This document shows positions 1 through 61,708 of a DNA stretch of 61,708 nt, one piece after another (within the stretch, counting starts at the first letter, position 1; each line of letters opens with the position of its first letter). A model generated the notes under the pieces. That model saw only the letters and a program-made list of their open reading frames with translations. It was not told the DNA's origin and searched no databases. The position numbers and the translations under genes were made by a program. Source of the DNA: Candidatus Cacconaster equi (GTDB lineage Bacteria > Bacteroidota > Bacteroidia > Bacteroidales > UBA932); contig JAGHSK010000003.1 in NCBI GenBank assembly GCA_018065895.1, forward strand, positions 1 through 61,708, read 5' to 3'.

Positions 1-164
1 GCTCGAAAGACTGAAAAAGATTCATAAGAAAAGAAATTAATCATTTCAAAACAGCTTCTTAAAATACTGTACGGCAGACAGTGATGCCATGTCCGCTTTT
101 GCCAATAAAGATAGTATGGGGTCTTGATTTTTATCCAACCGGCCTGAAAACGCTGGTTTTTATC
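1..164. other. upstream non-coding stretch with possible end of a preceding gene
   Basis: No convincing complete gene is visible before grpE. Frame 1 is open from the window edge to a TAA at 25-27 and could be the last eight codons of a truncated + strand gene, but eight codons cannot be identified. The remainder is AT-rich and I see no clear terminator in it. Confidence 0.25.
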
Positions 165-172
165 TATATTTG
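165..172 (+). promoter_or_regulatory. Bacteroidetes -7 promoter box for grpE-dnaJ
   Basis: TATATTTG matches the Bacteroidetes -7 consensus TAnnTTTG and lies 23 bp before the grpE start codon. No convincing TTTG box is present at the usual 19-21 bp upstream. I see no CIRCE-type inverted repeat, so heat-shock control is not evident from the sequence. Confidence 0.55.
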
Positions 173-195
173 CAGCAGAAAAAAATGATACTATC

Positions 196-756
196 ATGGC
201 AGAAAAAGATATTGAAAACAAACAGGAAGACAAGAAGGCCAGGAAGAAGATTCACAGCCTGGAGACTAAATTGAAGGACCTTGAAGAAAAAGCTGCCCAG
301 CAGCAGAAGGCCGCGGAGGAACAACAGGCTTTGGCGGCAGAATCCAAGGATCAATATGTCCGTCTGGCAGCGGAATTCGACAATTACCGTCGCAGAACCG
401 CAAAGGAACGCCTTGAACTTATAGGTACGGCTGGCAAGGATGTCCTCCTTGGCATACTTCCCGTTGTGGATGACTGCGAAAGAGCCTTGCAGGTATTGAA
501 GGATTCTGACGCTTCGCCTGCGGCCATAGAAGGGACGGAACTCATATACAATAAACTTATCAATTTCTTGAAATCCAAGGGTATGACGAAAATAGAGGCT
601 AAGGGGAAGGACTTTGATACAGACTTCCATGAGGCGGTTGCGCAATTCCCTGTACAGGACGAATCGATGAAGAATAAGGTTATTGATGTGACTCAGGAGG
701 GTTACATGCTCAACGGGTCGGTTGTCAGATTTGCAAAAGTCGTGGTAGGAATATAG
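196..756 (+). CDS. grpE: nucleotide exchange factor GrpE
   Basis: GrpE is the cytoplasmic ADP/ATP exchange factor for the Hsp70 chaperone DnaK. The 186-residue product has a lysine/glutamate/glutamine-rich coiled coil over roughly residues 5-55. The conserved dimer core follows ([14 protein letters not shown], then [11 protein letters not shown]). The C-terminal beta domain carries the family-typical [16 protein letters not shown]. Length is normal for the family. It is followed 10 bp later by dnaJ, so the two cochaperones form an operon; dnaK is not in the window. The ATG at 196 is supported by the promoter box just upstream. Confidence 0.97.
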
Positions 757-766
757 ATTTTTGATT

Positions 767-1894
767 ATGGCAGAGAAAAGGGATTATTATGAGGTCCTCG
801 GCGTTGACAAGAACGCTACGCCGGACGAAATAAAAAAGGCATATAGGAAAAAGGCCATCCAATATCACCCTGACAAGAATCCGGGCGACAAGGAGGCTGA
901 AGAGAAATTCAAGGAAGCTGCTGAAGCATATGATGTGCTGAGCGATCCTCAGAAAAAGGCCCGCTATGACCAGTTCGGACATGCCGGAATGGGTGGCGCC
1001 GGTGGATTCAGCGGCGGAGGTTTCTCAATGGAGGACATTTTCTCGCAGTTTGGAGATATCTTCGGCAGCGCTTTCGGAGGAGGCTTCGGAGGAGGCTTTG
1101 GCAGTGGTTTCGGCGGAGGCTTCGGTGGTGGCAGACAGCAAAGGGTTTCCCGCGGATCCGATATCCGGATCAGAGTCAAGCTTTCGCTCTCCGACATTGC
1201 GCATGGTGTAGAGAAAACCGTCAAGATCAACAAAATGGTTACTTGTCCCGATTGTGGTGGAAAAGGCGCTGAAAGTGATGCCGACATAAGGACTTGCGAC
1301 CATTGCCACGGAACAGGTGTCGTAACCAAAATTACTCACACGATCCTTGGCCAGATGCAGACAACTTCTCCTTGCCCTTATTGTGGCGGAGAAGGCAGGA
1401 AGGTAACCAAACCATGTCGCAAATGCAGCGGCAGCGGACTCATCAAGAGCGCCGAGGAGATAAAATTCAAGATCCCGGCAGGAGTACGTGAGGGTATGCA
1501 GCTTACTGTACAAGGTAAGGGAAATGCCGCCAAGGCTGGGGGCGTTCCGGGCAATCTGCTGGTTGTTATTGAAGAGGAAAATGATACGGAGCTCAAACGG
1601 GACGGCGATGATTTGATATATAATCTGGCCATTTCGGTTCCGGATGCCATCTTGGGATGCACCGCTGAGGTTCCGACAGTGGATGGAAAGGCAAAAATCA
1701 AGATTGAGGCGGGAACTCAGCCGGGCAAGGTCCTTTGTCTGCGGGGAAAGGGCATTCCTTCACTGAACGGTTATGGGACCGGAGATCTGCTTGTCAACGT
1801 ACAGGTATATATTCCAAAGAAGCTTGACCGGCAGGAAAAAGAGATAATGGAAAAGTGGCAGGAGTCCTCATCATCATTCAAGCCTAAGAAATGA
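767..1894 (+). CDS. dnaJ: chaperone protein DnaJ (type I Hsp40)
   Basis: DnaJ delivers unfolded substrates to DnaK and stimulates its ATPase. The 375-residue protein has all type I domains in order. The J domain (residues about 4-70) has the HPD motif in YHPDKNPG. A long Gly/Phe linker (about 75-125) follows. Four zinc-binding repeats are present ([32 protein letters not shown]), then the C-terminal substrate-binding domains. I chose the ATG at 767 ([12 protein letters not shown]) over an in-frame TTG at 761. The end overlaps the next gene by 4 bp (ATGA), indicating translational coupling. Confidence 0.98.
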
Positions 1895-3510
1895 AGCGGT
1901 GTCTTGTCATTTTTGCGCTCTTTGCAGCGACAACTCTTTTGGCACAGGAGAAGGCTATAAAGCCTCTCGATATGCCAATGTCGTTTTCCGGCACTTATGG
2001 CGAGTTGAGACGCAACCATTTCCATGGGGGAGTGGACTGGCGTGTCGGTGGAAAAATAGGTGATCCCATACATGTCATAAAGAGCGGGTACATCTGTCAG
2101 GTTTCCGTTTCGGTCTATGGATATGGAAACGGAATATATGTAAAGCATAACGATGGCACGATGAGCGTTTACGGGCATATGTCGGCATATACTCCGAAAA
2201 TAGCAGCACTTGTAAAAAAAGCCCAATACGAGAAAAAGCGATATAACGTCAACCTTTATTTCGGTCCCGATGACTTCCCTGTTAAACAGGGCGACATCAT
2301 AGGCAGGGTAGGCTCTACCGGTTCGTCGGCGGGCCCTCATCTTCATATGGAGGTACGTGATTCGTCAAATGTCCCGATGAATTATATTTCGATGGGCTAT
2401 TACAAGCCTGTCGATAATATGCGACCACACATTGCAAGGGTTGCATTTTATTCGTACGATGATTGCAGTCCTGTCGCCAACACGTTCCGGGTCAGGAATA
2501 TACCGGATCCGAAGAACTTCTCCGGGGAGGTGAATCTTCCAAAGGAGAGCTATGTGGCAATTGACGCATATGACATTCAGGACGGAACTACAGGCAAACT
2601 TGCCGTTGAGGAGTACAGGGTAAGCCTGGACGATCGGATGATATTCAGATTCAAGGTGGGTAATGTCGGATTTGATGAAGGCTCCGACATCAAAAGCCTT
2701 ATAGAGTACAGGGAAAGCTACGCCGGTGGAAGGGACATGGTCAAAAGTGTCGTCGACCCTGGCAATTCTCTCTCCTATAAGACAGATACACTCGATGGAG
2801 GCTTGATCATTCTTGAAGATTACGAAAGGCATACGGTAAGGATAGAGGCTCTCGATGAACACGGCAACAAGGCTGTCGTAGCCCTGCCTGTCAGAAGGGA
2901 CGATACGATTCAACTTCCACCTGCAGATACTTCTTTCAACAATACGCCGGTACTTTGGTTCACTCCTAATATGGTGTGTGGGGATGGATTCAAGTATCTG
3001 CTTGCTCCAGGAGCTCTCTACAATTCTTTCAACCTGAGATGGAAGAAGACTGCTGATGCTGACGTGCAGAACGGAAGGCTATCCCCGTCCTGGAAAATAG
3101 GCGATGCATGGATTCCGCTGAAGAGCAGTGGAATGTTGATCATTGATGCAGAAGATATTCCGGCGCCTCTTCTTTCCAAAGCATATATAGCATCTCTTCC
3201 CGGAATGGGATATGCCGGACCGCTTTCAGGGGCACGTGTGGGTTTCGGGACCTATTGCATCGGGGTGGATACGGAAGGCCCGCGTATCACCGTTGACAAG
3301 AACAACGTGATAAGAGTATTTGACGCTTTCTCCGGTACCGAATCAGTGGATGTGGAGATAGATGGAAAATGGCACCTTTCCCAGAATCGTGGTGGAAGAG
3401 TGACGATCCTCGACAAAGGCTCGATTTCAAAAGGCGTGCATAATCTCAAGATAACAGCCATAGATGTTCTTGGAAACGAAACCGTATGGAACAAGAACGT
3501 CACATTCTGA
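1891..3510 (+). CDS. secreted M23 family (LytM-like) metallopeptidase
   Basis: Predicted exported zinc endopeptidase acting on peptidoglycan cross-links. An N-terminal signal peptide ([19 protein letters not shown]) precedes the M23 domain at about residues 30-170. The zinc ligands appear intact: FHGGVDW supplies His and Asp, and [10 protein letters not shown] supplies the HxH. The remaining 370 residues look beta-rich and have no family I can name. Total length is 539 residues, long for a bare M23 domain, so the C-terminal part may be a wall- or protein-binding module. It overlaps dnaJ by 4 bp, an odd partner for a cell-wall enzyme. The domain call is confident; the exact substrate is not known. 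Confidence 0.85.
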
Positions 3511-3518
3511 ATTTGAAT

Positions 3519-4301
3519 ATGAAAAAGTTTGCATTTATTTTCTTTTCCTTTTTTGCTGTCATTTCATGTAAAGAAGATCCTTTGATAAGTGTTCAATCAG
3601 TCACTCTGGATAAGCATTACGTTGAAGTCAAGGTGGGTGATAAAGTTCAGTTGAATGCCTCGGTACTGCCGGAGAATGCCACTGACAAAAGCCTCAAGTG
3701 GTGGACAAACAATGTGGATTTTACCTGCACCGATGGCGTCGTGTCATCAGGTATTGCCGGCATTGCAACTGTCACGGCCAGCAGTGGACAGATGAAGGAT
3801 ACCTGCAGAGTTGTTGCGTATGAGGGGACCATTACAAGAGGTTCTAAAACATATCCTGTAACGAAAGCCTCCATAGACATTGGCAGTCCTGACCCGGATT
3901 ATCCAGGTACGGAAACCTTTGCTCTGTTGCTTTCTTCGGACACAGGTTCAGGTATCGAACATATACAGATGACCATTCCAAAGATGTATCTTGATCAGAC
4001 AATTGACCTTGCTGCGGTATATCCCGCCATTCCAAGCTATGGTTTTCCCCAATGGGCGGTACACTCCTTCCTCAACAACAATGAGAATCTTATCGGGACC
4101 TACTATGTTTTCGGAGAGGAGGAATCCACAACGGTCAACAATAATTGGGAGCGTCAGGAGTATAAAGTGGAAAAGGGAACACTCTTCATAAAACTAAAGA
4201 GCAACATTGGATATTGTCAGGCCAAACTTGACATGACCTATTCCAACGGTGTGACTTTGAAAGCCGACTGGGACGGAAAGGCTTCACTTGTTCAATTCTA
4301 A
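3519..4301 (+). CDS. lipoprotein with Big-2 (bacterial Ig-like) domain
   Basis: Predicted surface or periplasmic lipoprotein of 260 residues. The N-terminus is a lipoprotein signal ending in a lipobox (FFAVISC, cysteine at residue 17) followed by KEDP. Residues about 25-90 resemble a Big-2 Ig-like fold (VTLDKHYVEVKVGDKVQLNA, then GVVSSGIAGIATVTAS). The C-terminal 160 residues are not recognised. The ATG at 3519 is chosen because it gives a clean signal peptide; an upstream in-frame ATG at 3486 lies inside the M23 gene. It sits 8 bp after that gene, so co-transcription is likely. Function unknown; adhesion or carbohydrate contact is typical for such domains. Confidence 0.75.
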   Translation: MKKFAFIFFSFFAVISCKEDPLISVQSVTLDKHYVEVKVGDKVQLNASVLPENATDKSLKWWTNNVDFTCTDGVVSSGIAGIATVTASSGQMKDTCRVVAYEGTITRGSKTYPVTKASIDIGSPDPDYPGTETFALLLSSDTGSGIEHIQMTIPKMYLDQTIDLAAVYPAIPSYGFPQWAVHSFLNNNENLIGTYYVFGEEESTTVNNNWERQEYKVEKGTLFIKLKSNIGYCQAKLDMTYSNGVTLKADWDGKASLVQF

Positions 4302-4313
4302 AATTTTTTTTAC

Positions 4314-5390
4314 ATGAAAACCATTTTCAATGCAATAGGCCTGATGTCAGGCACTTCCCTAGATGGTCTGGATATATGCTACGTTCAGTTCGTTCTTGAT
4401 CAGGGAAAATGGAGTTACAAGATGATTAACGCCGACAGTGTGGAGTATCCTCAGTGGCTTCACACGGCTCTTGCGACAGCCCAGAGTATGACAGCTTTGG
4501 AATATGCCAAGCTTCATTCGGACTACGGGCTGTATATAGGTGAACAGGTGAAATCCTTTATTGAGAAACATGATATCACTCCGGATTTCATTGCATCGCA
4601 CGGGCAGACGATTTTCCACCAGCCATCTCTCAGATTTACGGGACAGATTGGCTCAGGAGCCGGAATAGCGGCCGTGACGGGTGTGGATACGATATGTGAT
4701 TTCCGTACAACTGACGTGGCACTGGGAGGGCAGGGGGCTCCTCTGGTTCCGGTCGGAGACCGTGCACTTTTCGGAGATTACGATTACTGCTTGAATCTGG
4801 GCGGCTTTTCAAACATTTCATATACAGCGGGAGAAACCCGTTATGCATATGACATATCTCCTGTGAATTATGTTCTCAATGAATATGCCCGAAGAATGGG
4901 AATGGAATATGACAGGGATGGAGAAACCGCCAGAAGCGGAAAAGTGTGTGTGGAACTTCTCCAGAGCCTCAATGACTTGGATTTCTATCATCAGTGCGGT
5001 CCAAAGTCTCTTGGCCGGGAATGGGTGGAGAAGGAGGTCTTTCCGTTGATTGATTCTTTCGGACTGAGTGTATCTGACATTCTGGCAACTTTCACTGAGC
5101 ATATATCTCAGCAGATTGCCCTGAATGTGGAAGGAGGAAAAGTTCTCGTTACCGGTGGCGGCGCATTCAACAAGTACCTTGTGGAGCGTATGCAGGCGAA
5201 TACTCCGGAGGCGCTGTATGTCGTGCCGGATTCACTGACCGTCAATTTCAAGGAGGCGCTGATATTTGCATTCCTCGGTGCTCTGTATATGGCGGATATA
5301 CCAAATTGTCTCTCATCAGTCACAGGGGCTTCGAGAGACAATATCGGTGGTTGTCTGTATAAGGGAGCAGGTTCTATTCAGAAATCATAG
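4314..5390 (+). CDS. anmK: anhydro-N-acetylmuramic acid kinase
   Basis: AnmK opens the 1,6-anhydro ring of anhydroMurNAc and phosphorylates it with ATP, recycling cell-wall muropeptides in the cytoplasm. The 358-residue product carries the diagnostic N-terminal phosphate loop GLMSGTSLDGLD, ASHGQTIFH, GQGAPLVPVGD, NLGGFSN and VTGGGAFN, all typical of the family. Length fits. Its 3' end overlaps the convergent pyrB gene by 17 bp. With the nearby M23 peptidase it forms a small cell-wall theme at this end of the window. Confidence 0.96.
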   Translation: MKTIFNAIGLMSGTSLDGLDICYVQFVLDQGKWSYKMINADSVEYPQWLHTALATAQSMTALEYAKLHSDYGLYIGEQVKSFIEKHDITPDFIASHGQTIFHQPSLRFTGQIGSGAGIAAVTGVDTICDFRTTDVALGGQGAPLVPVGDRALFGDYDYCLNLGGFSNISYTAGETRYAYDISPVNYVLNEYARRMGMEYDRDGETARSGKVCVELLQSLNDLDFYHQCGPKSLGREWVEKEVFPLIDSFGLSVSDILATFTEHISQQIALNVEGGKVLVTGGGAFNKYLVERMQANTPEALYVVPDSLTVNFKEALIFAFLGALYMADIPNCLSSVTGASRDNIGGCLYKGAGSIQKS

Positions 5391-6456
5391 TGTCGCAATA
5401 GACACATCTTCTGATTCCCGAATCCGTAATCTTCACAAGTTGCCTTACCTTTTCGTGGTTGCTGATGCACTTCGGATTGTGGCATCTATGTAAAGTGTCT
5501 TCCACATATTCCGGGTGTTCTGGCATTACGTGAGTCGGATCATCCTTCCACTTTATCAAGCTTGTAATAAGAGCCATTCTTACGAATTTGCCGTTTTCGA
5601 CCTGACGGAAATAGGCGGCGCGTGGATCATCGTCCACTTCAGGCAGGATCTCGTTCACGCGAGGGAGAGGATGAAGCACGGCCATTTTCTTTTTGGCTCC
5701 CTTCATCTTGTTTGCGTCGAGTACGAAGCAATCCTTTACCCTTTCGAATTCTTCTTCATCGAGGAAACGTTCTTTTTGAACGCGTGTCATGTAGAGTACG
5801 TCAAGCTCTCCGATAACCTCTTCAATTGTTTTCACTTCACGATAATCGATTCCCTGCTTGTCGCATACATCCTGTTTGATGTAGTTCGGAAGACGAAGTT
5901 CATCAGGGGCAATCAGAATCACCTTGATGTGTTCGTACCTTGACAAGGCTTTGATCAGGGAGTGCACGGTCCGTCCGAATTTCAGGTCTCCGCAGAAGCC
6001 TATTGTGATGTTGTCGATGTGGCCCAGTTCACGTTTTATGGTAAGCAGGTCAGTGAGAGTCTGTGTAGGGTGGGCGTGGGAACCGTCACCTGCATTGATG
6101 ATTGGAACTTTCGAATATTGTGACGCAATGAAAGGAGCTCCTTCAAGGGGATGGCGCATTGCAATTACGTCAACGAAATTTCCGACAACGCGGACAGTGT
6201 CCTCCACGGTCTCGCCTTTGCTTACAGAAGAGCTGTTAGCGTCTGAAAAGCCTAAAACGTTTCCTCCAAGTTCCATCATTGCTGAAGTGAAACTCAGTCG
6301 GGTGCGTGTTGACGGCTCATAGAACAGTGTGGCAAGCTTATGGTAGCGCCGCACTTCGCGGTAGTTTTCGCGGTGAGCGATAATATCCTCTGCAAGAGCA
6401 ACGATTTCGTCTGTCTCCTGCTTGGTGAGGTCGGTAGGGTCGATAAGATGCTTCAT
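5374..6456 (-). CDS. pyrB: aspartate carbamoyltransferase fused to a PyrI-type zinc domain
   Basis: Catalyses carbamoyl phosphate plus L-aspartate to carbamoyl aspartate, the committed step of UMP synthesis. Residues about 1-310 are a full PyrB catalytic chain: STRTRLSF phosphate loop, SKGETVEDT (the Ser/Lys loop contributed to the neighbouring active site), MRHPLEGA, GDGSHAHPTQT and HPLPRVNEI. The extra tail contains CHNPKCISNHE and CVYC, with cysteines at 325, 330, 351 and 354 in the C-x4-C...C-x2-C spacing of the zinc domain of E. coli PyrI. The nucleotide-binding allosteric domain of PyrI (about 100 residues) is absent. Last gene of the pyr operon; starts 10 bp after pyrE. Confidence 0.95.
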   Translation of the reverse strand: MKHLIDPTDLTKQETDEIVALAEDIIAHRENYREVRRYHKLATLFYEPSTRTRLSFTSAMMELGGNVLGFSDANSSSVSKGETVEDTVRVVGNFVDVIAMRHPLEGAPFIASQYSKVPIINAGDGSHAHPTQTLTDLLTIKRELGHIDNITIGFCGDLKFGRTVHSLIKALSRYEHIKVILIAPDELRLPNYIKQDVCDKQGIDYREVKTIEEVIGELDVLYMTRVQKERFLDEEEFERVKDCFVLDANKMKGAKKKMAVLHPLPRVNEILPEVDDDPRAAYFRQVENGKFVRMALITSLIKWKDDPTHVMPEHPEYVEDTLHRCHNPKCISNHEKVRQLVKITDSGIRRCVYCDTMISE

Positions 6457-6466
6457 TGGAGTTCCG

Positions 6467-7096
6467 TTATTTTATCCAGCTTTCGTCTGATGGGTTGTTT
6501 CTGAATGCAATGATGCGCTCCTTCCACTGTGGAGCTATGTAGTTCATCTCTACAGCAACGTCAACAAGTGCGTCCAGGTTTGAGAGAGAATAGTTCACCG
6601 TATTGGCAGCTGCAATCCGTTCCACGCCCTTCTTCATTCCATAAGTGAATATGCTGACAATTCCGAGTACGTCAGCACCTGCTTCACGAAGCGCTTCGAC
6701 AACCTCGATGGCACTGCCTCCCGTAGATATCAGATCCTCGATTACAACCACTTTGGCGCCGGGCTCCATTTTTCCTTCGATTTTGTTGTTGCGGCCATGT
6801 GTCTTGGCCTCTCCCCGAACATATCCCATAGGCAGTCCGAGAATTGTCGCCGCAATGGCGGCATGGGCGATACCGGCAGTGGATGTTCCCATAAGCATTT
6901 CTGCCTGAGGGAATTTTGCACGAACGGTGTCGGCTATGGCCTTTTCAACGATTTCTCTTGCCTGAGGGGCGGAGAGAATAAGCCTGTTGTCGCAATAAAT
7001 CGGACTTTTAATTCCGCTGGCCCATGTGAACGGTTCCTCCGGGCGCAGAAAAACTGCACCGATGCTCAGCAATTGTTTGGCAATAGTCTTTTCCAT
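6467..7096 (-). CDS. pyrE: orotate phosphoribosyltransferase
   Basis: Joins orotate to PRPP to give OMP. The 209-residue product has the PRPP-binding motif VVVIEDLISTGGSA and the catalytic loop region RGEAKTHGRNNKIEG. I place the start at the ATG at 7096 (MEKTIAKQLL), which leaves 16 bp after the pyrF stop. The longer reading from 7138 would overlap pyrF by 26 bp and adds a non-conserved, Asn/Glu-rich extension. Pyr operon member between pyrF and pyrB. Confidence 0.95.
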   Translation of the reverse strand: MEKTIAKQLLSIGAVFLRPEEPFTWASGIKSPIYCDNRLILSAPQAREIVEKAIADTVRAKFPQAEMLMGTSTAGIAHAAIAATILGLPMGYVRGEAKTHGRNNKIEGKMEPGAKVVVIEDLISTGGSAIEVVEALREAGADVLGIVSIFTYGMKKGVERIAAANTVNYSLSNLDALVDVAVEMNYIAPQWKERIIAFRNNPSDESWIK

Positions 7097-7112
7097 ATTT
7101 TCATCAGTCTTA

Positions 7113-7817
7113 TTATTTTCCAAGAAATTCTCTGACACAGCGGTTGTACGCCGCTACAGGATCTTCTGAAGCCGTGACAGGCCTGCCGACTACAATGTAG
7201 TCCGAGCCTATTTCACGAGCTTTTGCAGGTGAGGTTATACGCACCTGGTCGTCTGCTGCCGAATCAGCGAAACGGATGCCCGGTGTTACAGCGCAGAATC
7301 CTTCTCCGCAGCGTTTCTTTACAATAGAAGCCTCGAGTGGGGAGCATACCACGCCGTCCAGACCTGCAGATTTCGCATTGAAAGCATACTGAGCGATAGT
7401 CTCTCCGATTGTGGCGTTGATTAGAAGCTCTTTCTGCATTCTCTCCTCTGAGGTCGAAGTGAGCTGGGTCACTGCAATCAGAAGAGGACGGGTGCCGTCA
7501 GCTCTGGTGAGACCTTCAATGGCTGCTTTCATCATATCTATTGTCCCTGCGGCATGAACGTTTGTCATATCAATGTCAAGCGATGCAAGAACCTGCATTG
7601 TCTTTTTTACGGTGTTTGGAATGTCGTGAAGTTTGAGGTCGAGAAATATTTTATGCCCTCTTTTCTTTATTTGACGAACAATGTCCGGTCCGGCGCTGTA
7701 GAAGAGCTCCATTCCGATTTTTACGAATGGTTTCGTCCCTTCCGGAAACTTGTCCAGGAAGTTGAGGGTAGCTTCAGCGCTGCTGAAATCGCAGGCTATT
7801 ATCACGTCTTTTGCCAT
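7113..7817 (-). CDS. pyrF: orotidine 5'-phosphate decarboxylase
   Basis: Decarboxylates OMP to UMP, the last step of the pathway. The 234-residue TIM-barrel protein has the catalytic Lys/Asp array in DLKLHDIPNTVKK and the phosphate-binding C-terminal segment GSDYIVVGRPVTASEDP. The size matches the short bacterial PyrF group (type 1, about 230-240 residues). The ATG directly abuts the pyrD stop codon (0 bp gap), so translation is probably coupled. Confidence 0.96.
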   Translation of the reverse strand: MAKDVIIACDFSSAEATLNFLDKFPEGTKPFVKIGMELFYSAGPDIVRQIKKRGHKIFLDLKLHDIPNTVKKTMQVLASLDIDMTNVHAAGTIDMMKAAIEGLTRADGTRPLLIAVTQLTSTSEERMQKELLINATIGETIAQYAFNAKSAGLDGVVCSPLEASIVKKRCGEGFCAVTPGIRFADSAADDQVRITSPAKAREIGSDYIVVGRPVTASEDPVAAYNRCVREFLGK

Positions 7818-8738
7818 CTATTCTATTACTCCTATTATTTCGTTGATGTCTTTTATTCCGAGATCCTTCATCTTTAAAGGAAGGTTTTCCACAATTTCCT
7901 TGCTTGCATACGGATTGCGCAGGTTTTCCGCACCTACCTGCACGGCGCTTGCTCCAGCCATCATCATTTCAATCACGTCTTCAGCACTTGCAACACCTCC
8001 GCATCCCATGATAGGAATCCTGCAGGCGTGGCTGACCTGATATACCATTCTGACGGCTATGGGAAATACGGCCTGTCCGGAAAATCCACCCATTTTGTTG
8101 GCAATGACCGGGGTTCTTCTCTGTATGTCAATCCGCATTCCGAGCAGGGTGTTTATTAAAGTGATTCCGTCGGCTCCCGCATCTTCACACGCTTTAGCAA
8201 TTGACACTATGTCTGTTACGTTCGGGCTGAGCTTGATGAAAACGGGTTTTTCCCCACATACTTTTTTCACTGCGGATGTTACGGATGCCGCTGACGAGGC
8301 TGACGTGCCGAATGCCATTCCTCCGTTATGAACGTTCGGGCAGGATACATTCACCTCAATTATGTCTGTTTCAGGGGCTTGTGCGGCTTTTGCACAACAC
8401 TCCTCATATTCCTCGATGGAAAATCCGCTGATATTGGCGATTATCGCTCCACCGTACACTCTGCGCAGGGCAGGAAGTTTTTCATTCACAAGAACATCTA
8501 TACCGGGATTCTGAAGTCCCACGGAATTGATCATTCCGCTCCTGCATTCAGCAATACGGGGAGTCGGATTGCCGAAACGAGGTTCCCTTGTGGTACCCTT
8601 GAGGGAAATGCCTCCGAGTACGTTCAGATCGAATTCATCGGCCATCTCTATGCCGAATCCGAAAGTCCCGCTTGCCGGAATCATAGGGTTGCTGAGTTTT
8701 ACTCCGCAAAGGTCCACTGACAGATTTTCGTTTACCAT
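7818..8738 (-). CDS. pyrD: dihydroorotate dehydrogenase, class 1B catalytic subunit
   Basis: Oxidises dihydroorotate to orotate on FMN and passes electrons to PyrK and then NAD+. The 306-residue product contains the FMN/substrate motifs SNPMIPASGTFGFG, GGISLKGTT and the active-site cysteine in VSCPNVHNGG, as expected for the cytosolic class 1 enzyme. The ATG at 8738 (MVNENLSVDLCGVKL) is chosen; upstream in-frame codons lie inside pyrK and are not conserved. It overlaps the pyrK stop by 7 bp, fitting a 1:1 complex. Confidence 0.96.
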   Translation of the reverse strand: MVNENLSVDLCGVKLSNPMIPASGTFGFGIEMADEFDLNVLGGISLKGTTREPRFGNPTPRIAECRSGMINSVGLQNPGIDVLVNEKLPALRRVYGGAIIANISGFSIEEYEECCAKAAQAPETDIIEVNVSCPNVHNGGMAFGTSASSAASVTSAVKKVCGEKPVFIKLSPNVTDIVSIAKACEDAGADGITLINTLLGMRIDIQRRTPVIANKMGGFSGQAVFPIAVRMVYQVSHACRIPIMGCGGVASAEDVIEMMMAGASAVQVGAENLRNPYASKEIVENLPLKMKDLGIKDINEIIGVIE

Positions 8739-9469
8739 ATCACTTCCTCCTTCTTGAAAACAGGTCCGTCCTTGCATACGCGCTGAGGCCCTTTTGTGGT
8801 ATTGCACGTGCATCCGTAGCATATTCCGAAACCGCACCCCATCCTCTCTTCCATGCTTACTTCGCCTCCTGTATGGATTCTTTCACAAACGGCCTTCATC
8901 ATCACCCTGGGCCCGCAGGTATAAAAATAATCATAATTGATATTATGCAGACTCAAAGCGTCTGTAACAAATCCTTTGGTACCCTCGGAGCCGTCAACTG
9001 TGGTTATTATCACCTTTGCACCGAGGTCGCTGAAATCCTCTGCCAGCATTATCTCATCTTTCCGGTTGAATCCAAGAATCACAGTGACATTCTTGCCTTG
9101 TGCGCACAATTCCTTGCATAATTCATACAGAGGTGCGGCTCCGACACCTCCTCCTATGAGAAGAGCATCTTTTCTACAGGCATCTATGTCGAAGCATTTC
9201 CCAAGACCGGTAATGATGGAAAGGGTATCTCCGCATTGCAGGCTGCACATCATTCTGGTACCCTCACCGACGACACGGTAGATGAGAGTAAGCGTCTGTC
9301 CGTCATATTCGTGGATTGATATCGGACGGCGCAGGAAGAACCCCGGAAGGCTTACCTGCACGAACTGCCCGCTTCCTTCGATGGCGGAGGTGTCACCTTT
9401 GAGCTTTATCCTGTATGTGCGTGGGGCTATTTTTTCATTCAACTCCACTTCGAAGATGCTTTCCTTCAT
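8732..9469 (-). CDS. pyrK: dihydroorotate dehydrogenase electron-transfer subunit
   Basis: FAD/2Fe-2S subunit carrying electrons from PyrD to NAD+. The 245-residue protein has a ferredoxin-reductase-like FAD domain (GQFVQVSLPGFFLRRPISI), an NAD domain (LLIGGGVGAAPLYEL) and the C-terminal iron-sulfur motif with four cysteines (MGCGFGICYGCTC, then RVCKDGPVF). All cluster ligands appear present. Pyr operon member, 12 bp after carB and overlapping pyrD by 7 bp. Confidence 0.95.
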   Translation of the reverse strand: MKESIFEVELNEKIAPRTYRIKLKGDTSAIEGSGQFVQVSLPGFFLRRPISIHEYDGQTLTLIYRVVGEGTRMMCSLQCGDTLSIITGLGKCFDIDACRKDALLIGGGVGAAPLYELCKELCAQGKNVTVILGFNRKDEIMLAEDFSDLGAKVIITTVDGSEGTKGFVTDALSLHNINYDYFYTCGPRVMMKAVCERIHTGGEVSMEERMGCGFGICYGCTCNTTKGPQRVCKDGPVFKKEEVIW

Positions 9470-9481
9470 ATGACAATGAGT

Positions 9482-12400
9482 CTATTCCTTATATTCGTGG
9501 TCGATTGTAGATACTCCGAGAGTCATCTCCTCGAGAACATCAAGAAGGACTTTTACCGTTTCCAGAGCCGTGAATATGGTTACGTTGTTTTCTACTGCCG
9601 TACGGCGGATTTCATATCCGTCAAGGTGTGTCGAGCGCTGGTTCACGTCAATCGTGTTGATGACATAACTTACGTGCCCCTTGCGCAAGGCTGTGCATAT
9701 GTCGTCGCTGCCTTCACTCAACTTCTTGAGCCAGCGTGTTCTGATACCACGGCTTTTGAGAAATTCAGCGGTTCCTTTTGTCGCTTCTATATTGAATCCC
9801 AGGTCGTAGAAACGCTTTACCAGAGGCAGCGCCTCCTCCTTGTCCTTGTCAGCCAGCGTTACCAGAATCGTTCCGTAGTTTACCACCGACATTCCTGATG
9901 CCCTTAAGGATTTGTATAGGGCCCTGTTGAGTGATATGTCGTATCCTATGGCTTCTCCGGTTGATTTCATCTCAGGTGACAGGTATGTGTCTATTCCCTT
10001 TATCTTGTTGAAAGAGAATGCAGGAGTTTTTACGTAATAGCGTTTTCTCTCCGGAAGATAGGTCTGGGTAAAACCTTGCTCACGGAGCGAGTGTCCGAGC
10101 ATTACCATAGTGGCGATTTTCGCCATTGGAATTCCCGTTGATTTGGACAGGAAAGGAACTGTTCTCGATGACCGCGGATTGACTTCGATCACATATACCT
10201 CGTCATTCTTGTCAACGATATATTGGATGTTGAACAAGCCGACTATTCCAATCTCCCTGCCGAGCCGGACAGTGTAGTCGATTATTTTCTGTTTGACACT
10301 CTGACTTAAAGAGAATGACGGATACACGCTTATGGAGTCTCCGGAGTGGATGCCTGTCTTTTCAACGTGTTCCATAATGCCTGGAATAAGAACGTTCTCC
10401 CCGTCGCATATCGCATCGACTTCAGTTTCACGCCCCATAATGTATTTGTCCACGAGAACCGGTGAGTTTTCGTTTATTTCCACGGCATTGTGCAGATAGT
10501 GGCGCAAAGTGTCCTCATTTCCTACAATCATCATTGCGCGTCCACCGAGTACGAAACTTGGACGGACAAGAACCGGATATCCGATCTCCTCAGCTGCCTT
10601 GACGCCCTCTTCAACATCGGTCACAGCCTTGGCTTTCGGTTGAGGAATTCCTGTCCTGCGCATGATTGCTTCAAACAGTTTCCGGTCTTCCGCATTGTCA
10701 ATGGCCTCTATCTGTGTTCCGATGATTGGAACTCCAAAATCGGCAAGAGGTCCTGCCAGATTGATGGCCGTCTGGCCTCCCAGGGTGACAATCACGCCAT
10801 CAGGCTTCTCAAAATCAATTACGTTCATCACGTCCTCGACTGTCAGAGGCTCAAAGTACAGTTTGTCTGATATGGTGTAGTCGGTGGATACGGTCTCAGG
10901 GTTGTTGTTGATGATGATTGCTTCATATCCCGCTTCACGTATCGCCCAAATGGCGTGAACGGTGGAGTAGTCGAATTCCACGCCCTGACCGATTCTGATA
11001 GGACCGGCTCCGAGAACTATTATCTTTTTGCGGTTGCTTGAGACACTTTCGTTTTCCTGCTCGTAGGTTGAGTAGAAATACGGCACGTAGGTGTCAAATT
11101 CGGCTGCACAGCTGTCAATGAACTTGTAAACTGGAGTAATGCCCGCTTTCTTGCGGAAATTGAAGACGTCCTTGAAGCTCATACCCCAAAGCTGTCCGAT
11201 GAATTTGTCGCTGAATCCAAGCCTCTTGGCCTGACGAAGCAATACTTTGTCCTTCGGAGAGGCTTTCAGAAGATTCTCCATCCTGACTATATTCACAATC
11301 TTTTCCAGGAACAGCATATCTATCTTTGTCCTGTCGTAGATGTGCCGGATATCAATGCCGTTGCGGATGAGCTGAGTGATTGCCAGCAGGTGGTCATCAG
11401 GGAAATTGATGATGTACTTGAGCAACTCTTCATCGCTCATGGTTTCGAATTTCTTCTTGTACAGATGGGATACTCCGATTTCAAGCGACCTGATTGCCTT
11501 GAGCAGACTCTCCTCCACGGTACGTCCGATACTCATCACCTCTCCGGTGGCTTTCATCTGAGTTCCGAGTTCGTTGATTGCCTCACTGAATTTGTCGAAC
11601 GGGAAACGTGCCACCTTTGTTACCACGTAATCGATTGAAGGCTCGCAGCATGCAGGCGCTCCGGCTATCATGATCTCGTCAAGAGTCAGTCCTGCGGCTA
11701 TCTTTGCCGTAACCCTCGCGATAGGGAAACCGCTGGCTTTGGAGGCAAGTGCTGAAGAACGGGACACGCGCGGGTTGACTTCGATGATATAGTAGTTGAA
11801 GGAGAGAGGATCAAGGGCGAACTGTACGTTGCATCCGCCTTCAATCTCAAGAGCACGGATGAGTTTAAGCGCACTGGTTCTGAGCATCTCATACTCCTTG
11901 TCAGCAAGAGTCTGGACCGGAGCAACTACAATCGAATCTCCGGTATGAATGCCGACAGGGTCAACGTTTTCCATTGAACAGATCGTGATCGCAGTGTCCT
12001 TGCTGTCGCGCATCACTTCGAATTCAATCTCTTTGAAGCCTTTTACACTCTTCTCTACAAGAACCTGATGTACAGGGGAAAGTGCGAGGGCATTGCGCAT
12101 CATCTCACGCAGTTCCTCTTCATTTTCCGCAAATCCTCCGCCTGTTCCCCCAAGAGTGAATGCCGGACGCAGAACCACAGGATATCCTATATTTTCCGCG
12201 ATCTTTACGGCTTCCTCAATGGAATAGCATATTTCAGAAGGGATTACAGGCTCTCCGAGACTGATGCAAAGCTCTTTGAAAAGTTCACGGTCTTCGGCTT
12301 TCTCGATGCTTTCGAAGGATGTTCCGAGAATTTCCACATTACATTCGTCAAGTACCCCTTTCTTGGCAAGCTTCACTGCCAGATTCAATCCGGTCTGTCC

Positions 12401-12673
12401 ACCGAGACCCGGAACGAGTGCGTCGGGCCGCTCGTATCGTATTATTTTGGCGACGTATTCCAAGTCAAGCGGCTCCATATATACCTTGTCGGCAATATGT
12501 GTATCGGTCATTATGGTGGCCGGGTTGGAGTTCACCAGAACAACTTCATATCCCTCTTCCTTGATGGCCAGACAAGCTTGTGTTCCCGCGTAATCGAATT
12601 CGGCAGCCTGACCTATGATGATAGGGCCGGAACCGATTACCATTACTTTCTTTATATCTTTCCTTCTTGGCAT
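9482..12673 (-). CDS. carB: carbamoyl-phosphate synthase large (synthetase) subunit
   Basis: Makes carbamoyl phosphate from bicarbonate, ammonia and two ATP. The 1063-residue product has two homologous ATP-grasp halves (IGQAAEFDYAGTQA and IGQGVEFDYSTVHA each open one half) and a C-terminal MGS-like allosteric domain (IEATKGTAEFLKSRGI, LKKLSEG, YVINT). The Thr, Lys and Asn positions that bind UMP or IMP in E. coli CarB look conserved. Length is near the 1073 residues of E. coli CarB, with no sign of damage. It begins 2 bp after carA. Because the partner CarA looks glutaminase-dead, this subunit may receive free ammonia rather than glutamine-derived ammonia. Confidence 0.97.
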   Translation of the reverse strand: MPRRKDIKKVMVIGSGPIIIGQAAEFDYAGTQACLAIKEEGYEVVLVNSNPATIMTDTHIADKVYMEPLDLEYVAKIIRYERPDALVPGLGGQTGLNLAVKLAKKGVLDECNVEILGTSFESIEKAEDRELFKELCISLGEPVIPSEICYSIEEAVKIAENIGYPVVLRPAFTLGGTGGGFAENEEELREMMRNALALSPVHQVLVEKSVKGFKEIEFEVMRDSKDTAITICSMENVDPVGIHTGDSIVVAPVQTLADKEYEMLRTSALKLIRALEIEGGCNVQFALDPLSFNYYIIEVNPRVSRSSALASKASGFPIARVTAKIAAGLTLDEIMIAGAPACCEPSIDYVVTKVARFPFDKFSEAINELGTQMKATGEVMSIGRTVEESLLKAIRSLEIGVSHLYKKKFETMSDEELLKYIINFPDDHLLAITQLIRNGIDIRHIYDRTKIDMLFLEKIVNIVRMENLLKASPKDKVLLRQAKRLGFSDKFIGQLWGMSFKDVFNFRKKAGITPVYKFIDSCAAEFDTYVPYFYSTYEQENESVSSNRKKIIVLGAGPIRIGQGVEFDYSTVHAIWAIREAGYEAIIINNNPETVSTDYTISDKLYFEPLTVEDVMNVIDFEKPDGVIVTLGGQTAINLAGPLADFGVPIIGTQIEAIDNAEDRKLFEAIMRRTGIPQPKAKAVTDVEEGVKAAEEIGYPVLVRPSFVLGGRAMMIVGNEDTLRHYLHNAVEINENSPVLVDKYIMGRETEVDAICDGENVLIPGIMEHVEKTGIHSGDSISVYPSFSLSQSVKQKIIDYTVRLGREIGIVGLFNIQYIVDKNDEVYVIEVNPRSSRTVPFLSKSTGIPMAKIATMVMLGHSLREQGFTQTYLPERKRYYVKTPAFSFNKIKGIDTYLSPEMKSTGEAIGYDISLNRALYKSLRASGMSVVNYGTILVTLADKDKEEALPLVKRFYDLGFNIEATKGTAEFLKSRGIRTRWLKKLSEGSDDICTALRKGHVSYVINTIDVNQRSTHLDGYEIRRTAVENNVTIFTALETVKVLLDVLEEMTLGVSTIDHEYKE

Positions 12674-12675
12674 AA

Positions 12676-13761
12676 CTATTTCTCCTGTCCGTTAGTTTTC
12701 ATCCATTCAACAAATGTATCGAAGAAGAGTTTCTCCTGAGGGCCTGGAGCTCCTTCCGGATAAAATTGGGTCGACAAGACCATATCGCGCCTGCATGCAA
12801 TGCCTTCGACGCTGCGGTCAACCACGTCCTCGCAAATCACCTTGACTGCAGAATCCTTGATGGCGGATGCATCCACAGTGAAGTTGTGGTTATGCTCTAC
12901 CGTGATGATTCTGCCGTCCTTGACCATCTTTACCGGTCTTCCACCGTGGTGGCCGGCTTTGAGCTTGCTGATCAGAGCGCCGTATGAAAGGGCTATTATC
13001 TGGTGGCCGAGAGCAATTCCCGCTACCGGGATCTTTCCCTTGAGTCCATTGACCAGCTCTATCAGCTCAGGAAGTTCGCGCGGGTCGCCCGGTCCGCTGG
13101 AGATGAGAACTCCGTCCGGTCTGAACTGCATAACCTCTTCCATGGATGTGCTGAAAGGAACGACTGTCACGTTGCACCCCATCTTGTTCAGAATGTCAAC
13201 AAGACTGAGTTTGAGGCCGCAATCAATGACTACCACATCAAATTTGTGGCGTTGGGTACGCTTGAACCATCTCTTTTTGCAACTTACTTTTTCAACAGGT
13301 CTTTTTTCGGCCTTGCTCTTCTTTATCAGTTCAAGAGCCTTCTCCTTCGGCATCTCCGCATCTACGATTGCAGCCTTCATGCAGCCTTTGTCGCGGATGA
13401 TCCTGGTGAGCATTCTGGTGTCTATCTCACTTATCGCCGGTATGCCGTGTTCGGCCAGCTCTTCGGAGAGAGTCTTCGTGAATCGGAAATTCGAAGGGGT
13501 TTCGCAGCATTCACGCACTACCATACCTGCCAACGCCGGAGTTCTGTTCTCGAAATCTTCATCGGTGATGCCGTATTGTCCCATAGGAGGATATGTCATC
13601 ACCACAATCTGACCGGCATAAGCCGAATCGGAGAGAATCTCCTGATAGCCTACCATGGAGGTGTTGAAGACAATCTCACCTGCGGAACTGCCTTCCGCAC
13701 CGAAGCCGATGCCCTGGAACACCTCTCCGTTTTCCAGCACAAGTTGTTTAGCTTTTTTCAT
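12676..13761 (-). CDS. carA: carbamoyl-phosphate synthase small subunit with inactivated glutaminase site
   Basis: CarA normally hydrolyses glutamine and channels ammonia to CarB. The 361-residue product is a full-length CarA: N-terminal small-subunit domain (FNTSMVGYQEILSDSAY) and C-terminal class I glutaminase fold (SSGPGDP, GHHGG, CarA-like ending). The usual nucleophile motif GICLGHQ reads GIALGHQ, so Ala250 replaces the cysteine (codon GCT at 13014-13012). The usual HPEASPGP reads YPEGAPGP, so Tyr334 replaces the catalytic His (codon TAT at 12762-12760); Glu336 remains. NHGF reads NHNF, altering a glutamine-pocket glycine. Frame and length are intact, so this is not a pseudogene. It probably serves as a structural partner for an ammonia-dependent synthase. 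Overlaps pyrC by 14 bp. Confidence 0.93.
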   Translation of the reverse strand: MKKAKQLVLENGEVFQGIGFGAEGSSAGEIVFNTSMVGYQEILSDSAYAGQIVVMTYPPMGQYGITDEDFENRTPALAGMVVRECCETPSNFRFTKTLSEELAEHGIPAISEIDTRMLTRIIRDKGCMKAAIVDAEMPKEKALELIKKSKAEKRPVEKVSCKKRWFKRTQRHKFDVVVIDCGLKLSLVDILNKMGCNVTVVPFSTSMEEVMQFRPDGVLISSGPGDPRELPELIELVNGLKGKIPVAGIALGHQIIALSYGALISKLKAGHHGGRPVKMVKDGRIITVEHNHNFTVDASAIKDSAVKVICEDVVDRSVEGIACRRDMVLSTQFYPEGAPGPQEKLFFDTFVEWMKTNGQEK

Positions 13762-15019
13762 ATATGATGTTTCCTTTATATATCGTGGTTATGCATCCGC
13801 CATAAACTTTCCATCCTGCGAAAGGGGTGGAATGTCCCTTTGAAACGAATTTTTCCGGATTGACGGTGAATCCGCCTTCAAGATCGAAAATGGCGATGTC
13901 GGCGCTTTCCCCCTCCGAAAGAGAGCCTCCCGTCGAGAATCTCCTGCGTGGGTTGAAGCACATCAGTTCAATGAGTTTTTCCAAAGATATGATTCCTTTC
14001 TTCACGAGATTTGTGTATAGCACCGGAAATGCGGTTTCCAACCCCGTGATACCCATTGCGCTCTTTTCCAGACCTCTCGATTTTTCTTCCTCAGAGTGAG
14101 GGGCATGGTCCGTAGCGATCATATCTATCGTGCCGTCTTGCAGACCTTTCAGGAGCGCTTCCTTGTCTTCACGGTCTCTTAGCGGGGGGTTCATCTTGAA
14201 ACGTCCGTCTTCCTGAAGATCATCCTGACACAGGGTGAGGTAGTGCGGTCCCGTTTCGCAGGTGACGTCAACGCCTCTCCGCTTGGCCTGGCGTATCAGT
14301 TCCACGCTCTCTTTCGTGCTGATATGGCATACGTGATAGCGGCATCCTGTTTCAGCGGCCAGAAGCAGATCGCGTTCAATCTGTTTCCATTCGCTTTCGG
14401 AACAGATCCCACGATGACCGTGGGCTGCGGCATAGCTTCCTTCGTGAATGTATCCTCCGTGGAGAAGCGAGTTGTCTTCGCAGTGTGCGGCAAGAATAGC
14501 ACCGTATTGCGCTGTCAGGCGCATCGCCGTTTTCATCACTTCGTCATTCTGGACACCGCTTCCGTCATCTGAAAAGCCGGCGCACATCCCTAACATCCCT
14601 TTTACGTCCACCGGTTCAAGCCCTTTGCGCCCTACGGTGATGGAGGCATATGGCCTTACGTCGATGCACGCATCAGCTTGAATGATATCCAGTTCCTTCC
14701 TCAAATTCTCAATGCTGTCGGGAACAGGGTTGAGGTTGGGCATGGGACATACGCAGGTATATCCTCCGTGTGCGGCGGCGAGAGAGCCGGTTCGGATGGT
14801 CTCCTTGTAGGAGTAGCCGGGTTCGCGGAAGTGAACGTGGACGTCGGTGAGTCCATAAGACACGAGTTTGCCGGAAGCATCGATCGTTCTGGCTCCTTCC
14901 GGAGCTTCCATGCCTCTGCCAATCCTTGCAATGATTCCGTTTTCAATGAGAATATCGCCTTCGGATATTCCTTCAGTCCTTGCAAGCTTTCCGTTCCGTA
15001 TGAGAATTTTGTTCCCCAT
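13748..15019 (-). CDS. pyrC: dihydroorotase
   Basis: Cyclises carbamoyl aspartate to dihydroorotate. The 423-residue amidohydrolase has the metal motif DVHVHFREPG, HCEDNSL, HICHISTKES-like segments (CHISTKESVEL) and ATDHAPHSEEE, as expected for the long dihydroorotase type. The ATG at 15019 (MGNKILIRNG) is chosen because it sits 5 nt after the U-tract of the leader terminator; an upstream in-frame ATG at 15043 would lie inside that terminator. First structural gene of the pyr operon. Confidence 0.94.
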   Translation of the reverse strand: MGNKILIRNGKLARTEGISEGDILIENGIIARIGRGMEAPEGARTIDASGKLVSYGLTDVHVHFREPGYSYKETIRTGSLAAAHGGYTCVCPMPNLNPVPDSIENLRKELDIIQADACIDVRPYASITVGRKGLEPVDVKGMLGMCAGFSDDGSGVQNDEVMKTAMRLTAQYGAILAAHCEDNSLLHGGYIHEGSYAAAHGHRGICSESEWKQIERDLLLAAETGCRYHVCHISTKESVELIRQAKRRGVDVTCETGPHYLTLCQDDLQEDGRFKMNPPLRDREDKEALLKGLQDGTIDMIATDHAPHSEEEKSRGLEKSAMGITGLETAFPVLYTNLVKKGIISLEKLIELMCFNPRRRFSTGGSLSEGESADIAIFDLEGGFTVNPEKFVSKGHSTPFAGWKVYGGCITTIYKGNIIYEKS

Positions 15020-15023
15020 ATAC

Positions 15024-15052
15024 AAAAAAAATGACGGCTTCAAATGCCGTCA
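15024..15052 (-). terminator. intrinsic terminator (attenuator) just before pyrC
   Basis: On the - strand TGACGGC and GCCGTCA form a perfect 7 bp GC-rich stem around a 7-nt loop (ATTTGAA), followed at once by eight T residues at 15031-15024. The T-run ends 4 nt before the pyrC ATG. An intrinsic terminator here can only act on transcripts entering the pyr operon, so it is a premature terminator rather than the end of another gene. Its 5' arm contains the stop codon of the leader ORF. Confidence 0.85.
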
Positions 15053-15133
15053 ATCAATGAACAATAATGGAATGAAACTCCCGAAAGCATTTGCAGCAGT
15101 GCTGCCTGAACATAAACGGATGATTCTTTCCAT
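15050..15133 (-). CDS. 27-codon pyr operon leader peptide (pyrL-like)
   Basis: A 27-residue ORF runs from ATG at 15133 to TGA at 15050. It begins MERIIRL and ends PLLFID. It starts 14 nt after the -7 promoter box. Its TGA is the first three bases of the terminator stem, so a ribosome stopping there would cover the 5' arm and prevent hairpin formation. The last 28 nt before and including the stop contain 15 U residues, suiting UTP-dependent pausing of RNA polymerase. An upstream GCAGC/GCTGC hairpin could be a pause site. No amino acid is strongly over-represented, which argues against amino-acid attenuation. Confidence 0.65.
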   Translation of the reverse strand: MERIIRLCSGSTAANAFGSFIPLLFID

Positions 15134-15147
15134 TGCTGTAATTTTGG

Positions 15148-15155
15148 CAAAGGTA
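15148..15155 (-). promoter_or_regulatory. -7 promoter box of the pyr operon
   Basis: TACCTTTG on the - strand matches TAnnTTTG exactly. It places transcription start only a few nt before the leader ATG and about 120 nt before pyrC. No good TTTG element is visible 19-21 bp upstream. It lies back to back with the purine operon promoter. Confidence 0.6.
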
Positions 15156-15270
15156 CTACTTTTCGTTCATATTATGTAATATGTGACAAGAATTTGCAAC
15201 ATAAAGTTATTCACATCCAAATGTTGAAAATTACCACACGCATTTTCCCCGTTATTTGTCGCCGATGATG

Positions 15271-15278
15271 TATTTTTG
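15271..15278 (+). promoter_or_regulatory. -7 promoter box of the purine operon
   Basis: TATTTTTG matches TAnnTTTG and lies 29 bp before the first purine gene. The 115 bp between this box and the pyr promoter is AT-rich, and I see no long palindrome suggesting a repressor site. A TTTG is present but only 12 bp upstream, which is not the usual spacing. Confidence 0.5.
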
Positions 15279-15307
15279 CGGATAATTCTTTTTAAAATTT
15301 TGTCTCC

Positions 15308-15988
15308 ATGAAACTCGTTTACACAGGTAAAACAAAAAATGTCTATGCCCTTGAAAACGGCAATTTTTTACTCAAATTCAAGGATGACTGCACCGGCAAG
15401 GACGGTGTCTTCGATCCCGGTGAGAATTCTGTGGGCTTGACCATTGACGGAGTAGGTGACGTGAACTTGAGAATGTCGGTTTATTTCTTTGAAAAAATAA
15501 ATGCGGCAGGCATCCGCACCCATTATGTGAAGGCGAATCTTGGTGACACCACAATGGAAGTTCTGCCTGCCAGGGTTTTCGGCAAGGGGCTTGAGGTCAT
15601 CTGCCGTCACAAGGCAGTCGGCAGTTTTTATCGCAGATACAGCGATTATGTGGAAGAGGGTGCTGACCTTCCTGAATATGTGGAAACCACTTTCAAGAAT
15701 GATGAGAAGGGTGATCCTCTGGTAACCAAAGATGCCCTTGTCATTCTGGGCGTGATGAGCGACAGGCAGTACGAGGATATCAAAATCATGACACAGAAGA
15801 TCACGCGTATCGTAGCAGATGATCTCAAGGCCAAAGGACTCGTGCTTTATGATATCAAATTCGAATTCGGATACGACAAGGATGGAAACGTCATGTTGAT
15901 TGATGAGATTGCTTCAGGCAATATGCGCGTCTACAAGGATGGAAAATATATCGATCCGATGACTCTTTCCAAACTATTTTTCGCGTAG
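15308..15988 (+). CDS. divergent SAICAR synthetase paralogue (PurC-like)
   Basis: Homologue of phosphoribosylaminoimidazole-succinocarboxamide synthase, which joins aspartate to CAIR using ATP. The 226-residue product has the N-terminal GKTKNVYAL, the first family signature in altered form ([13 protein letters not shown]) and a perfect second signature (LYDIKFEFG). The segment usually read as DEISPDxSRxWD is [14 protein letters not shown], so the SPD portion is lost. A second, more conventional purC lies 4.2 kb downstream in the same operon. This copy may be a second active enzyme with altered substrate handling or a regulatory homologue. It is first in the operon, 6 bp before purE. Confidence 0.8.
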
Positions 15989-15994
15989 TCCGGT

Positions 15995-16462
15995 ATGAAA
16001 GCAGGAATAGTGATGGGGTCCACAAGTGACCTCGAGGTAATGTCCGCTGCATTCAAGGTCTTCGATGAATTCGGTGTAGAATATGAAAAGAGAGTGATTA
16101 GTGCGCACAGGGCTCCGAAATTGCTCTTTGAATGGGCATCCGGAGCCAAGGACCGCGGAATCGACGTTATCATTGCCGGTGCGGGAGGAGCCGCTCATCT
16201 TCCCGGTGTGACTGCAGCGATGACCATTGTCCCTGTCATAGGTGTTCCGATCCTTGGAAAATGTTTCGGAGGGCTGGACTCTCTTCTTTCAATGGTCCAG
16301 ATGCCTTCCGGCATTCCGGTGGCGACCGTGGCCGTGAATGGGGCGAAAAATGCAGCGTTGCTCGCAATATCCATCATGGCGCTCAGCGACAAGAGACTCT
16401 CGGAAAAACTGCTCGAATTCAGGAAAAAGCAGACCGAAGCGATAGAAAATACACAAATCTGA
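15995..16462 (+). CDS. purE: N5-carboxyaminoimidazole ribonucleotide mutase
   Basis: Converts N5-CAIR to CAIR. The 155-residue product has [13 protein letters not shown], the active-site SAHRAP and [13 protein letters not shown], then a class I-type VPVIGVP segment. Class I enzymes normally need PurK to make N5-CAIR; no purK is present in this window. Co-transcribed with its neighbours (6 bp before, 4 bp after). Confidence 0.95.
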
Positions 16463-16466
16463 CACT

Positions 16467-19400
16467 ATGGAAAGCATCCGCATTTTTGTAGAAAAGTATT
16501 CGGGATTTCAGGTAGAGGCGCAGAGCCTCCTCTCCGAACTGAACGAAAACCTTTCTCTGGGGCTTCGTTCCCTGAGGCTTCTGAATGTATATGACTTGTG
16601 CGGCTTCAGCAGGGAACTGCTGGAAAAGTGCAAATATTCTGTATTCGGAGAGGTTGTAACCGACAACGTGACTGAAGAGTTTCCTCTTGAAGGCAGAAAA
16701 TATCTTGCAATAGAATACATTCCGGGGCAATTTGACCAGAGAGCATCTTCGGCAGTGGATTGTGTACATCTGATAGACCCTTCTGCAGACGTGAAAATAA
16801 AAAGTTCACGGCTACTGGTCTTCGACGATGATATTACTGAAGCCGATCTGGCCTCTGTAAGGCATTATTGCATAAATGCAGTCGAGTCCCGTGAGAAGGA
16901 TCTCTCCAAATTGGAATTCAATACCAGGGCGGATGTACGTCCGTTGGAGGATTTTTCCGGTTTTACGGAGATGTCGGAAGCCGATTTCCAGCCGTTCTGC
17001 CTGAAATGGGGGTTGGCAATGAACGTCGATGACCTGCGTGAAGTTGTCAATTATTTCAGGAATGAGCATCGCAATCCTACTGAGACGGAACTGCGCATTC
17101 TTGACACCTACTGGAGCGATCACTGCCGTCATACCACCTTTACGACGGAACTGACAGAGATAAAGATAGACGAATCATTCATAAAGGATGAAATAGAATC
17201 GTCCCTTGGAATGCTGCATGATATGCGGGACGAGCTCGGCAGGGAAGGGAAGAGCCTCTGTCTTATGGAACTTGCCACAATCGGTGGAAGGTACCTCAGG
17301 AAGAAGGGCCTTCTCGATGATATGGAACAAAGCGAGGAGAACAATGCCTGCAGCATATTCATTGACGTGGATGTAAACGGGCAGAAGGAGAAGTGGCTGC
17401 TTCAGTTCAAGAATGAGACACATAACCATCCTACGGAAATTGAACCGTTCGGAGGTGCTGCCACTTGTCTTGGCGGAGCCATCCGTGATCCGCTTTCAGG
17501 CAGGGCATACGTATATCAGGCAATGCGCGTTACCGGTGCAGGGAATATATACAAGCCTGTTTCTGAGACAATTCAGGGAAAACTTCCTCAAAAGGTCATC
17601 AGCCGCAAGGCGGCTGCCGGCTATTCGAGTTACGGCAATCAGATAGGCCTTGCCACCACCCATGTACGTGAAATATACCATGAAGGCTATACGGCCAAGC
17701 GCATGGAGGTGGGTGCAGTCGTAGGTGCTGTCAAAGCTTCCAACGTCAGGCGTGAAAGGCCCGCTGCCGGAGACGTAATACTTCTTCTTGGCGGAAGGAC
17801 AGGCAGGGACGGTATAGGCGGGGCGACCGGTTCGTCGAAAGAACATACTGAAAGCTCCCTTGAAACGTGCGGGAGTGAGGTACAGAAAGGCAATGCCCCT
17901 GAAGAGCGCAAACTGCAGCATCTCTTCCGCCGTCCGGAGGTTACGCGTTTGATAAAGAAGTCAAACGATTTCGGTGCAGGTGGAGTGAGTGTTGCCATAG
18001 GCGAACTTGCGGATGGTCTGGACATATATCTTGAAAGGGTACCGGTGAAGTACAGCGGATTGAATTCGATGGAACTCGCCATAAGCGAGTCGCAGGAGAG
18101 AATGGCCGTTGTGATAGAGTCGCGCGACAGGACTCTGTTCGAGTCGTATTGTGCAAGCGAGAATATCGAGGTTACCTATGTGGCAGACGTTACCGACAGC
18201 GGCAGGATGAGAATTTTCCACAACGGGGAGACGGTCGCTGACCTCTCACGGGAATTCATTGACAGCGCCGGGGCAAAGCATTACACCAGGGCTGCTGTCC
18301 TTCCAGTTGAGGATCGGGACATTTTCCGCCAGGAGGTGAAGGGCGGCACCATCGAAGAAAAGATGTGCAATATGCTCTCTTCCGACAATGTCACTTCACA
18401 GAGAGGTCTTATTGAGATGTTCGATTCGACTATCGGACGTTCCACGGTGCTTATGCCTTTCGGTGGAAAATACCAGAAGACGGAAACGCAGGTGTCGGTG
18501 CAGAAACTTCCCGTTGACGGATATACCGACACGGCGAGCATGATGGCTTTCGGCTTCAACCCGTATCTGACGCTCTGGAGCCCGTATCACGGTGCGGCAT
18601 ACTCCATGATCGAGGCATGTACCAAGATTGTGGCGGCAGGAGGAGAATGGTCGACTATGCGTTTCTCCTGCCAGGAATATTTTGAAAGGATGACCCATGA
18701 CCCGCACAGCTGGGGCAAACCGCTGGCAGCGCTTCTCGGCTCTCTGAAGATGCAGGCCGAACTTGGATTGCCGTCAATTGGAGGAAAGGATTCCATGAGC
18801 GGAACTTTTGAGAACCTTAACGTTCCACCTACGTTGATAGCATTCGGCATAACTCCGGTAAATGCATCTGTGGTCATTTCACCTGAATTCAAGAAACCGG
18901 GCAACAGGATATATCTCGTAAGACACACTCCTCTGCAGAACAGAATGCCTGACGTTGCCCAGCTCAAACGCAACTGGGACTTTGTGCACAGCCGCATTTC
19001 AGAGGGAGAGATAGTGTCGGCATATTCCATCGGGTTCGGAGGCATCGCCGAGGCTCTTGCCAAATGCTCATTCGGCAATGCTCTCGGCTTTGACGTCAAT
19101 CTTGGGGATGATTTCCTGTTTGATTACAAGTATGGTTCGATACTCGTTGAGGCCAAGTGCGAACTTGATTATGAGAATGCCGCTTTGCTGGGTGAGGTGA
19201 CATCTGCGGAGAAAGGTACAAGCCGGATAAATGGTGAAGAAATTCACAATGAAAAGATGCTTGAAGCCTGCTGTGGCAGGTTCTCAAGAATTTACCCTGC
19301 AACAGCTGAAGCGTCACACAAAGACATGCTGTCTTGCGGAACGGAGTCTGTTGGACACGCACATCCAGTCCGCTATAAGGGTGAACCTGTAGAGAGCCCT

Positions 19401-20201
19401 GTAGTTTACATCCCTATTTTCCCGGGCTCAAATTGCGACTATGATACTGCTAAAGCATTCCGCATGGCAGGAGCTCAGGTACAATTCGGAGTTTTCCGGA
19501 ATTTGACGGGAGATGACGTGCTTGCCTCAATCGCGAGAATGGCTGAAGAGATATCAAAATGCCATATTCTGGCTTTGTGCGGGGGCTTTTCTCTCGGGGA
19601 TGAGCCCGACGGCAGTGCAAAATTCATTGCAAGCGTTCTGAATGCTCCTGCTGTGGCACATCAGGTGGAAGAACTTATTGCCCGGGGAGGTTTGATACTT
19701 GGCATATGCAATGGCTTCCAGGCTCTCGTGAAGAGCGGTCTGCTGCCATACGGCAAACTCGGATGTGTCGAAAAAGATTCTCCGACACTATTCCGAAACG
19801 ACATCAACCGTCACGTTTCCCAGATTGTGACTACTCGTGTGGCATCCGTCAACTCCCCTTGGCTTGCTGGGATGAAGGTTGGGGATACTTTCAGCATTGC
19901 CGTAAGTCACGGAGAAGGAAAGTTTGTGGTCTGTGAACAGCTGGCCCGCGAACTTTTCAGCAACTCACAGGTTGCTTTCCAATATGCCGATCCCGTTTCC
20001 GGAGAAGCCACGATGGAGTCACCATATAATCCGAACGGCTCATATTACGCCATTGAAGGTATTGTGAGCCGTGATGGTCAGATCCTTGGCAAGATGGGGC
20101 ATAGCGAGAGATATGAGAATAACGTTTTCAAGAACATCTCCGGTGAACGCCTTCAGCCATTGTTCGTGAATGCAGTGAATTATTTTCGTAAAACAGAGTG
20201 A
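16467..20201 (+). CDS. purL: phosphoribosylformylglycinamidine synthase, large single-chain type
   Basis: Converts FGAR and glutamine to FGAM with ATP. The 1244-residue product is the single-chain PurL type: N-terminal PurS-like domain, linker, two AIR-synthetase-like halves ([12 protein letters not shown], then [28 protein letters not shown]-region, [22 protein letters not shown]) and a C-terminal class I glutaminase from about residue 980. The glutaminase is intact: Cys1081 in [10 protein letters not shown], and His and Glu in the late motif GHSERY. This contrasts with CarA and PurF in the same locus. Lies 4 bp after purE and 1 bp before purC. Confidence 0.97.
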   Translation: [1244 protein letters not shown]

Positions 20202-20202
20202 T

Positions 20203-20916
20203 ATGTCAGAAAGAAAGCTGATATTCGACGGAAAGGAGAAACAGATTTTCGATACGGAAAATCCTGACGAGGTTCTCATTCATTTCAAGGATGACACGAC
20301 CGCTTATGACGGGCTTAAGCGTGCGGTTTTTCCCGGCAAGGGAGCATTGAACTGCAACATTTCCGCACTCATATTCGATAACCTGGTCAAAGCGGGGATA
20401 AGAACCCACTACATTGAAAAGGTTGGGGAATGTGACCTCCTCTGCCGTAAGGTGGAGATGATTCCGATACATCTGATCGTACGCAATTACATCGCTGGAA
20501 GCACAGCGGACATGCTTGGTCTTGAAGATGGATTCAAGCCTTCCAATGTGGTGTATGAGTTCAAGTATGACAATCAGGGTTTGGGGGATCCTTTGATCAA
20601 CCGGCATCACGCCGTAGCTCTCGGACTGCTCACTTATTCTGAACTGGATGAGATGCTGGCTATTGTTTCCAAAGTCAATGATGTGCTTGTGGAACTCTTC
20701 ACCAAGGCCGGAATCAAACTCGTGGACTACAGAATCGAGATGGGCCGCACAGAATCCGGGGAACTTGTGGTCGCCGATGAAATCAGCCCTGATACAAGCC
20801 GTATGTGGGATGCTGCCACGAATGAGAAACTTGACAAGGACAGGTTCCGTCTTGACCTCGGATTCATCTGTGATTCATACAGAAAAATACTGGAACGTTT
20901 GAAAGGCGTAAAATAA
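20203..20916 (+). CDS. purC: phosphoribosylaminoimidazole-succinocarboxamide synthase
   Basis: Makes SAICAR from CAIR, aspartate and ATP. The 237-residue product follows the E. coli-like pattern: GKEKQIFDTENPDEVLIHF, signature one (IPIHLIVRNYIAGS, with His where Glu is usual), signature two as LVDYRIEMG and the catalytic DEISPDTSRMWD followed by KLDKDRFR. Of the two homologues in the operon this is the one with the canonical C-terminal active-site segment. It sits between purL and purF. Confidence 0.93.
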   Translation: MSERKLIFDGKEKQIFDTENPDEVLIHFKDDTTAYDGLKRAVFPGKGALNCNISALIFDNLVKAGIRTHYIEKVGECDLLCRKVEMIPIHLIVRNYIAGSTADMLGLEDGFKPSNVVYEFKYDNQGLGDPLINRHHAVALGLLTYSELDEMLAIVSKVNDVLVELFTKAGIKLVDYRIEMGRTESGELVVADEISPDTSRMWDAATNEKLDKDRFRLDLGFICDSYRKILERLKGVK

Positions 20917-20923
20917 TACAGAC

Positions 20924-22273
20924 ATGAGCGTATTCGGAGCATATGGGGTAAAGGATGCCGCATCCATAATCTATTATGGACTTCATGCTTTGCAGCACAG
21001 AGGTCAGGAGGGCGCGGGAATCGTAACTTTTAACGCTGACGGCGAGTCATATCGCAAGCGGGGTCTCGGACTTGTCAATGAGGTGTTCACTCAGGAAAAC
21101 ATCTCATCACTCAAGGGCGATATGGGTATAGGCAATGTCCGCTATGCCAATGCAAGCAAAGGCGGACAGGACAACCTGCAGCCTTTCTTCTTCCATCATC
21201 ATTCCGGCGATTTCGCCATTGCAAGTGAGGGTTCTCTGGTGAATTCCGCACAGATCGTGAGATACCTCGAACAACGAGGCAGCCTTTTTCAGAGCGCGAT
21301 GGATTGTGAGATACTTGGCCATCTTATCAAGAAGGACAGCAACAAACCGCGCATATATCAGATATCAGAAGCCCTCAACATGATGGAAGGAAGTTTCGCC
21401 TTCCTGATAATGACCAGGAACAGGATATATGCGGCTCGTGACAAATATGGATTCAAACCTTTGTCGATAGGGAAACTGGGGGAAGGATACGTCATCAGCA
21501 GCGAAACGTGCGCATTCGATATCATCGGGGCCACTTTCATAAGAGATATTGAGCCTGGAGAGATTGTCACGATTGACCATCACGGTATCAGAAGTATGAG
21601 ATTTTCGCAGTTCCAGCGCAGGAAGATGTGCGCCATGGACTACATTTATCTTGCCCGTCCGGACAGTGACATAGAAGGATGCAACGTGCATGCCTATCGG
21701 AAGGAGAGTGGACGACGGCTTTATCGTGAGTGTCCGTGCGACGCCGATATCGTGATAGGTGTTCCGGATTCCAGCTTGAGCGCCGCTATGGGATATGCAG
21801 AAGAGAGTGGAATCCCTTACGAAATAGGTCTTGTGAAGAGCAAGTATGTGGGACGCACCTTCATTCAGCCTACGCAGGAGATGAGGGAGAAGGGTGTCAA
21901 GATGAAACTTTCCGCCGTCCGCAGCATTGTCGGAGGCAAACGCGTCGTTATGGTGGATGATTCGATTGTCCGTGGAACCACCTCGCTGAAAATAGTGAAG
22001 CTGCTTCGTGATGCGGGAGCCACTGAAGTCCACGTCCGCATCGCCAGCCCGAGGATGACTCATCCGTGCTTCTATGGGGTCGATACTTCGACTGAAGAGG
22101 AGCTTTTATGTTCCCACAGGACCACAGAGGAGGCCTGCGCTGTAATCGGTGCGGATTCTCTCGGATATCTGAGTTATGAATCTACGATTGCGGCATCTGG
22201 CCGCCAGGATATGTGTCTGGCCTGTTTCAACGGTGAATATCCTACAGTTCTGTACAAAAACAAAAACAAATAG
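20924..22273 (+). CDS. purF: amidophosphoribosyltransferase lacking the glutaminase nucleophile
   Basis: PurF makes 5-phosphoribosylamine from PRPP and glutamine-derived ammonia, the first step of purine synthesis. The 449-residue product has both domains. The N-terminal Ntn glutaminase fold keeps YYGLHALQHRGQEGAG and GNVRY (Arg73), and Asp127. The N-terminus reads MSVFGAYG where (M)CGVFG is expected, so the cysteine nucleophile is absent. The oxyanion motif usually HNGNL reads SEGSL (Glu102 for Asn). No upstream in-frame codon before the preceding TAA supplies a Cys. The C-terminal PRPP domain is intact (VVMVDDSIVRGTTS). Likely ammonia-dependent. Met removal would leave Ser1, a possible but doubtful alternative nucleophile. 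Confidence 0.93.
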   Translation: MSVFGAYGVKDAASIIYYGLHALQHRGQEGAGIVTFNADGESYRKRGLGLVNEVFTQENISSLKGDMGIGNVRYANASKGGQDNLQPFFFHHHSGDFAIASEGSLVNSAQIVRYLEQRGSLFQSAMDCEILGHLIKKDSNKPRIYQISEALNMMEGSFAFLIMTRNRIYAARDKYGFKPLSIGKLGEGYVISSETCAFDIIGATFIRDIEPGEIVTIDHHGIRSMRFSQFQRRKMCAMDYIYLARPDSDIEGCNVHAYRKESGRRLYRECPCDADIVIGVPDSSLSAAMGYAEESGIPYEIGLVKSKYVGRTFIQPTQEMREKGVKMKLSAVRSIVGGKRVVMVDDSIVRGTTSLKIVKLLRDAGATEVHVRIASPRMTHPCFYGVDTSTEEELLCSHRTTEEACAVIGADSLGYLSYESTIAASGRQDMCLACFNGEYPTVLYKNKNK

Positions 22274-22278
22274 ATATT

Positions 22279-23310
22279 ATGGCTAAATCTTACGAAAACG
22301 CAGGTGTTAATCTGGAAGCCGGATATGAAGTGGTCCGTCGCATCAAGCAGCACGTCGCATCTACAAAACGAATCGGTACGATGGGGAATATCGGAGCCTT
22401 CGGTGGGATGTTCGACTTGTCGCAACTCGGTGTCAGGGAACCGGTCCTTGTCAGTGGAACCGACGGAGTTGGCACCAAACTGAAGATAGCGTTTGCCATG
22501 GACAAACACGACACAATAGGAATTGATGCCGTGGCAATGTGTGTCAATGACGTTCTTGCCCAGGGGGCCGAGCCTCTCATTTTCCTTGATTATGTCGCTT
22601 TGGGACACAACATCCCGGCGAAGGTTGAGGCAATTGTAGCAGGTGTGGCTGAAGGCTGCCGTCAGGCCGGATGCGCCCTTGTCGGTGGAGAGACTGCGGA
22701 AATGCCGGGAATGTATGCTGACGGCGAATACGACATTGCCGGATATACTACCGGTGTGGTGGAAAAGTCGAAACTGATTGACGGGACAAAGGTGAAGGTG
22801 GGCGATGTCCTTGTTGGAATTGCTTCCACGGGAGTCCATTCAAACGGCTTCAGTCTTGTCAGAAAGATTGTCGCGGACAGAAAGCTCAGTTATTTCGACA
22901 GTGTCGAGGAATTTTCGGGACGTAAGTTGGGAGATGTTCTGCTCACTCCTACGAAGATATATGTCAAACAGGTTCTGGATGTAATCAGGAATTGTGACGT
23001 CCACGGAATATGCCACATAACAGGCGGTGGGTTTGACGAGAACATTCCAAGAGTCCTGCAGAAGGGGCAGGGCCTTGAGATATATGAAGGAACTTGGGAG
23101 ATTCTCAAGGTGTTCGAGGTGTTGGAGAAATGGGGAGGTATTCCTCATCGCGAAATGTTCAACATATTTAATATGGGCATAGGAATGGTTGTGGTCCTTG
23201 ACGCCGCTGAGGCGGACAAAGCCATTTCAATACTCGAAGGTCACGGAGAGAAGGCTTCAGTGATAGGAAAGGTTACTGACAAGGAGGGAATCAACATAAT
23301 TCTGAAGTGA
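22279..23310 (+). CDS. purM: phosphoribosylformylglycinamidine cyclo-ligase (AIR synthetase)
   Basis: Closes the imidazole ring, converting FGAM to AIR with ATP. The 343-residue product has the family glycine-rich N-terminal segment (NIGAFGGMFDLS), SGTDGVGTKLKIA, DAVAMCVNDVLAQGAEPLIFLDY and VGGETAEMPGMY, all hallmark PurM motifs. Length is standard. Starts 5 bp after purF; its TGA stop shares one base with the purN ATG. Confidence 0.97.
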   Translation: MAKSYENAGVNLEAGYEVVRRIKQHVASTKRIGTMGNIGAFGGMFDLSQLGVREPVLVSGTDGVGTKLKIAFAMDKHDTIGIDAVAMCVNDVLAQGAEPLIFLDYVALGHNIPAKVEAIVAGVAEGCRQAGCALVGGETAEMPGMYADGEYDIAGYTTGVVEKSKLIDGTKVKVGDVLVGIASTGVHSNGFSLVRKIVADRKLSYFDSVEEFSGRKLGDVLLTPTKIYVKQVLDVIRNCDVHGICHITGGGFDENIPRVLQKGQGLEIYEGTWEILKVFEVLEKWGGIPHREMFNIFNMGIGMVVVLDAAEADKAISILEGHGEKASVIGKVTDKEGINIILK

Positions 23311-23876
23311 TGAATCGTCTGGCTGTTTTCGCAAGTGGTTCGGGGACCAATTTCGAGGCAATCGCGGCTGCCTGTCGTGACGGCGTCATTGACGCGCAGG
23401 TTTCCCTTCTGGTATGTGACCATCCTGAGGCTCCTGTTGTTGAGAGAGCGCACAGATTCGGAATTCCGGTGTTCTCCTTCAGGCCCGGAGAATTCGGTTG
23501 CAAGGCGGATTATGAGAAGCAGATTGTTGAGAGGCTTGATTCACTTGAAGTGGAACTTGTATGTCTCGCCGGCTATATGCGCATCGTAGGCCCTGTCCTG
23601 CTCGAAGGCTATGCCGGGCGGATCATCAACATTCATCCTGCCCTTCTTCCATCATTCAAGGGCGCACACGCCATCCGTGACGAGTTTGAATATGGCGTCA
23701 AGGTATTCGGTGTTACGATTCATTATGTCGACGAAACGCTTGACGGAGGAAAAATCATAGCTCAGAGGGGGTTTGAGTATTACGGCGACGATATCGCGCT
23801 GGTGGAGGCACGTACCCATGAAATTGAGCATGAATTGTATGTTGAAACAATAAAGAAATTACTGGAAAAAAAATAA
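23310..23876 (+). CDS. purN: phosphoribosylglycinamide formyltransferase
   Basis: Formylates GAR using 10-formyl-tetrahydrofolate. The 188-residue product has the phosphate loop FASGSGTNFEAI, the catalytic Asn and His in INIHPALLPSFKG and the catalytic Asp in HYVDETLDGG. I take the ATG at 23310, which overlaps the purM stop as TGATG, rather than the GTG at 23307. The cofactor can be supplied by FolD, encoded at the end of the same operon. Confidence 0.96.
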   Translation: MNRLAVFASGSGTNFEAIAAACRDGVIDAQVSLLVCDHPEAPVVERAHRFGIPVFSFRPGEFGCKADYEKQIVERLDSLEVELVCLAGYMRIVGPVLLEGYAGRIINIHPALLPSFKGAHAIRDEFEYGVKVFGVTIHYVDETLDGGKIIAQRGFEYYGDDIALVEARTHEIEHELYVETIKKLLEKK

Positions 23877-23883
23877 TTGCTGT

Positions 23884-25413
23884 ATGAGAGCATTAATCAG
23901 TGTCAGCGACAAAGGTGGAGTCGTGGATTTTGCGAAAGGTCTCGAATCAATGGGCTGGGAAATAATAGCCACCGGCGGAACAAAGAAACTTCTCGACTCT
24001 AACGGAGTTAAAACCATCGGAATCAGCGAGGTTACGGGATTCCCGGAGATATGCGACGGACGTGTGAAGACACTCCATCCGAAGGTCCATGGCGGCCTTC
24101 TTGCGAGAAGGGACGATCCTAATCATCTCAAGGCTCTTGAAGACAACGGAATAGAATTCATTGACATGGTATGTGTCAATCTGTACCCTTTCCGCAGTAC
24201 AATCGCCAAAGAGGGTGTTACTATGGACGATGCAATCGAGAATATTGACATCGGCGGACCAAGCATGCTGCGCAGCGCCGCAAAGAACTATAAGGACGTT
24301 ACTGTCGTCTGCGATCCTGCTGATTATGGCAGAGTGCTTTCGGAAATCAGGGAGAATGGCGGCACATTGCTTCAGACACGTCTGGAACTTTCGGCCAAGG
24401 CTTATACCCATACTGCCGAATATGACACGTGCATCGCTACCTTTATGAGAGAGAAGGCCGGTCTTCCTGAGAAATTGTTCCTCGAATATGATTTGAAACA
24501 GCCGCTCCGCTATGGGGAGAACCCTCATCAGAGTGCCAGATTCTTTGCATCTGCCTCCATAGTGGGATATTCGCTGGCAAATGCGCGCCAGATTCAGGGC
24601 AAGGAACTCTCATACAACAATATTCAGGATGCCAATGCGGCATTGAATATCGTCAGGGATTTCAAGGAACCTTTCTGTGTCGGTCTGAAACATATGAACC
24701 CTTGCGGAGCTGCTGTCGGCAAGAGCATAGAAGAGGCTTGGCAGAAAGCTTATGAATCCGACAAGGTGAGCATCTACGGAGGCATTGTGGCCGTCAACAG
24801 GGAAGTGACCGCGGAACTTGCAATGGGTTGGAAGCCTATATTTCTTGAGATTGTGATGGCCCCATCATATACAAAAGAGGCTCTCGAAATACTTTCATCG
24901 AAAAAGAACCTTCGTGTAATGGAGGTTGAGATGCCTGATACTACGGAGCCTGCAATGCAGTATGTCAGCGTGAACGGAGGAATGCTTGCACAGAGCCTGG
25001 ACTCTGACATTATCAGACTGACTCCGGAAATGTGCGTTACCAAAGTCAGACCCGAAGAGGGAATATTCGCTGATATGGAATTCGGCTGGAAGATTGTAAA
25101 ACACGTCAAATCCAATGCGATAGTAGTTGTCAAGGATGGCCATACCCTTGGCGTGGGAGCCGGTCAGATGAATCGTGTGGGGTCTGCTGAAATAGCTTTG
25201 AAAGAGGCGGCTGCAGCCGGTTTTAAAGAGGGATTGATTCTTGCTTCCGACGGATTCCTTCCATTTGACGATACCGTCGCCCTGGCATCAAGATATGGAG
25301 TGACAGCCATTGTTCAGCCGGGAGGCAGCATTCGTGACAATGAATGTATAGTCAAGGCAGATGAACTGGGCATTACCATGCTCCTGACGGGAGAACGTCA
25401 TTTCAAACACTGA
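23884..25413 (+). CDS. purH: bifunctional AICAR transformylase / IMP cyclohydrolase
   Basis: Carries out the last two steps to IMP. The 509-residue product has an N-terminal MGS-like cyclohydrolase domain (SVSDKGGVVDFAKGLE, TLHPKVHGGLLARRD) and a C-terminal AICAR transformylase domain with the catalytic KHMNPCG (usually KHxNPCG) and SDGFLPFDDT. Both domains appear complete. Located 7 bp after purN. Confidence 0.97.
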   Translation: MRALISVSDKGGVVDFAKGLESMGWEIIATGGTKKLLDSNGVKTIGISEVTGFPEICDGRVKTLHPKVHGGLLARRDDPNHLKALEDNGIEFIDMVCVNLYPFRSTIAKEGVTMDDAIENIDIGGPSMLRSAAKNYKDVTVVCDPADYGRVLSEIRENGGTLLQTRLELSAKAYTHTAEYDTCIATFMREKAGLPEKLFLEYDLKQPLRYGENPHQSARFFASASIVGYSLANARQIQGKELSYNNIQDANAALNIVRDFKEPFCVGLKHMNPCGAAVGKSIEEAWQKAYESDKVSIYGGIVAVNREVTAELAMGWKPIFLEIVMAPSYTKEALEILSSKKNLRVMEVEMPDTTEPAMQYVSVNGGMLAQSLDSDIIRLTPEMCVTKVRPEEGIFADMEFGWKIVKHVKSNAIVVVKDGHTLGVGAGQMNRVGSAEIALKEAAAAGFKEGLILASDGFLPFDDTVALASRYGVTAIVQPGGSIRDNECIVKADELGITMLLTGERHFKH

Positions 25414-25427
25414 TACAATCGACTGAT

Positions 25428-26687
25428 ATGGCAAAGGACAAGAAAGTACTGGTAATAGGTGGAGGTGGCCGCGAACACTCTATTGTGGAGGCCTTTTCAC
25501 GTTCGCCCCAGGTGGCGCGGATTTATTGCGCTCCCGGAAATGCCGGAACGGCTCTTCTTGCGGAAAACGTGCCTCTCAAAGATACGGATATCGAGGGACT
25601 TGAGAAATTCGCGAAGGACAATTCCGTGGATTTGACCGTAGTCGGGCCGGAAGCGGCTTTGGCGGAGGGAATCGTGGATTCATTCCGTGCTGCCGGTCTG
25701 CGCATTTTCGGCCATACGAAAGCTGCTGCGCGCATAGAAACCAGCAAGGAGTTCGCAAAACAGGTAATGGCCCGGTATGATGTACCGACTGCTGCATATC
25801 GTACCTTCACTGATTACTCCCAGGCTTTCGAATATGTGTCGTCACGGCCTTTTCCGGCTGTGCTCAAATACGATGGACTTGCGGCGGGGAAAGGCGTTGT
25901 CATAGCTCAAGACATCAAAGAGGCTGAGACCGCATTGAAAGATATGCTTCTTGACGGTCGCTTCGGCATAGGGAAGGTTGTCATAGAGGATTTTCTCACC
26001 GGACCTGAATTTTCTTTCATGTGCTTCGTGTCCGGGAACAGGATCTGGCCCATGCCGCTTGCCCAGGATCACAAACGTGCGTTTGATGGAGACAAAGGCC
26101 CTAATACCGGTGGAATGGGGGCATATACTTCATTGCCGTTCATTTCGGATGCTGATCAGAAGTATGCATTAGAAAAGATAATGCGCAAGGTTGCCGAAGG
26201 GATGGTTTCAGAAGGTTCTCCTCTTACCGGAGTTCTTTACGGCGGGCTGATGAAAACCTCTTGTGGGATAAAGGTGATAGAATTCAATGCGCGTTTCGGG
26301 GATCCGGAGACAGAAGTCGTTCTCCCACTCCTCAAGAGCGATGCCTATGAGATTTTTTCTGCCGTTGCAGATGGAAAAGATGCGGCAGCTCCTCAATGGT
26401 CGTCAGAAACCACGATGGGTGTGGTGCTCGCATCGAAGGGCTATCCTGGAAGCTATCAGAAGGGATTCGAAATTCTCGGAACGGAAAATGTGGAGGGAAT
26501 GGTCTTCCATATGGGCACTAAACGGGAGAATGGCAGTCTCCTTACCTCAGGAGGCCGGGTACTGATGTGTGTGGCTAAAGGTGAGAACCTCGCCCAGGTG
26601 CGCAGGAAGGTATATGACGATGTGTCCAGAATCTCCTGCACCAATTTGTATTTCAGAAAAGATATTGCACATATAGCATTTGAATAG
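25428..26687 (+). CDS. purD: phosphoribosylamine-glycine ligase (GAR synthetase)
   Basis: Ligates glycine to the phosphoribosylamine made by PurF, using ATP. The 419-residue ATP-grasp enzyme begins with the typical GGGGREHSIVEAF and contains VVGPEAALAEGI, KYDGLAAGKGV, GPNTGGMGAY and EFNARFGDPE. Phosphoribosylamine is unstable, so close co-expression with PurF is expected. It is four genes downstream in the same operon. Confidence 0.97.
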   Translation: MAKDKKVLVIGGGGREHSIVEAFSRSPQVARIYCAPGNAGTALLAENVPLKDTDIEGLEKFAKDNSVDLTVVGPEAALAEGIVDSFRAAGLRIFGHTKAAARIETSKEFAKQVMARYDVPTAAYRTFTDYSQAFEYVSSRPFPAVLKYDGLAAGKGVVIAQDIKEAETALKDMLLDGRFGIGKVVIEDFLTGPEFSFMCFVSGNRIWPMPLAQDHKRAFDGDKGPNTGGMGAYTSLPFISDADQKYALEKIMRKVAEGMVSEGSPLTGVLYGGLMKTSCGIKVIEFNARFGDPETEVVLPLLKSDAYEIFSAVADGKDAAAPQWSSETTMGVVLASKGYPGSYQKGFEILGTENVEGMVFHMGTKRENGSLLTSGGRVLMCVAKGENLAQVRRKVYDDVSRISCTNLYFRKDIAHIAFE

Positions 26688-26690
26688 ATT

Positions 26691-27551
26691 ATGAGCGCAA
26701 CAGTCATTGATGGAAAGATGCTCTCCGTATCCTACAAGGAGAAAATGAAAGAGCAGATTGTGGAACTTGAGGCAAAATATGGCCGCAAGCCGTGTCTGGC
26801 AGTGATAATCGTGGGGGAGGACCCGGCCAGCCAGTCTTATGTCAGAGGAAAGATCAAGGCTGCGGCGTTCGTGGGGATGGACAGCAGGCTTATTGAGCTT
26901 CCTGCCACAATATCCGAAGAAGAACTTCTCCGGCATATTGCTGATCTCAATGCCGATGGAGGCGTCGATGGAATTCTTGTTCAGTTGCCGTTGCCCCGAC
27001 ATATCAATTCCAATGAGGTTATTGAGGCCATTACCCCTATGAAGGATGTTGATGGATTCCATCCGATGAATGTCGCCAATCTGTGGCTTGGACTGGATTC
27101 AATGGTGCCTTGTACGCCTAAAGGAATAATGAAGATAATAGAGACCTCAGGCATAAATCCTGATGGCAAAGTGGCTGTGATAGTCGGAAGAAGCAATATT
27201 GTCGGCAAGCCTGTTGCAAAACTCCTGTTGGATGCCAATGCCACGGTGATGATAGCTCATACGCATACGGAGGATCTGAAAGCCATAACTCTTCAGGCTG
27301 ACATTCTTGTGGTGGCTGCAGGCTCCCTGGGCCTTATCAAGGGAGATATGGTCAAGCCGGGAGCTGTCGTGATTGACGTGGGCATCGGTCGCAATTCTGA
27401 AGGAAAATTGAGCGGTGACGTGGATTTTGAAGGTGCCGCCCGCGTGGCTTCCTACATTACGCCCGTGCCTGGCGGCGTAGGCCCGATGACCATCACGATG
27501 TTGATGGAAAACACTATCGAATGCTTTATTAACAGGATGCACTCACTTTAG
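26691..27551 (+). CDS. folD: bifunctional methylenetetrahydrofolate dehydrogenase / cyclohydrolase
   Basis: Interconverts methylene-, methenyl- and 10-formyl-tetrahydrofolate, supplying the formyl donor for PurN and PurH. The 286-residue product has DPASQSYVRGK (with the catalytic Tyr/Lys), VQLPLP, MKDVDGFHP, PCTPKGI and the NADP-binding VIVGRSNIVGKPVAKLLL. It starts 3 bp after purD and ends the operon, converging on glnN with a 17 bp gap and no obvious terminator hairpin. Confidence 0.97.
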   Translation: MSATVIDGKMLSVSYKEKMKEQIVELEAKYGRKPCLAVIIVGEDPASQSYVRGKIKAAAFVGMDSRLIELPATISEEELLRHIADLNADGGVDGILVQLPLPRHINSNEVIEAITPMKDVDGFHPMNVANLWLGLDSMVPCTPKGIMKIIETSGINPDGKVAVIVGRSNIVGKPVAKLLLDANATVMIAHTHTEDLKAITLQADILVVAAGSLGLIKGDMVKPGAVVIDVGIGRNSEGKLSGDVDFEGAARVASYITPVPGGVGPMTITMLMENTIECFINRMHSL

Positions 27552-27568
27552 CACCCTTTCATTCCGCT

Positions 27569-29746
27569 TTAGAAGAACAGAAGTTCACGATATTTCGGAA
27601 GAGTCCACTGCTGGTCGTCAACCATCAGCTCCAGAGCATCTATCCTCTGGCGGATCTCCTCCAGCATCGGAGCGATTCCGTCGTGGTAGGCGATTGCTCT
27701 TTTTCTGGCTGATTCTATCTTGTTGGCAACTTTTCTTCTGTTGATGAGTTCGTCAACAAGCTTTCGGATGTCTGCAACATGCTCTGCTATCTCCTTTACC
27801 GTGGCGATATTTTCCTTTGAAAGGCGGTCTCCTTCCTCTTTCCCGAGTACGGTTTCCATCTTTATGATGTTGTCGAGCAGGGAACTCTGATATTTGGTAG
27901 CGATAGGAATAATGTGATTCAACGCGAGGTCTCCCATTACTCTTGCTTCAATTTGTATTTTCTTCGTATAGGTACTCCACTTGATTTCGTTCCGGGCCTT
28001 CAACTCGCTCTCAGTCATCACGTTTTCCTTGCGGAACATGGCGATGGTCTCTTTTGTCAGATAGTTGTCAAAGATAAGAGGAGTGCTCGATTCGCAGTCG
28101 AGTCCGCGTTTTATGGCTTCATCTTTCCATTCGTCCGAGTATCCGTTGCCGTCGAATCTTACCGGCTTGCAGTATTTTATATATTTACGCAGGACTTTCA
28201 CAATCGCGAATTCCTTCTCTTCACCCTTCCTTACAAGGGCGTCAACATCATCCCTGAACATTTCCAATTGTTCCGCGACGGCAGTGTTGAGAGCAATCAT
28301 TGCCGGAGCACAGTTCGCCTCTGCGCCTACAGCCCTGAATTCGAATCTGTTCCCGGTGAAGGCAAAAGGTGAGGTCCTGTTACGGTCGGTATTGTCGATC
28401 AGAAGCTCCGGAATTTGTGGTATATCCAATTTCAACTCTCTCTTGCTCAGCAATTTGACGAAGTTGTCAGTAGTTTCCATATGATCGAGTACTGAGGAGA
28501 TTTCAGAACCGAGGAAGCTTGATATGATGGCAGGAGGGGCCTCCGCTCCACCCAGTCTGTGGGCATTTGCGGCACTCATCACACTTGCTTTCAGCAGCCC
28601 GTTGTGCCGATATATTGCGGAAAGGGTGTTTACGACGAATGTGATGAATCTCAAATTGTCCTTGTCGCTTTTTCCCGGTGCCATAAGTTGTACCCCGGTG
28701 TCTGTGCCGAGAGACCAGTTGCAGTGTTTTCCGGAACCGTTCACTCCATTGAAAGGCTTTTCGTGGAGCAGGACTCTGAATCCGTGCCTTCTTGCAACGT
28801 CTTTCATCATTGACATGAGAATCATGTTGTGATCTACGGCGAGATTGCACTGTTCGTAAATAGGTGCAAGTTCGAACTGGTTGGGAGCTGTCTCATTGTG
28901 GCAGGTCTTTGCCGGAATTCCAAGTTTCAGCGCCTCAATCTCAAGGTCTTTCATGAAAGCAGCCACTCTTTCCGGAATTGCGCCGAAATAGTGATCGTCA
29001 AGCTGCTGGTTCTTTGCACTTTCGTGCCCCATCAGCGTGCGTCCTGTCAGAATAAGGTCTGGACGGGCCATATAGAGATCTTCGTCAATCAGGAAGTATT
29101 CCTGCTCCCATCCGAGATAGGAGTACACTTTATGCACGCTTTTGTCGAAAAGTCTGCAGACTTCTGTCGCAGCTTTGTCAACCGCACTTATCGATTTGAG
29201 CAGAGGGGCTTTGTAATCCAATGCCTCGCCGGTGTATGCCACGAAGATGGTCGGGATACATAGTGTGTTTCCCATGAGGAATGCAGGGGAGGTTGGGTCC
29301 CATGCGCTGTAGCCTCGTGCTTCAAAGGTGCTTCTGATGCCTCCATTCGGGAATGAGGATGCGTCAGGTTCCTGTTGGGTCAGCAGCTTTCCCGAGAAAT
29401 TCTCGATTACTCCACCTTTCCCGTCCAGGTCAATGAAGGCGTCGTGTTTTTCGGCAGTAGTTCCCGTGAGAGGGGAGAACCAATGCGTATAGTGGGTTGC
29501 ACCACTGTCAATGGCCCATTTTTTCATCCCTTCGGCAACACTGTCGATGATGGAATTGTCAAGAGATTCGCCGCCTTCTATTACGTTCAGCATTTTGGAA
29601 TAGACATCTGCGGGAAGATATTTGAACATTTTTGATTTGTCAAATACCTTGCACGCGAAGAATTCATCCGGCCTGCCCGGATCCTGAACTTCCAGCGGCT
29701 TTTTGGAGAACGCCGATTCCACGGCATCAAATCTCAACCTGCTCAT
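27569..29746 (-). CDS. glnN: glutamine synthetase type III
   Basis: ATP-dependent synthesis of glutamine from glutamate and ammonia. The 725-residue product is the large GSIII type typical of Bacteroidales, with FSPLTGTTAEKHDAF, YLGWEQEYFLID, the nucleotide region CHNETAPNQFELAP, GSGKHCNWSLGT and SAANAHRLGGAEAPPAI. The ATG at 29746 (MSRLRFDAVESAF) matches the family start; an upstream extension lies in the terminator/promoter region. It has its own promoter box. An ammonia-assimilating enzyme fits with ammonia being available to this cell. Confidence 0.96.
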   Translation of the reverse strand: MSRLRFDAVESAFSKKPLEVQDPGRPDEFFACKVFDKSKMFKYLPADVYSKMLNVIEGGESLDNSIIDSVAEGMKKWAIDSGATHYTHWFSPLTGTTAEKHDAFIDLDGKGGVIENFSGKLLTQQEPDASSFPNGGIRSTFEARGYSAWDPTSPAFLMGNTLCIPTIFVAYTGEALDYKAPLLKSISAVDKAATEVCRLFDKSVHKVYSYLGWEQEYFLIDEDLYMARPDLILTGRTLMGHESAKNQQLDDHYFGAIPERVAAFMKDLEIEALKLGIPAKTCHNETAPNQFELAPIYEQCNLAVDHNMILMSMMKDVARRHGFRVLLHEKPFNGVNGSGKHCNWSLGTDTGVQLMAPGKSDKDNLRFITFVVNTLSAIYRHNGLLKASVMSAANAHRLGGAEAPPAIISSFLGSEISSVLDHMETTDNFVKLLSKRELKLDIPQIPELLIDNTDRNRTSPFAFTGNRFEFRAVGAEANCAPAMIALNTAVAEQLEMFRDDVDALVRKGEEKEFAIVKVLRKYIKYCKPVRFDGNGYSDEWKDEAIKRGLDCESSTPLIFDNYLTKETIAMFRKENVMTESELKARNEIKWSTYTKKIQIEARVMGDLALNHIIPIATKYQSSLLDNIIKMETVLGKEEGDRLSKENIATVKEIAEHVADIRKLVDELINRRKVANKIESARKRAIAYHDGIAPMLEEIRQRIDALELMVDDQQWTLPKYRELLFF

Positions 29747-29766
29747 GATTTTTCGTTTTGCGGGTA

Positions 29767-29774
29767 CAAATATA
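29767..29774 (-). promoter_or_regulatory. -7 promoter box of glnN
   Basis: TATATTTG on the - strand matches TAnnTTTG and lies 20 bp before the glnN ATG, between that gene and the terminator of the upstream nagA-like gene. This supports separate transcription of glnN. Confidence 0.6.
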
Positions 29775-29785
29775 TGGAAAAATGA

Positions 29786-29826
29786 CAAAAATGGCACCGC
29801 ATTTTTATTTTGCGGTGCCATTTTTG
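29786..29826. terminator. strong bidirectional intrinsic terminator
   Basis: A perfect 16 bp inverted repeat (arms 29786-29801 and 29811-29826, core ATGGCACCGCA) with a 9-nt AT loop. A/T runs at the outer ends of the arms give a U-tract in either direction. It ends transcription of the - strand deacetylase gene before glnN. Confidence 0.9.
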
Positions 29827-29857
29827 TGTTTTTATTGCGATTTTGTGGCCGGATTTG

Positions 29858-31018
29858 TTATTCTCCCTTGCAGAATGTGCGGATTACATTGAAATCTTTG
29901 TCGACAATGTTTATGTCGGCATCCTTGCCTTCTGTAATTGTACCCTTTCTGTCAATGGTTCCGAGGAGTCGGGCAGGGGTGGTTGAAGCCATTTCCACTA
30001 CGTCGGCTGCAGGGAGCTTTGTGTCAAAGATGAGATGACGTACCATTTTGTCGATCGGCGAGGTTGAAGAAGCGAATGAAGTGCGTGCTTCATTCATTGC
30101 AATGCCGTCCTCCACATAAAAATTGATGCCTGAAGTACGTATTACTGAACCGCATTTCATACCTGAGCACAAACTTGCGTCTGAAACAATGAGCATCTTC
30201 TTCGGGCCTTTGCACTTGTATGCGATGCGTACAAGTTCATTCGGGAGATGATAACCGTCGCAGATGGCTTCAGTATAAAGTGAGTCGATTGTCAGACCTG
30301 CCTCAACAACACCGCCTATACGGTAAGGCCCTTCTTTGTGGGTCTGGCTCTGCGCATTGTACAGGTGGGTGATTGATGTTGCGCCTTTTTTTACCGCCTC
30401 CTCAACTTGAGATATGGTGGCGCAGCTGTGACCGACTGACAATTGAACTCCCAATTTGGACAAACCTTCGAAATACTCTATGTTGTGACCGTATTCCGGT
30501 GCTATTGTGGCACGGTCAATCACGTCACGGTAATCTTCAAAAATTCGGATGTTCTTGTCGTCCAGCGGAACGATGAGGTATTCGGCCTGGCATCCTTTGT
30601 ATTGAGGATTGAGGAACGGACCCTCAATATGGCTTCCCGCTATCTCGGCTTTACCCGGAGCATTGGTCTTGACAGCCTCGCGAAGTGCTTTGAGACCATT
30701 CTCGATGATGGAAAGTTCATTCGTCATGAATGTCGGATAAATCATCGTGACACCATGCTGCTGATAGTAGTCGCGCATTCCGTATATGTCCTCGATGGTT
30801 CCGTTTCCTACGTCATAACCATTTCCACCGTGTACGTGAGAGTCGATATAACCCGGAACAGCTATGTTGCCTTTACCGTCAATAATCTCTTCGGCTTCTA
30901 TTCTGGCATCGGCTTCTCTATAAATTTTTGAGATTTTTTCGTCTTCTATCAGAATGGATCCCTTTTCAATTATCTCACCTTCAGCATAAATTGTGAGATT
31001 TTTCAGATACTTCTTCAT
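29858..31018 (-). CDS. nagA: N-acetylglucosamine-6-phosphate deacetylase
   Basis: Removes the acetyl group from GlcNAc-6-phosphate in amino-sugar catabolism and cell-wall recycling. The 386-residue amidohydrolase has the metal motif DSHVHGGNGYD, the Glu ligand in GSHIEGPFLNP, VGHSCAT, THLYNAQS and the catalytic Asp in IVSDASLCSG. The ATG at 31018 (MKKYLKNLTIYAEG) is chosen; a much longer reading frame upstream crosses the divergent transporter gene and is not conserved. Monocistronic between its own promoter and the terminator. Confidence 0.9.
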   Translation of the reverse strand: MKKYLKNLTIYAEGEIIEKGSILIEDEKISKIYREADARIEAEEIIDGKGNIAVPGYIDSHVHGGNGYDVGNGTIEDIYGMRDYYQQHGVTMIYPTFMTNELSIIENGLKALREAVKTNAPGKAEIAGSHIEGPFLNPQYKGCQAEYLIVPLDDKNIRIFEDYRDVIDRATIAPEYGHNIEYFEGLSKLGVQLSVGHSCATISQVEEAVKKGATSITHLYNAQSQTHKEGPYRIGGVVEAGLTIDSLYTEAICDGYHLPNELVRIAYKCKGPKKMLIVSDASLCSGMKCGSVIRTSGINFYVEDGIAMNEARTSFASSTSPIDKMVRHLIFDTKLPAADVVEMASTTPARLLGTIDRKGTITEGKDADINIVDKDFNVIRTFCKGE

Positions 31019-31039
31019 TTTGTTCGAATTTTTGCGCGG

Positions 31040-31047
31040 CAAAGTTA
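31040..31047 (-). promoter_or_regulatory. -7 promoter box of nagA
   Basis: TAACTTTG on the - strand matches TAnnTTTG, 21 bp before the nagA ATG. The 82 bp divergent gap to the transporter gene also holds a weaker TAACTTTA on the + strand at 31069-31076 that may serve the transporter operon. Confidence 0.55.
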
Positions 31048-31100
31048 AAAATTTTAATGCAATATTAGTAACTTTACAAGAATTAACATTGAAGCGCAAT

Positions 31101-32279
31101 ATGAAGAAAATACATATGGGACTCCTCTCCAAAGTTCTCATTGCGATTGCATTGGGTATTTTATGTCCCTCTTTGTTCCCGGATTGGCTGTCAAGATGTT
31201 TTGTGACTTTCAATTCAATCTTCAGCAACTTTCTGAATTTGTTCATTCCTATTCTGATTATAGGCCTGATAACCCCGGGTATATTCGAATTGGGCTCCGG
31301 AGCCGGAAAACTGCTTCTGATTACAGCCTTGATTGCATACACATCCACTGTCCTTGCCGGATTGTTTTCGTATGGAGTATGCTCTGCCACTTATGACAAC
31401 ATACTCGGTGATTCTATGACGGCCCTCGGCAATCTTGATATGTCCGGAGGCCTTGATCCATATTTCACCATTGCGATGCCGCCTTTCATGGATGTCACCA
31501 CAGCTCTCGTTCTTGCCTTCGTCCTTGGACTGACGTTGATTCACATCAAGACCGGATCAATCAGGGATGTTATGAAGGAGGTGCGTGAAATAGTCTTCAT
31601 GGTAATCAGAAAGGTGATCATCCCGCTTCTTCCTATCTTTATTTTCGGAATATTCCTTAAGATGGGTGAAGAAGGCAAGGTGGCTCCGGTAATGGGAATG
31701 TTTTTGAAGATGATCCTTGTGATCTTCGCAATGCACGTCACTTTCCTTATAATGCAGTTCTTCGTGGCCGGGGCAATTACAAACAAGAATCCGTTCCGCG
31801 CACTTTGGAATATGCTTCCGGCATATCTTACGGCTCTCGGAACTCAGTCATCCGCAGCCACCATTCCGGTAACTCACGCGCAAACGCTCAAGAATGGAGT
31901 GGATCCGGACGTGGCCGATTTCGTAATACCGTTATGCGCCACGATCCATCTTTCCTGCAGCATGCTTAAGATAGTTGCATGCGCGTATGCGGTATCCCTC
32001 AGTATGGGTATGGACATTTCAATGTCCACATATCTGGGCTTTATCTTTATGCTTGCAATCACTATGGTGGCCGCCCCTGGTGTGCCGGGCGGCGCAATTA
32101 TGGCGGCTCTCGGATTGCTTTCGTCCATCCTGGGATTCGACGCGAACCTTCAGGGGCTTATGATAGCCCTTTATATAGCTATGGATAGCTTCGGAACTGC
32201 CGGCAACGTAACCGGAGATGGAGCAATCGCTCTTATAGTTAACAAGATAAAACCAATGGTCAAGAATGCAGAAGTTTAA
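31101..32279 (+). CDS. dicarboxylate/amino acid:cation symporter (DAACS family)
   Basis: Predicted inner-membrane secondary transporter that imports an acidic amino acid or dicarboxylate with Na+ or H+. The 392-residue product is hydrophobic throughout, with about eight membrane segments plus re-entrant loops. It shows the DAACS hallmark TQSSAATIPVT and a C-terminal GTAGNVTGDGAIALIV. Substrate (glutamate, aspartate, serine/threonine or C4-dicarboxylate) cannot be fixed from sequence. The ATG at 31101 is chosen over an upstream in-frame start that overlaps nagA. It overlaps the omega-amidase gene by 14 bp. Confidence 0.85.
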   Translation: MKKIHMGLLSKVLIAIALGILCPSLFPDWLSRCFVTFNSIFSNFLNLFIPILIIGLITPGIFELGSGAGKLLLITALIAYTSTVLAGLFSYGVCSATYDNILGDSMTALGNLDMSGGLDPYFTIAMPPFMDVTTALVLAFVLGLTLIHIKTGSIRDVMKEVREIVFMVIRKVIIPLLPIFIFGIFLKMGEEGKVAPVMGMFLKMILVIFAMHVTFLIMQFFVAGAITNKNPFRALWNMLPAYLTALGTQSSAATIPVTHAQTLKNGVDPDVADFVIPLCATIHLSCSMLKIVACAYAVSLSMGMDISMSTYLGFIFMLAITMVAAPGVPGGAIMAALGLLSSILGFDANLQGLMIALYIAMDSFGTAGNVTGDGAIALIVNKIKPMVKNAEV

Positions 32280-33051
32280 AATATCCCTATGTCAGGTCGA
32301 TACGGTCTGGGAAAATGCACAGGCAACCATAGATGCGCTGGAACCTGCAGTGCGCCGTTTCTGTGCAAAGAAGAATCCTGACCTCCTTGTCCTGCCTGAA
32401 ACGTATTCGGTCGGATTCACCATGAATCCGGAGGTTGCGGAAGATCCTGACGGACCGTCAGTAAGGTGGTTGCGGAAAATATCCTCAGAGACAGGCGCCG
32501 CCGTGATAGGCTCGGTCCCCATAAAGGAGAATGGACTCCGTTTCAACCGCTGTTTTTTCATCACTCCTGACGGAAAGCAGTTCAAGTATGACAAGAGGCA
32601 TCTTTTCAATCCTTCCGGTGAGGGCGGTACATATACTCCCGGAAAAGATATGCTTACGGTGGAATACAAGGGCTGGAAAATTGAATTGAACGTCTGCTAT
32701 GACCTGCGTTTTCCGGTGTGGAGCCGTAATGCGGGCAATCGATACGATCTGCTGGTCAATATAGCGAACTGGCCAACTGTCCGCATAGGGGCTGCGGAGA
32801 TACTTGCAAAGGCAAGGGCTGTGGAGAATGTGGCGTATATGGTTTTTTGCAACAGGGTCGGGGATGATGCAGTATGCACCTACAACGGACACTCGCATAT
32901 ACTTGATTTCTTCGGGGCTGACGTGGCTCGGAGAATGAGGGTTGATGGGACAAGTTTCCTTTATGCGGAACTGGACCATGAAAGCCTGATGCAGTTCAGG
33001 GAGAAGTTCCCTGCCTGGAAGGACGGCGACAGTTTTGATATCAAATTCTGA
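32266..33051 (+). CDS. omega-amidase / nitrilase-family C-N hydrolase
   Basis: Nitrilase-superfamily enzyme of 261 residues, most like omega-amidases (YafV/NIT2 group) that hydrolyse alpha-ketoglutaramate or alpha-ketosuccinamate and release ammonia. The catalytic triad is visible: Glu in LPETYSVGF, Lys in YDKRHLF and Cys in NVCYDLRFPVWSRN. The Trp after the Cys motif and the ETYSVGF motif suit the omega-amidase subgroup. Overlapping the DAACS transporter gene by 14 bp suggests linked amino-acid nitrogen metabolism. The subfamily is inferred from motifs only. Confidence 0.85.
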   Translation: MQKFKISLCQVDTVWENAQATIDALEPAVRRFCAKKNPDLLVLPETYSVGFTMNPEVAEDPDGPSVRWLRKISSETGAAVIGSVPIKENGLRFNRCFFITPDGKQFKYDKRHLFNPSGEGGTYTPGKDMLTVEYKGWKIELNVCYDLRFPVWSRNAGNRYDLLVNIANWPTVRIGAAEILAKARAVENVAYMVFCNRVGDDAVCTYNGHSHILDFFGADVARRMRVDGTSFLYAELDHESLMQFREKFPAWKDGDSFDIKF

Positions 33052-33071
33052 ACAGATAAACAGTTGAAAAG

Positions 33072-34706
33072 ATGAGCAGGAAAAATTCATTTGCAAAAGT
33101 TATCGGTTTTGTTCTCTCTTTTGTAATAGCAGGCGCATTGCTCGGTTGGGGCGCAAGCGCGGTGTTCGGGGGCAAAACCGGAACGTTCACAATAACCTTT
33201 TGTGAGACTACGGATACGCACGGGGCTTTCTTCGATTCCCTTTATGTCGACGGACTTGCCAACAAGACGTCATTCTCGAATGTCTCTTCATACCTCAGGA
33301 AGATCCGTGGGGATGGTGAATGTCCGATAGTTGTCGATGCGGGTGACAATCTGCAGGGCGACAATGCCGCCTATTATTTCAATTTTGTGAATGTCGTAGA
33401 TTCTCACCTCGTTTCCAGGATATTCAACTATCTTGACTACGACGCTTTGATTGTTGGAAACCACGACATTGAACCGGGACATGGTGTATATGACAGAGTG
33501 GCGAAGGAGATAGGAATCCCATACCTTGCCTCAAATGCACTTCATTCCGAGGGTTTGAAATCGGGGAAACCTTATTTTGAAGAATATACGGTGGTGAAAC
33601 GCAATGGGGTGAAAGTCGCCGTCATTGGCATGACGAATGCCAACATAAAATCGTGGCTGGCAGAGGAGAAGTGGAAAGGTATGGATTTCAGGGTTATATC
33701 GGATATGGCGCAGGAGACTGTTGACCGCATTGTAAAAAAAACTCGTCCTAACCTTGTTGTCCTCGTCATGCATACGGGGTGTGGAACCGGTGAGAGAGAT
33801 ATTGAGAATGAAGCAAGATATATCGCCTCCAACCTTAAAGGAATAGACGTAGTCCTGTATGGCCATGATCATACCGCCGTATCTGAAATCGTGGATAATC
33901 CGAATGGGGAGGTAGCATTCATGAATGCCGGAACAAAAAATGCAAATGTGGCGCGTTGTGACGTGACACTTGAAATGAAATATGGCCGTGTCCTGTCACG
34001 TAAGTTCGAAACGAGGCTTGTGCCTATGGATGAGTATGAACCTGATCCGGATTTCAACACTTACTTCAAGTCATATTATGATGAAGTCAAGGCTTTTGCA
34101 AACAAGGAAATAGGCGATTTGAACGCCGATCTGGATTTCACCTGCGCCCTTGACGGCCCTTCCGCCTTTATCAGTCTGATACATGCAGTTCAGCTTGAAG
34201 CCACTGGCGCTGACATCTCCATAACGGCTCCACTCTCACTGAATGGCGGTGTTAGCAAGGGAAAAGTCACCTTCAGGGACCTCGCAAACATATACAGGTT
34301 TGAGAATACTCTCAACAAGGTCGAGATGACCGGCCGGCAGATCAAGGATTATCTGGAGTATTCTTACGATAACTGGATCAGGAGAGAGGGTCCTACATAC
34401 AATTATGATTCGGCTGAAGGCATTGACTATAATGTCAGTCTATCCGCAGAAAAAGGCAACAGGATCACCATTCTGCAACTGTCTTCAGGAAGACCTTTCA
34501 AAATGGACGAAGTATATACGGTTGCAATGAATTCATATCGTTCGAGCGGCGGTGGAAAACTGCTTCTCAACGGCGCGGGCATCGAGCCGAAGGATTTGAA
34601 AATAATTGACAAATACAAGGACATCAGAAGCCTTGTCGGAGACTACATTTCAAAACACGTGGAAGTGGATCCAAAGGCTTCATCCAATTGGAAGTTTGTA
34701 AAATAA
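33072..34706 (+). CDS. 5'-nucleotidase / 2',3'-cyclic phosphodiesterase family protein
   Basis: Exported metallophosphoesterase of the UshA family, likely dephosphorylating nucleotides in the periplasm. The 544-residue product has an N-terminal hydrophobic signal or anchor (about residues 10-32) and a metallophosphatase domain with TTDTHGAFFD, DAGDNLQGD, GNHDIEPG, VMHTGCG and YGHDHTA. A C-terminal 5_nucleotid_C domain follows, with SITAPLSLNGGVSKGKVTFRD. All metal-binding motifs appear present. Starts 20 bp after the omega-amidase. Confidence 0.9.
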   Translation: MSRKNSFAKVIGFVLSFVIAGALLGWGASAVFGGKTGTFTITFCETTDTHGAFFDSLYVDGLANKTSFSNVSSYLRKIRGDGECPIVVDAGDNLQGDNAAYYFNFVNVVDSHLVSRIFNYLDYDALIVGNHDIEPGHGVYDRVAKEIGIPYLASNALHSEGLKSGKPYFEEYTVVKRNGVKVAVIGMTNANIKSWLAEEKWKGMDFRVISDMAQETVDRIVKKTRPNLVVLVMHTGCGTGERDIENEARYIASNLKGIDVVLYGHDHTAVSEIVDNPNGEVAFMNAGTKNANVARCDVTLEMKYGRVLSRKFETRLVPMDEYEPDPDFNTYFKSYYDEVKAFANKEIGDLNADLDFTCALDGPSAFISLIHAVQLEATGADISITAPLSLNGGVSKGKVTFRDLANIYRFENTLNKVEMTGRQIKDYLEYSYDNWIRREGPTYNYDSAEGIDYNVSLSAEKGNRITILQLSSGRPFKMDEVYTVAMNSYRSSGGGKLLLNGAGIEPKDLKIIDKYKDIRSLVGDYISKHVEVDPKASSNWKFVK

Positions 34707-34710
34707 TATA

Positions 34711-34718
34711 TAAATTTG
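34711..34718 (+). promoter_or_regulatory. -7 promoter box of the zapB-like/zapA pair
   Basis: TAAATTTG matches TAnnTTTG immediately after the nucleotidase stop codon and 15 bp before the next ATG, implying a very short 5' leader. Confidence 0.5.
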
Positions 34719-34733
34719 CAAAAATTACGGTTT

Positions 34734-35015
34734 ATGGAAAATATTTCCAAGAGGCTGAGTGACAAGGTGGAAGAGCTCATATCGAGGTATGAGGCTTCAA
34801 AGGCTGAAAATGCTGCCTTGAAAGAAGAACTGGCCCGAAAAGACCGTCAATTACAAAGTACAACAAAGAAACTGAATGAATTAGAAACAGAAATAGATAA
34901 CTTACGATTGAAAGAAGCATTTCTGGGCTTGTCGGCTGACCCAGCCCAGGCGAAGAAGAGAGTTGCCCTACTGATAAAAGAGATTGATTCCTGTATAGCG
35001 TTACTGAGCGATTAG
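34734..35015 (+). CDS. small coiled-coil protein, ZapB-like
   Basis: A 93-residue, almost wholly alpha-helical coiled coil (residues about 5-65, for example SRYEASKAENAALKEELARK) with a short helical tail. It lies 3 bp before zapA, an arrangement that suggests a role with ZapA at the FtsZ division ring, as ZapB has in proteobacteria. Primary sequence alone is low-complexity helical and does not prove homology to ZapB. I take the ATG at 34734; a TTG further upstream would lie within the promoter. Confidence 0.65.
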   Translation: MENISKRLSDKVEELISRYEASKAENAALKEELARKDRQLQSTTKKLNELETEIDNLRLKEAFLGLSADPAQAKKRVALLIKEIDSCIALLSD

Positions 35016-35018
35016 ACT

Positions 35019-35309
35019 ATGAAACAGAATATTTCCGTAAAGATTGCAGGGAGGGAGTTCGGTCTGTCAATCGAGTCTGAGAAGGAAGAAAGGATCCGCG
35101 CGGCAGTTGCCCGGATAAATGAAGAGATAGATTCCCTTAAATTTGACTACAGGGGAGTGGATGACGCTGAAATCTTGAGAATTGTCCTTTTGTCTGAGGA
35201 AAAGAGATTGGTAGATTTGGAAACAGAAAGCAGTGAAGAGCACGAAAAGATGCTACGCAGTCTGGAGACGCTTGACACTGAACTTGGAGAATATCTTCTT
35301 AGCCGTTAG
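35019..35309 (+). CDS. zapA: cell division protein ZapA
   Basis: ZapA cross-links FtsZ protofilaments at the division site. The 96-residue product has the typical N-terminal beta-hairpin (ISVKIAGREFGLSIESEKEERIRAAV) followed by a long dimerisation helix. Size and order fit the family. Its final three codons (AGC CGT TAG) can pair perfectly with the 3' end of the downstream structured RNA. Confidence 0.9.
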   Translation: MKQNISVKIAGREFGLSIESEKEERIRAAVARINEEIDSLKFDYRGVDDAEILRIVLLSEEKRLVDLETESSEEHEKMLRSLETLDTELGEYLLSR

Positions 35310-35490
35310 TCTTGCTCTTTGCCAAAATCAACACTAAAAACAAAAAACGAGCGTACTCGAACGTTAAAGACAGGCCTGGGTTACCCTTCGGGGGATTCTA
35401 TTTGATAGGACGTTGGAAGTCTGCGACTTAATTCGGAGCTCAAATCTTATATCCTAAGATTTTTCGACAGACCGGCTAACGGCTTTTTTA
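35301..35490 (+). ncRNA. structured non-coding RNA between zapA and rny, candidate 6S RNA
   Basis: About 190 nt with no ORF. AGCCGTTAG at 35301-35309 is perfectly complementary to CTAACGGCT at 35476-35484, which runs into a T6 tract: a long-range closing stem plus U-run, as in 6S RNA. GUCU/AGAC just inside extends it after a bulge. Internal hairpins are visible: a CCCUUCGGGG tetraloop stem near 35385, and AAATCTTA/TAAGATTT around 35445-35465. Synteny downstream of zapA and a length near 190 nt fit 6S RNA (ssrS). I could not confirm the central promoter-mimicking bubble, and another conserved Bacteroidales RNA is possible. Confidence 0.5.
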
Positions 35491-35498
35491 GTCTTTCA

Positions 35499-35569
35499 AT
35501 TGTAAATCAGAATCATTTCAGAACTGATTCTTCATAGTGGACAATTTTAAATCACTATATATTTACAAT
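35499..35569 (+). promoter_or_regulatory. three-way-junction RNA element in the rny leader
   Basis: ATTGTAAAT (35499-35507) pairs with ATTTACAAT (35561-35569), enclosing two hairpins. They are AGAATCA/TGATTCT (35509-35515, 35525-35531) and ATAGTG/CACTAT (35534-35539, 35553-35558). The junction strands are only 1, 2 and 2 nt. The closing stem ends one base before the rny ATG, so its folding would hide the start region. Candidate autoregulatory leader; no known family is assigned. Confidence 0.5.
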
Positions 35570-35570
35570 T

Positions 35571-37109
35571 ATGTTTGTTACAATCCTTATTACAGCAATT
35601 GTTTCGGCAGCGGTGGGGATACTTATCTACGCCGTTGTGAAAAACACCATATTGAAAGGGAAGAGTGCTGACATCCTCAAGAAAGCCGAGGCGGAAGGCG
35701 AGGCTGTCAAGAAAGAGAAAATCTTCCAGGCCAAAGAAAAGTTTCTTCAGCTTAAAAGTGAACACGAGGCCTACATAAACGAACGTAACGCTCAGGCTCA
35801 GCAGATGGAAAACAAGCTGAAGCAGCGTGAAATGCAACTCAATCAACAAAGTTCGGAACTTGGACGCAAGCAGAAGGAGATTGAGAATGCCAGAGAGACC
35901 CTGAAATCTCAGATTGAGCTTGCGAACAAGAAGGGTGAAGAGTATGAGACACTGCGCCAGCAGGCTATCGAAAAGCTTGAGGAGGTGGCGGGAATGTCTG
36001 CTGCGGATGCCAGGAACCAGCTTGTTGAGTCGATGAAGGCTGAGGCTAGGACACAGGCAATGTCGTACATCAATGACGTAATGGACGAAGCTCGTCTGAC
36101 AGCAAACAAGGAGGCCAAGCGCATAGTTATCAATACAATCCAGCGTACGGCACCTGAAACTGCCATTGAAAACGCGGTTACCGTCTTCAATATCGACAAT
36201 GATGAAATCAAAGGACGCATCATAGGTCGTGAAGGAAGGAACATCCGCGCACTTGAGGCTGCCACCGGCGTTGAGATCGTGGTTGACGACACTCCTGAGG
36301 CTATCCTTCTTTCAGCTTTCGATCCGGTACGCCGTGAAGTGGCCCGTCTTGCTTTGCATCAGCTGGTTACTGACGGCCGAATCCATCCGGCACGTATTGA
36401 GGAGGTGGTTGAGAAGGTTAAGAAGCAGCTTGATGATGAGATTATGGAGACAGGAAAACGCACTTGCATCGACCTCGGAATACACGGTCTTCATGCCGAG
36501 CTTGTACGTCTTATAGGCAGGATGAAATACCGCAGTTCTTACGGTCAGAATCTTCTCCAGCATTCACGTGAAGTTGCCAATATATGCGCTACGATGGCTT
36601 CGGAACTCGGATTGAATCCCAAGGCTGCGAAAAGAGCCGGATTGCTGCACGATATCGGAAAGGTATGTGAGGAAGATGCTGAGCTTCCACATGCTCTTCT
36701 TGGAATGAAGATGGCGGAGCAGTACAAGGAAAAGCCTGATATCTGCAATGCAATCGGAGCTCACCATGAAGAGGTTGAGATGCAGACGCTCATCGCCCCG
36801 CTTGTAATGGTCGCTGACGCGATTTCAGGAGCGAGACCTGGCGCACGTAGGGAAGTTGTTGAGTCGTATATCAAGAGACTTAAGGATATGGAAGGAATAG
36901 CGCTTTCACATCCGGGTGTCACAAAGACCTATGCAATCCAGGCGGGACGTGAACTGAGAGTGATTGTAGGGGCGGAGGAGGTTTCTGATGCACAGTGCGA
37001 AGAACTGTCCGCTGACATAGCAAAGAGAATACAGGATGAAATGACTTATCCTGGACAGGTCAAGATTACGGTTATCCGCGAAACGCGTTCCGTTGCCTTT
37101 GCCAAGTAA
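35571..37109 (+). CDS. rny: ribonuclease Y
   Basis: Membrane-anchored endoribonuclease that initiates mRNA decay. The 512-residue product has an N-terminal membrane helix ([22 protein letters not shown]), a long coiled coil to about residue 190, a KH domain ([17 protein letters not shown]) and an HD domain with the metal motif LLHDIGKV. Length and domain order are standard. It follows the structured RNA, with no separate strong promoter evident. Confidence 0.96.
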
Positions 37110-37111
37110 CG

Positions 37112-37267
37112 TTATTTTCCTGAATAGAACTGGAATCCGATTTTAGCCTGTTCCAGGATGTGATTCCACCGGCAGGCAATTCCTATTAAAGCGATGGCTC
37201 CAATCCATATAAAGGCTTTGGTGCTGTCGCTTTGCTTATCATACCACTCTTTTATCCTTCTTAACAT
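37112..37267 (-). CDS. small single-pass membrane protein
   Basis: A 51-residue product beginning MLRRIKEWYDKQSD with one central hydrophobic helix (AFIWIGAIALIGIACRW) and a short polar tail. The stop is 2 bp from the convergent rny stop. A near-consensus promoter (CACTTTTG) precedes the ATG at 37267. A longer frame to 37435 covers the divergent gene and is rejected. Function unknown; supported by clean amphipathic/TM architecture and position, not by a named family. Confidence 0.55.
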   Translation of the reverse strand: MLRRIKEWYDKQSDSTKAFIWIGAIALIGIACRWNHILEQAKIGFQFYSGK

Positions 37268-37317
37268 ATTGCAAAAGTGGAGAAATTTTGTTAAAATTGC
37301 TAAATTTATATAGAATA

Positions 37318-38586
37318 ATGGGAAGGATTCTGCTGAAGGATACGAAATTGAATGACAGGATGGTTGACATCCTGGTGGAAGGGAACCGGATAGTTCGAAT
37401 AGCGGACCACATTGACGATGGTGTGGCTCAGACAATTGATTGCAATGGAATGTATGCCGTCCCCGGCCTTATTAATATGCACACTCATTCCGCGATGACA
37501 CTTGTCCGGGGTTTGGGCGAAGATTCTCCGCTGAAGGTGTGGCTTGACCGGATATGGTCCGTAGAGGCGTTTCTCGACCACGAGGCAGTCTATTGGGGAA
37601 CCAAACTGGCCATCCTGGAGATGATAAAGAGTGGAACGACTTGTTTTCTGGACATGTACTGGATGGCCGATACAGCCTCCAAAGCTGTCCTGGAAATGGG
37701 AATGAGGGCTGTTCTGACATATAATTTCCTCGACAATTTCAAGGAAGAGACGGCTGAGGAACAGAAAAAGGCCTGTGCCAGACTCTACGAACTTTCAAAA
37801 TCATGGCCGGACAGAATAAGGTTCGCCACATCCATACATGCTGATTATACCACGTCGGAAGAGACAATGCAGTATGCCAAGCGCTTCGCTGACGAACACG
37901 GATGCATCTGTACTGCGCACCTGTGCGAGACCTCGCAGGAGGTGGAAGAAGATGTGTCACGATACGGGATGCGTCCAGTCGCTCATTTCGAAAAGCTTGG
38001 TTTGCTGGACAGTAATATGATTTTTGCTCACGGAGTATGGCTTAATGATTCCGAAGTGGAACTGCTGGGCAAACGCGGAGTTACAGTGGTCCATAATATC
38101 AATTCGAATCTGAAGCTCGCTTCAGGTTACCGGTTCAGATATCAGGAACTACGGGATGCCGGGGTTAACGTCTGCCTGGGTACTGATGGGGCGGCATCTT
38201 CAAACAATCTTGATATGCGCGAAGCCATGAAGACAATGGCTATGCTTCAGAAGGCGTGGAGAGTCGATCCGAAGGCCATGCCTTTCGATGAACTTTTCAG
38301 GGTCGCAACGGTCAATGGCGCCAAGGCTCTTGGAATTGATGCCGGAAGAATAGAGGAGGGGGCTCTGGCCGATATCGTTCTGATAGATACAAAAAACCCT
38401 GAATTCCATCCGAATTACAATTTCCTTGGAAATCTGATTTATTCGGCCAACAGTTCCTGCGTCAATACGGTTTTGATTGACGGTCATGTTGTGATGCTTG
38501 ACAGGAAGGTGGAAGGAGAGGATGAAATACTGGAGAATGCCGACAGAGTGGCCTGGAAACTTATGAAATTAAGTAAGAATATATAG
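37318..38586 (+). CDS. 5-methylthioadenosine / S-adenosylhomocysteine deaminase-type amidohydrolase
   Basis: Amidohydrolase of the MtaD/TrzA group, expected to deaminate MTA, SAH or a related adenosine derivative. The 422-residue product has the metal motif MHTHSAMTLVRG, the AHLCET and FAHGVWL His motifs and GTDGAASSNNLD with the catalytic Asp. Exact substrate is not fixed by motifs. It lies 2 bp before a purine nucleoside phosphorylase, so the pair can turn adenosine-type nucleosides into inosine-type products and then hypoxanthine. The ATG at 37318 is chosen over an upstream in-frame codon. Confidence 0.85.
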   Translation: MGRILLKDTKLNDRMVDILVEGNRIVRIADHIDDGVAQTIDCNGMYAVPGLINMHTHSAMTLVRGLGEDSPLKVWLDRIWSVEAFLDHEAVYWGTKLAILEMIKSGTTCFLDMYWMADTASKAVLEMGMRAVLTYNFLDNFKEETAEEQKKACARLYELSKSWPDRIRFATSIHADYTTSEETMQYAKRFADEHGCICTAHLCETSQEVEEDVSRYGMRPVAHFEKLGLLDSNMIFAHGVWLNDSEVELLGKRGVTVVHNINSNLKLASGYRFRYQELRDAGVNVCLGTDGAASSNNLDMREAMKTMAMLQKAWRVDPKAMPFDELFRVATVNGAKALGIDAGRIEEGALADIVLIDTKNPEFHPNYNFLGNLIYSANSSCVNTVLIDGHVVMLDRKVEGEDEILENADRVAWKLMKLSKNI

Positions 38587-38588
38587 AT

Positions 38589-39416
38589 ATGGACGAAAGA
38601 GTACAAAGAATTGATGAGGCTGCCGCATATATAAGGCGCCGTATCGGAGACAAAATCCCGGAAATAGGTATTGTTCTCGGCAGTGGTCTCGGAAAGCTCG
38701 GTGAACAGATTGATGCCATTGAGGTTATACCATATGTCGAAATACCGTATTTCGCACAGTCCACCGCAATTGGACATAAGGGGAATTTCATTTTCGGAAA
38801 TCTCTCCGGAAAATTCGTATGCGCGATGCAGGGCCGCTTCCATTATTATGAGGGATATCCGATGGAAACAGTTACACTTCCGATACGTGTAATGAGTTCA
38901 CTGGGTGTCAAGACACTCTTTGTTTCCAACGCGGCAGGTGGTTTGACCACCGCCTTCAGAATTGGAGACTTGATGATAATCAAGGATCATATCAATCTTT
39001 TGCCTAATCCATTGATCGGGAAGAATATGGCTGAGTTCGGAGAGAGGTTCACAGATATGACGGTTGCATATGACCTTGGCCTGATTGCCCTTGCCGATTC
39101 TTTGGCGGATGAACTCGGAATCGACGTGAGAAAAGGCGTTTATCTGGCGAACAGCGGTCCTTCCTACGAAACGCCTGCCGAAGTGCGCTTCTATGTGACC
39201 ATCGGAGCGGATGCCGTAGGTATGTCAACTGTTCCTGAGGTCATTGTTGCACGGCACTGTGGAATGCGTGTTTTCGGAATGTCGGTCATAACGAATATCT
39301 CAAATACCACCAATACAATCGAGAATCTGAATGACGGTGATGACGTGGTACGTGTGGCCGACGCTGCTGCAAGCAGGATGTCAACACTCTTTGCCAAGAT
39401 GATCGAGAAATTGTAA
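38589..39416 (+). CDS. purine nucleoside phosphorylase (trimeric type)
   Basis: Phosphorolyses inosine or guanosine to base and ribose-1-phosphate. The 275-residue product has GIVLGSGLGKLGEQI, HKGNFIFG, VSNAAGGL, GVYLANSGPSYETPAE, GMSTVPE and VITN (purine-contacting Asn), all marks of the PNP-I trimeric family. Shares one base with the next gene (TAATG). Together with the deaminase it is a salvage unit. Confidence 0.93.
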   Translation: MDERVQRIDEAAAYIRRRIGDKIPEIGIVLGSGLGKLGEQIDAIEVIPYVEIPYFAQSTAIGHKGNFIFGNLSGKFVCAMQGRFHYYEGYPMETVTLPIRVMSSLGVKTLFVSNAAGGLTTAFRIGDLMIIKDHINLLPNPLIGKNMAEFGERFTDMTVAYDLGLIALADSLADELGIDVRKGVYLANSGPSYETPAEVRFYVTIGADAVGMSTVPEVIVARHCGMRVFGMSVITNISNTTNTIENLNDGDDVVRVADAAASRMSTLFAKMIEKL

Positions 39417-40207
39417 TGGTCAGATTCGTGAGTCTTTCAAGTGGAAGCAACGGCAACTGCTACTATTTCAGCGACGGGACCGTTGCTTTTCTCATTGATG
39501 TCGGAATAGGAGCCAGAACAATAAAGAAACGGCTTGCGGAGTTGAATATTGATTTCGACTCCATAAGTTTTATTCTCGTGACTCACGATCACGTTGACCA
39601 TATAAAAAGTCTTGGATTATTTACTGAACGTTTTCACAAACCGGTATATGCCACGCGGACGCTGCATGGCGCGTTGAGCCGTCATTTCTGCACAAGAGGG
39701 AAGATGACGGGGTGTGTCAGATATTTGGATGAGAATTTCGAAAATGACATTATGGGGGTATGCGTCACTCCTTTTGAGGTGCCCCACGATGCCACGCAGA
39801 CTGTCGGCTATCATATCGTAATCGGAGGTGAGAAGATAACGGTTGTTACAGATATAGGCTCACCCACTGATGCGGCCGTCAGATATGCCTCCATGGCCGA
39901 CCATTTGATTGTCGAAGCGAATTATGACGTGGATATGCTTGTCGGTGGGCCTTATCCGATGAACCTTAAAATGCGGATAATGTCCGAAAACGGACACCTT
40001 TCAAACGAACAGACCTGCTCTCTTGTAAGGCGGTCGATCAGTCCAACTACCAGAAATCTTTTCCTGTGCCATCTCAGCGCACACAACAACACGCCTCAGG
40101 CTGCATTCTCGGCAGTAAAAGAAACGCTTGAGAATTTACATTCCCAAGCGTCCCTGCGGTGTCTTCCGCGTACTCAGACTTCTGAATTATTCTTCCTTGA
40201 GCATTGA
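39416..40207 (+). CDS. MBL-fold metallohydrolase (YycJ/WalJ-like)
   Basis: Cytoplasmic metallo-beta-lactamase-fold hydrolase of 263 residues. The metal motif THDHVDH is intact, the N-terminus SLSSGSNGNCYYF is typical of the YycJ/WalJ group, and later motifs VTDIGSP and EANYD are present. The group has been linked to DNA or RNA processing, but no activity can be inferred here. Its 3' end overlaps the convergent TPR gene by 21 bp. Confidence 0.85.
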   Translation: MVRFVSLSSGSNGNCYYFSDGTVAFLIDVGIGARTIKKRLAELNIDFDSISFILVTHDHVDHIKSLGLFTERFHKPVYATRTLHGALSRHFCTRGKMTGCVRYLDENFENDIMGVCVTPFEVPHDATQTVGYHIVIGGEKITVVTDIGSPTDAAVRYASMADHLIVEANYDVDMLVGGPYPMNLKMRIMSENGHLSNEQTCSLVRRSISPTTRNLFLCHLSAHNNTPQAAFSAVKETLENLHSQASLRCLPRTQTSELFFLEH

Positions 40208-41503
40208 GTTGTATTTCTCGTATGCTTTCTGGTAGTCATCGCTCTTTGCACGGAGACGGAAGTAGATGTTCTTGAGGTATTCAGCGATTGCTGTCTTGAT
40301 GCCGTCATCTTGAGTGATGCTGAATGATTTCTCGAATGGTTCGATAGCTTTCTCAAGATTTTCGTCAACCTGTGCCATCAGCGCGTTGAACTTGTTGTCA
40401 TCCATCTCTTCGCCGGCTTTCTCCTGAATCTTGACTGCGTTCTCATAGTAGAGGATACCGATTCCGAGAATACCGAATACATATTCATTGTTGACATCGT
40501 ATGATTTCTGATAACTCTTCACAGCATTGTCAATGTCACCGAGCTGTTTGAATATGTCACCTTCTACATAGTAGAGACTTGCATTGTCAGGTTCGTTCTC
40601 CTGAGCCTTGCGAAGCAATGTAATCATCTTGTTAGGATCGTCGTTTGTCTCACGGTAGAGATTGATCAGACCTACGAGTACGCCCTGGCTCTGCGGATAT
40701 GATTCAAAACCTTTCTCGAGAGTGGCTTTCCAAGCTGTCGTATCGCCGTCCTGATGGTAGATTTCAGCAAGATTTGAGAATACGTTGCCTTCCTGATAGT
40801 AGTTCATATCGATAGCCTTGTTGTAGAATTTGATGGCTTTTGCCTTGTCTCCAGCCATGCTTGCCACCATACCTGTGTAGTAGATGTTGAGGGAGTCAAC
40901 CTTGCCGAGAACAGGGCTTGCAAAGCAATCTGCTGTTTTCTCGAAAAGCTCGCTTGATTTTGCGAAGTCGCCTGAAAGATAGTTGGCGAGAGCTTCAGCT
41001 CCGAGTTTGCTGTGGATGTCCTCCATCATTTCAGCAATTTCCTTTGCCTTTGAATTGGATGCATCAACTTCTTTGGCTTTCTCCAAAGCTTTCTGAGCTT
41101 CGGCGAGCATGTTGCAATCCATTGCAGGCTTTGTTACGATAAAGAATTCAAGAATTCCCCCGTTGTTGTAATAAAGGTCCTTGTCATTGTATTTGTCAAC
41201 AGAATAAACGCCTTCAGTACCTTTGACGTCAGATTCTGTGCTGACGACCATCTGGTCTTTGATGAAGAGCTTGACCTCAGTCTGAGGTGTACCCGGAAGG
41301 AGGTTTCTTGTTGGCTGCTCGTAGGCTGCAACATAGGCTTTGGCCAGATTGATCCAGGTTGCTACTTTTGCGGCTTTCTTTGCATCTTGTGAAGCTGCCA
41401 AGGCTTTTTCAACTGCCTTTTTTGCATCTTCCGCTGTCTTAGGCTGAGCGTTTACCGCTGTAATTGACAGGATAAGCGCAAGGGCGATAAGGATTTTCTT
41501 CAT
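40187..41503 (-). CDS. secreted tetratricopeptide-repeat protein
   Basis: A 438-residue product with a signal peptide (MKKILIALALILSITAVNAQ) and a series of TPR-like helical pairs, for example YYTGMVASMAGDKAKAIKFYNKAIDM and SYQKSYDVNNEYVFGILGIG. It probably acts as a periplasmic or outer-membrane scaffold. It lies 26 bp downstream of gyrA on the same strand. No specific partner can be named. Confidence 0.8.
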   Translation of the reverse strand: MKKILIALALILSITAVNAQPKTAEDAKKAVEKALAASQDAKKAAKVATWINLAKAYVAAYEQPTRNLLPGTPQTEVKLFIKDQMVVSTESDVKGTEGVYSVDKYNDKDLYYNNGGILEFFIVTKPAMDCNMLAEAQKALEKAKEVDASNSKAKEIAEMMEDIHSKLGAEALANYLSGDFAKSSELFEKTADCFASPVLGKVDSLNIYYTGMVASMAGDKAKAIKFYNKAIDMNYYQEGNVFSNLAEIYHQDGDTTAWKATLEKGFESYPQSQGVLVGLINLYRETNDDPNKMITLLRKAQENEPDNASLYYVEGDIFKQLGDIDNAVKSYQKSYDVNNEYVFGILGIGILYYENAVKIQEKAGEEMDDNKFNALMAQVDENLEKAIEPFEKSFSITQDDGIKTAIAEYLKNIYFRLRAKSDDYQKAYEKYNSMLKEE

Positions 41504-41529
41504 GGTTTTATTGATTGTTTGATTGTTGA

Positions 41530-44046
41530 TTATTGTTCTGTTTGTTGTTCCGTTTCAATTGGAGTGATGTCGTTTCCGTCTTCTGATTCTTTGTCCACGA
41601 CGCATACTGCAGCAATGCTGTCACCCTCCCGGAGGCTTATTAGCTTCACACCCTGGGTTGCACGCCCTGCAACTCGTATTTCAGAGGTGTGGGTACGGAT
41701 TGTGATGCCTGATTTGTTGATGATCATCAGGTCGTTGTCATCCGTTACGGCCTTAAGTGCAATAAGCGAGCCAGTCTTAGGAGTTATGTCGATTGTCTTG
41801 ACTCCTTTCCCTCCTCGGTTGGTCTTTCTGTAGTCCTCGAATTCAGAGCGTTTTCCGAATCCGTTCTCGCTTACTACGAGTATTGTCTTAGGATTCTCTT
41901 TCTGCTCCTGAGGGTCGATGCAGGCCATTCCGACAACTTCATCATCATCGTCAAGGTTGATTCCCCTGACGCCTGTTGCATTTCTGCCTATTGCGCGGGC
42001 ATCCGCTTCATGGAACCGGCAGCATTTTCCTTTGCGGCCGGCAAGAAGGATGTCGCAGTCACCGCTCGTGAGCTCTGCGCCTATAAGAGAGTCGCCTTCA
42101 CGAAGATTCACTGCAATGATACCGTTGGCTCTCGGACGTGAATATTGCTCAAGAAGTGTCTTCTTGATGACACCGCTTGCGGTTGCCAGAACTACGTAAT
42201 GGCTGTTGATGAACTCTTCATCAGAGAGGTTGCGTACATTGATGTAGGCCTGAATGCGGTCCTCCGCAGTAAGGTTGAGAATGTTCTGGATTGCGCGACC
42301 CTTTGATGCCTTTGTGCCTTCAGGAATTTCGTAAACCTTGATCCAGAAACATTTGCCGCTCTGGGTGAAAAGTATCAGCGTACTGTGCATATTGGCCACG
42401 TATATGTGCTCGATGAAGTCTTCGTCCCTGGTGGTGCTGCCTTTCGCTCCCACGCCTCCCCGGTTCTGGGCCCTGTATTCCGACAGCGAGGTGCGCTTGA
42501 TGTATCCGAAGTGTGAAATGGTTATCACTACGTCCTCGTCAGGATAGAAATCTTCAGGGTTGAAGTCCTCTTCAGTCATTTGTATTTCGCTGCGGCGAGA
42601 GTCTCCGAACTTCTCCTTGAGTTCTGCAAGTTCGTCCTTGATGATGCCCAGCTGCATTGATTCATTGGCCAGTACGTCCTGATAGTATTTGATAAGGCGA
42701 AGCAGATCGTCATATTCAGTCTGTAACTTTTCTCTTTCGAGACCTGTCAGCTGGCGAAGCTTCATCTCCACGATGGCGTCCGCCTGCTCCACTGTGAACT
42801 GGAATTTCTCAACCAGTCCGTCGCGGGCTTCGGCAACGGTCTTCGATGAGCGGATGTGATTGATGATCAGGTCAATGATATCAAGAGCCTTGAGCAGACC
42901 CTCCAATATGTGGGCTCTCTTCTGGGCTTTGTTGAGTTCGAATTTGGTACGGCGGACGACAACCTCGTGGCGGTGGCGTACATAGTATTTGAACAACTGC
43001 TTGAGGTTGAGCTGACGCGGCTTTCCGTCAACAAGGGCTATATTGTTGACCGAGAAACTGAATTGGAGTGGAGTCATCTTGAACAGGCTGTTGAGCACCA
43101 CGTTTGAAGGCGCTCCCTGTTTGAGCTTGATGACGATTCTCATTCCGTCACGGTCACTTTCGTCGTTGATATATGAGATACCGTCGAGTTTCTTTTCCTC
43201 CACGAGTTCGGCTATCTTCTCAATAAGCTCCCTCTTGTTTACAGCATAAGGTATTTCGCTTACCACGATAGTTTCCCGTCCGCTCTCCGAAACCTCGATG
43301 TTTGTCTTTGAACGGATGACGATACGGCCTCTTCCTGTCTCAAATGCTTCGCGGATGCCTTTTGTTCCGAGAATGATGCCTCCGGTAGGGAAGTCAGGAC
43401 CTTTGATGTACATCATCAACTCATCGAGAGTGATCTCCGGATTGTCGATATATGCGCTGATTGCGTCACAGAGCTCCGAAAGATTGTGCGGAGCCATGTT
43501 GGTGGCCATACCTACTGCGATTCCGTTCGCTCCGTTCATCAGGAGAAGGGGGGCTTTTGCCGGAAGTACCGTAGGCTCCTGAAGGGACTCGTCAAAATTC
43601 GGTTTGAAATCCACGGTATCCTTGTCGATGTCGGCGAGAACCTCCTCCGCAAGTTTCTGCAGTTTGGCCTCTGTATAACGCATTGCCGCAACGGGGTCCC
43701 CATCGATTGAACCGAAGTTTCCCTGTCCGTGGACAAGCATATATCTCATATTCCAAGGCTGAGCAAGTCGGGCCATGGCATCATATACACTGGAATCACC
43801 GTGCGGATGATACTTACCAAGTACATCTCCCACAATACGGGCTGATTTTTTAACGCCTTGACTATAAGTGACTCCAAGACCGTTCATTCCGAAGAGAACT
43901 CTTCGGTGAACAGGCTTCAGTCCATCTCTCACATCAGGAAGTGCACGGGCGACAATCACAGACATAGAATAATCTATGTATGCGCTTTTCATCTCGTTCT
44001 CAATATTGATAGGGATTATCCTACCGCTATTTTCTTCTAATTCCAT
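41530..44046 (-). CDS. gyrA: DNA gyrase subunit A
   Basis: Cuts and rejoins DNA during negative supercoiling, with GyrB. The 838-residue product has the catalytic tyrosine in [10 protein letters not shown], the quinolone-resistance region [15 protein letters not shown] with Ser and Asp at positions equivalent to E. coli 83 and 87 (wild-type, sensitive pattern), and C-terminal beta-pinwheel repeats. The pinwheel contains a [10 protein letters not shown] GyrA-box-like segment, marking gyrase rather than topoisomerase IV. Confidence 0.96.
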
Positions 44047-44149
44047 CTCTTTTATAGCTTAGTTAAATCGTGTAAATTTACAAAAAAATATTGATACAGC
44101 AAAGTCTATGACCGATATTTTCACATTCCCTGTCTATTTTGTCCTCCTC

Positions 44150-44180
44150 TTTGTTATACCCTCTTTTTTTTGTAACTTTC
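44150..44180 (+). promoter_or_regulatory. promoter of clpC
   Basis: TTTG at 44150-44153 and TAACTTTC at 44173-44180 are separated by 19 bp, the usual Bacteroidetes -33/-7 spacing, with one mismatch in the -7 box. The clpC ATG follows 19 bp later. Confidence 0.6.
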
Positions 44181-44199
44181 GCTGTTTTTACAATTGAAA

Positions 44200-46617
44200 A
44201 TGGACTATTCCGACGATATCAACAAAGTGCTGAACTTCGCCCTCGAGGAGGCTGCAAGACTTGGCAGTTACATAGCCACTCCGGACCATCTTTTCCTTGG
44301 AATAATAAGGGACAGGGAGAGTGATGCCGTCTCTATCCTGAAAAGTTTGGGCGTTGACATAGATAAGTTGAAACATGACATCGAGGCTAAGATAGCCTCT
44401 GTGAATCCAATACCTTACGAGCAGCGGGGATCCGTCTCCCTGAGCGAGAAATCACAGGAGATCCTCTCTTCCTGCAGGAGAATGCACCTGATGAACATGA
44501 CTCCCGCCCACCTTATGGCGGAGATATTCATGAACTGGTCAGGTGCGTGTACGACTGCTCTTGAGAATTCCAACATCCCCCTTGAAAAACTGCCTGACGC
44601 TCTGCGGAATGTGGCTGAGAGCGTAAGGAACGAAAAACCGGAAGCCAAGCCATCTGCAGGAAAGGATACGGTTTTGGAAACTTATGGATACGACTTGACC
44701 AGAGCCGCCGCCAGCGGAGAACTGGATCCCGTCATCGGCAGGGATGCCGAGATAGAAAGACTTGCCCAGATCTTGAGCAGACGTAAGAAAAACAACCCTG
44801 TCCTTATAGGGGAGTCAGGCGTAGGGAAGTCAGCTATTGTGGAAGGACTGGCCTTGCGGATTGCATCTAAAAATGTTCCCGATTCATTGCTCGGACGGCG
44901 GATTGTGGCTCTTGATATGGGTTCACTGGTCGCCGGTACCAAATATCGCGGTCAGTTTGAGGAGCGCGTCAAGGCAATTCTTGGAGAACTGAAGAAGAAT
45001 ACTGATGTAATTCTTTTCATTGACGAACTTCATACGATAGTCGGTGCGGGAGGGGCTCCCGGTTCACTTGATGCGGCAAACCTTCTGAAACCGGCGCTTG
45101 CGCGGGGAAGGATGCAGTGCATAGGGGCTACGACTTTGAACGAATACAGGGAGGTCATCGAGAAGGATGGCGCTCTCGAACGACGATTCCAGAAGGTCCT
45201 TGTTGAACCGTCTGATTATGAACAGACTCTGGCGATATTGGAGGGAATCAAAGGCAAGTATGAGGAATTTCACGGCGTCAGATATACGGATGCTGCAATC
45301 AGGGCCTGTATAGCTTTGTCGCAGAGATATATAACAGACAGGTGCCTCCCGGACAAGGCCATTGACGTGATGGATGAGGCCGGTGCAAGGGCCAGAATAG
45401 GCGGGGGAACTTCGTGTGGGGCGGTCTCTGCGCTTGAAGCGGAATTGGGACCGATCCGCAAGGAGAAACGCGATGCGGCTAAAGCGGGGGATTTCAGTCG
45501 TGCGGCACAACTTCACAGAATTGAGAAAGACAGGGAGAAGGATGTAGAAGCTGCGATGGAGGCATCCCGCAGGGAAGCAGACAAATCCGTGCTGGAGGTC
45601 AATGAGGAGAATATTGCCCAGGTGGTTTCCGTCATGACGAATATTCCGGTTTACAAGGTCGCCGAAAATGAGAGTTCAAAGCTGATGAATATGGAGAAGG
45701 TGCTTCGCGGAGTGGTTGTGGGGCAGGATGAAGCTTTGTCCAAGGTGGTTCGTGCCATAAGACGCAACAGAGCCGGCCTGAAGGATCCGAACAAACCTAT
45801 AGGCACATTCCTCTTCCTGGGCCCGACTGGTGTCGGCAAAACTCACCTGGCCAAGAAGATAGCCGAGTATATATTTGATTCTCCGGACAATATCATACGC
45901 ATTGACATGAGCGAATATATGGAGAAGTTCTCTTCAAGCAGGCTTGTGGGGGCCCCTCCAGGATATGTGGGCTACAATGAGGGAGGTCAGCTTTCAGAGC
46001 AGGTTCGCAGAAAACCATATTCCGTTGTGCTTCTCGATGAGGTTGAGAAGGCCCATCCCGACATTTTCAACATGTTGCTGCAGGTGCTCGACGAAGGTCG
46101 TCTGACTGATAGCGCCGGAAGGTATATCGACTTCAGGAACACCATTCTGATTCTTACCTCGAATATCGGTTCGAGGGAATTGAAGGATTTTGGAACTGGA
46201 ATAGGATTTTCAACCGGTGAGGGTAAGAGTGGGGAGTATGGCCGCAAGTCCATCATTGACAAGGCTCTTGGAAAGGCTTTCTCACCGGAATTCCTGAATC
46301 GTCTTGATGAACAGATCTATTTCAATACCCTCACTGAAAAGGATATTTTCGAGATCATCGACATAGAGCTGAGGTCCATCATAAGCAGGACCGCGGAACT
46401 TGGAATCACCCTTTCCGTTGCCCCTGCCGCGAAGAAATTCATAGCTCAGGATGGATATGACCCGAAGTATGGCGCCCGTCCTCTCAAACGCGCAATTCAG
46501 CGATATGTTGAAGATCCTGTGTCTGAGGCGGTTCTTTCCGGTCTTGCACCCGGATCATCCGTGAAGATAGTTTTGTCCAGGGATAAAAAAGGTACCAGAT
46601 GTGCAGTATCGGATTAG
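44200..46617 (+). CDS. clpC: Clp protease ATP-binding subunit ClpC/ClpA type
   Basis: AAA+ unfoldase that feeds substrates to ClpP. The 805-residue product has an N-terminal Clp_N repeat domain, a first ATPase domain (Walker [10 protein letters not shown], Walker [11 protein letters not shown]), a short helical middle domain ([17 protein letters not shown]), and a second ATPase domain ([28 protein letters not shown]). The compact middle domain favours ClpC over ClpB. I take the ATG at 44200; an in-frame TTG precedes it. clpP and clpX lie 2-4 kb away on the other strand. Confidence 0.92.
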
Positions 46618-46637
46618 CCGACTTTCCGAAAATGTGC

Positions 46638-46645
46638 TATCTTTG
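46638..46645 (+). promoter_or_regulatory. -7 promoter box of folE
   Basis: TATCTTTG matches TAnnTTTG and lies 26 bp before the folE ATG, in the 54 bp gap after clpC. Confidence 0.55.
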
Positions 46646-46671
46646 CATCCCCTTGAAGTTTGTGTTTGAAG

Positions 46672-47271
46672 ATGATTGACGAAGAACTTGCCAAACAGCA
46701 TATCCGCGACTTGATTGAGTTTGCCGGTGACAATCCCGACAGGGATGGTCTGAAGGAAACTCCGGACAGAGTGTTGCGTATGTTCAGGGAGATGTTTCGG
46801 GGATATGATGCATCTCAGGCACCTCAGATTACTGTTTTCGACAATGGACACGATGGCCTGGTCTATGACGGAACCATAGTCGACAAGGGCCATTTCTATT
46901 CAGTGTGCGAACATCATTGCCGCACTTTTTTCGGCACATACACTTTTGCCTATATACCAAATCCTGATGGGAAGGTTCTGGGCCTCTCCAAGATAGGCAG
47001 GGTGGTTGACTACTGCTCTTCACGTCTTCAAATTCAAGAGCGACTGGCAAGGGATATCGTTCAGATGCTGGAAGCTGCGCTTGGTACAGAGAATCCACCT
47101 CTGGGTATGGCCATTGCACTTAACGGCAGGCATATGTGCAAGGAGAGCAGAGGTGCCCGCAAGCAGGGCTCGATGACAAGCGTTTATCTTACGGGGGTAT
47201 TCAAGTCCCAGCCGGAACTCCGCCGTGAATTCCTGGAAATTCACGCGGTTTCGCACTCTTCTGAAAAATAG
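46672..47271 (+). CDS. folE: GTP cyclohydrolase I
   Basis: Converts GTP to dihydroneopterin triphosphate, the first step of folate synthesis. The 199-residue product has the zinc ligands in CEHHCRTFFG and in the later MCKESRG (equivalent to E. coli Cys110, His113 and Cys181), plus LSKIGRVVDYCSSRLQIQERL and a normal C-terminus. The ATG at 46672 is preferred to a TTG at 46660. Confidence 0.93.
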   Translation: MIDEELAKQHIRDLIEFAGDNPDRDGLKETPDRVLRMFREMFRGYDASQAPQITVFDNGHDGLVYDGTIVDKGHFYSVCEHHCRTFFGTYTFAYIPNPDGKVLGLSKIGRVVDYCSSRLQIQERLARDIVQMLEAALGTENPPLGMAIALNGRHMCKESRGARKQGSMTSVYLTGVFKSQPELRREFLEIHAVSHSSEK

Positions 47272-47288
47272 AATCGTAATCCGGCCTG

Positions 47289-47810
47289 TCAGTATAGGAC
47301 TATTCCTGTAATGGCAGCGAGGATGATAAGGATGATGCAGTTTGCTTTCAGCATGGTGGCCGCAAAACATACGGCAAATATGATAATGCTCTTCCAGTCG
47401 ATGAAGGTTTCCCTGTTCATGAACAACAGTGCAGCTGCACCAATCATTCCGCATATCATCGGGCGCATCCATTTCAGAGCGCCGTCCAGATACCTGTTGT
47501 TGCGGAGTCTGGTGTAGAATACAGTAATCAGCACCATCAGCGTGAGGGGAGGAATGCTCACGGCAAGGGTTGTAAGGACTGAACCCCAAACACTTCCTGT
47601 GACAGAATATCCGATATATGTTGCGCTGTTGATTGCAATCGGACCGGGAGTCATTTGTGAGATTGCAATGATGTCGGCAAGTTCGGCGCTTGTCAGCCAG
47701 CCGTGTCTTGTTACTACCTCGTTCTGAATGAGGGAGAGCATTGCATAACCGCCTCCAAAGCCGAAGAATCCTATCTTCAGGTATGAAAGAAAGAGTTCCA
47801 GATATATCAT
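47289..47810 (-). CDS. chromate transporter family protein, second half
   Basis: A 173-residue membrane protein of the short-chain chromate-ion-transporter family, in which two homologous half-proteins work together. Typical motifs are KIGFFGFGGGYAM near the N-terminus and SQMTPGPIAINSATYIGY. About six membrane segments are expected. The ATG at 47810 overlaps the stop of the preceding half by 4 bp (ATGA). The family name does not prove chromate as substrate. Confidence 0.85.
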   Translation of the reverse strand: MIYLELFLSYLKIGFFGFGGGYAMLSLIQNEVVTRHGWLTSAELADIIAISQMTPGPIAINSATYIGYSVTGSVWGSVLTTLAVSIPPLTLMVLITVFYTRLRNNRYLDGALKWMRPMICGMIGAAALLFMNRETFIDWKSIIIFAVCFAATMLKANCIILIILAAITGIVLY

Positions 47811-48333
47811 TTCCTGAAGAAGGTTGTCAGGATTCCGATGATTGCACCGGTCAGGATAAAGTATATCGGGGATATTCCAAGTTGCCAGATAACCAGCGCA
47901 ACGGCAATGGCAAGGAGTATGAAATACCATTTGAGCGGTCGGAGCATTCTTACGAACGGAACGGCTATGAGAGCTATGACTGCTGGCCTTATTCCCTTGA
48001 ATGCTGCTTCCACTGTAGGATTTCCTTGAAATCAGTAAAATAGATCGCAATCAGAATAATGATTGTGAATGACGGCAGTACCGCCCCCAGAACGGCGGCA
48101 AGTGCTCCCCACCAACCATACACCTTGTATCCTACGAATACTGCGGTGTTGAGTGCAAAAGGTCCCGGAGCCGAAGATGCAAGGGAGAACTGATTGTAGA
48201 AATCCTCCTTTTCAAACCATTTTTTCCTGTCAACAACCTCCCTTTCAATCATCGGAATCATAGCATAGCCGCTTCCAAAGGTGAAAGTGCCGATTTTGAA
48301 GAATGACCAGAAAAGTTGGAAAAGAAGTTTCAT
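47807..48333 (-). pseudogene. chromate transporter family protein, first half, with a -1 frameshift
   Basis: The N-terminal part (MKLLFQLFWSFFKIGTFTFG, then SAPGPFALNTAVFVGYKV) is in one frame and the C-terminal part (VEAAFKGIRPAVIALIAVPF) in another. The break is at an A-run at about 48021-48023: the frame reads on as LQWKQHSRE and stops. Adding one A would give a continuous protein of about 175 residues ending FFRK. It may be a real mutation, a phase-variable tract or a sequencing error. It is 13 bp downstream of clpX. Confidence 0.8.
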
Positions 48334-48346
48334 TGCGGGATTGTGG

Positions 48347-49597
48347 CTATTCCTTGCCTGCGCCCATCATTTTCCCGGCAAAATGAGCGACTCTCTGTTT
48401 CGCCATATCGAGGGTGATGACGACGGTCTTCTCCTTGCGGGTAGGCGCATCAAACATCTCGTCCATCATAATCGCCTCACAGATAGTGCGCAGTCCGCGT
48501 GCACCGAGCTTGTATTCGATGGCAGTGTCAACTATGAATTCCAGTACGCCCGGCTCGATTTCGAGCTTTATTCCGTCAAGGGCGAAAATCTCCTCATACT
48601 GCTTGATCAGAGCATTCTTCGGTCGGGTGAGGATTGCAAGCAGTGTAGGGCGGTCGAGAGGGTCGAGGTGTGTGAGAATCGGCATTCTGCCTATGATTTC
48701 AGGAATCAGTCCGTATGAACGGAGATCCTGCGGGGCAACGTATTGTATAAGGTTGTCCGTGTCGATTGTGTTGTGCTTCTCGCGTGCACCGTATCCAATA
48801 ACCTGAGTGTTGAGACGTTGCGCGATGTTGCGCTCGATGCCTTCGAAAGCGCCGCCGCAGATGAACAGGATGTTCTCCGTATTGACCGCAATCATCTTCT
48901 GTTCAGGGTGCTTGCGGCCGCCTTGAGGAGGTACGTTCACTATGCTGCCCTCAAGTATCTTCAACAAAGCCTGCTGTACGCCCTCTCCAGATACGTCACG
49001 GGTGATTGAAGGATTGTCGCTCTTGCGCGCAATCTTGTCTATTTCGTCAATGAATACAATGCCTTTCTCCGCCAGTTCCACGTTATAGTCGGCATCCTGC
49101 AGAAGTCTTGTAAGAATGCTCTCAACGTCTTCTCCGACATATCCGGCCTCTGTCAGGACAGTGGCATCCACAATTGCGAACGGTACGTTGAGCATCCGGG
49201 CGATGGTACGGGCGAGAAGAGTCTTTCCTGTACCGGTCGGACCTACAATCAGGATGTTGGATTTTTCAATGAGGTCTTCTTTTACGTTTATCCGCTTGTA
49301 ATGGTTGTAAACTGCCACGGAAAGGCACTTTTTCGCCTCATCCTGGCCGATTACATATTCATCGAGAAAAGCCTTGATTTCAGCCGGTTTGTAGAGCTTC
49401 GATTTGCCTTTGATCTTGCCGTTCGAACGAATGTGCTCTTCCGGATTGAGAACGGATCTGGCCGATTCATATGCTATCTGGATGCAGTCGGAACAAATGG
49501 CGGCGTGGTCGCCTGTGATCAGCAGGGCGACTTCATCTGAACCCCTTCCGCAGAAGCAGCAGTGTTCGGTGTCACCGTTATTTGCCTTCTTTGCCAT
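48347..49597 (-). CDS. clpX: ATP-dependent Clp protease ATP-binding subunit ClpX
   Basis: AAA+ unfoldase partner of ClpP. The 416-residue product has the N-terminal zinc-binding domain with four cysteines (CCFCGRG, CSDC), Walker A ([12 protein letters not shown]), Walker B ([12 protein letters not shown]) and a complete sensor 2 region. The start overlaps the clpP end by 20 bp, as expected in a tig-clpP-clpX operon. Confidence 0.97.
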
Positions 49598-50264
49598 TGC
49601 GGGATTTCTTAACGACTATGTTGTCAATCATTCCGTAGGTGAGAGCCTCCTGTGCGGTCATCCAGTGGTCGCGGTCGGCATCCTTCTCAATCTGCTTGAT
49701 GCTCTTTCCGGTATGGTCGGAAAGGATCTGATAGAGTTCGTTCTTCAGTTTGACAATCTCCCTTGCCGTAATCTCTATGTCTGAAGCCTGTCCTTCCGCT
49801 CCACCCATCGGCTGATGAATCATCACGCGGGAGTGGGGCAGGGCGGAACGTTTGCCTTCGGCGCCGGCAGCCAGGAGAATGGATGCCATCGATGCAGCCA
49901 TCCCGGTGCAGATGGTGGCTACGTCGGGCTGGATGGTCTGCATGGTGTCGTATATGCCGAGGCCTGAATAGACAACTCCTCCCGGAGAGTTGATATAAAG
50001 CATTATGTCCGCTTTCGGATCGTTGCTCTCAAGGAACAGGAGCTGTGCCTGGATGATGTTGGCGACATCATCGTTGACAGGACATCCGAGAAATATGATA
50101 CGGTCCATCATAAGTCTTGAGAATACATCCATCTGGGCGACATTGAGCTGACGCTCCTCGATGATCATCGGGTTCATGTAGCTCGAATATATCGAACCGA
50201 CTTTCTGCAGCGTCAATTCGTTGATGCCGCGATGCCTGGTGGCATATTTCTCGAATTCTGTCAT
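49578..50264 (-). CDS. clpP: ATP-dependent Clp protease proteolytic subunit
   Basis: Serine peptidase that forms the tetradecameric Clp chamber. The 228-residue product has the nucleophile Ser in [14 protein letters not shown], the catalytic His in MIHQPMGG and the Asp in the usual later position. The N-terminus is about 20 residues longer than E. coli mature ClpP and may include a propeptide. Lies 24 bp after tig. Confidence 0.96.
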
Positions 50265-50288
50265 TTTTTCTTGATTATGTGCTTCAGG

Positions 50289-51608
50289 TTATTTCGTAAG
50301 TTCCCTCATCTTTTCAAGAGAGATCTTCTTGTTCTCTATGGTCGCATTCTTCTTGATGTAGTCGAGAACGAGGTCGTCCTCAACCTTCTCGACGATGCGT
50401 TCAGCCTGCTGGCTGTCTGAAAGCATCTGCTCTGCGAATTTTGTAAGATGCTCCTGAGGAACATTCTGCATTCCATACATGGAGAACTGATATGCAGCAA
50501 GTTTCATGGCCTCTTTCATCACATCTTCCTTTGTGACTTTGAGCTTTGCGTCCTTCATGATCTTGCCGCGAATCATATTCCAACGGAAATCTTTGGCAAA
50601 GAGGTCATACTCCTTCTCAATCTGTTCCATTGTGAACTTTCCTTCGTTGGCTGTGAGAAGCCAGCGTTTCATGAAAGCGTCAGGAAGATTGAGCGCTGCC
50701 TTGTTGATGAAATATTCCTTTGCATCAATCATGAAGCGATAATCGCCTTCCTGAGCATATTCACCCTGAAGACGCTCTTTGGCCTTTGCGTTGAAATCTT
50801 TTTCATCCTTGACCACACCTTCTCCGAAAATCTGGTCGAACGTAGCCTGGGTCATAGGGGCATCGACAAAAGTCTTGACATCCTTCACTACCAGATGCCA
50901 TACTGGAGCAAGAGTTGGAAGTTCATCTTTCTTTACCTTGAACATCGCTGCGCGGTCGGCTTCATTAGGGAATGCCTTTGCGATTTCAACGTCAAGTTCA
51001 TCACCCTTCTTGAGTCCGACAAATTTTGCCTTTACATCATCCTCCATAGTGCGGAGAGCGATATATGAGCTTTCAAGCTTCTGGTCTCCAGCTGTCAGGT
51101 CGGCGATGATGAAATCCTCGGCGCCTGCCTTCTTTCCGCTTTCAAGCTGGCCGAACTGCTTGAGCAGACCCTTCTTGTAGTCTGCAAGAGCCTTTGCGGA
51201 GGTGGTTACGGTATAGTATGGAATCTTGTCGTCAGCTGAAACTGTCACTTTCACTTCTGGAGCGAGGGCAATGTCGAAACTGAATGTGAACTTGTCTGGA
51301 TTGTCCCAATCGTTCTTGTCATCCTTTTCGCTTGGAAGAGGCTCACCGAGAACCTTGAGTTTCTTGCTTTCAATGAATTTGTTGAGCTGGTCAGACACGA
51401 TGGCGTTGATGGACTCCGCAAGAGCCTGACCTCCGTGAAGCTTCTCAATCAATGACATCGGGGCCATTCCCTTGCGGAAACCCTTTATGTCCGCAGAGCG
51501 GCGGAATTCATTGAGTTTCTTCTTTCTGGCCTCTTCATAGTCCGGCTTTTCGATGCTGATGCTGACGGTAAGGTTGAGATCGTCAACTTTCTTCTGTGAT
51601 ACTTTCAT
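50289..51608 (-). CDS. tig: trigger factor
   Basis: Ribosome-associated chaperone that binds nascent chains at the exit tunnel. The 439-residue product has the ribosome-binding signature GFRKGMAP in its N-terminal domain and a long helical C-terminal domain (from about residue 260). The middle PPIase-like domain is divergent from E. coli, as is usual in Bacteroidetes. First gene of the tig-clpP-clpX operon. Confidence 0.9.
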   Translation of the reverse strand: MKVSQKKVDDLNLTVSISIEKPDYEEARKKKLNEFRRSADIKGFRKGMAPMSLIEKLHGGQALAESINAIVSDQLNKFIESKKLKVLGEPLPSEKDDKNDWDNPDKFTFSFDIALAPEVKVTVSADDKIPYYTVTTSAKALADYKKGLLKQFGQLESGKKAGAEDFIIADLTAGDQKLESSYIALRTMEDDVKAKFVGLKKGDELDVEIAKAFPNEADRAAMFKVKKDELPTLAPVWHLVVKDVKTFVDAPMTQATFDQIFGEGVVKDEKDFNAKAKERLQGEYAQEGDYRFMIDAKEYFINKAALNLPDAFMKRWLLTANEGKFTMEQIEKEYDLFAKDFRWNMIRGKIMKDAKLKVTKEDVMKEAMKLAAYQFSMYGMQNVPQEHLTKFAEQMLSDSQQAERIVEKVEDDLVLDYIKKNATIENKKISLEKMRELTK

Positions 51609-51664
51609 TATAAAACGTTTATATTTTTAAATTTGTTATTTCACGATCAAGCCAAATTGGCACG

Positions 51665-51672
51665 CAAAAGTA
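51665..51672 (-). promoter_or_regulatory. -7 promoter box of tig-clpP-clpX
   Basis: TACTTTTG on the - strand matches TAnnTTTG, 56 bp before the tig ATG. It lies 21 bp from the divergent promoter box of the M20 peptidase gene. Confidence 0.55.
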
Positions 51673-51693
51673 GTAAAAATTACTATATTTGTG

Positions 51694-51701
51694 AAATAAG
51701 A
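51694..51701 (+). promoter_or_regulatory. -7 promoter box of the M20 peptidase gene
   Basis: TATATTTG matches TAnnTTTG on the + strand, 31 bp before the peptidase ATG. Confidence 0.5.
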
Positions 51702-51732
51702 TTATGAAGCTGTTTTAAAACTCAAAAGACTT

Positions 51733-53079
51733 ATGAAGAAATATATTGAAAAGAACAAGTATCGCATTTTCGAAGAGCTTTTCTCTCTTCTCCGTATTCC
51801 CTCAGTGAGCTCCGATCCTTCCCACAAGGACGATATGCGCCGTTGCGCCGAGAGGTGGGTGGTCCTCCTGATGGAAGCCGGTGCTGATGATGCTGCCGTA
51901 TATTATACCGATCTCCATCCTATTGTGTTCGGGAAGAAGATAATCGATCCTTCCCTGCCTACAGTGCTTGTGTACGGACATTATGACGTGCAGCCTGAAG
52001 GTGACCTCTCACTTTGGAAATCAAAGCCGTATGAGCCTGAAATACGCGACGGCGCAATTTATGCGCGTGGCGCCAACGATGACAAGGGGCAGACATTCAT
52101 GCACGTGAAGGTGTTTGAATATATGCTTCGTGAAGGTCTGCTGCATCATAACGTGAAATTCATCTTCGAGGGAGAGGAGGAGATAGGCTCGACATCACTT
52201 GTACAGTGGGTGAAAAATCATAGGAAAATGCTATCCTGTGATGTCATCCTTGTATCAGACACTACAATGATATCCGACAAGGTCCCGTCGATAAATTGTG
52301 GCATGAGGGGCATTGTCTATTTTGACGTGACGGTGAAGGGCCCGGACAAGGATCTGCATTCCGGCCACTATGGAGGCGGTGTTTTCAATCCGGTCAATAC
52401 CCTCTGTCAGATGATTGCTTCACTTGTCGACAGCGATGGCCGCATCACTGTGAAAGGCTTTTATGACGATGTGGTGAATCTTTCCCGCTCCGACAGGAAG
52501 ATGCTTGCAGGAGCGCCTTTTGATGCGAAGGAGTATATGGACTCAATAGGGGTTGAAGCATTGACCGGTGAAAAGGGATATACCACGCTCGAAAGGGAGG
52601 GCATCCGTCCTTGTCTTGACGTGAACGGTATCTGGGGCGGATTTATCGGCGAAGGCTCAAAGACCATAATCCCGTCTGAGGCTCACGCCAAGATTTCAAT
52701 GCGTCTGGTCCCTGACCAGGATTGTGACAGGATTGCCCGGCTCTTCATCAAGCACATCAATGCCATTGCGCCTAAGGGTGTGAAGGTAGACGTGAAATAC
52801 CTCGAAGGCGGCAACGGTTTCCTGATTCCAATCTCTTCAAAAGCCTACAAGGCGGCTTCCAGGGCAATGTCAGAAGTGTATGGAATCGATCCTGTTCCGA
52901 GCCGTGGTGGCGGGAGCATAACCGTTCTTGCCGATATGCAGAAGATACTTAAAGCAGACCCTCTTCTCATGGGCTTCGGCCTGGAGAGGGATTTCATCCA
53001 TTCCCCGAATGAAAGTTTCCTTCTCGATCAGTTCTACAAGGGAATGGAATCCATAGCGTTGTTCTACAAATACTTCTAG
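51733..53079 (+). CDS. M20 family dipeptidase
   Basis: Cytoplasmic di-zinc metallopeptidase of 448 residues. The M20 motifs are YGHYDVQP (metal His and catalytic Asp), RGANDDKGQ (bridging Asp), EGEEEIGS (catalytic Glu and metal Glu) and SDTTM (metal Asp). The late His lies in the dimer-lid domain (DLHSGHYGG). The pattern fits the dipeptidase/CNDP subgroup, acting on short peptides. No signal peptide. Followed 7 bp later by a small secreted protein gene. Confidence 0.9.
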   Translation: MKKYIEKNKYRIFEELFSLLRIPSVSSDPSHKDDMRRCAERWVVLLMEAGADDAAVYYTDLHPIVFGKKIIDPSLPTVLVYGHYDVQPEGDLSLWKSKPYEPEIRDGAIYARGANDDKGQTFMHVKVFEYMLREGLLHHNVKFIFEGEEEIGSTSLVQWVKNHRKMLSCDVILVSDTTMISDKVPSINCGMRGIVYFDVTVKGPDKDLHSGHYGGGVFNPVNTLCQMIASLVDSDGRITVKGFYDDVVNLSRSDRKMLAGAPFDAKEYMDSIGVEALTGEKGYTTLEREGIRPCLDVNGIWGGFIGEGSKTIIPSEAHAKISMRLVPDQDCDRIARLFIKHINAIAPKGVKVDVKYLEGGNGFLIPISSKAYKAASRAMSEVYGIDPVPSRGGGSITVLADMQKILKADPLLMGFGLERDFIHSPNESFLLDQFYKGMESIALFYKYF

Positions 53080-53086
53080 GCTGGAG

Positions 53087-53587
53087 ATGAGAAAGATTCT
53101 GTGTGTCCTGTCAGTTTTTTTCTTACTTGCCGGTGTGTGCCAGAGTCAGGAGACAAAAGAGTTGAAGTCGCTTTGCAGGAGTTACTTCAATCAAAACAGG
53201 AATGATTCCGAATTTTTGGACATAAAGGGCGGTATGATCAAGCTCGCACGGAATATGATGCCACGGAAGTCCCGGAAGGTGATGGATATGATGCACCCGA
53301 AGTCGATGTTTCACTTCACTGCCGGGAAGGGGGACTCGGAGGCATTTCAGACATTCCTCTCCGAAGCAAATAAGCTTCTCTCTGCCGGATCTTTTGTGGC
53401 CGTCAAATCAGAGTCCTCCGAACAACCTGAAGAGAAGAATACTCCTGTGAAATGGTTCATCGTTGAGGATGGAGATTATATAACCGATCTGGTTATGGTA
53501 TCGGAACAGGAAGAAAATATCGCAATCTTCTCCATAAATGGCAGAATGTCAAAATCTGATGCCAGAGAGATTGGAAAGAAACCTTGA
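53087..53587 (+). CDS. small secreted protein, DUF4252-like
   Basis: A 166-residue product with a signal peptide (MRKILCVLSVFFLLAGVCQ) followed by a soluble domain. The mid-region FVAVKSESS and the end LVMVSEQEENIAIFSINGRM resemble the DUF4252 proteins common in Bacteroidetes. Function unknown. It sits between the M20 peptidase and a GH3 enzyme on the same strand, 12 bp before the latter. Family assignment is from memory of the pattern, not a search. Confidence 0.6.
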   Translation: MRKILCVLSVFFLLAGVCQSQETKELKSLCRSYFNQNRNDSEFLDIKGGMIKLARNMMPRKSRKVMDMMHPKSMFHFTAGKGDSEAFQTFLSEANKLLSAGSFVAVKSESSEQPEEKNTPVKWFIVEDGDYITDLVMVSEQEENIAIFSINGRMSKSDAREIGKKP

Positions 53588-53599
53588 AATATTGCAAAT

Positions 53600-55846
53600 A
53601 TGATATCTCTATTTACCTCATTACTGGTTGTGGCTGCCGCAAATATAACTCTTACGGCTGATAACATCCCTGAAGTGGTTTCCGCACTTACCCTTGAAGA
53701 GAAGGTCAGACTTATTGTCGGATATTCGGATGGAATGGCAAAAGCTGCCGGAGATGTGGGAATCAATAATAAGACGCTGATGGGTGCCGCCGGCGCGACC
53801 AGTCCGATAGAACGGTTGGGTATCCCGTCCATTATCCTAGCTGACGGACCTGCGGGGTTGCGTATCCGTCCGGAAAGGGAAGGAGAGAACCGTACGTTCT
53901 ATTGCACCGGTTTCCCAATAGGTACTCTTCTCTCATCATCCTGGAATACCGAAATAATCAGAGAAGTGGGTGAGGCTATGGGCAATGAGGTTCTGGAGTA
54001 TGGTGTAGACATTCTTCTCGCACCAGGAGTGAACCTTCATAGAAATCCGCTCTGTGGCAGAAACTTCGAATACTATTCCGAAGATCCGGTTCTTGCGGGA
54101 GAGAGTGCTGCGGCATTCATTGCCGGGGTACAGAGCCAGGGGGTCGGCACGAGCATGAAGCATTTTGCATTGAACAACCAGGAAGTCAACCGTCTTTCCA
54201 ATAATGCAATCGTTGATGAACAGGTGTGCAGGGAACTCTATCTCAGACAGTTTGAAATTGCAGTCCGCAAGGCTCAGCCCTGGACCATAATGACGTCCTA
54301 TAATTTCATAAATGGCGTACACTCTGCAGAGAACAAATGGCTTCTTACCGATGTCCTGCGCGGTGAGTGGGGCTTTGAAGGTGCTGTGATGACAGATTGG
54401 GGCGGCGGCTACAGAGGCGCTGCAATCGTTTCTGCAGGAAACGATATGATTCAGCCTGGAGGAGTGGACTGGTACAACAGCCTTATCGAAGCTGTCAATG
54501 ACGGTACTCTCCCTGTCGAGGATCTGGACAAATGCGTTACCAGAATACTTCAGTTGATTGTAAAGACACCTTCTTTCAGAAAGTATGCTCATAGCGATTC
54601 TCCGGATCTGAAAGCCCACGCACAAATCAGCAGACTTGCTGCTGCAGAAGGCATAATTTTGTTGAAACACAATGGGGCGCTTCCTCTCGTGGCAGGATCG
54701 GACATAGCCGTTTTCGGTACCGCCTCGTATGATTTCATCGCTGGAGGTACAGGAAGCGGCAATGTCAACAAACCATACGTGGTGAATCTCCGGGAGGGAC
54801 TTGCCGGTGCCGGATTTCTCTTGAACGAGAAGGTGGATGACTTCTATGCCGGTTATATGAAGACCGAAAAAGCACGGTGTGAGAAAATAAACAGGAATAA
54901 AAACGGCAAATGGTATCTGGATGATGAACGTGCGCTTGAGGTGATTCCTGAGGATGTCATCGCGGATGCGGCCTCTTCTGCCCAATCTGCAATTGTTACA
55001 ATTGGCCGCATTGCCGGAGAGGGAAAGGATAGGAGCGTGGAATACAACTATCTTCTCTCGGAAGCAGAGAAAGGGCTGATAAAGTCAGTAAGCGACGCGT
55101 TTCACAGGGTTGGAAAGAAAATCACAGTTTTGCTGAATGTCTGCGGCGTGGTGGATGTAACGGCCTGGGAACCTTATGCCGATGACATTGTGCTGTGCTG
55201 GCTGCCGGGGCAGGAGGGCGGAAACGCCGTGGCGGACATACTGTCAGGGAAGATTAATCCGAGCGGGCGTCTGCCGATGACTTTTCCAATGAAATATGAA
55301 GATGATCCTACATATGCCAATTTTCCCAGGATCCTTGCAGACAAGCCGTTCAACTACTCTTTCTACAGGTCTTTGGGTGACGGTATAGTCCGCCATGACA
55401 TCAGAAACATCGACTACACGGCTTACGAGGAAGGATTGTTCATGGGCTACAGATATTATGTCTCACGCAATGTCCCTGTACAGTATCCATTCGGCTACGG
55501 ACTCAGCTATACAACTTTTTCCTGGGATAAAATGCGGATGGAGAAGGTGGAAGGCGGATGGAATGTATCCGTATGTGTCAAGAACACCGGGGAAGTGGCG
55601 GGGAAGGATGTGGTGGAAATCTATCTTGAAGCGCCTCGCAGCGCAGCCGACCGTCCTTTGAGGGAACTCAAGGGATTCGGGAAGACAAGACTTCTGCAAC
55701 CAGGGGAAAGTACCGTCATAAAGGTATTCATTCCTGCATCTGAATGCAAAGCAGCTCTTTCTGCTGATGGTAGGATGAAAAGAGGATGGAGCCTTGTGCC
55801 AGCACATGACGCTTCCAAGGATGTTGACGTAATGATCGGCTCCTAA
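53600..55846 (+). CDS. glycoside hydrolase family 3 enzyme (beta-glucosidase type)
   Basis: Exported beta-glycosidase of 748 residues. A short hydrophobic N-terminus (residues 1-20) may be a signal peptide. The GH3 N-terminal barrel contains [40 protein letters not shown] and the nucleophile Asp in VMTDWGGGY. The GH3 C-terminal domain has the typical [15 protein letters not shown] segment, and a fibronectin III-like domain ([15 protein letters not shown]) follows. Substrate not deducible. The 3' end overlaps rho by 4 bp (convergent). Confidence 0.92.
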
Positions 55847-57666
55847 TTCAGCTTGTCTCCGTTCATTGAAATGAGGAACTCTTCGTTGTCACGGGTCTTC
55901 TCCAGACGTGTCTTGAGGAATTCCATAGCCTCTACGGAGTTCATGTCTGCAAGATAGTTGCGCAGAACCCAGATCCGGTTGATGTAATCAGGATTGTAGA
56001 GCAGATCGTCGCGGCGGGTGGAGCTGAGAGTGACGTCAACAGCAGGGAAAATACGCCTGTTGGAGAGTTTGCGGTCAAGTTGCAGTTCGAGGTTTCCAGT
56101 GCCCTTGAACTCTTCGAATATCACGTCGTCCATCTTTGATCCGGTCTCCGTGAGAGCGGTTGCGAGAATTGTGAGTGAGCCGCCTCCTTCAATGTTGCGC
56201 GCAGCACCGAAGAAGCGTTTCGGCTTGTGCAGTGCATTGGCGTCGACACCTCCGGAAAGAACCTTGCCTGATGCCGGCTGGACTGTGTTGTATGCGCGGG
56301 CAAGCCTTGTTATTGAATCGAGGAGTATTACGACGTCGTGACCGCATTCAACAAGGCGTTTGGCTTTTTCCAGAACCATGTTTGCAACCTTGACGTGGTG
56401 CTCTGCGGGCTCGTCGAAAGTGGAGGCGATAACCTCGGCTTTGACACTGCGCTCCATGTCGGTAACCTCTTCAGGACGTTCGTCTATCAGCAGCACAATC
56501 ATATAGACTTCAGGGTGATTGTCAGCTATTGCGTTGGCTATGTCCTTGAGCAGGACTGTTTTTCCTGTTTTCGGCTGGGCTACGATAAGTCCTCTCTGAC
56601 CTTTTCCGATTGGAGTGAACATATCAACCACTCTGATTGAAATATTGTTGTTGTGGCCGTGGCCGGTAAGGTCGAATTTCTCATCAGGGAAAAGAGGTGT
56701 GAGGAAATCAAAAGGAACCCTGTCTCTGATGAATTCAGGGGATCGTCCGTTTATCCTGTTGATTTTTACGAGAGGGAAATATTTGTCATTTTCGCGTGGC
56801 GGCCTGATTTCACCGAGAATTGTATCGCCAGTCTTTAGCGCATAGGATTTTATCTGATTTTGAGAGACGTAAATGTCGTCAGGAGAATTCAGATAGTTAT
56901 AGTCTGATGAGCGGAGGAATCCATATCCGTCAGGCATTATTTCAAGAACTCCCGTAGCTTCAACAATGCCTTCAAATTCTATCCGCTGGCGCTGCTGGTT
57001 CTGTTGTTGATTCTGTTGCTGCCCCTGCGGTTGATTCTGTGTCTGGTTCTGCTGTTGTCCCTGTGGCTGGTTCTGTGGCTGGTTCTGTGGCTGGACAGGT
57101 CTCTGGATGCGTGGTCTGCTTTGATTGTGTTCAATCTTGCGCTCCTGTTTCGCTTCAGGCTTGGCTTCCGTTTTCGCTTCCTGCTTAGGCTCAGCACTCA
57201 CTTCTGGTGAATTTTCAGATTTATTTTCTGCTTTCTGCTGGAGTGCCGGATTGGCTTCCGCCTGCTGCTCACTCTTTTGCCTGCGGCCTTTTTTAGGACG
57301 TGCCGGTTGATTTTCCGGTTGTTCGGCTACCGTTGCCTCCGGCTGCTGACCAGCGTCTTTCTTGCGTGGTCTTCCCTTGGCTTTCTTCGTCGTTCCCTCG
57401 GCGGCTGTCCCGTCAGCGGCGACAGGTGTCGAGGCAGTTGCAGCTTGTGCGGTGCCCTGATCGGCCTGTGCTGCGTCAATTGATTTTATGACTTTTTTGC
57501 GTCCTTTTTTCGGAGGCATCTCCTTGCTTTGGACCGCCTGTTCGTCGAGAATGACGTAAATCAAATCTTCCTGTGAAATGGACTCCGGTTTCTTCACATT
57601 GAGCCCCTTGGCAATAGCAATCAAGTCTTCCTGACTTTTTTTGCTCAATTCTATCTTATCGTACAT
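55843..57666 (-). CDS. rho: transcription termination factor Rho with long disordered insertion
   Basis: Hexameric RNA-dependent ATPase that terminates transcription. The 607-residue product is much longer than E. coli Rho (419). An N-terminal SAP-like helix pair (about 8-43) precedes a low-complexity segment (about 44-228) rich in Gln, Asn, Pro, Lys and Ala, with a Q/N-P tract at 191-226. The RNA-binding OB fold follows ([13 protein letters not shown]), then the ATPase with Walker A ([11 protein letters not shown]) and [15 protein letters not shown]. Such disordered Rho insertions in gut Bacteroides are reported to drive phase separation. The ATG at 57666 is chosen; upstream codons lie in the leader hairpin. 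Confidence 0.95.
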
Positions 57667-57674
57667 TTGTATTT

Positions 57675-57700
57675 GGAGTTGACTCCGATGAATTCGGAGT
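57675..57700 (-). promoter_or_regulatory. mutually exclusive hairpins in the rho leader
   Basis: In the roughly 45-nt rho leader, ACTCCGA/TCGGAGT forms a 7 bp stem with a 5-nt loop (57682-57700). GGAG/CTCC forms an alternative 4 bp stem (57675-57686), sharing one arm. No U-tract follows, so it is not a simple terminator; it may be an autoregulatory switch. Confidence 0.4.
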
Positions 57701-57717
57701 GCTTCTTTTTGACTTTG

Positions 57718-57725
57718 CAAAGGTA
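57718..57725 (-). promoter_or_regulatory. -7 promoter box of rho
   Basis: TACCTTTG on the - strand matches TAnnTTTG, 51 bp before the rho ATG and about 45 bp after the lptD stop. Confidence 0.55.
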
Positions 57726-57769
57726 TACAAATAATTTATATTCCGCTTAAAAATTCAAACAGATTATCA

Positions 57770-60478
57770 TCAGTTGTCCCAATAGCTTGATGACTTCCTG
57801 AATTGGAGAAGGTCGGCGAGGGCGGATGCATTCGCTCCGATTCTGAAACTCCAGCTCTGCCACTGGCCTGTAGGTACCCACGAAACTGAAATGTTGAAAC
57901 AGTGCAGGTCGTATGTGGCGTTGACCTGGGTTGTACTGAGTTTCATCGAAGTGAAATCCCAACCTGTGTTGATGTTGAAATTCAGTCGTTTGGTGATACG
58001 GAACTGTCCTGATACTCCAAGTGTCTGGGTATTGTTGTGGATAGTTTCAAGCCTTCCGTCGGTCTGACGGTATCCTTTTGAATAGGAGTAACTGTAGTTG
58101 AAACTCAGATTCCAAGGTGTGTTCGGATTGAGGTAATACACCCATCCTCCTGGAATATATTCACCTGTTATTGGATGGTAGTACACCTTCGCGTAGTCCG
58201 CATTGCTGCTGTTGCTGCCTTCGTGTCCGTCGTTCCCCTTGAATTCTCCGCTGCCGTTGATGGAGTAGGAGAGGGATGCGCTGGCATTTGTTATCCTTGC
58301 GAGATGGCCCGTTGCCAGAACGTTGAATCTGGCTATGGTATGTCCTGCATTGTCAACGGCATAAGGATTCAATGTCATATTCGCACTGACACCGAGCTTT
58401 CCGAATACGGTGGTACTTGCAGTGATGCTGATGTTGGACAGACGCAGCGAGTCTGCAAGGAAATTGTATCCACCGCTGATTGTAAGCTGGTCAAGCAGCC
58501 TTATCTTTTCCGAATTTTTCTTAGGGTCTTCGCGGTCCGCCTCACTCAATTCTTCGGGATTCTTCAGCACCTTGGCTTCAAGATTGTTGCCGAATGAGAA
58601 GTTCAGCGACGCACTCTGCCCTTTTCCCGGAGGCGCATTGATCATACCGTCATATTTGTTGTATTCCACGATATGCTCCTTTCCCTGGTTGTCAACATAT
58701 TGATAGGTCTTGTAGCCGTTGAAGGCCGTTCCGAGTTCAGGATGCCAGCTCACTCCTATTGACGGGGTGATCATATGTCTGATAGCCTGTAGCTTGCCTG
58801 GCCTGATAGGTACGAACATACCGTAAAGCCTTGTGCTCATTGAAATGCTTCCGGAATAGTTGTGCGACATTCCGATCCGGCTGAATGCTCCGGTATATTT
58901 CGTATCCACCTTGTCCGTTTCCGGATTGTACTCAAGATACTTCTCCCTGAAAAACCAGTTCATGCCGTAATTGAATCCCGGTGAAATCTGAATCGGGCCG
59001 AGCGTGACTGTAGGAATGGTTATGGAGAAATTGTGGTTCATACCGTTCTGCATCTTGTCGAAGAAGTTGCGGTTGAAACCGAATTCGCTCGCCTTGAACT
59101 GTATCTTGTTCTGGAATGTCGTGTTATAGCTGATGGAGAACTGCTCTATCCAGCGTTCCTTTCCAACTCTCACTTTTCTTTTGAAAGGATAAAACCTGTT
59201 TACTGTCAGAGTGATATTCGGCAGTGTAATACTGTATGAACTGTCAAGTGAGTTCTGGCTGTGAAGACCATTTATCGACAGGCTGAGCTTCTGCCAGGTC
59301 TTCGAATAGGAAATGGATGATGAAACCTGATTCTGCAGGCTCTCGTTGATGCCGTGGGAGTTGAACCTGTTGTTCGATGGCGTTGAGAAGTTTACTGATG
59401 CACGGAACGACGTTCCCGGCCTTGCCTTGGCATCCTGCGAGTGGGACCAGTTCACGCCGAAGTTCTTTGACTGGTAGAATTGCGGAGTGCCGCGTTCTCC
59501 GACCACGTCATTGGAATAGTTGACCGACAGGGAACCGTTGAATGAATATCGTTTCGTGTATCGGCTTGTGGCGCGCACCGCCCATGAACCATAGGAATAG
59601 ATGTCCCCTGTAATCGCAAGGTCAAGGTAATCGCCAATTACGAATGAGTATCCGAAATCCTTGAGATACAACCCGCGGGCAGTCTCTTCACCGAATGACG
59701 GGGTCAGGAGTCCGCTTGCCCTGTCAGGCATTTCCGGCACGAAGCCGAATGGGAGTACAATCGGTAGAGGGACATCTTCGATGACGGCGTATGCCGGGCC
59801 GAACATTATCCTTTGTTTCGGTTTGGTCATGATCTTTGCGGTGGTCATCCTCAGGTAGTAGTGCGGATGAGGCGCATCACAGACTGTATACTTTCCACCT
59901 GAAATATTGATTGACTGGTCCGGCATCATCTTGAGGTTCTCTCCGACAAGCTTGCCGTCCTTCTGCTGGGTGGACATATTCTTGATCTTTGCCTTCCGTG
60001 TGGTGAAATTGTAGAACAATTCCTCCATTTCGTAGCTTGTCTCACCCTCCTTCATCGTAGGCTTTCCTTCGAGGGTATTGTTGATGGTGTCAAGTTCACC
60101 CTTTGCAAAGACCGTGTTGAGTTCAGTGTTGTATGCCATATAGGCCGCCTTCAACTCAAGATTCCCGTATGTGGCTGTAACGTCTCCGAAATAGTGTATG
60201 ATATGGTTCTCGATATCTTCTATGACGGAATCTTTTGCAGATGAGAAGGCCGGGCGGTCGATTGTCCCGGCAGGTATCGCAACTTTCATCGTGTCAACGG
60301 ATTCCGACTGAGTGGTATCTTTTGCGGCTGTGACGGTGGAGTCAATCCGGGCGGCAATTGCCGTATCAGGAAGAGCCTGAACGATTTTCCCCCGCTCCTG
60401 TGCATTGGAGAAAAATGTGGAGACAAGCATTGCTGCCAGTACCACCATCAGGCTGATTCTATGTCGGATGCAACTCAC
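57770..60478 (-). CDS. lptD: outer-membrane LPS assembly protein, LptD-like
   Basis: Beta-barrel protein that inserts LPS into the outer leaflet of the outer membrane. The 902-residue product has a signal peptide (SLMVVLAAMLVSTFFSNAQ), an OstA/LptA-like N-terminal domain (about 80-250; VTATYGNLELKAAYMAYN, FGPAYAVIEDVPLPIVLPFGF) and a long barrel with alternating aromatic strands. The protein ends in an aromatic-containing strand (SSSYWDN). Length fits Bacteroidetes LptD. Divergent from the amidase gene with overlapping promoters. Confidence 0.85.
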   Translation of the reverse strand: MSCIRHRISLMVVLAAMLVSTFFSNAQERGKIVQALPDTAIAARIDSTVTAAKDTTQSESVDTMKVAIPAGTIDRPAFSSAKDSVIEDIENHIIHYFGDVTATYGNLELKAAYMAYNTELNTVFAKGELDTINNTLEGKPTMKEGETSYEMEELFYNFTTRKAKIKNMSTQQKDGKLVGENLKMMPDQSINISGGKYTVCDAPHPHYYLRMTTAKIMTKPKQRIMFGPAYAVIEDVPLPIVLPFGFVPEMPDRASGLLTPSFGEETARGLYLKDFGYSFVIGDYLDLAITGDIYSYGSWAVRATSRYTKRYSFNGSLSVNYSNDVVGERGTPQFYQSKNFGVNWSHSQDAKARPGTSFRASVNFSTPSNNRFNSHGINESLQNQVSSSISYSKTWQKLSLSINGLHSQNSLDSSYSITLPNITLTVNRFYPFKRKVRVGKERWIEQFSISYNTTFQNKIQFKASEFGFNRNFFDKMQNGMNHNFSITIPTVTLGPIQISPGFNYGMNWFFREKYLEYNPETDKVDTKYTGAFSRIGMSHNYSGSISMSTRLYGMFVPIRPGKLQAIRHMITPSIGVSWHPELGTAFNGYKTYQYVDNQGKEHIVEYNKYDGMINAPPGKGQSASLNFSFGNNLEAKVLKNPEELSEADREDPKKNSEKIRLLDQLTISGGYNFLADSLRLSNISITASTTVFGKLGVSANMTLNPYAVDNAGHTIARFNVLATGHLARITNASASLSYSINGSGEFKGNDGHEGSNSSNADYAKVYYHPITGEYIPGGWVYYLNPNTPWNLSFNYSYSYSKGYRQTDGRLETIHNNTQTLGVSGQFRITKRLNFNINTGWDFTSMKLSTTQVNATYDLHCFNISVSWVPTGQWQSWSFRIGANASALADLLQFRKSSSYWDN

Positions 60479-60480
60479 TG

Positions 60481-60511
60481 TTTGATGTGTGCGAAACTAT
60501 TTGTACCTTTG
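60481..60511 (+). promoter_or_regulatory. promoter of the cell-wall amidase gene
   Basis: TTTG at 60481-60484 and TACCTTTG at 60504-60511 are 19 bp apart, matching both the sequence and spacing of the Bacteroidetes housekeeping consensus. The amidase ATG follows 36 bp later. Confidence 0.75.
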
Positions 60512-60519
60512 CAAAAAGG

Positions 60520-60527
60520 CAAATTTA
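60520..60527 (-). promoter_or_regulatory. -7 promoter box of lptD
   Basis: TAAATTTG on the - strand matches TAnnTTTG, 41 bp before the lptD ATG. It faces the amidase promoter, so the two transcripts overlap at their 5' ends. Confidence 0.6.
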
Positions 60528-60547
60528 ATAAAAATTCTCGAACTGAT

Positions 60548-61708
60548 ATGTTATTCGGGCTAAATAAGAGGCTTCTCGTGACGCTTGCGTCAGGTTTGCT
60601 CGTCGTATTTTCATCCGCTGCATCGGCCCAGGATGCGAAAGACGTAAAACTTCACACGGTAGTGATAGATGCCGGGCACGGAGGTCACGATGCCGGTGCG
60701 TTGTCTCCCGACAGGAAAGTACGCGAATGTGATATCAACCTTGAGATTGCTCTTGCGCTTGGCCAGATGATAAAGGATGAGTTCAACGATGTGAAGGTGA
60801 TATATACGAGAAAAAATGACACCTTCATTCCATTGGCCGAAAGAGCCAATATCGCGAACCGCAATCACGCCGACCTGTTCATTTCGATTCACGTCAATTC
60901 AGCAAGAAGAGGCAGTTCAGCCAGCGGTACGGAGACATTCGTGATGGGAACGGACAAAAGCGAATCCAATATGGAGGTCTGCCGGCAGGAGAACGACGTG
61001 ATTTTATTGGAGGATGACTATAATACGACATATCAGGGATTCGACCCTGGAAATGTCGAATCCTATATTTTTTTCAATTTGATGCAGAATGCATATTTCG
61101 AGCAGAGCATTGCCATGGCTTCAATGGTCCAGCAGAATCTCAAGAACGGACCTATCACGAAGAGTCGCGGTGTGAAGCAGGCTCCTTTCCTTGTGCTTTG
61201 GCGTACAACAATGCCTTCAGTGCTTGTGGAGGTCGGCTTCCTTTCAAATTCTGCGGACAGGGCCGCTCTTTTGGACCGGGAGAAGAAAAGACAGATGGCC
61301 GCTGCCATATTCAATGCGTTCAAAACATTCAAGTCTCAATATGATTCCCATACCGGTTTTTCATATGAGGATCAGGTTGGGGAGTATGATGAAGTTCCTT
61401 CCGAACCTGAGATGCCGGCCACGGTTACTGTTTCATCCGAAACTGCGGTGAACGTCTCATCCGAAGCTGCGGCACCTTCCCCCGTAACTGTGGTTGAAGA
61501 GCCGGAGGAAAATGGCCAATATTACAGAATTCAGATTTTTGCAACAGCAAAAAAATTCAAAAAAGGTGACCCGCAATTGAAAGGAGTTACTGATTATGAA
61601 TGCACCCTTGTAAACGGACTTTACAAATACACGATAGGTCGTTACAAAACAAAAGATGAAGCACAGCGTAATCTGCCGAAGATCCGCTCGAAATTCGGGG
61701 GTGCATTC
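60548..61708 (+). CDS. N-acetylmuramoyl-L-alanine amidase (Amidase_3), 3' end outside the window
   Basis: Zinc amidase that cleaves the MurNAc-L-Ala bond in peptidoglycan, usually during septum splitting. The frame is open for 387 codons to the window edge, so the gene is truncated. A signal peptide (LLVVFSSAASAQ) precedes the Amidase_3 domain at about 35-260. Zinc and catalytic residues are seen in VIDAGHGGHDAGA (His), VRECDINLEIA (Glu), SIHVNS (His) and LVEVGFLSN (Glu). A Pro/Thr/Val/Glu-rich linker leads to a SPOR-like domain (YYRIQIFATAKKF, YKYTIGRYKTKDEA), which normally targets denuded septal glycan. Confidence 0.92.
   Translation, partial: MLFGLNKRLLVTLASGLLVVFSSAASAQDAKDVKLHTVVIDAGHGGHDAGALSPDRKVRECDINLEIALALGQMIKDEFNDVKVIYTRKNDTFIPLAERANIANRNHADLFISIHVNSARRGSSASGTETFVMGTDKSESNMEVCRQENDVILLEDDYNTTYQGFDPGNVESYIFFNLMQNAYFEQSIAMASMVQQNLKNGPITKSRGVKQAPFLVLWRTTMPSVLVEVGFLSNSADRAALLDREKKRQMAAAIFNAFKTFKSQYDSHTGFSYEDQVGEYDEVPSEPEMPATVTVSSETAVNVSSEAAAPSPVTVVEEPEENGQYYRIQIFATAKKFKKGDPQLKGVTDYECTLVNGLYKYTIGRYKTKDEAQRNLPKIRSKFGGAF

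Follow-up and report, generated by a model that had tools for sequence, protein, structure and literature searches.

Loss of glutaminase residues in CarA and PurF suggests ammonia-fed nucleotide synthesis in uncultured gut Bacteroidales

By the textbook account, purine and pyrimidine synthesis both start with nitrogen donated by glutamine. The window, that is, the whole stretch of DNA analysed here (61,708 nt of contig JAGHSK010000003.1 from Candidatus Cacconaster equi, to which all coordinates refer), carries genes of both pathways. The assembly of this genome is 1.65 Mb long and 84% complete, and this completeness bounds every absence reported for it. The pyrimidine genes lie on the reverse strand, with pyrB (aspartate carbamoyltransferase, 5374..6456; TIGR00670, 346 bits, cut-off 237) at the distant end of the run. 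The run also contains a full-length carB (carbamoyl-phosphate synthase large subunit, 9482..12673; TIGR01369, 1457 bits, matching the profile from position 1 to 1051 of 1052), carA (small subunit, 12676..13761, 361 aa; TIGR01368, 384 bits, cut-off 307), and, adjoining carA, pyrC (dihydroorotase, 13748..15043; TIGR00857, 413 bits, above cut-off). The forward strand holds the purine operon: a purC-like gene (15308..15988; TIGR00081, 119.6 bits, under the cut-off of 189.9), purE (15995..16462; TIGR01162, 201.9 bits, cut-off 149.6), purL (FGAM synthase, 16467..20201; TIGR01857, 1729 bits), purC (SAICAR synthetase, 20203..20916; TIGR00081, 196.8 bits, cut-off 189.9), purF (amidophosphoribosyltransferase, 20924..22273, 449 aa; TIGR01134, 475 bits, cut-off 350), and the remainder, purM, purN, purH, purD and folD (22279..27551; NCBIfam models, each above cut-off). 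As the preliminary description had it, carA and purF stand about 7 kb apart on opposite strands (13761 to 20924). At the end of the cluster, on the reverse strand, is a glutamine synthetase-like gene (27569..29821; TIGR00653, 1.2e-12, far under cut-off), which we read from its length as type III; the cell is therefore probably still able to make glutamine.

The CarA encoded at the locus is similar to the glutamine-hydrolysing family above its threshold, but lacks the catalytic Cys and His. In alignment with E. coli CarA, the nucleophile elbow reads GIALGHQ instead of GICLGHQ, and Ala250 (codon 13012..13014) occupies the site of the nucleophile Cys269. Further on, QFYPEG stands in place of QGHPEA (YPE for HPE), so that the Glu is retained and the His is lost, Tyr334 (codon 12760..12762) corresponding to E. 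coli His353. Across the ten distinct loci of this CarA type, residue 269 varies among A, N, G and S and is never Cys, a drift expected of lost chemistry. Degenerate CarA was not seen to be spread across the order: in a survey of 393 genomes drawn from it, 324 of which gave a match, all 27 newly fetched loci among the best-ranking matches retain Cys and His, and the best match beyond the genome itself is 41% identical. A partial second CarA of one genus genome, G019 (locus L389), which the CarA tree places closest to the degenerate clade, retains both residues.

In PurF it is the N-terminal nucleophile that is absent. The protein starts MSVFGAYG, compared to CGVFG in relatives, with Met-Ser (20924..20929) at the expected place of Cys1. 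A mis-called start was considered and rejected: the ATG at 20924 is preceded by AAT AAT ACA GAC and then by an in-frame TAA (20909-20911), 15 bases before the ATG, with no Cys codon between. The oxyanion region is also changed, ASEGSL replacing AHNGNL, and Glu102 (21227..21229) replaces the Asn of the oxyanion hole (E. coli Asn101). Both the PRPP loop VVMVDDSIVRGTTS and the motif CLACF are retained, and the family cut-off is passed. Fifteen distinct Cys-less PurF sequences, 65-88% identical and all with open frames, were collected, and in 14 of them the oxyanion Asn is D or E. Could the Ser, exposed by Met removal, serve as a replacement nucleophile? This was rejected, since the relatives G030, G012 and G031 carry Gly at this position and the oxyanion Asn is missing from 14 of the 15 sequences. 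Assembly or sequencing error is ruled out by recurrence in relatives from other assemblies, given the 15 distinct PurF sequences and the 10 of 10 CarA loci without Cys. The claim that both proteins had lost their glutamine chemistry is thus borne out by the missing catalytic residues. In its own 84% complete genome we found no intact copy of either enzyme: CarA gave one match, and PurF is the sole match to GATase_6. Eight of the ten genus genomes carrying the short Cys-less PurF likewise show no further PurF match, while G012 and G031 have a second, Cys-containing copy. A distant, Cys-less form of PurF (type B, about 30% identity) occurs elsewhere in the genus; it may be a different protein from the PurF that these genomes use.

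The proposal that the two losses go together was assessed in 40 genomes of the genus, 30 of which had both PurF and CarA readable. Co-occurrence was confirmed: both proteins are degenerate in 13 genomes (six of these depending on the type-B PurF) and both are intact in 16; one genome combines a Cys-less PurF with an intact CarA, and none has the reverse. A Pagel-type likelihood test of the association gave p = 0.014, uncorrected and one of three p-values. The PurF labels of two genomes, G006 (type A) and G004 (type B), were assigned by family, their frames being cut at the N-terminal end. A second sub-lineage of the genus shows CarA His replaced by F or Y in seven genomes, type-B Cys-less PurF wherever PurF was found, and a truncated GuaA glutaminase in five genomes. 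G025 has a Cys-less type-B PurF with intact CarA and GuaA. A relative, L014, combines a Cys-less CarA with a Cys-containing PurF, which indicates that the CarA and PurF losses were not one event. Reading each gene tree as one ancestral loss in the clade leaves few independent co-losses, about two, and the second depends on the type-B PurF. The idea of an ammonia-fed locus is therefore supported in part: co-occurrence and the lack of second copies stand in its favour, and the small number of independent co-losses against it.

A survey of the other glutamine amidotransferases, as the preliminary description had suggested, showed that the pattern is wider than the two genes. GMP synthase (GuaA) lacks its glutaminase domain in this genome, and the genomes with such a GuaA include G000, G030, G020, G005 and G024; it is intact in G009 and G015, and all 22 full-length GuaA counted as intact retain Cys, the elbow in G035 and G025 being LLAVCYGAQ. 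Glutaminase-less or truncated GuaA sits on two separate tree branches, and its association with PurF was not significant (p = 0.13, uncorrected). G033, in which we found only a short GuaA beside a Cys-containing PurF and intact CarA, was omitted from the GuaA counts; counted as glutaminase-less, it would add one more genome against this association. The nearly identical G036 also carries a full GuaA. NadE is short in the genome under study, and of ammonia-type length in 37 of the 40 genus genomes. Within the 84% complete assembly PyrG and GlmS were not found and GltB gave no convincing match; in the genus, 22 of 40 genomes gave no PyrG match and GlmS was seen in three of 40 (G018, G019 and G029). 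A 617-aa GATase_6 protein of G062 was rejected as a GlmS, since it starts MSGICGI and resembles asparagine synthase.

Two glutaminases are intact. HisH is preserved, and PurL, an internal contrast within the same operon, keeps Cys1081 and its His/Glu (GICNGFQ and GHSER), as had been described, so that some steps in the cell still depend on glutamine. These two enzymes indicate glutamine use, and with the glutamine synthetase-like gene at the end of the cluster and a nitrilase-type amidohydrolase at 32266-33051 (below its family cut-off) they fit an alternative in which ammonia is released from glutamine in trans, whether by a free-standing glutaminase or amidase or by a further amidotransferase subunit, and the enzymes remain glutamine-fed. 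We consider this unlikely, as the class I matches in the genome are CarA, HisH and one further protein only, and GATase_6 matches PurF alone; the search covered these two folds, to which glutaminases such as GlsA do not belong.

If the glutaminase sites are dead, are the domains decaying? Nucleotides might come from salvage, with CarA and PurF on their way to being lost and no working ammonia reaction. The 1.65 Mb assembly (84% complete) is compatible with this, and the lack of a PyrG match in 22 of 40 genus genomes suggests some salvage dependence. Nevertheless, both domains are under purifying selection, with dN/dS of 0.03-0.12 in the closest pairs (the saturated pair G000/G030 was left out). 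In the closest pair, G020/G005, the values were 0.061 for the glutaminase part and 0.046 for the PRT part of PurF, and 0.048 for the N part and 0.111 for the glutaminase part of CarA. Constraint on the CarA glutaminase part is weaker in the more diverged pair G015/G024 (dN/dS 0.27, dS 1.3). Frames remain open throughout the diverged Cys-less PurF set, and purE to purD, pyrB, carAB and pyrC are all present above family cut-offs, so that decay appears improbable. That the dead domains were repurposed as sensing or binding regulatory pseudo-enzymes, the ammonia shift being secondary, is very improbable. In its favour, they are conserved rather than deleted, whereas the GuaA domain is lost entirely; against it, no new conserved pocket came to light, and CarA residue 269 drifts as lost chemistry would.

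The reading we prefer, with a probability of roughly 75%, is that nucleotide synthesis has moved from glutamine to free ammonia and that the dead glutaminase domains of CarA and PurF are kept as scaffold. CarA and PurF would be pseudo-glutaminase enzymes with dead glutamine sites. CarA would still act as the small subunit, its dead domain presumably retained for shaping and stabilising CarB, and PurF would still bear the PRPP transferase. Free ammonia, abundant in the hindgut, would reach the synthase sites directly, yielding carbamoyl phosphate for pyrimidines at CarAB and phosphoribosylamine for purines at PurF. High ambient ammonia may have relaxed the need for glutamine, and the same shift could have removed the GMP synthase glutaminase domain, with parallel losses in the sister sub-lineage. 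Against this reading stand the intact glutaminases of HisH and PurL, the exceptions in G025, G009, G015 and L014, the second CarA of G019 with its Cys and His, the non-significant link between GuaA and PurF, the distance of the type-B PurF, and the weaker constraint in the pair G015/G024. On a broader version we are evenly divided: that a clade of gut Bacteroidales moved much of its nitrogen insertion to free ammonia at least two parallel times within one GTDB genus, the dead domains serving as scaffold or new regulatory pockets. Such a broad shift would cover carbamoyl-phosphate synthase, PurF, GMP synthase and NAD synthetase; GlmS and glutamate synthase were mostly not found.

Judged from sequence, these findings suggest that uncultured gut bacteria feed nucleotide pathways with free ammonia. 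If the only PurF and CarA detected are glutaminase-dead, the rule that glutamine is the donor would depend on environment. A lineage of this kind would provide natural models for non-catalytic roles of glutaminase domains, would predict growth of hindgut bacteria set by host or diet ammonia, and, with intact and degenerate relatives in one genus, allows direct comparison.

The preliminary description knew of no system with this combination of CarA and PurF; we found none in the literature either, and each element has precedent. E. coli PurF lacking Cys1 is reported to work with ammonia but not with glutamine, and the same may hold for archaeal PurF' (PMC3261824). The crenarchaeal PurF' described there resembles ours in lacking the N-terminal Cys, in having purine genes nearby, and in its proposed ammonia dependence; unlike this genome, which shows one PurF match at 84% completeness, those Crenarchaeota add a Cys-containing PurF. 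Human CPS1 carries Ser294 in place of Cys and works with free ammonia alone (PMC4655335). In the CPS1 of ureotelic vertebrates, too, an inactive class I glutaminase-like domain is kept with its nucleophile Cys replaced (PMC4655335). CPS1, however, is a single 1500-residue chain, activated by N-acetylglutamate and serving urea synthesis, whereas here the bacterial CarA and CarB are separate frames in a run of pyrimidine genes, and CarA has lost His as well as Cys. GMP synthase without a glutaminase domain and the short, ammonia-type NAD synthetase are alike in that the synthetase domain stands alone; unlike in those precedents, they are joined here with a degenerate CarA and PurF.

The pyrimidine genes pyrB to carB, carA and pyrC run along the minus strand at 5374-15043 (the family scan covered pyrB, carB, carA and pyrC), and a purine operon diverges from them on the plus strand (15308-27551). 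This one operon contains two purC-like genes, at 15308-15988 and 20203-20916; the first scores 119.6 bits, under the family cut-off of 189.9. Near the cluster, a nitrilase-type amidohydrolase (32266-33051; PRK10438, 209 bits, cut-off 249) might release ammonia by acting on amides.

The window CarA clearly belongs to its family (TIGR01368, 384 bits, cut-off 307). Compared with solved structures, it reads GIALGHQ where GICLGHQ is expected, and FYPE where GHPE is expected; sites are labelled by E. coli residue numbers. Among 10 distinct readable CarA loci of the window's type, the nucleophile site is Ala in three, Asn in two, Gly in four and Ser in one, and the catalytic His is missing from nine, the exception being genome G024. 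This degenerate type forms a single clade in a 41-row CarA tree. The closest row outside it is a partial second CarA of genome G019, with Cys and His present. G019 has two CarA genes (L171, L389), one with the His lost and one an intact partial copy, and its 3.4 Mb assembly may be mixed.

PurF membership is also clear (TIGR01134, 475 bits, cut-off 350). The N-terminal Cys is absent from the window PurF; the stretch from the upstream TAA at 20909 to the ATG at 20924 contains no in-frame Cys codon. Glu replaces the oxyanion Asn. Relatives were taken from the best 80 of 233 confirmed loci and from searches over 61 and 40 genomes. Together, the genomes and these best 80 loci gave at least 15 distinct Cys-less short PurF sequences: those of the window's genome (G000), G030, G020, G005, G021, G009, G015, G024, G012 and G031, and of loci L006, L007, L008, L009 and L013. 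Loci L004, L005 and L018 repeat G030, G021 and G031 and are outside this count; L004 is Candidatus Cacconaster merdequi from horse faeces, with a PurF match identical to that of G030. Such recurrence rules out sequencing error. The oxyanion Asn is Asp or Glu in 14 of the 15, L009 retaining Asn, and Arg73 is retained in three. A PurF tree of 49 rows groups all 16 that are Cys-less (15 distinct) into a single clade adjoining L010, in which Cys is present and the Arg73 region altered. This arrangement indicates that Cys1 was lost once, the other glutamine-site residues decaying afterwards. PurF proteins with Cys1 and a changed Arg73 region, at L010:10001-11347 (GHVLYTAAE) and L017:10001-11353 (GQVLYTTAG), are possible intermediates on the way to losing glutamine use.

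The preliminary description had proposed a parallel loss of the two glutaminases, and across the genus the losses co-occur. In the 30 of 40 genus genomes with both genes readable, 13 combine a Cys-less PurF with a degenerate CarA, 16 show neither, one shows only the Cys-less PurF and none only the degenerate CarA; nine of the other ten have no CarA match, and G019 has no PurF match on genome search. G012 and G031, carrying both Cys-less and Cys-containing PurF, were scored as intact. The 13 comprise seven genomes with short PurF and six with the distant type-B PurF. The sole discordant genome, G025 (L108), has a type-B Cys-less PurF with CarA and GuaA intact. On a species tree built from RpoB, NadE and MnmA for 39 of the 40 genomes (omitting G014, with too little sequence, and the NadE of G008, of a different type), carriers sit on several deep branches. 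Pagel-type tests, uncorrected and based on one midpoint-rooted tree with few events, gave p = 0.014 for PurF/CarA, 0.13 for PurF/GuaA and 0.043 for CarA/GuaA, the values also depending on the distant type B being scored as Cys-less PurF. Since the base of the degenerate CarA clade includes L014, whose CarA is Cys-less and whose PurF still has Cys, the CarA and PurF losses are old and did not happen as a single event.

A second group (G008, G011, G013, G016, G019, G061 and G062) retains the CarA Cys and has the catalytic His changed to Phe or Tyr. All but G019 have type-B PurF, which starts MGGLFG or similar and has no Cys at the nucleophile site. This type was also seen in other families of the same order and may therefore have a different role.

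The window PurL glutaminase is intact, as previously described, with GICNGFQ (Cys1081) and GHSER present, and the Cys is found in every readable PurL from genomes of the Cys-less PurF/CarA set. HisH of G000 is likewise intact (GICVGMQ; TIGR01855, 209 bits). NadE frames in 37 of 40 genus genomes measure 280-404 aa, insufficient for a glutaminase part; the remainder are 646 aa (G008) or partial (G014, G019). GlmS was seen in 3/40 (G018, G019, G029) and was not found in G000; salvage or reverse NagB would be candidate sources of glucosamine-6-phosphate in genomes where GlmS was not seen. PyrG is present in 18/40, including G015, G012 and G031, and a CTP synthase domain search found none in 22/40, among them G000 and G002 (98% complete, ~10 contigs). 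A glutamate synthase search gave weak partial matches in 13/40 genomes (<=22 bits, frames of ~490-506 aa), with 6/40 exceeding the curated cut-off; the matches are taken not to be GltB, since the G024 frame, the only one read, starts like an IMP dehydrogenase.

GuaA consists of the synthetase only in G000, G030, G020, G005 and G024 (frames 324-376 aa). In the window's genome this lone domain lies at G000:C36:1479-2399 (L245), and a search of G000 for a separate class I glutaminase subunit found none. A glutaminase remnant of ~110 residues with the Cys elbow gone is seen in G016, G004, G061, G019 and G062, full-length GuaA with Cys elbow and HPE in 22 genus genomes, and no GuaA was found by search in G008, G013, G003, G011, G021, G029 and G018. 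Short paralogues accompany full GuaA in G002, G017, G028, G036 and G063; G033 has a short GuaA without a full-length partner. The glutaminase-less and truncated kinds fall on separate branches of the GuaA tree.

The dead glutaminase domains are under constraint, that of CarA weaker than in the rest of the protein. For PurF, dN/dS of the glutaminase and PRT parts was 0.061 and 0.046 (G020/G005), 0.062 and 0.032 (G009/G015), and 0.118 and 0.101 (G012/G031). For CarA, the N and glutaminase parts gave 0.048 and 0.111 (G020/G005), and 0.120 and 0.267 in the more diverged pair G015/G024. Because the domains are constrained, a structural or coupling role fits better than decay.

Ammonia levels in the hindgut are high, so glutaminase would become dispensable to the lineage at the CPS and PurF steps. 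The CarA/CarB and PurF synthase reactions would then run on free ammonia, as both reactions can in known enzymes. Cacconaster is given in PMC8957277 as the genus name for GTDB Bact-11, family UBA932, from mammalian guts. The window is placed there through G030, which is listed under the same genus and shares its PurF match with L004. Searches of the open literature, in which subscription journals are thinly covered, turned up no bacterium described as having glutaminase-dead forms of both CarA and PurF. Every component already has a precedent; what stands out is the combination, its recurrence inside one genus and that it can be tested. According to PMC3261824, E. coli PurF without Cys1 has no activity on glutamine and still uses ammonia. 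PMC4655335 describes CPS1 as ammonia-driven, with Ser at the Cys position.
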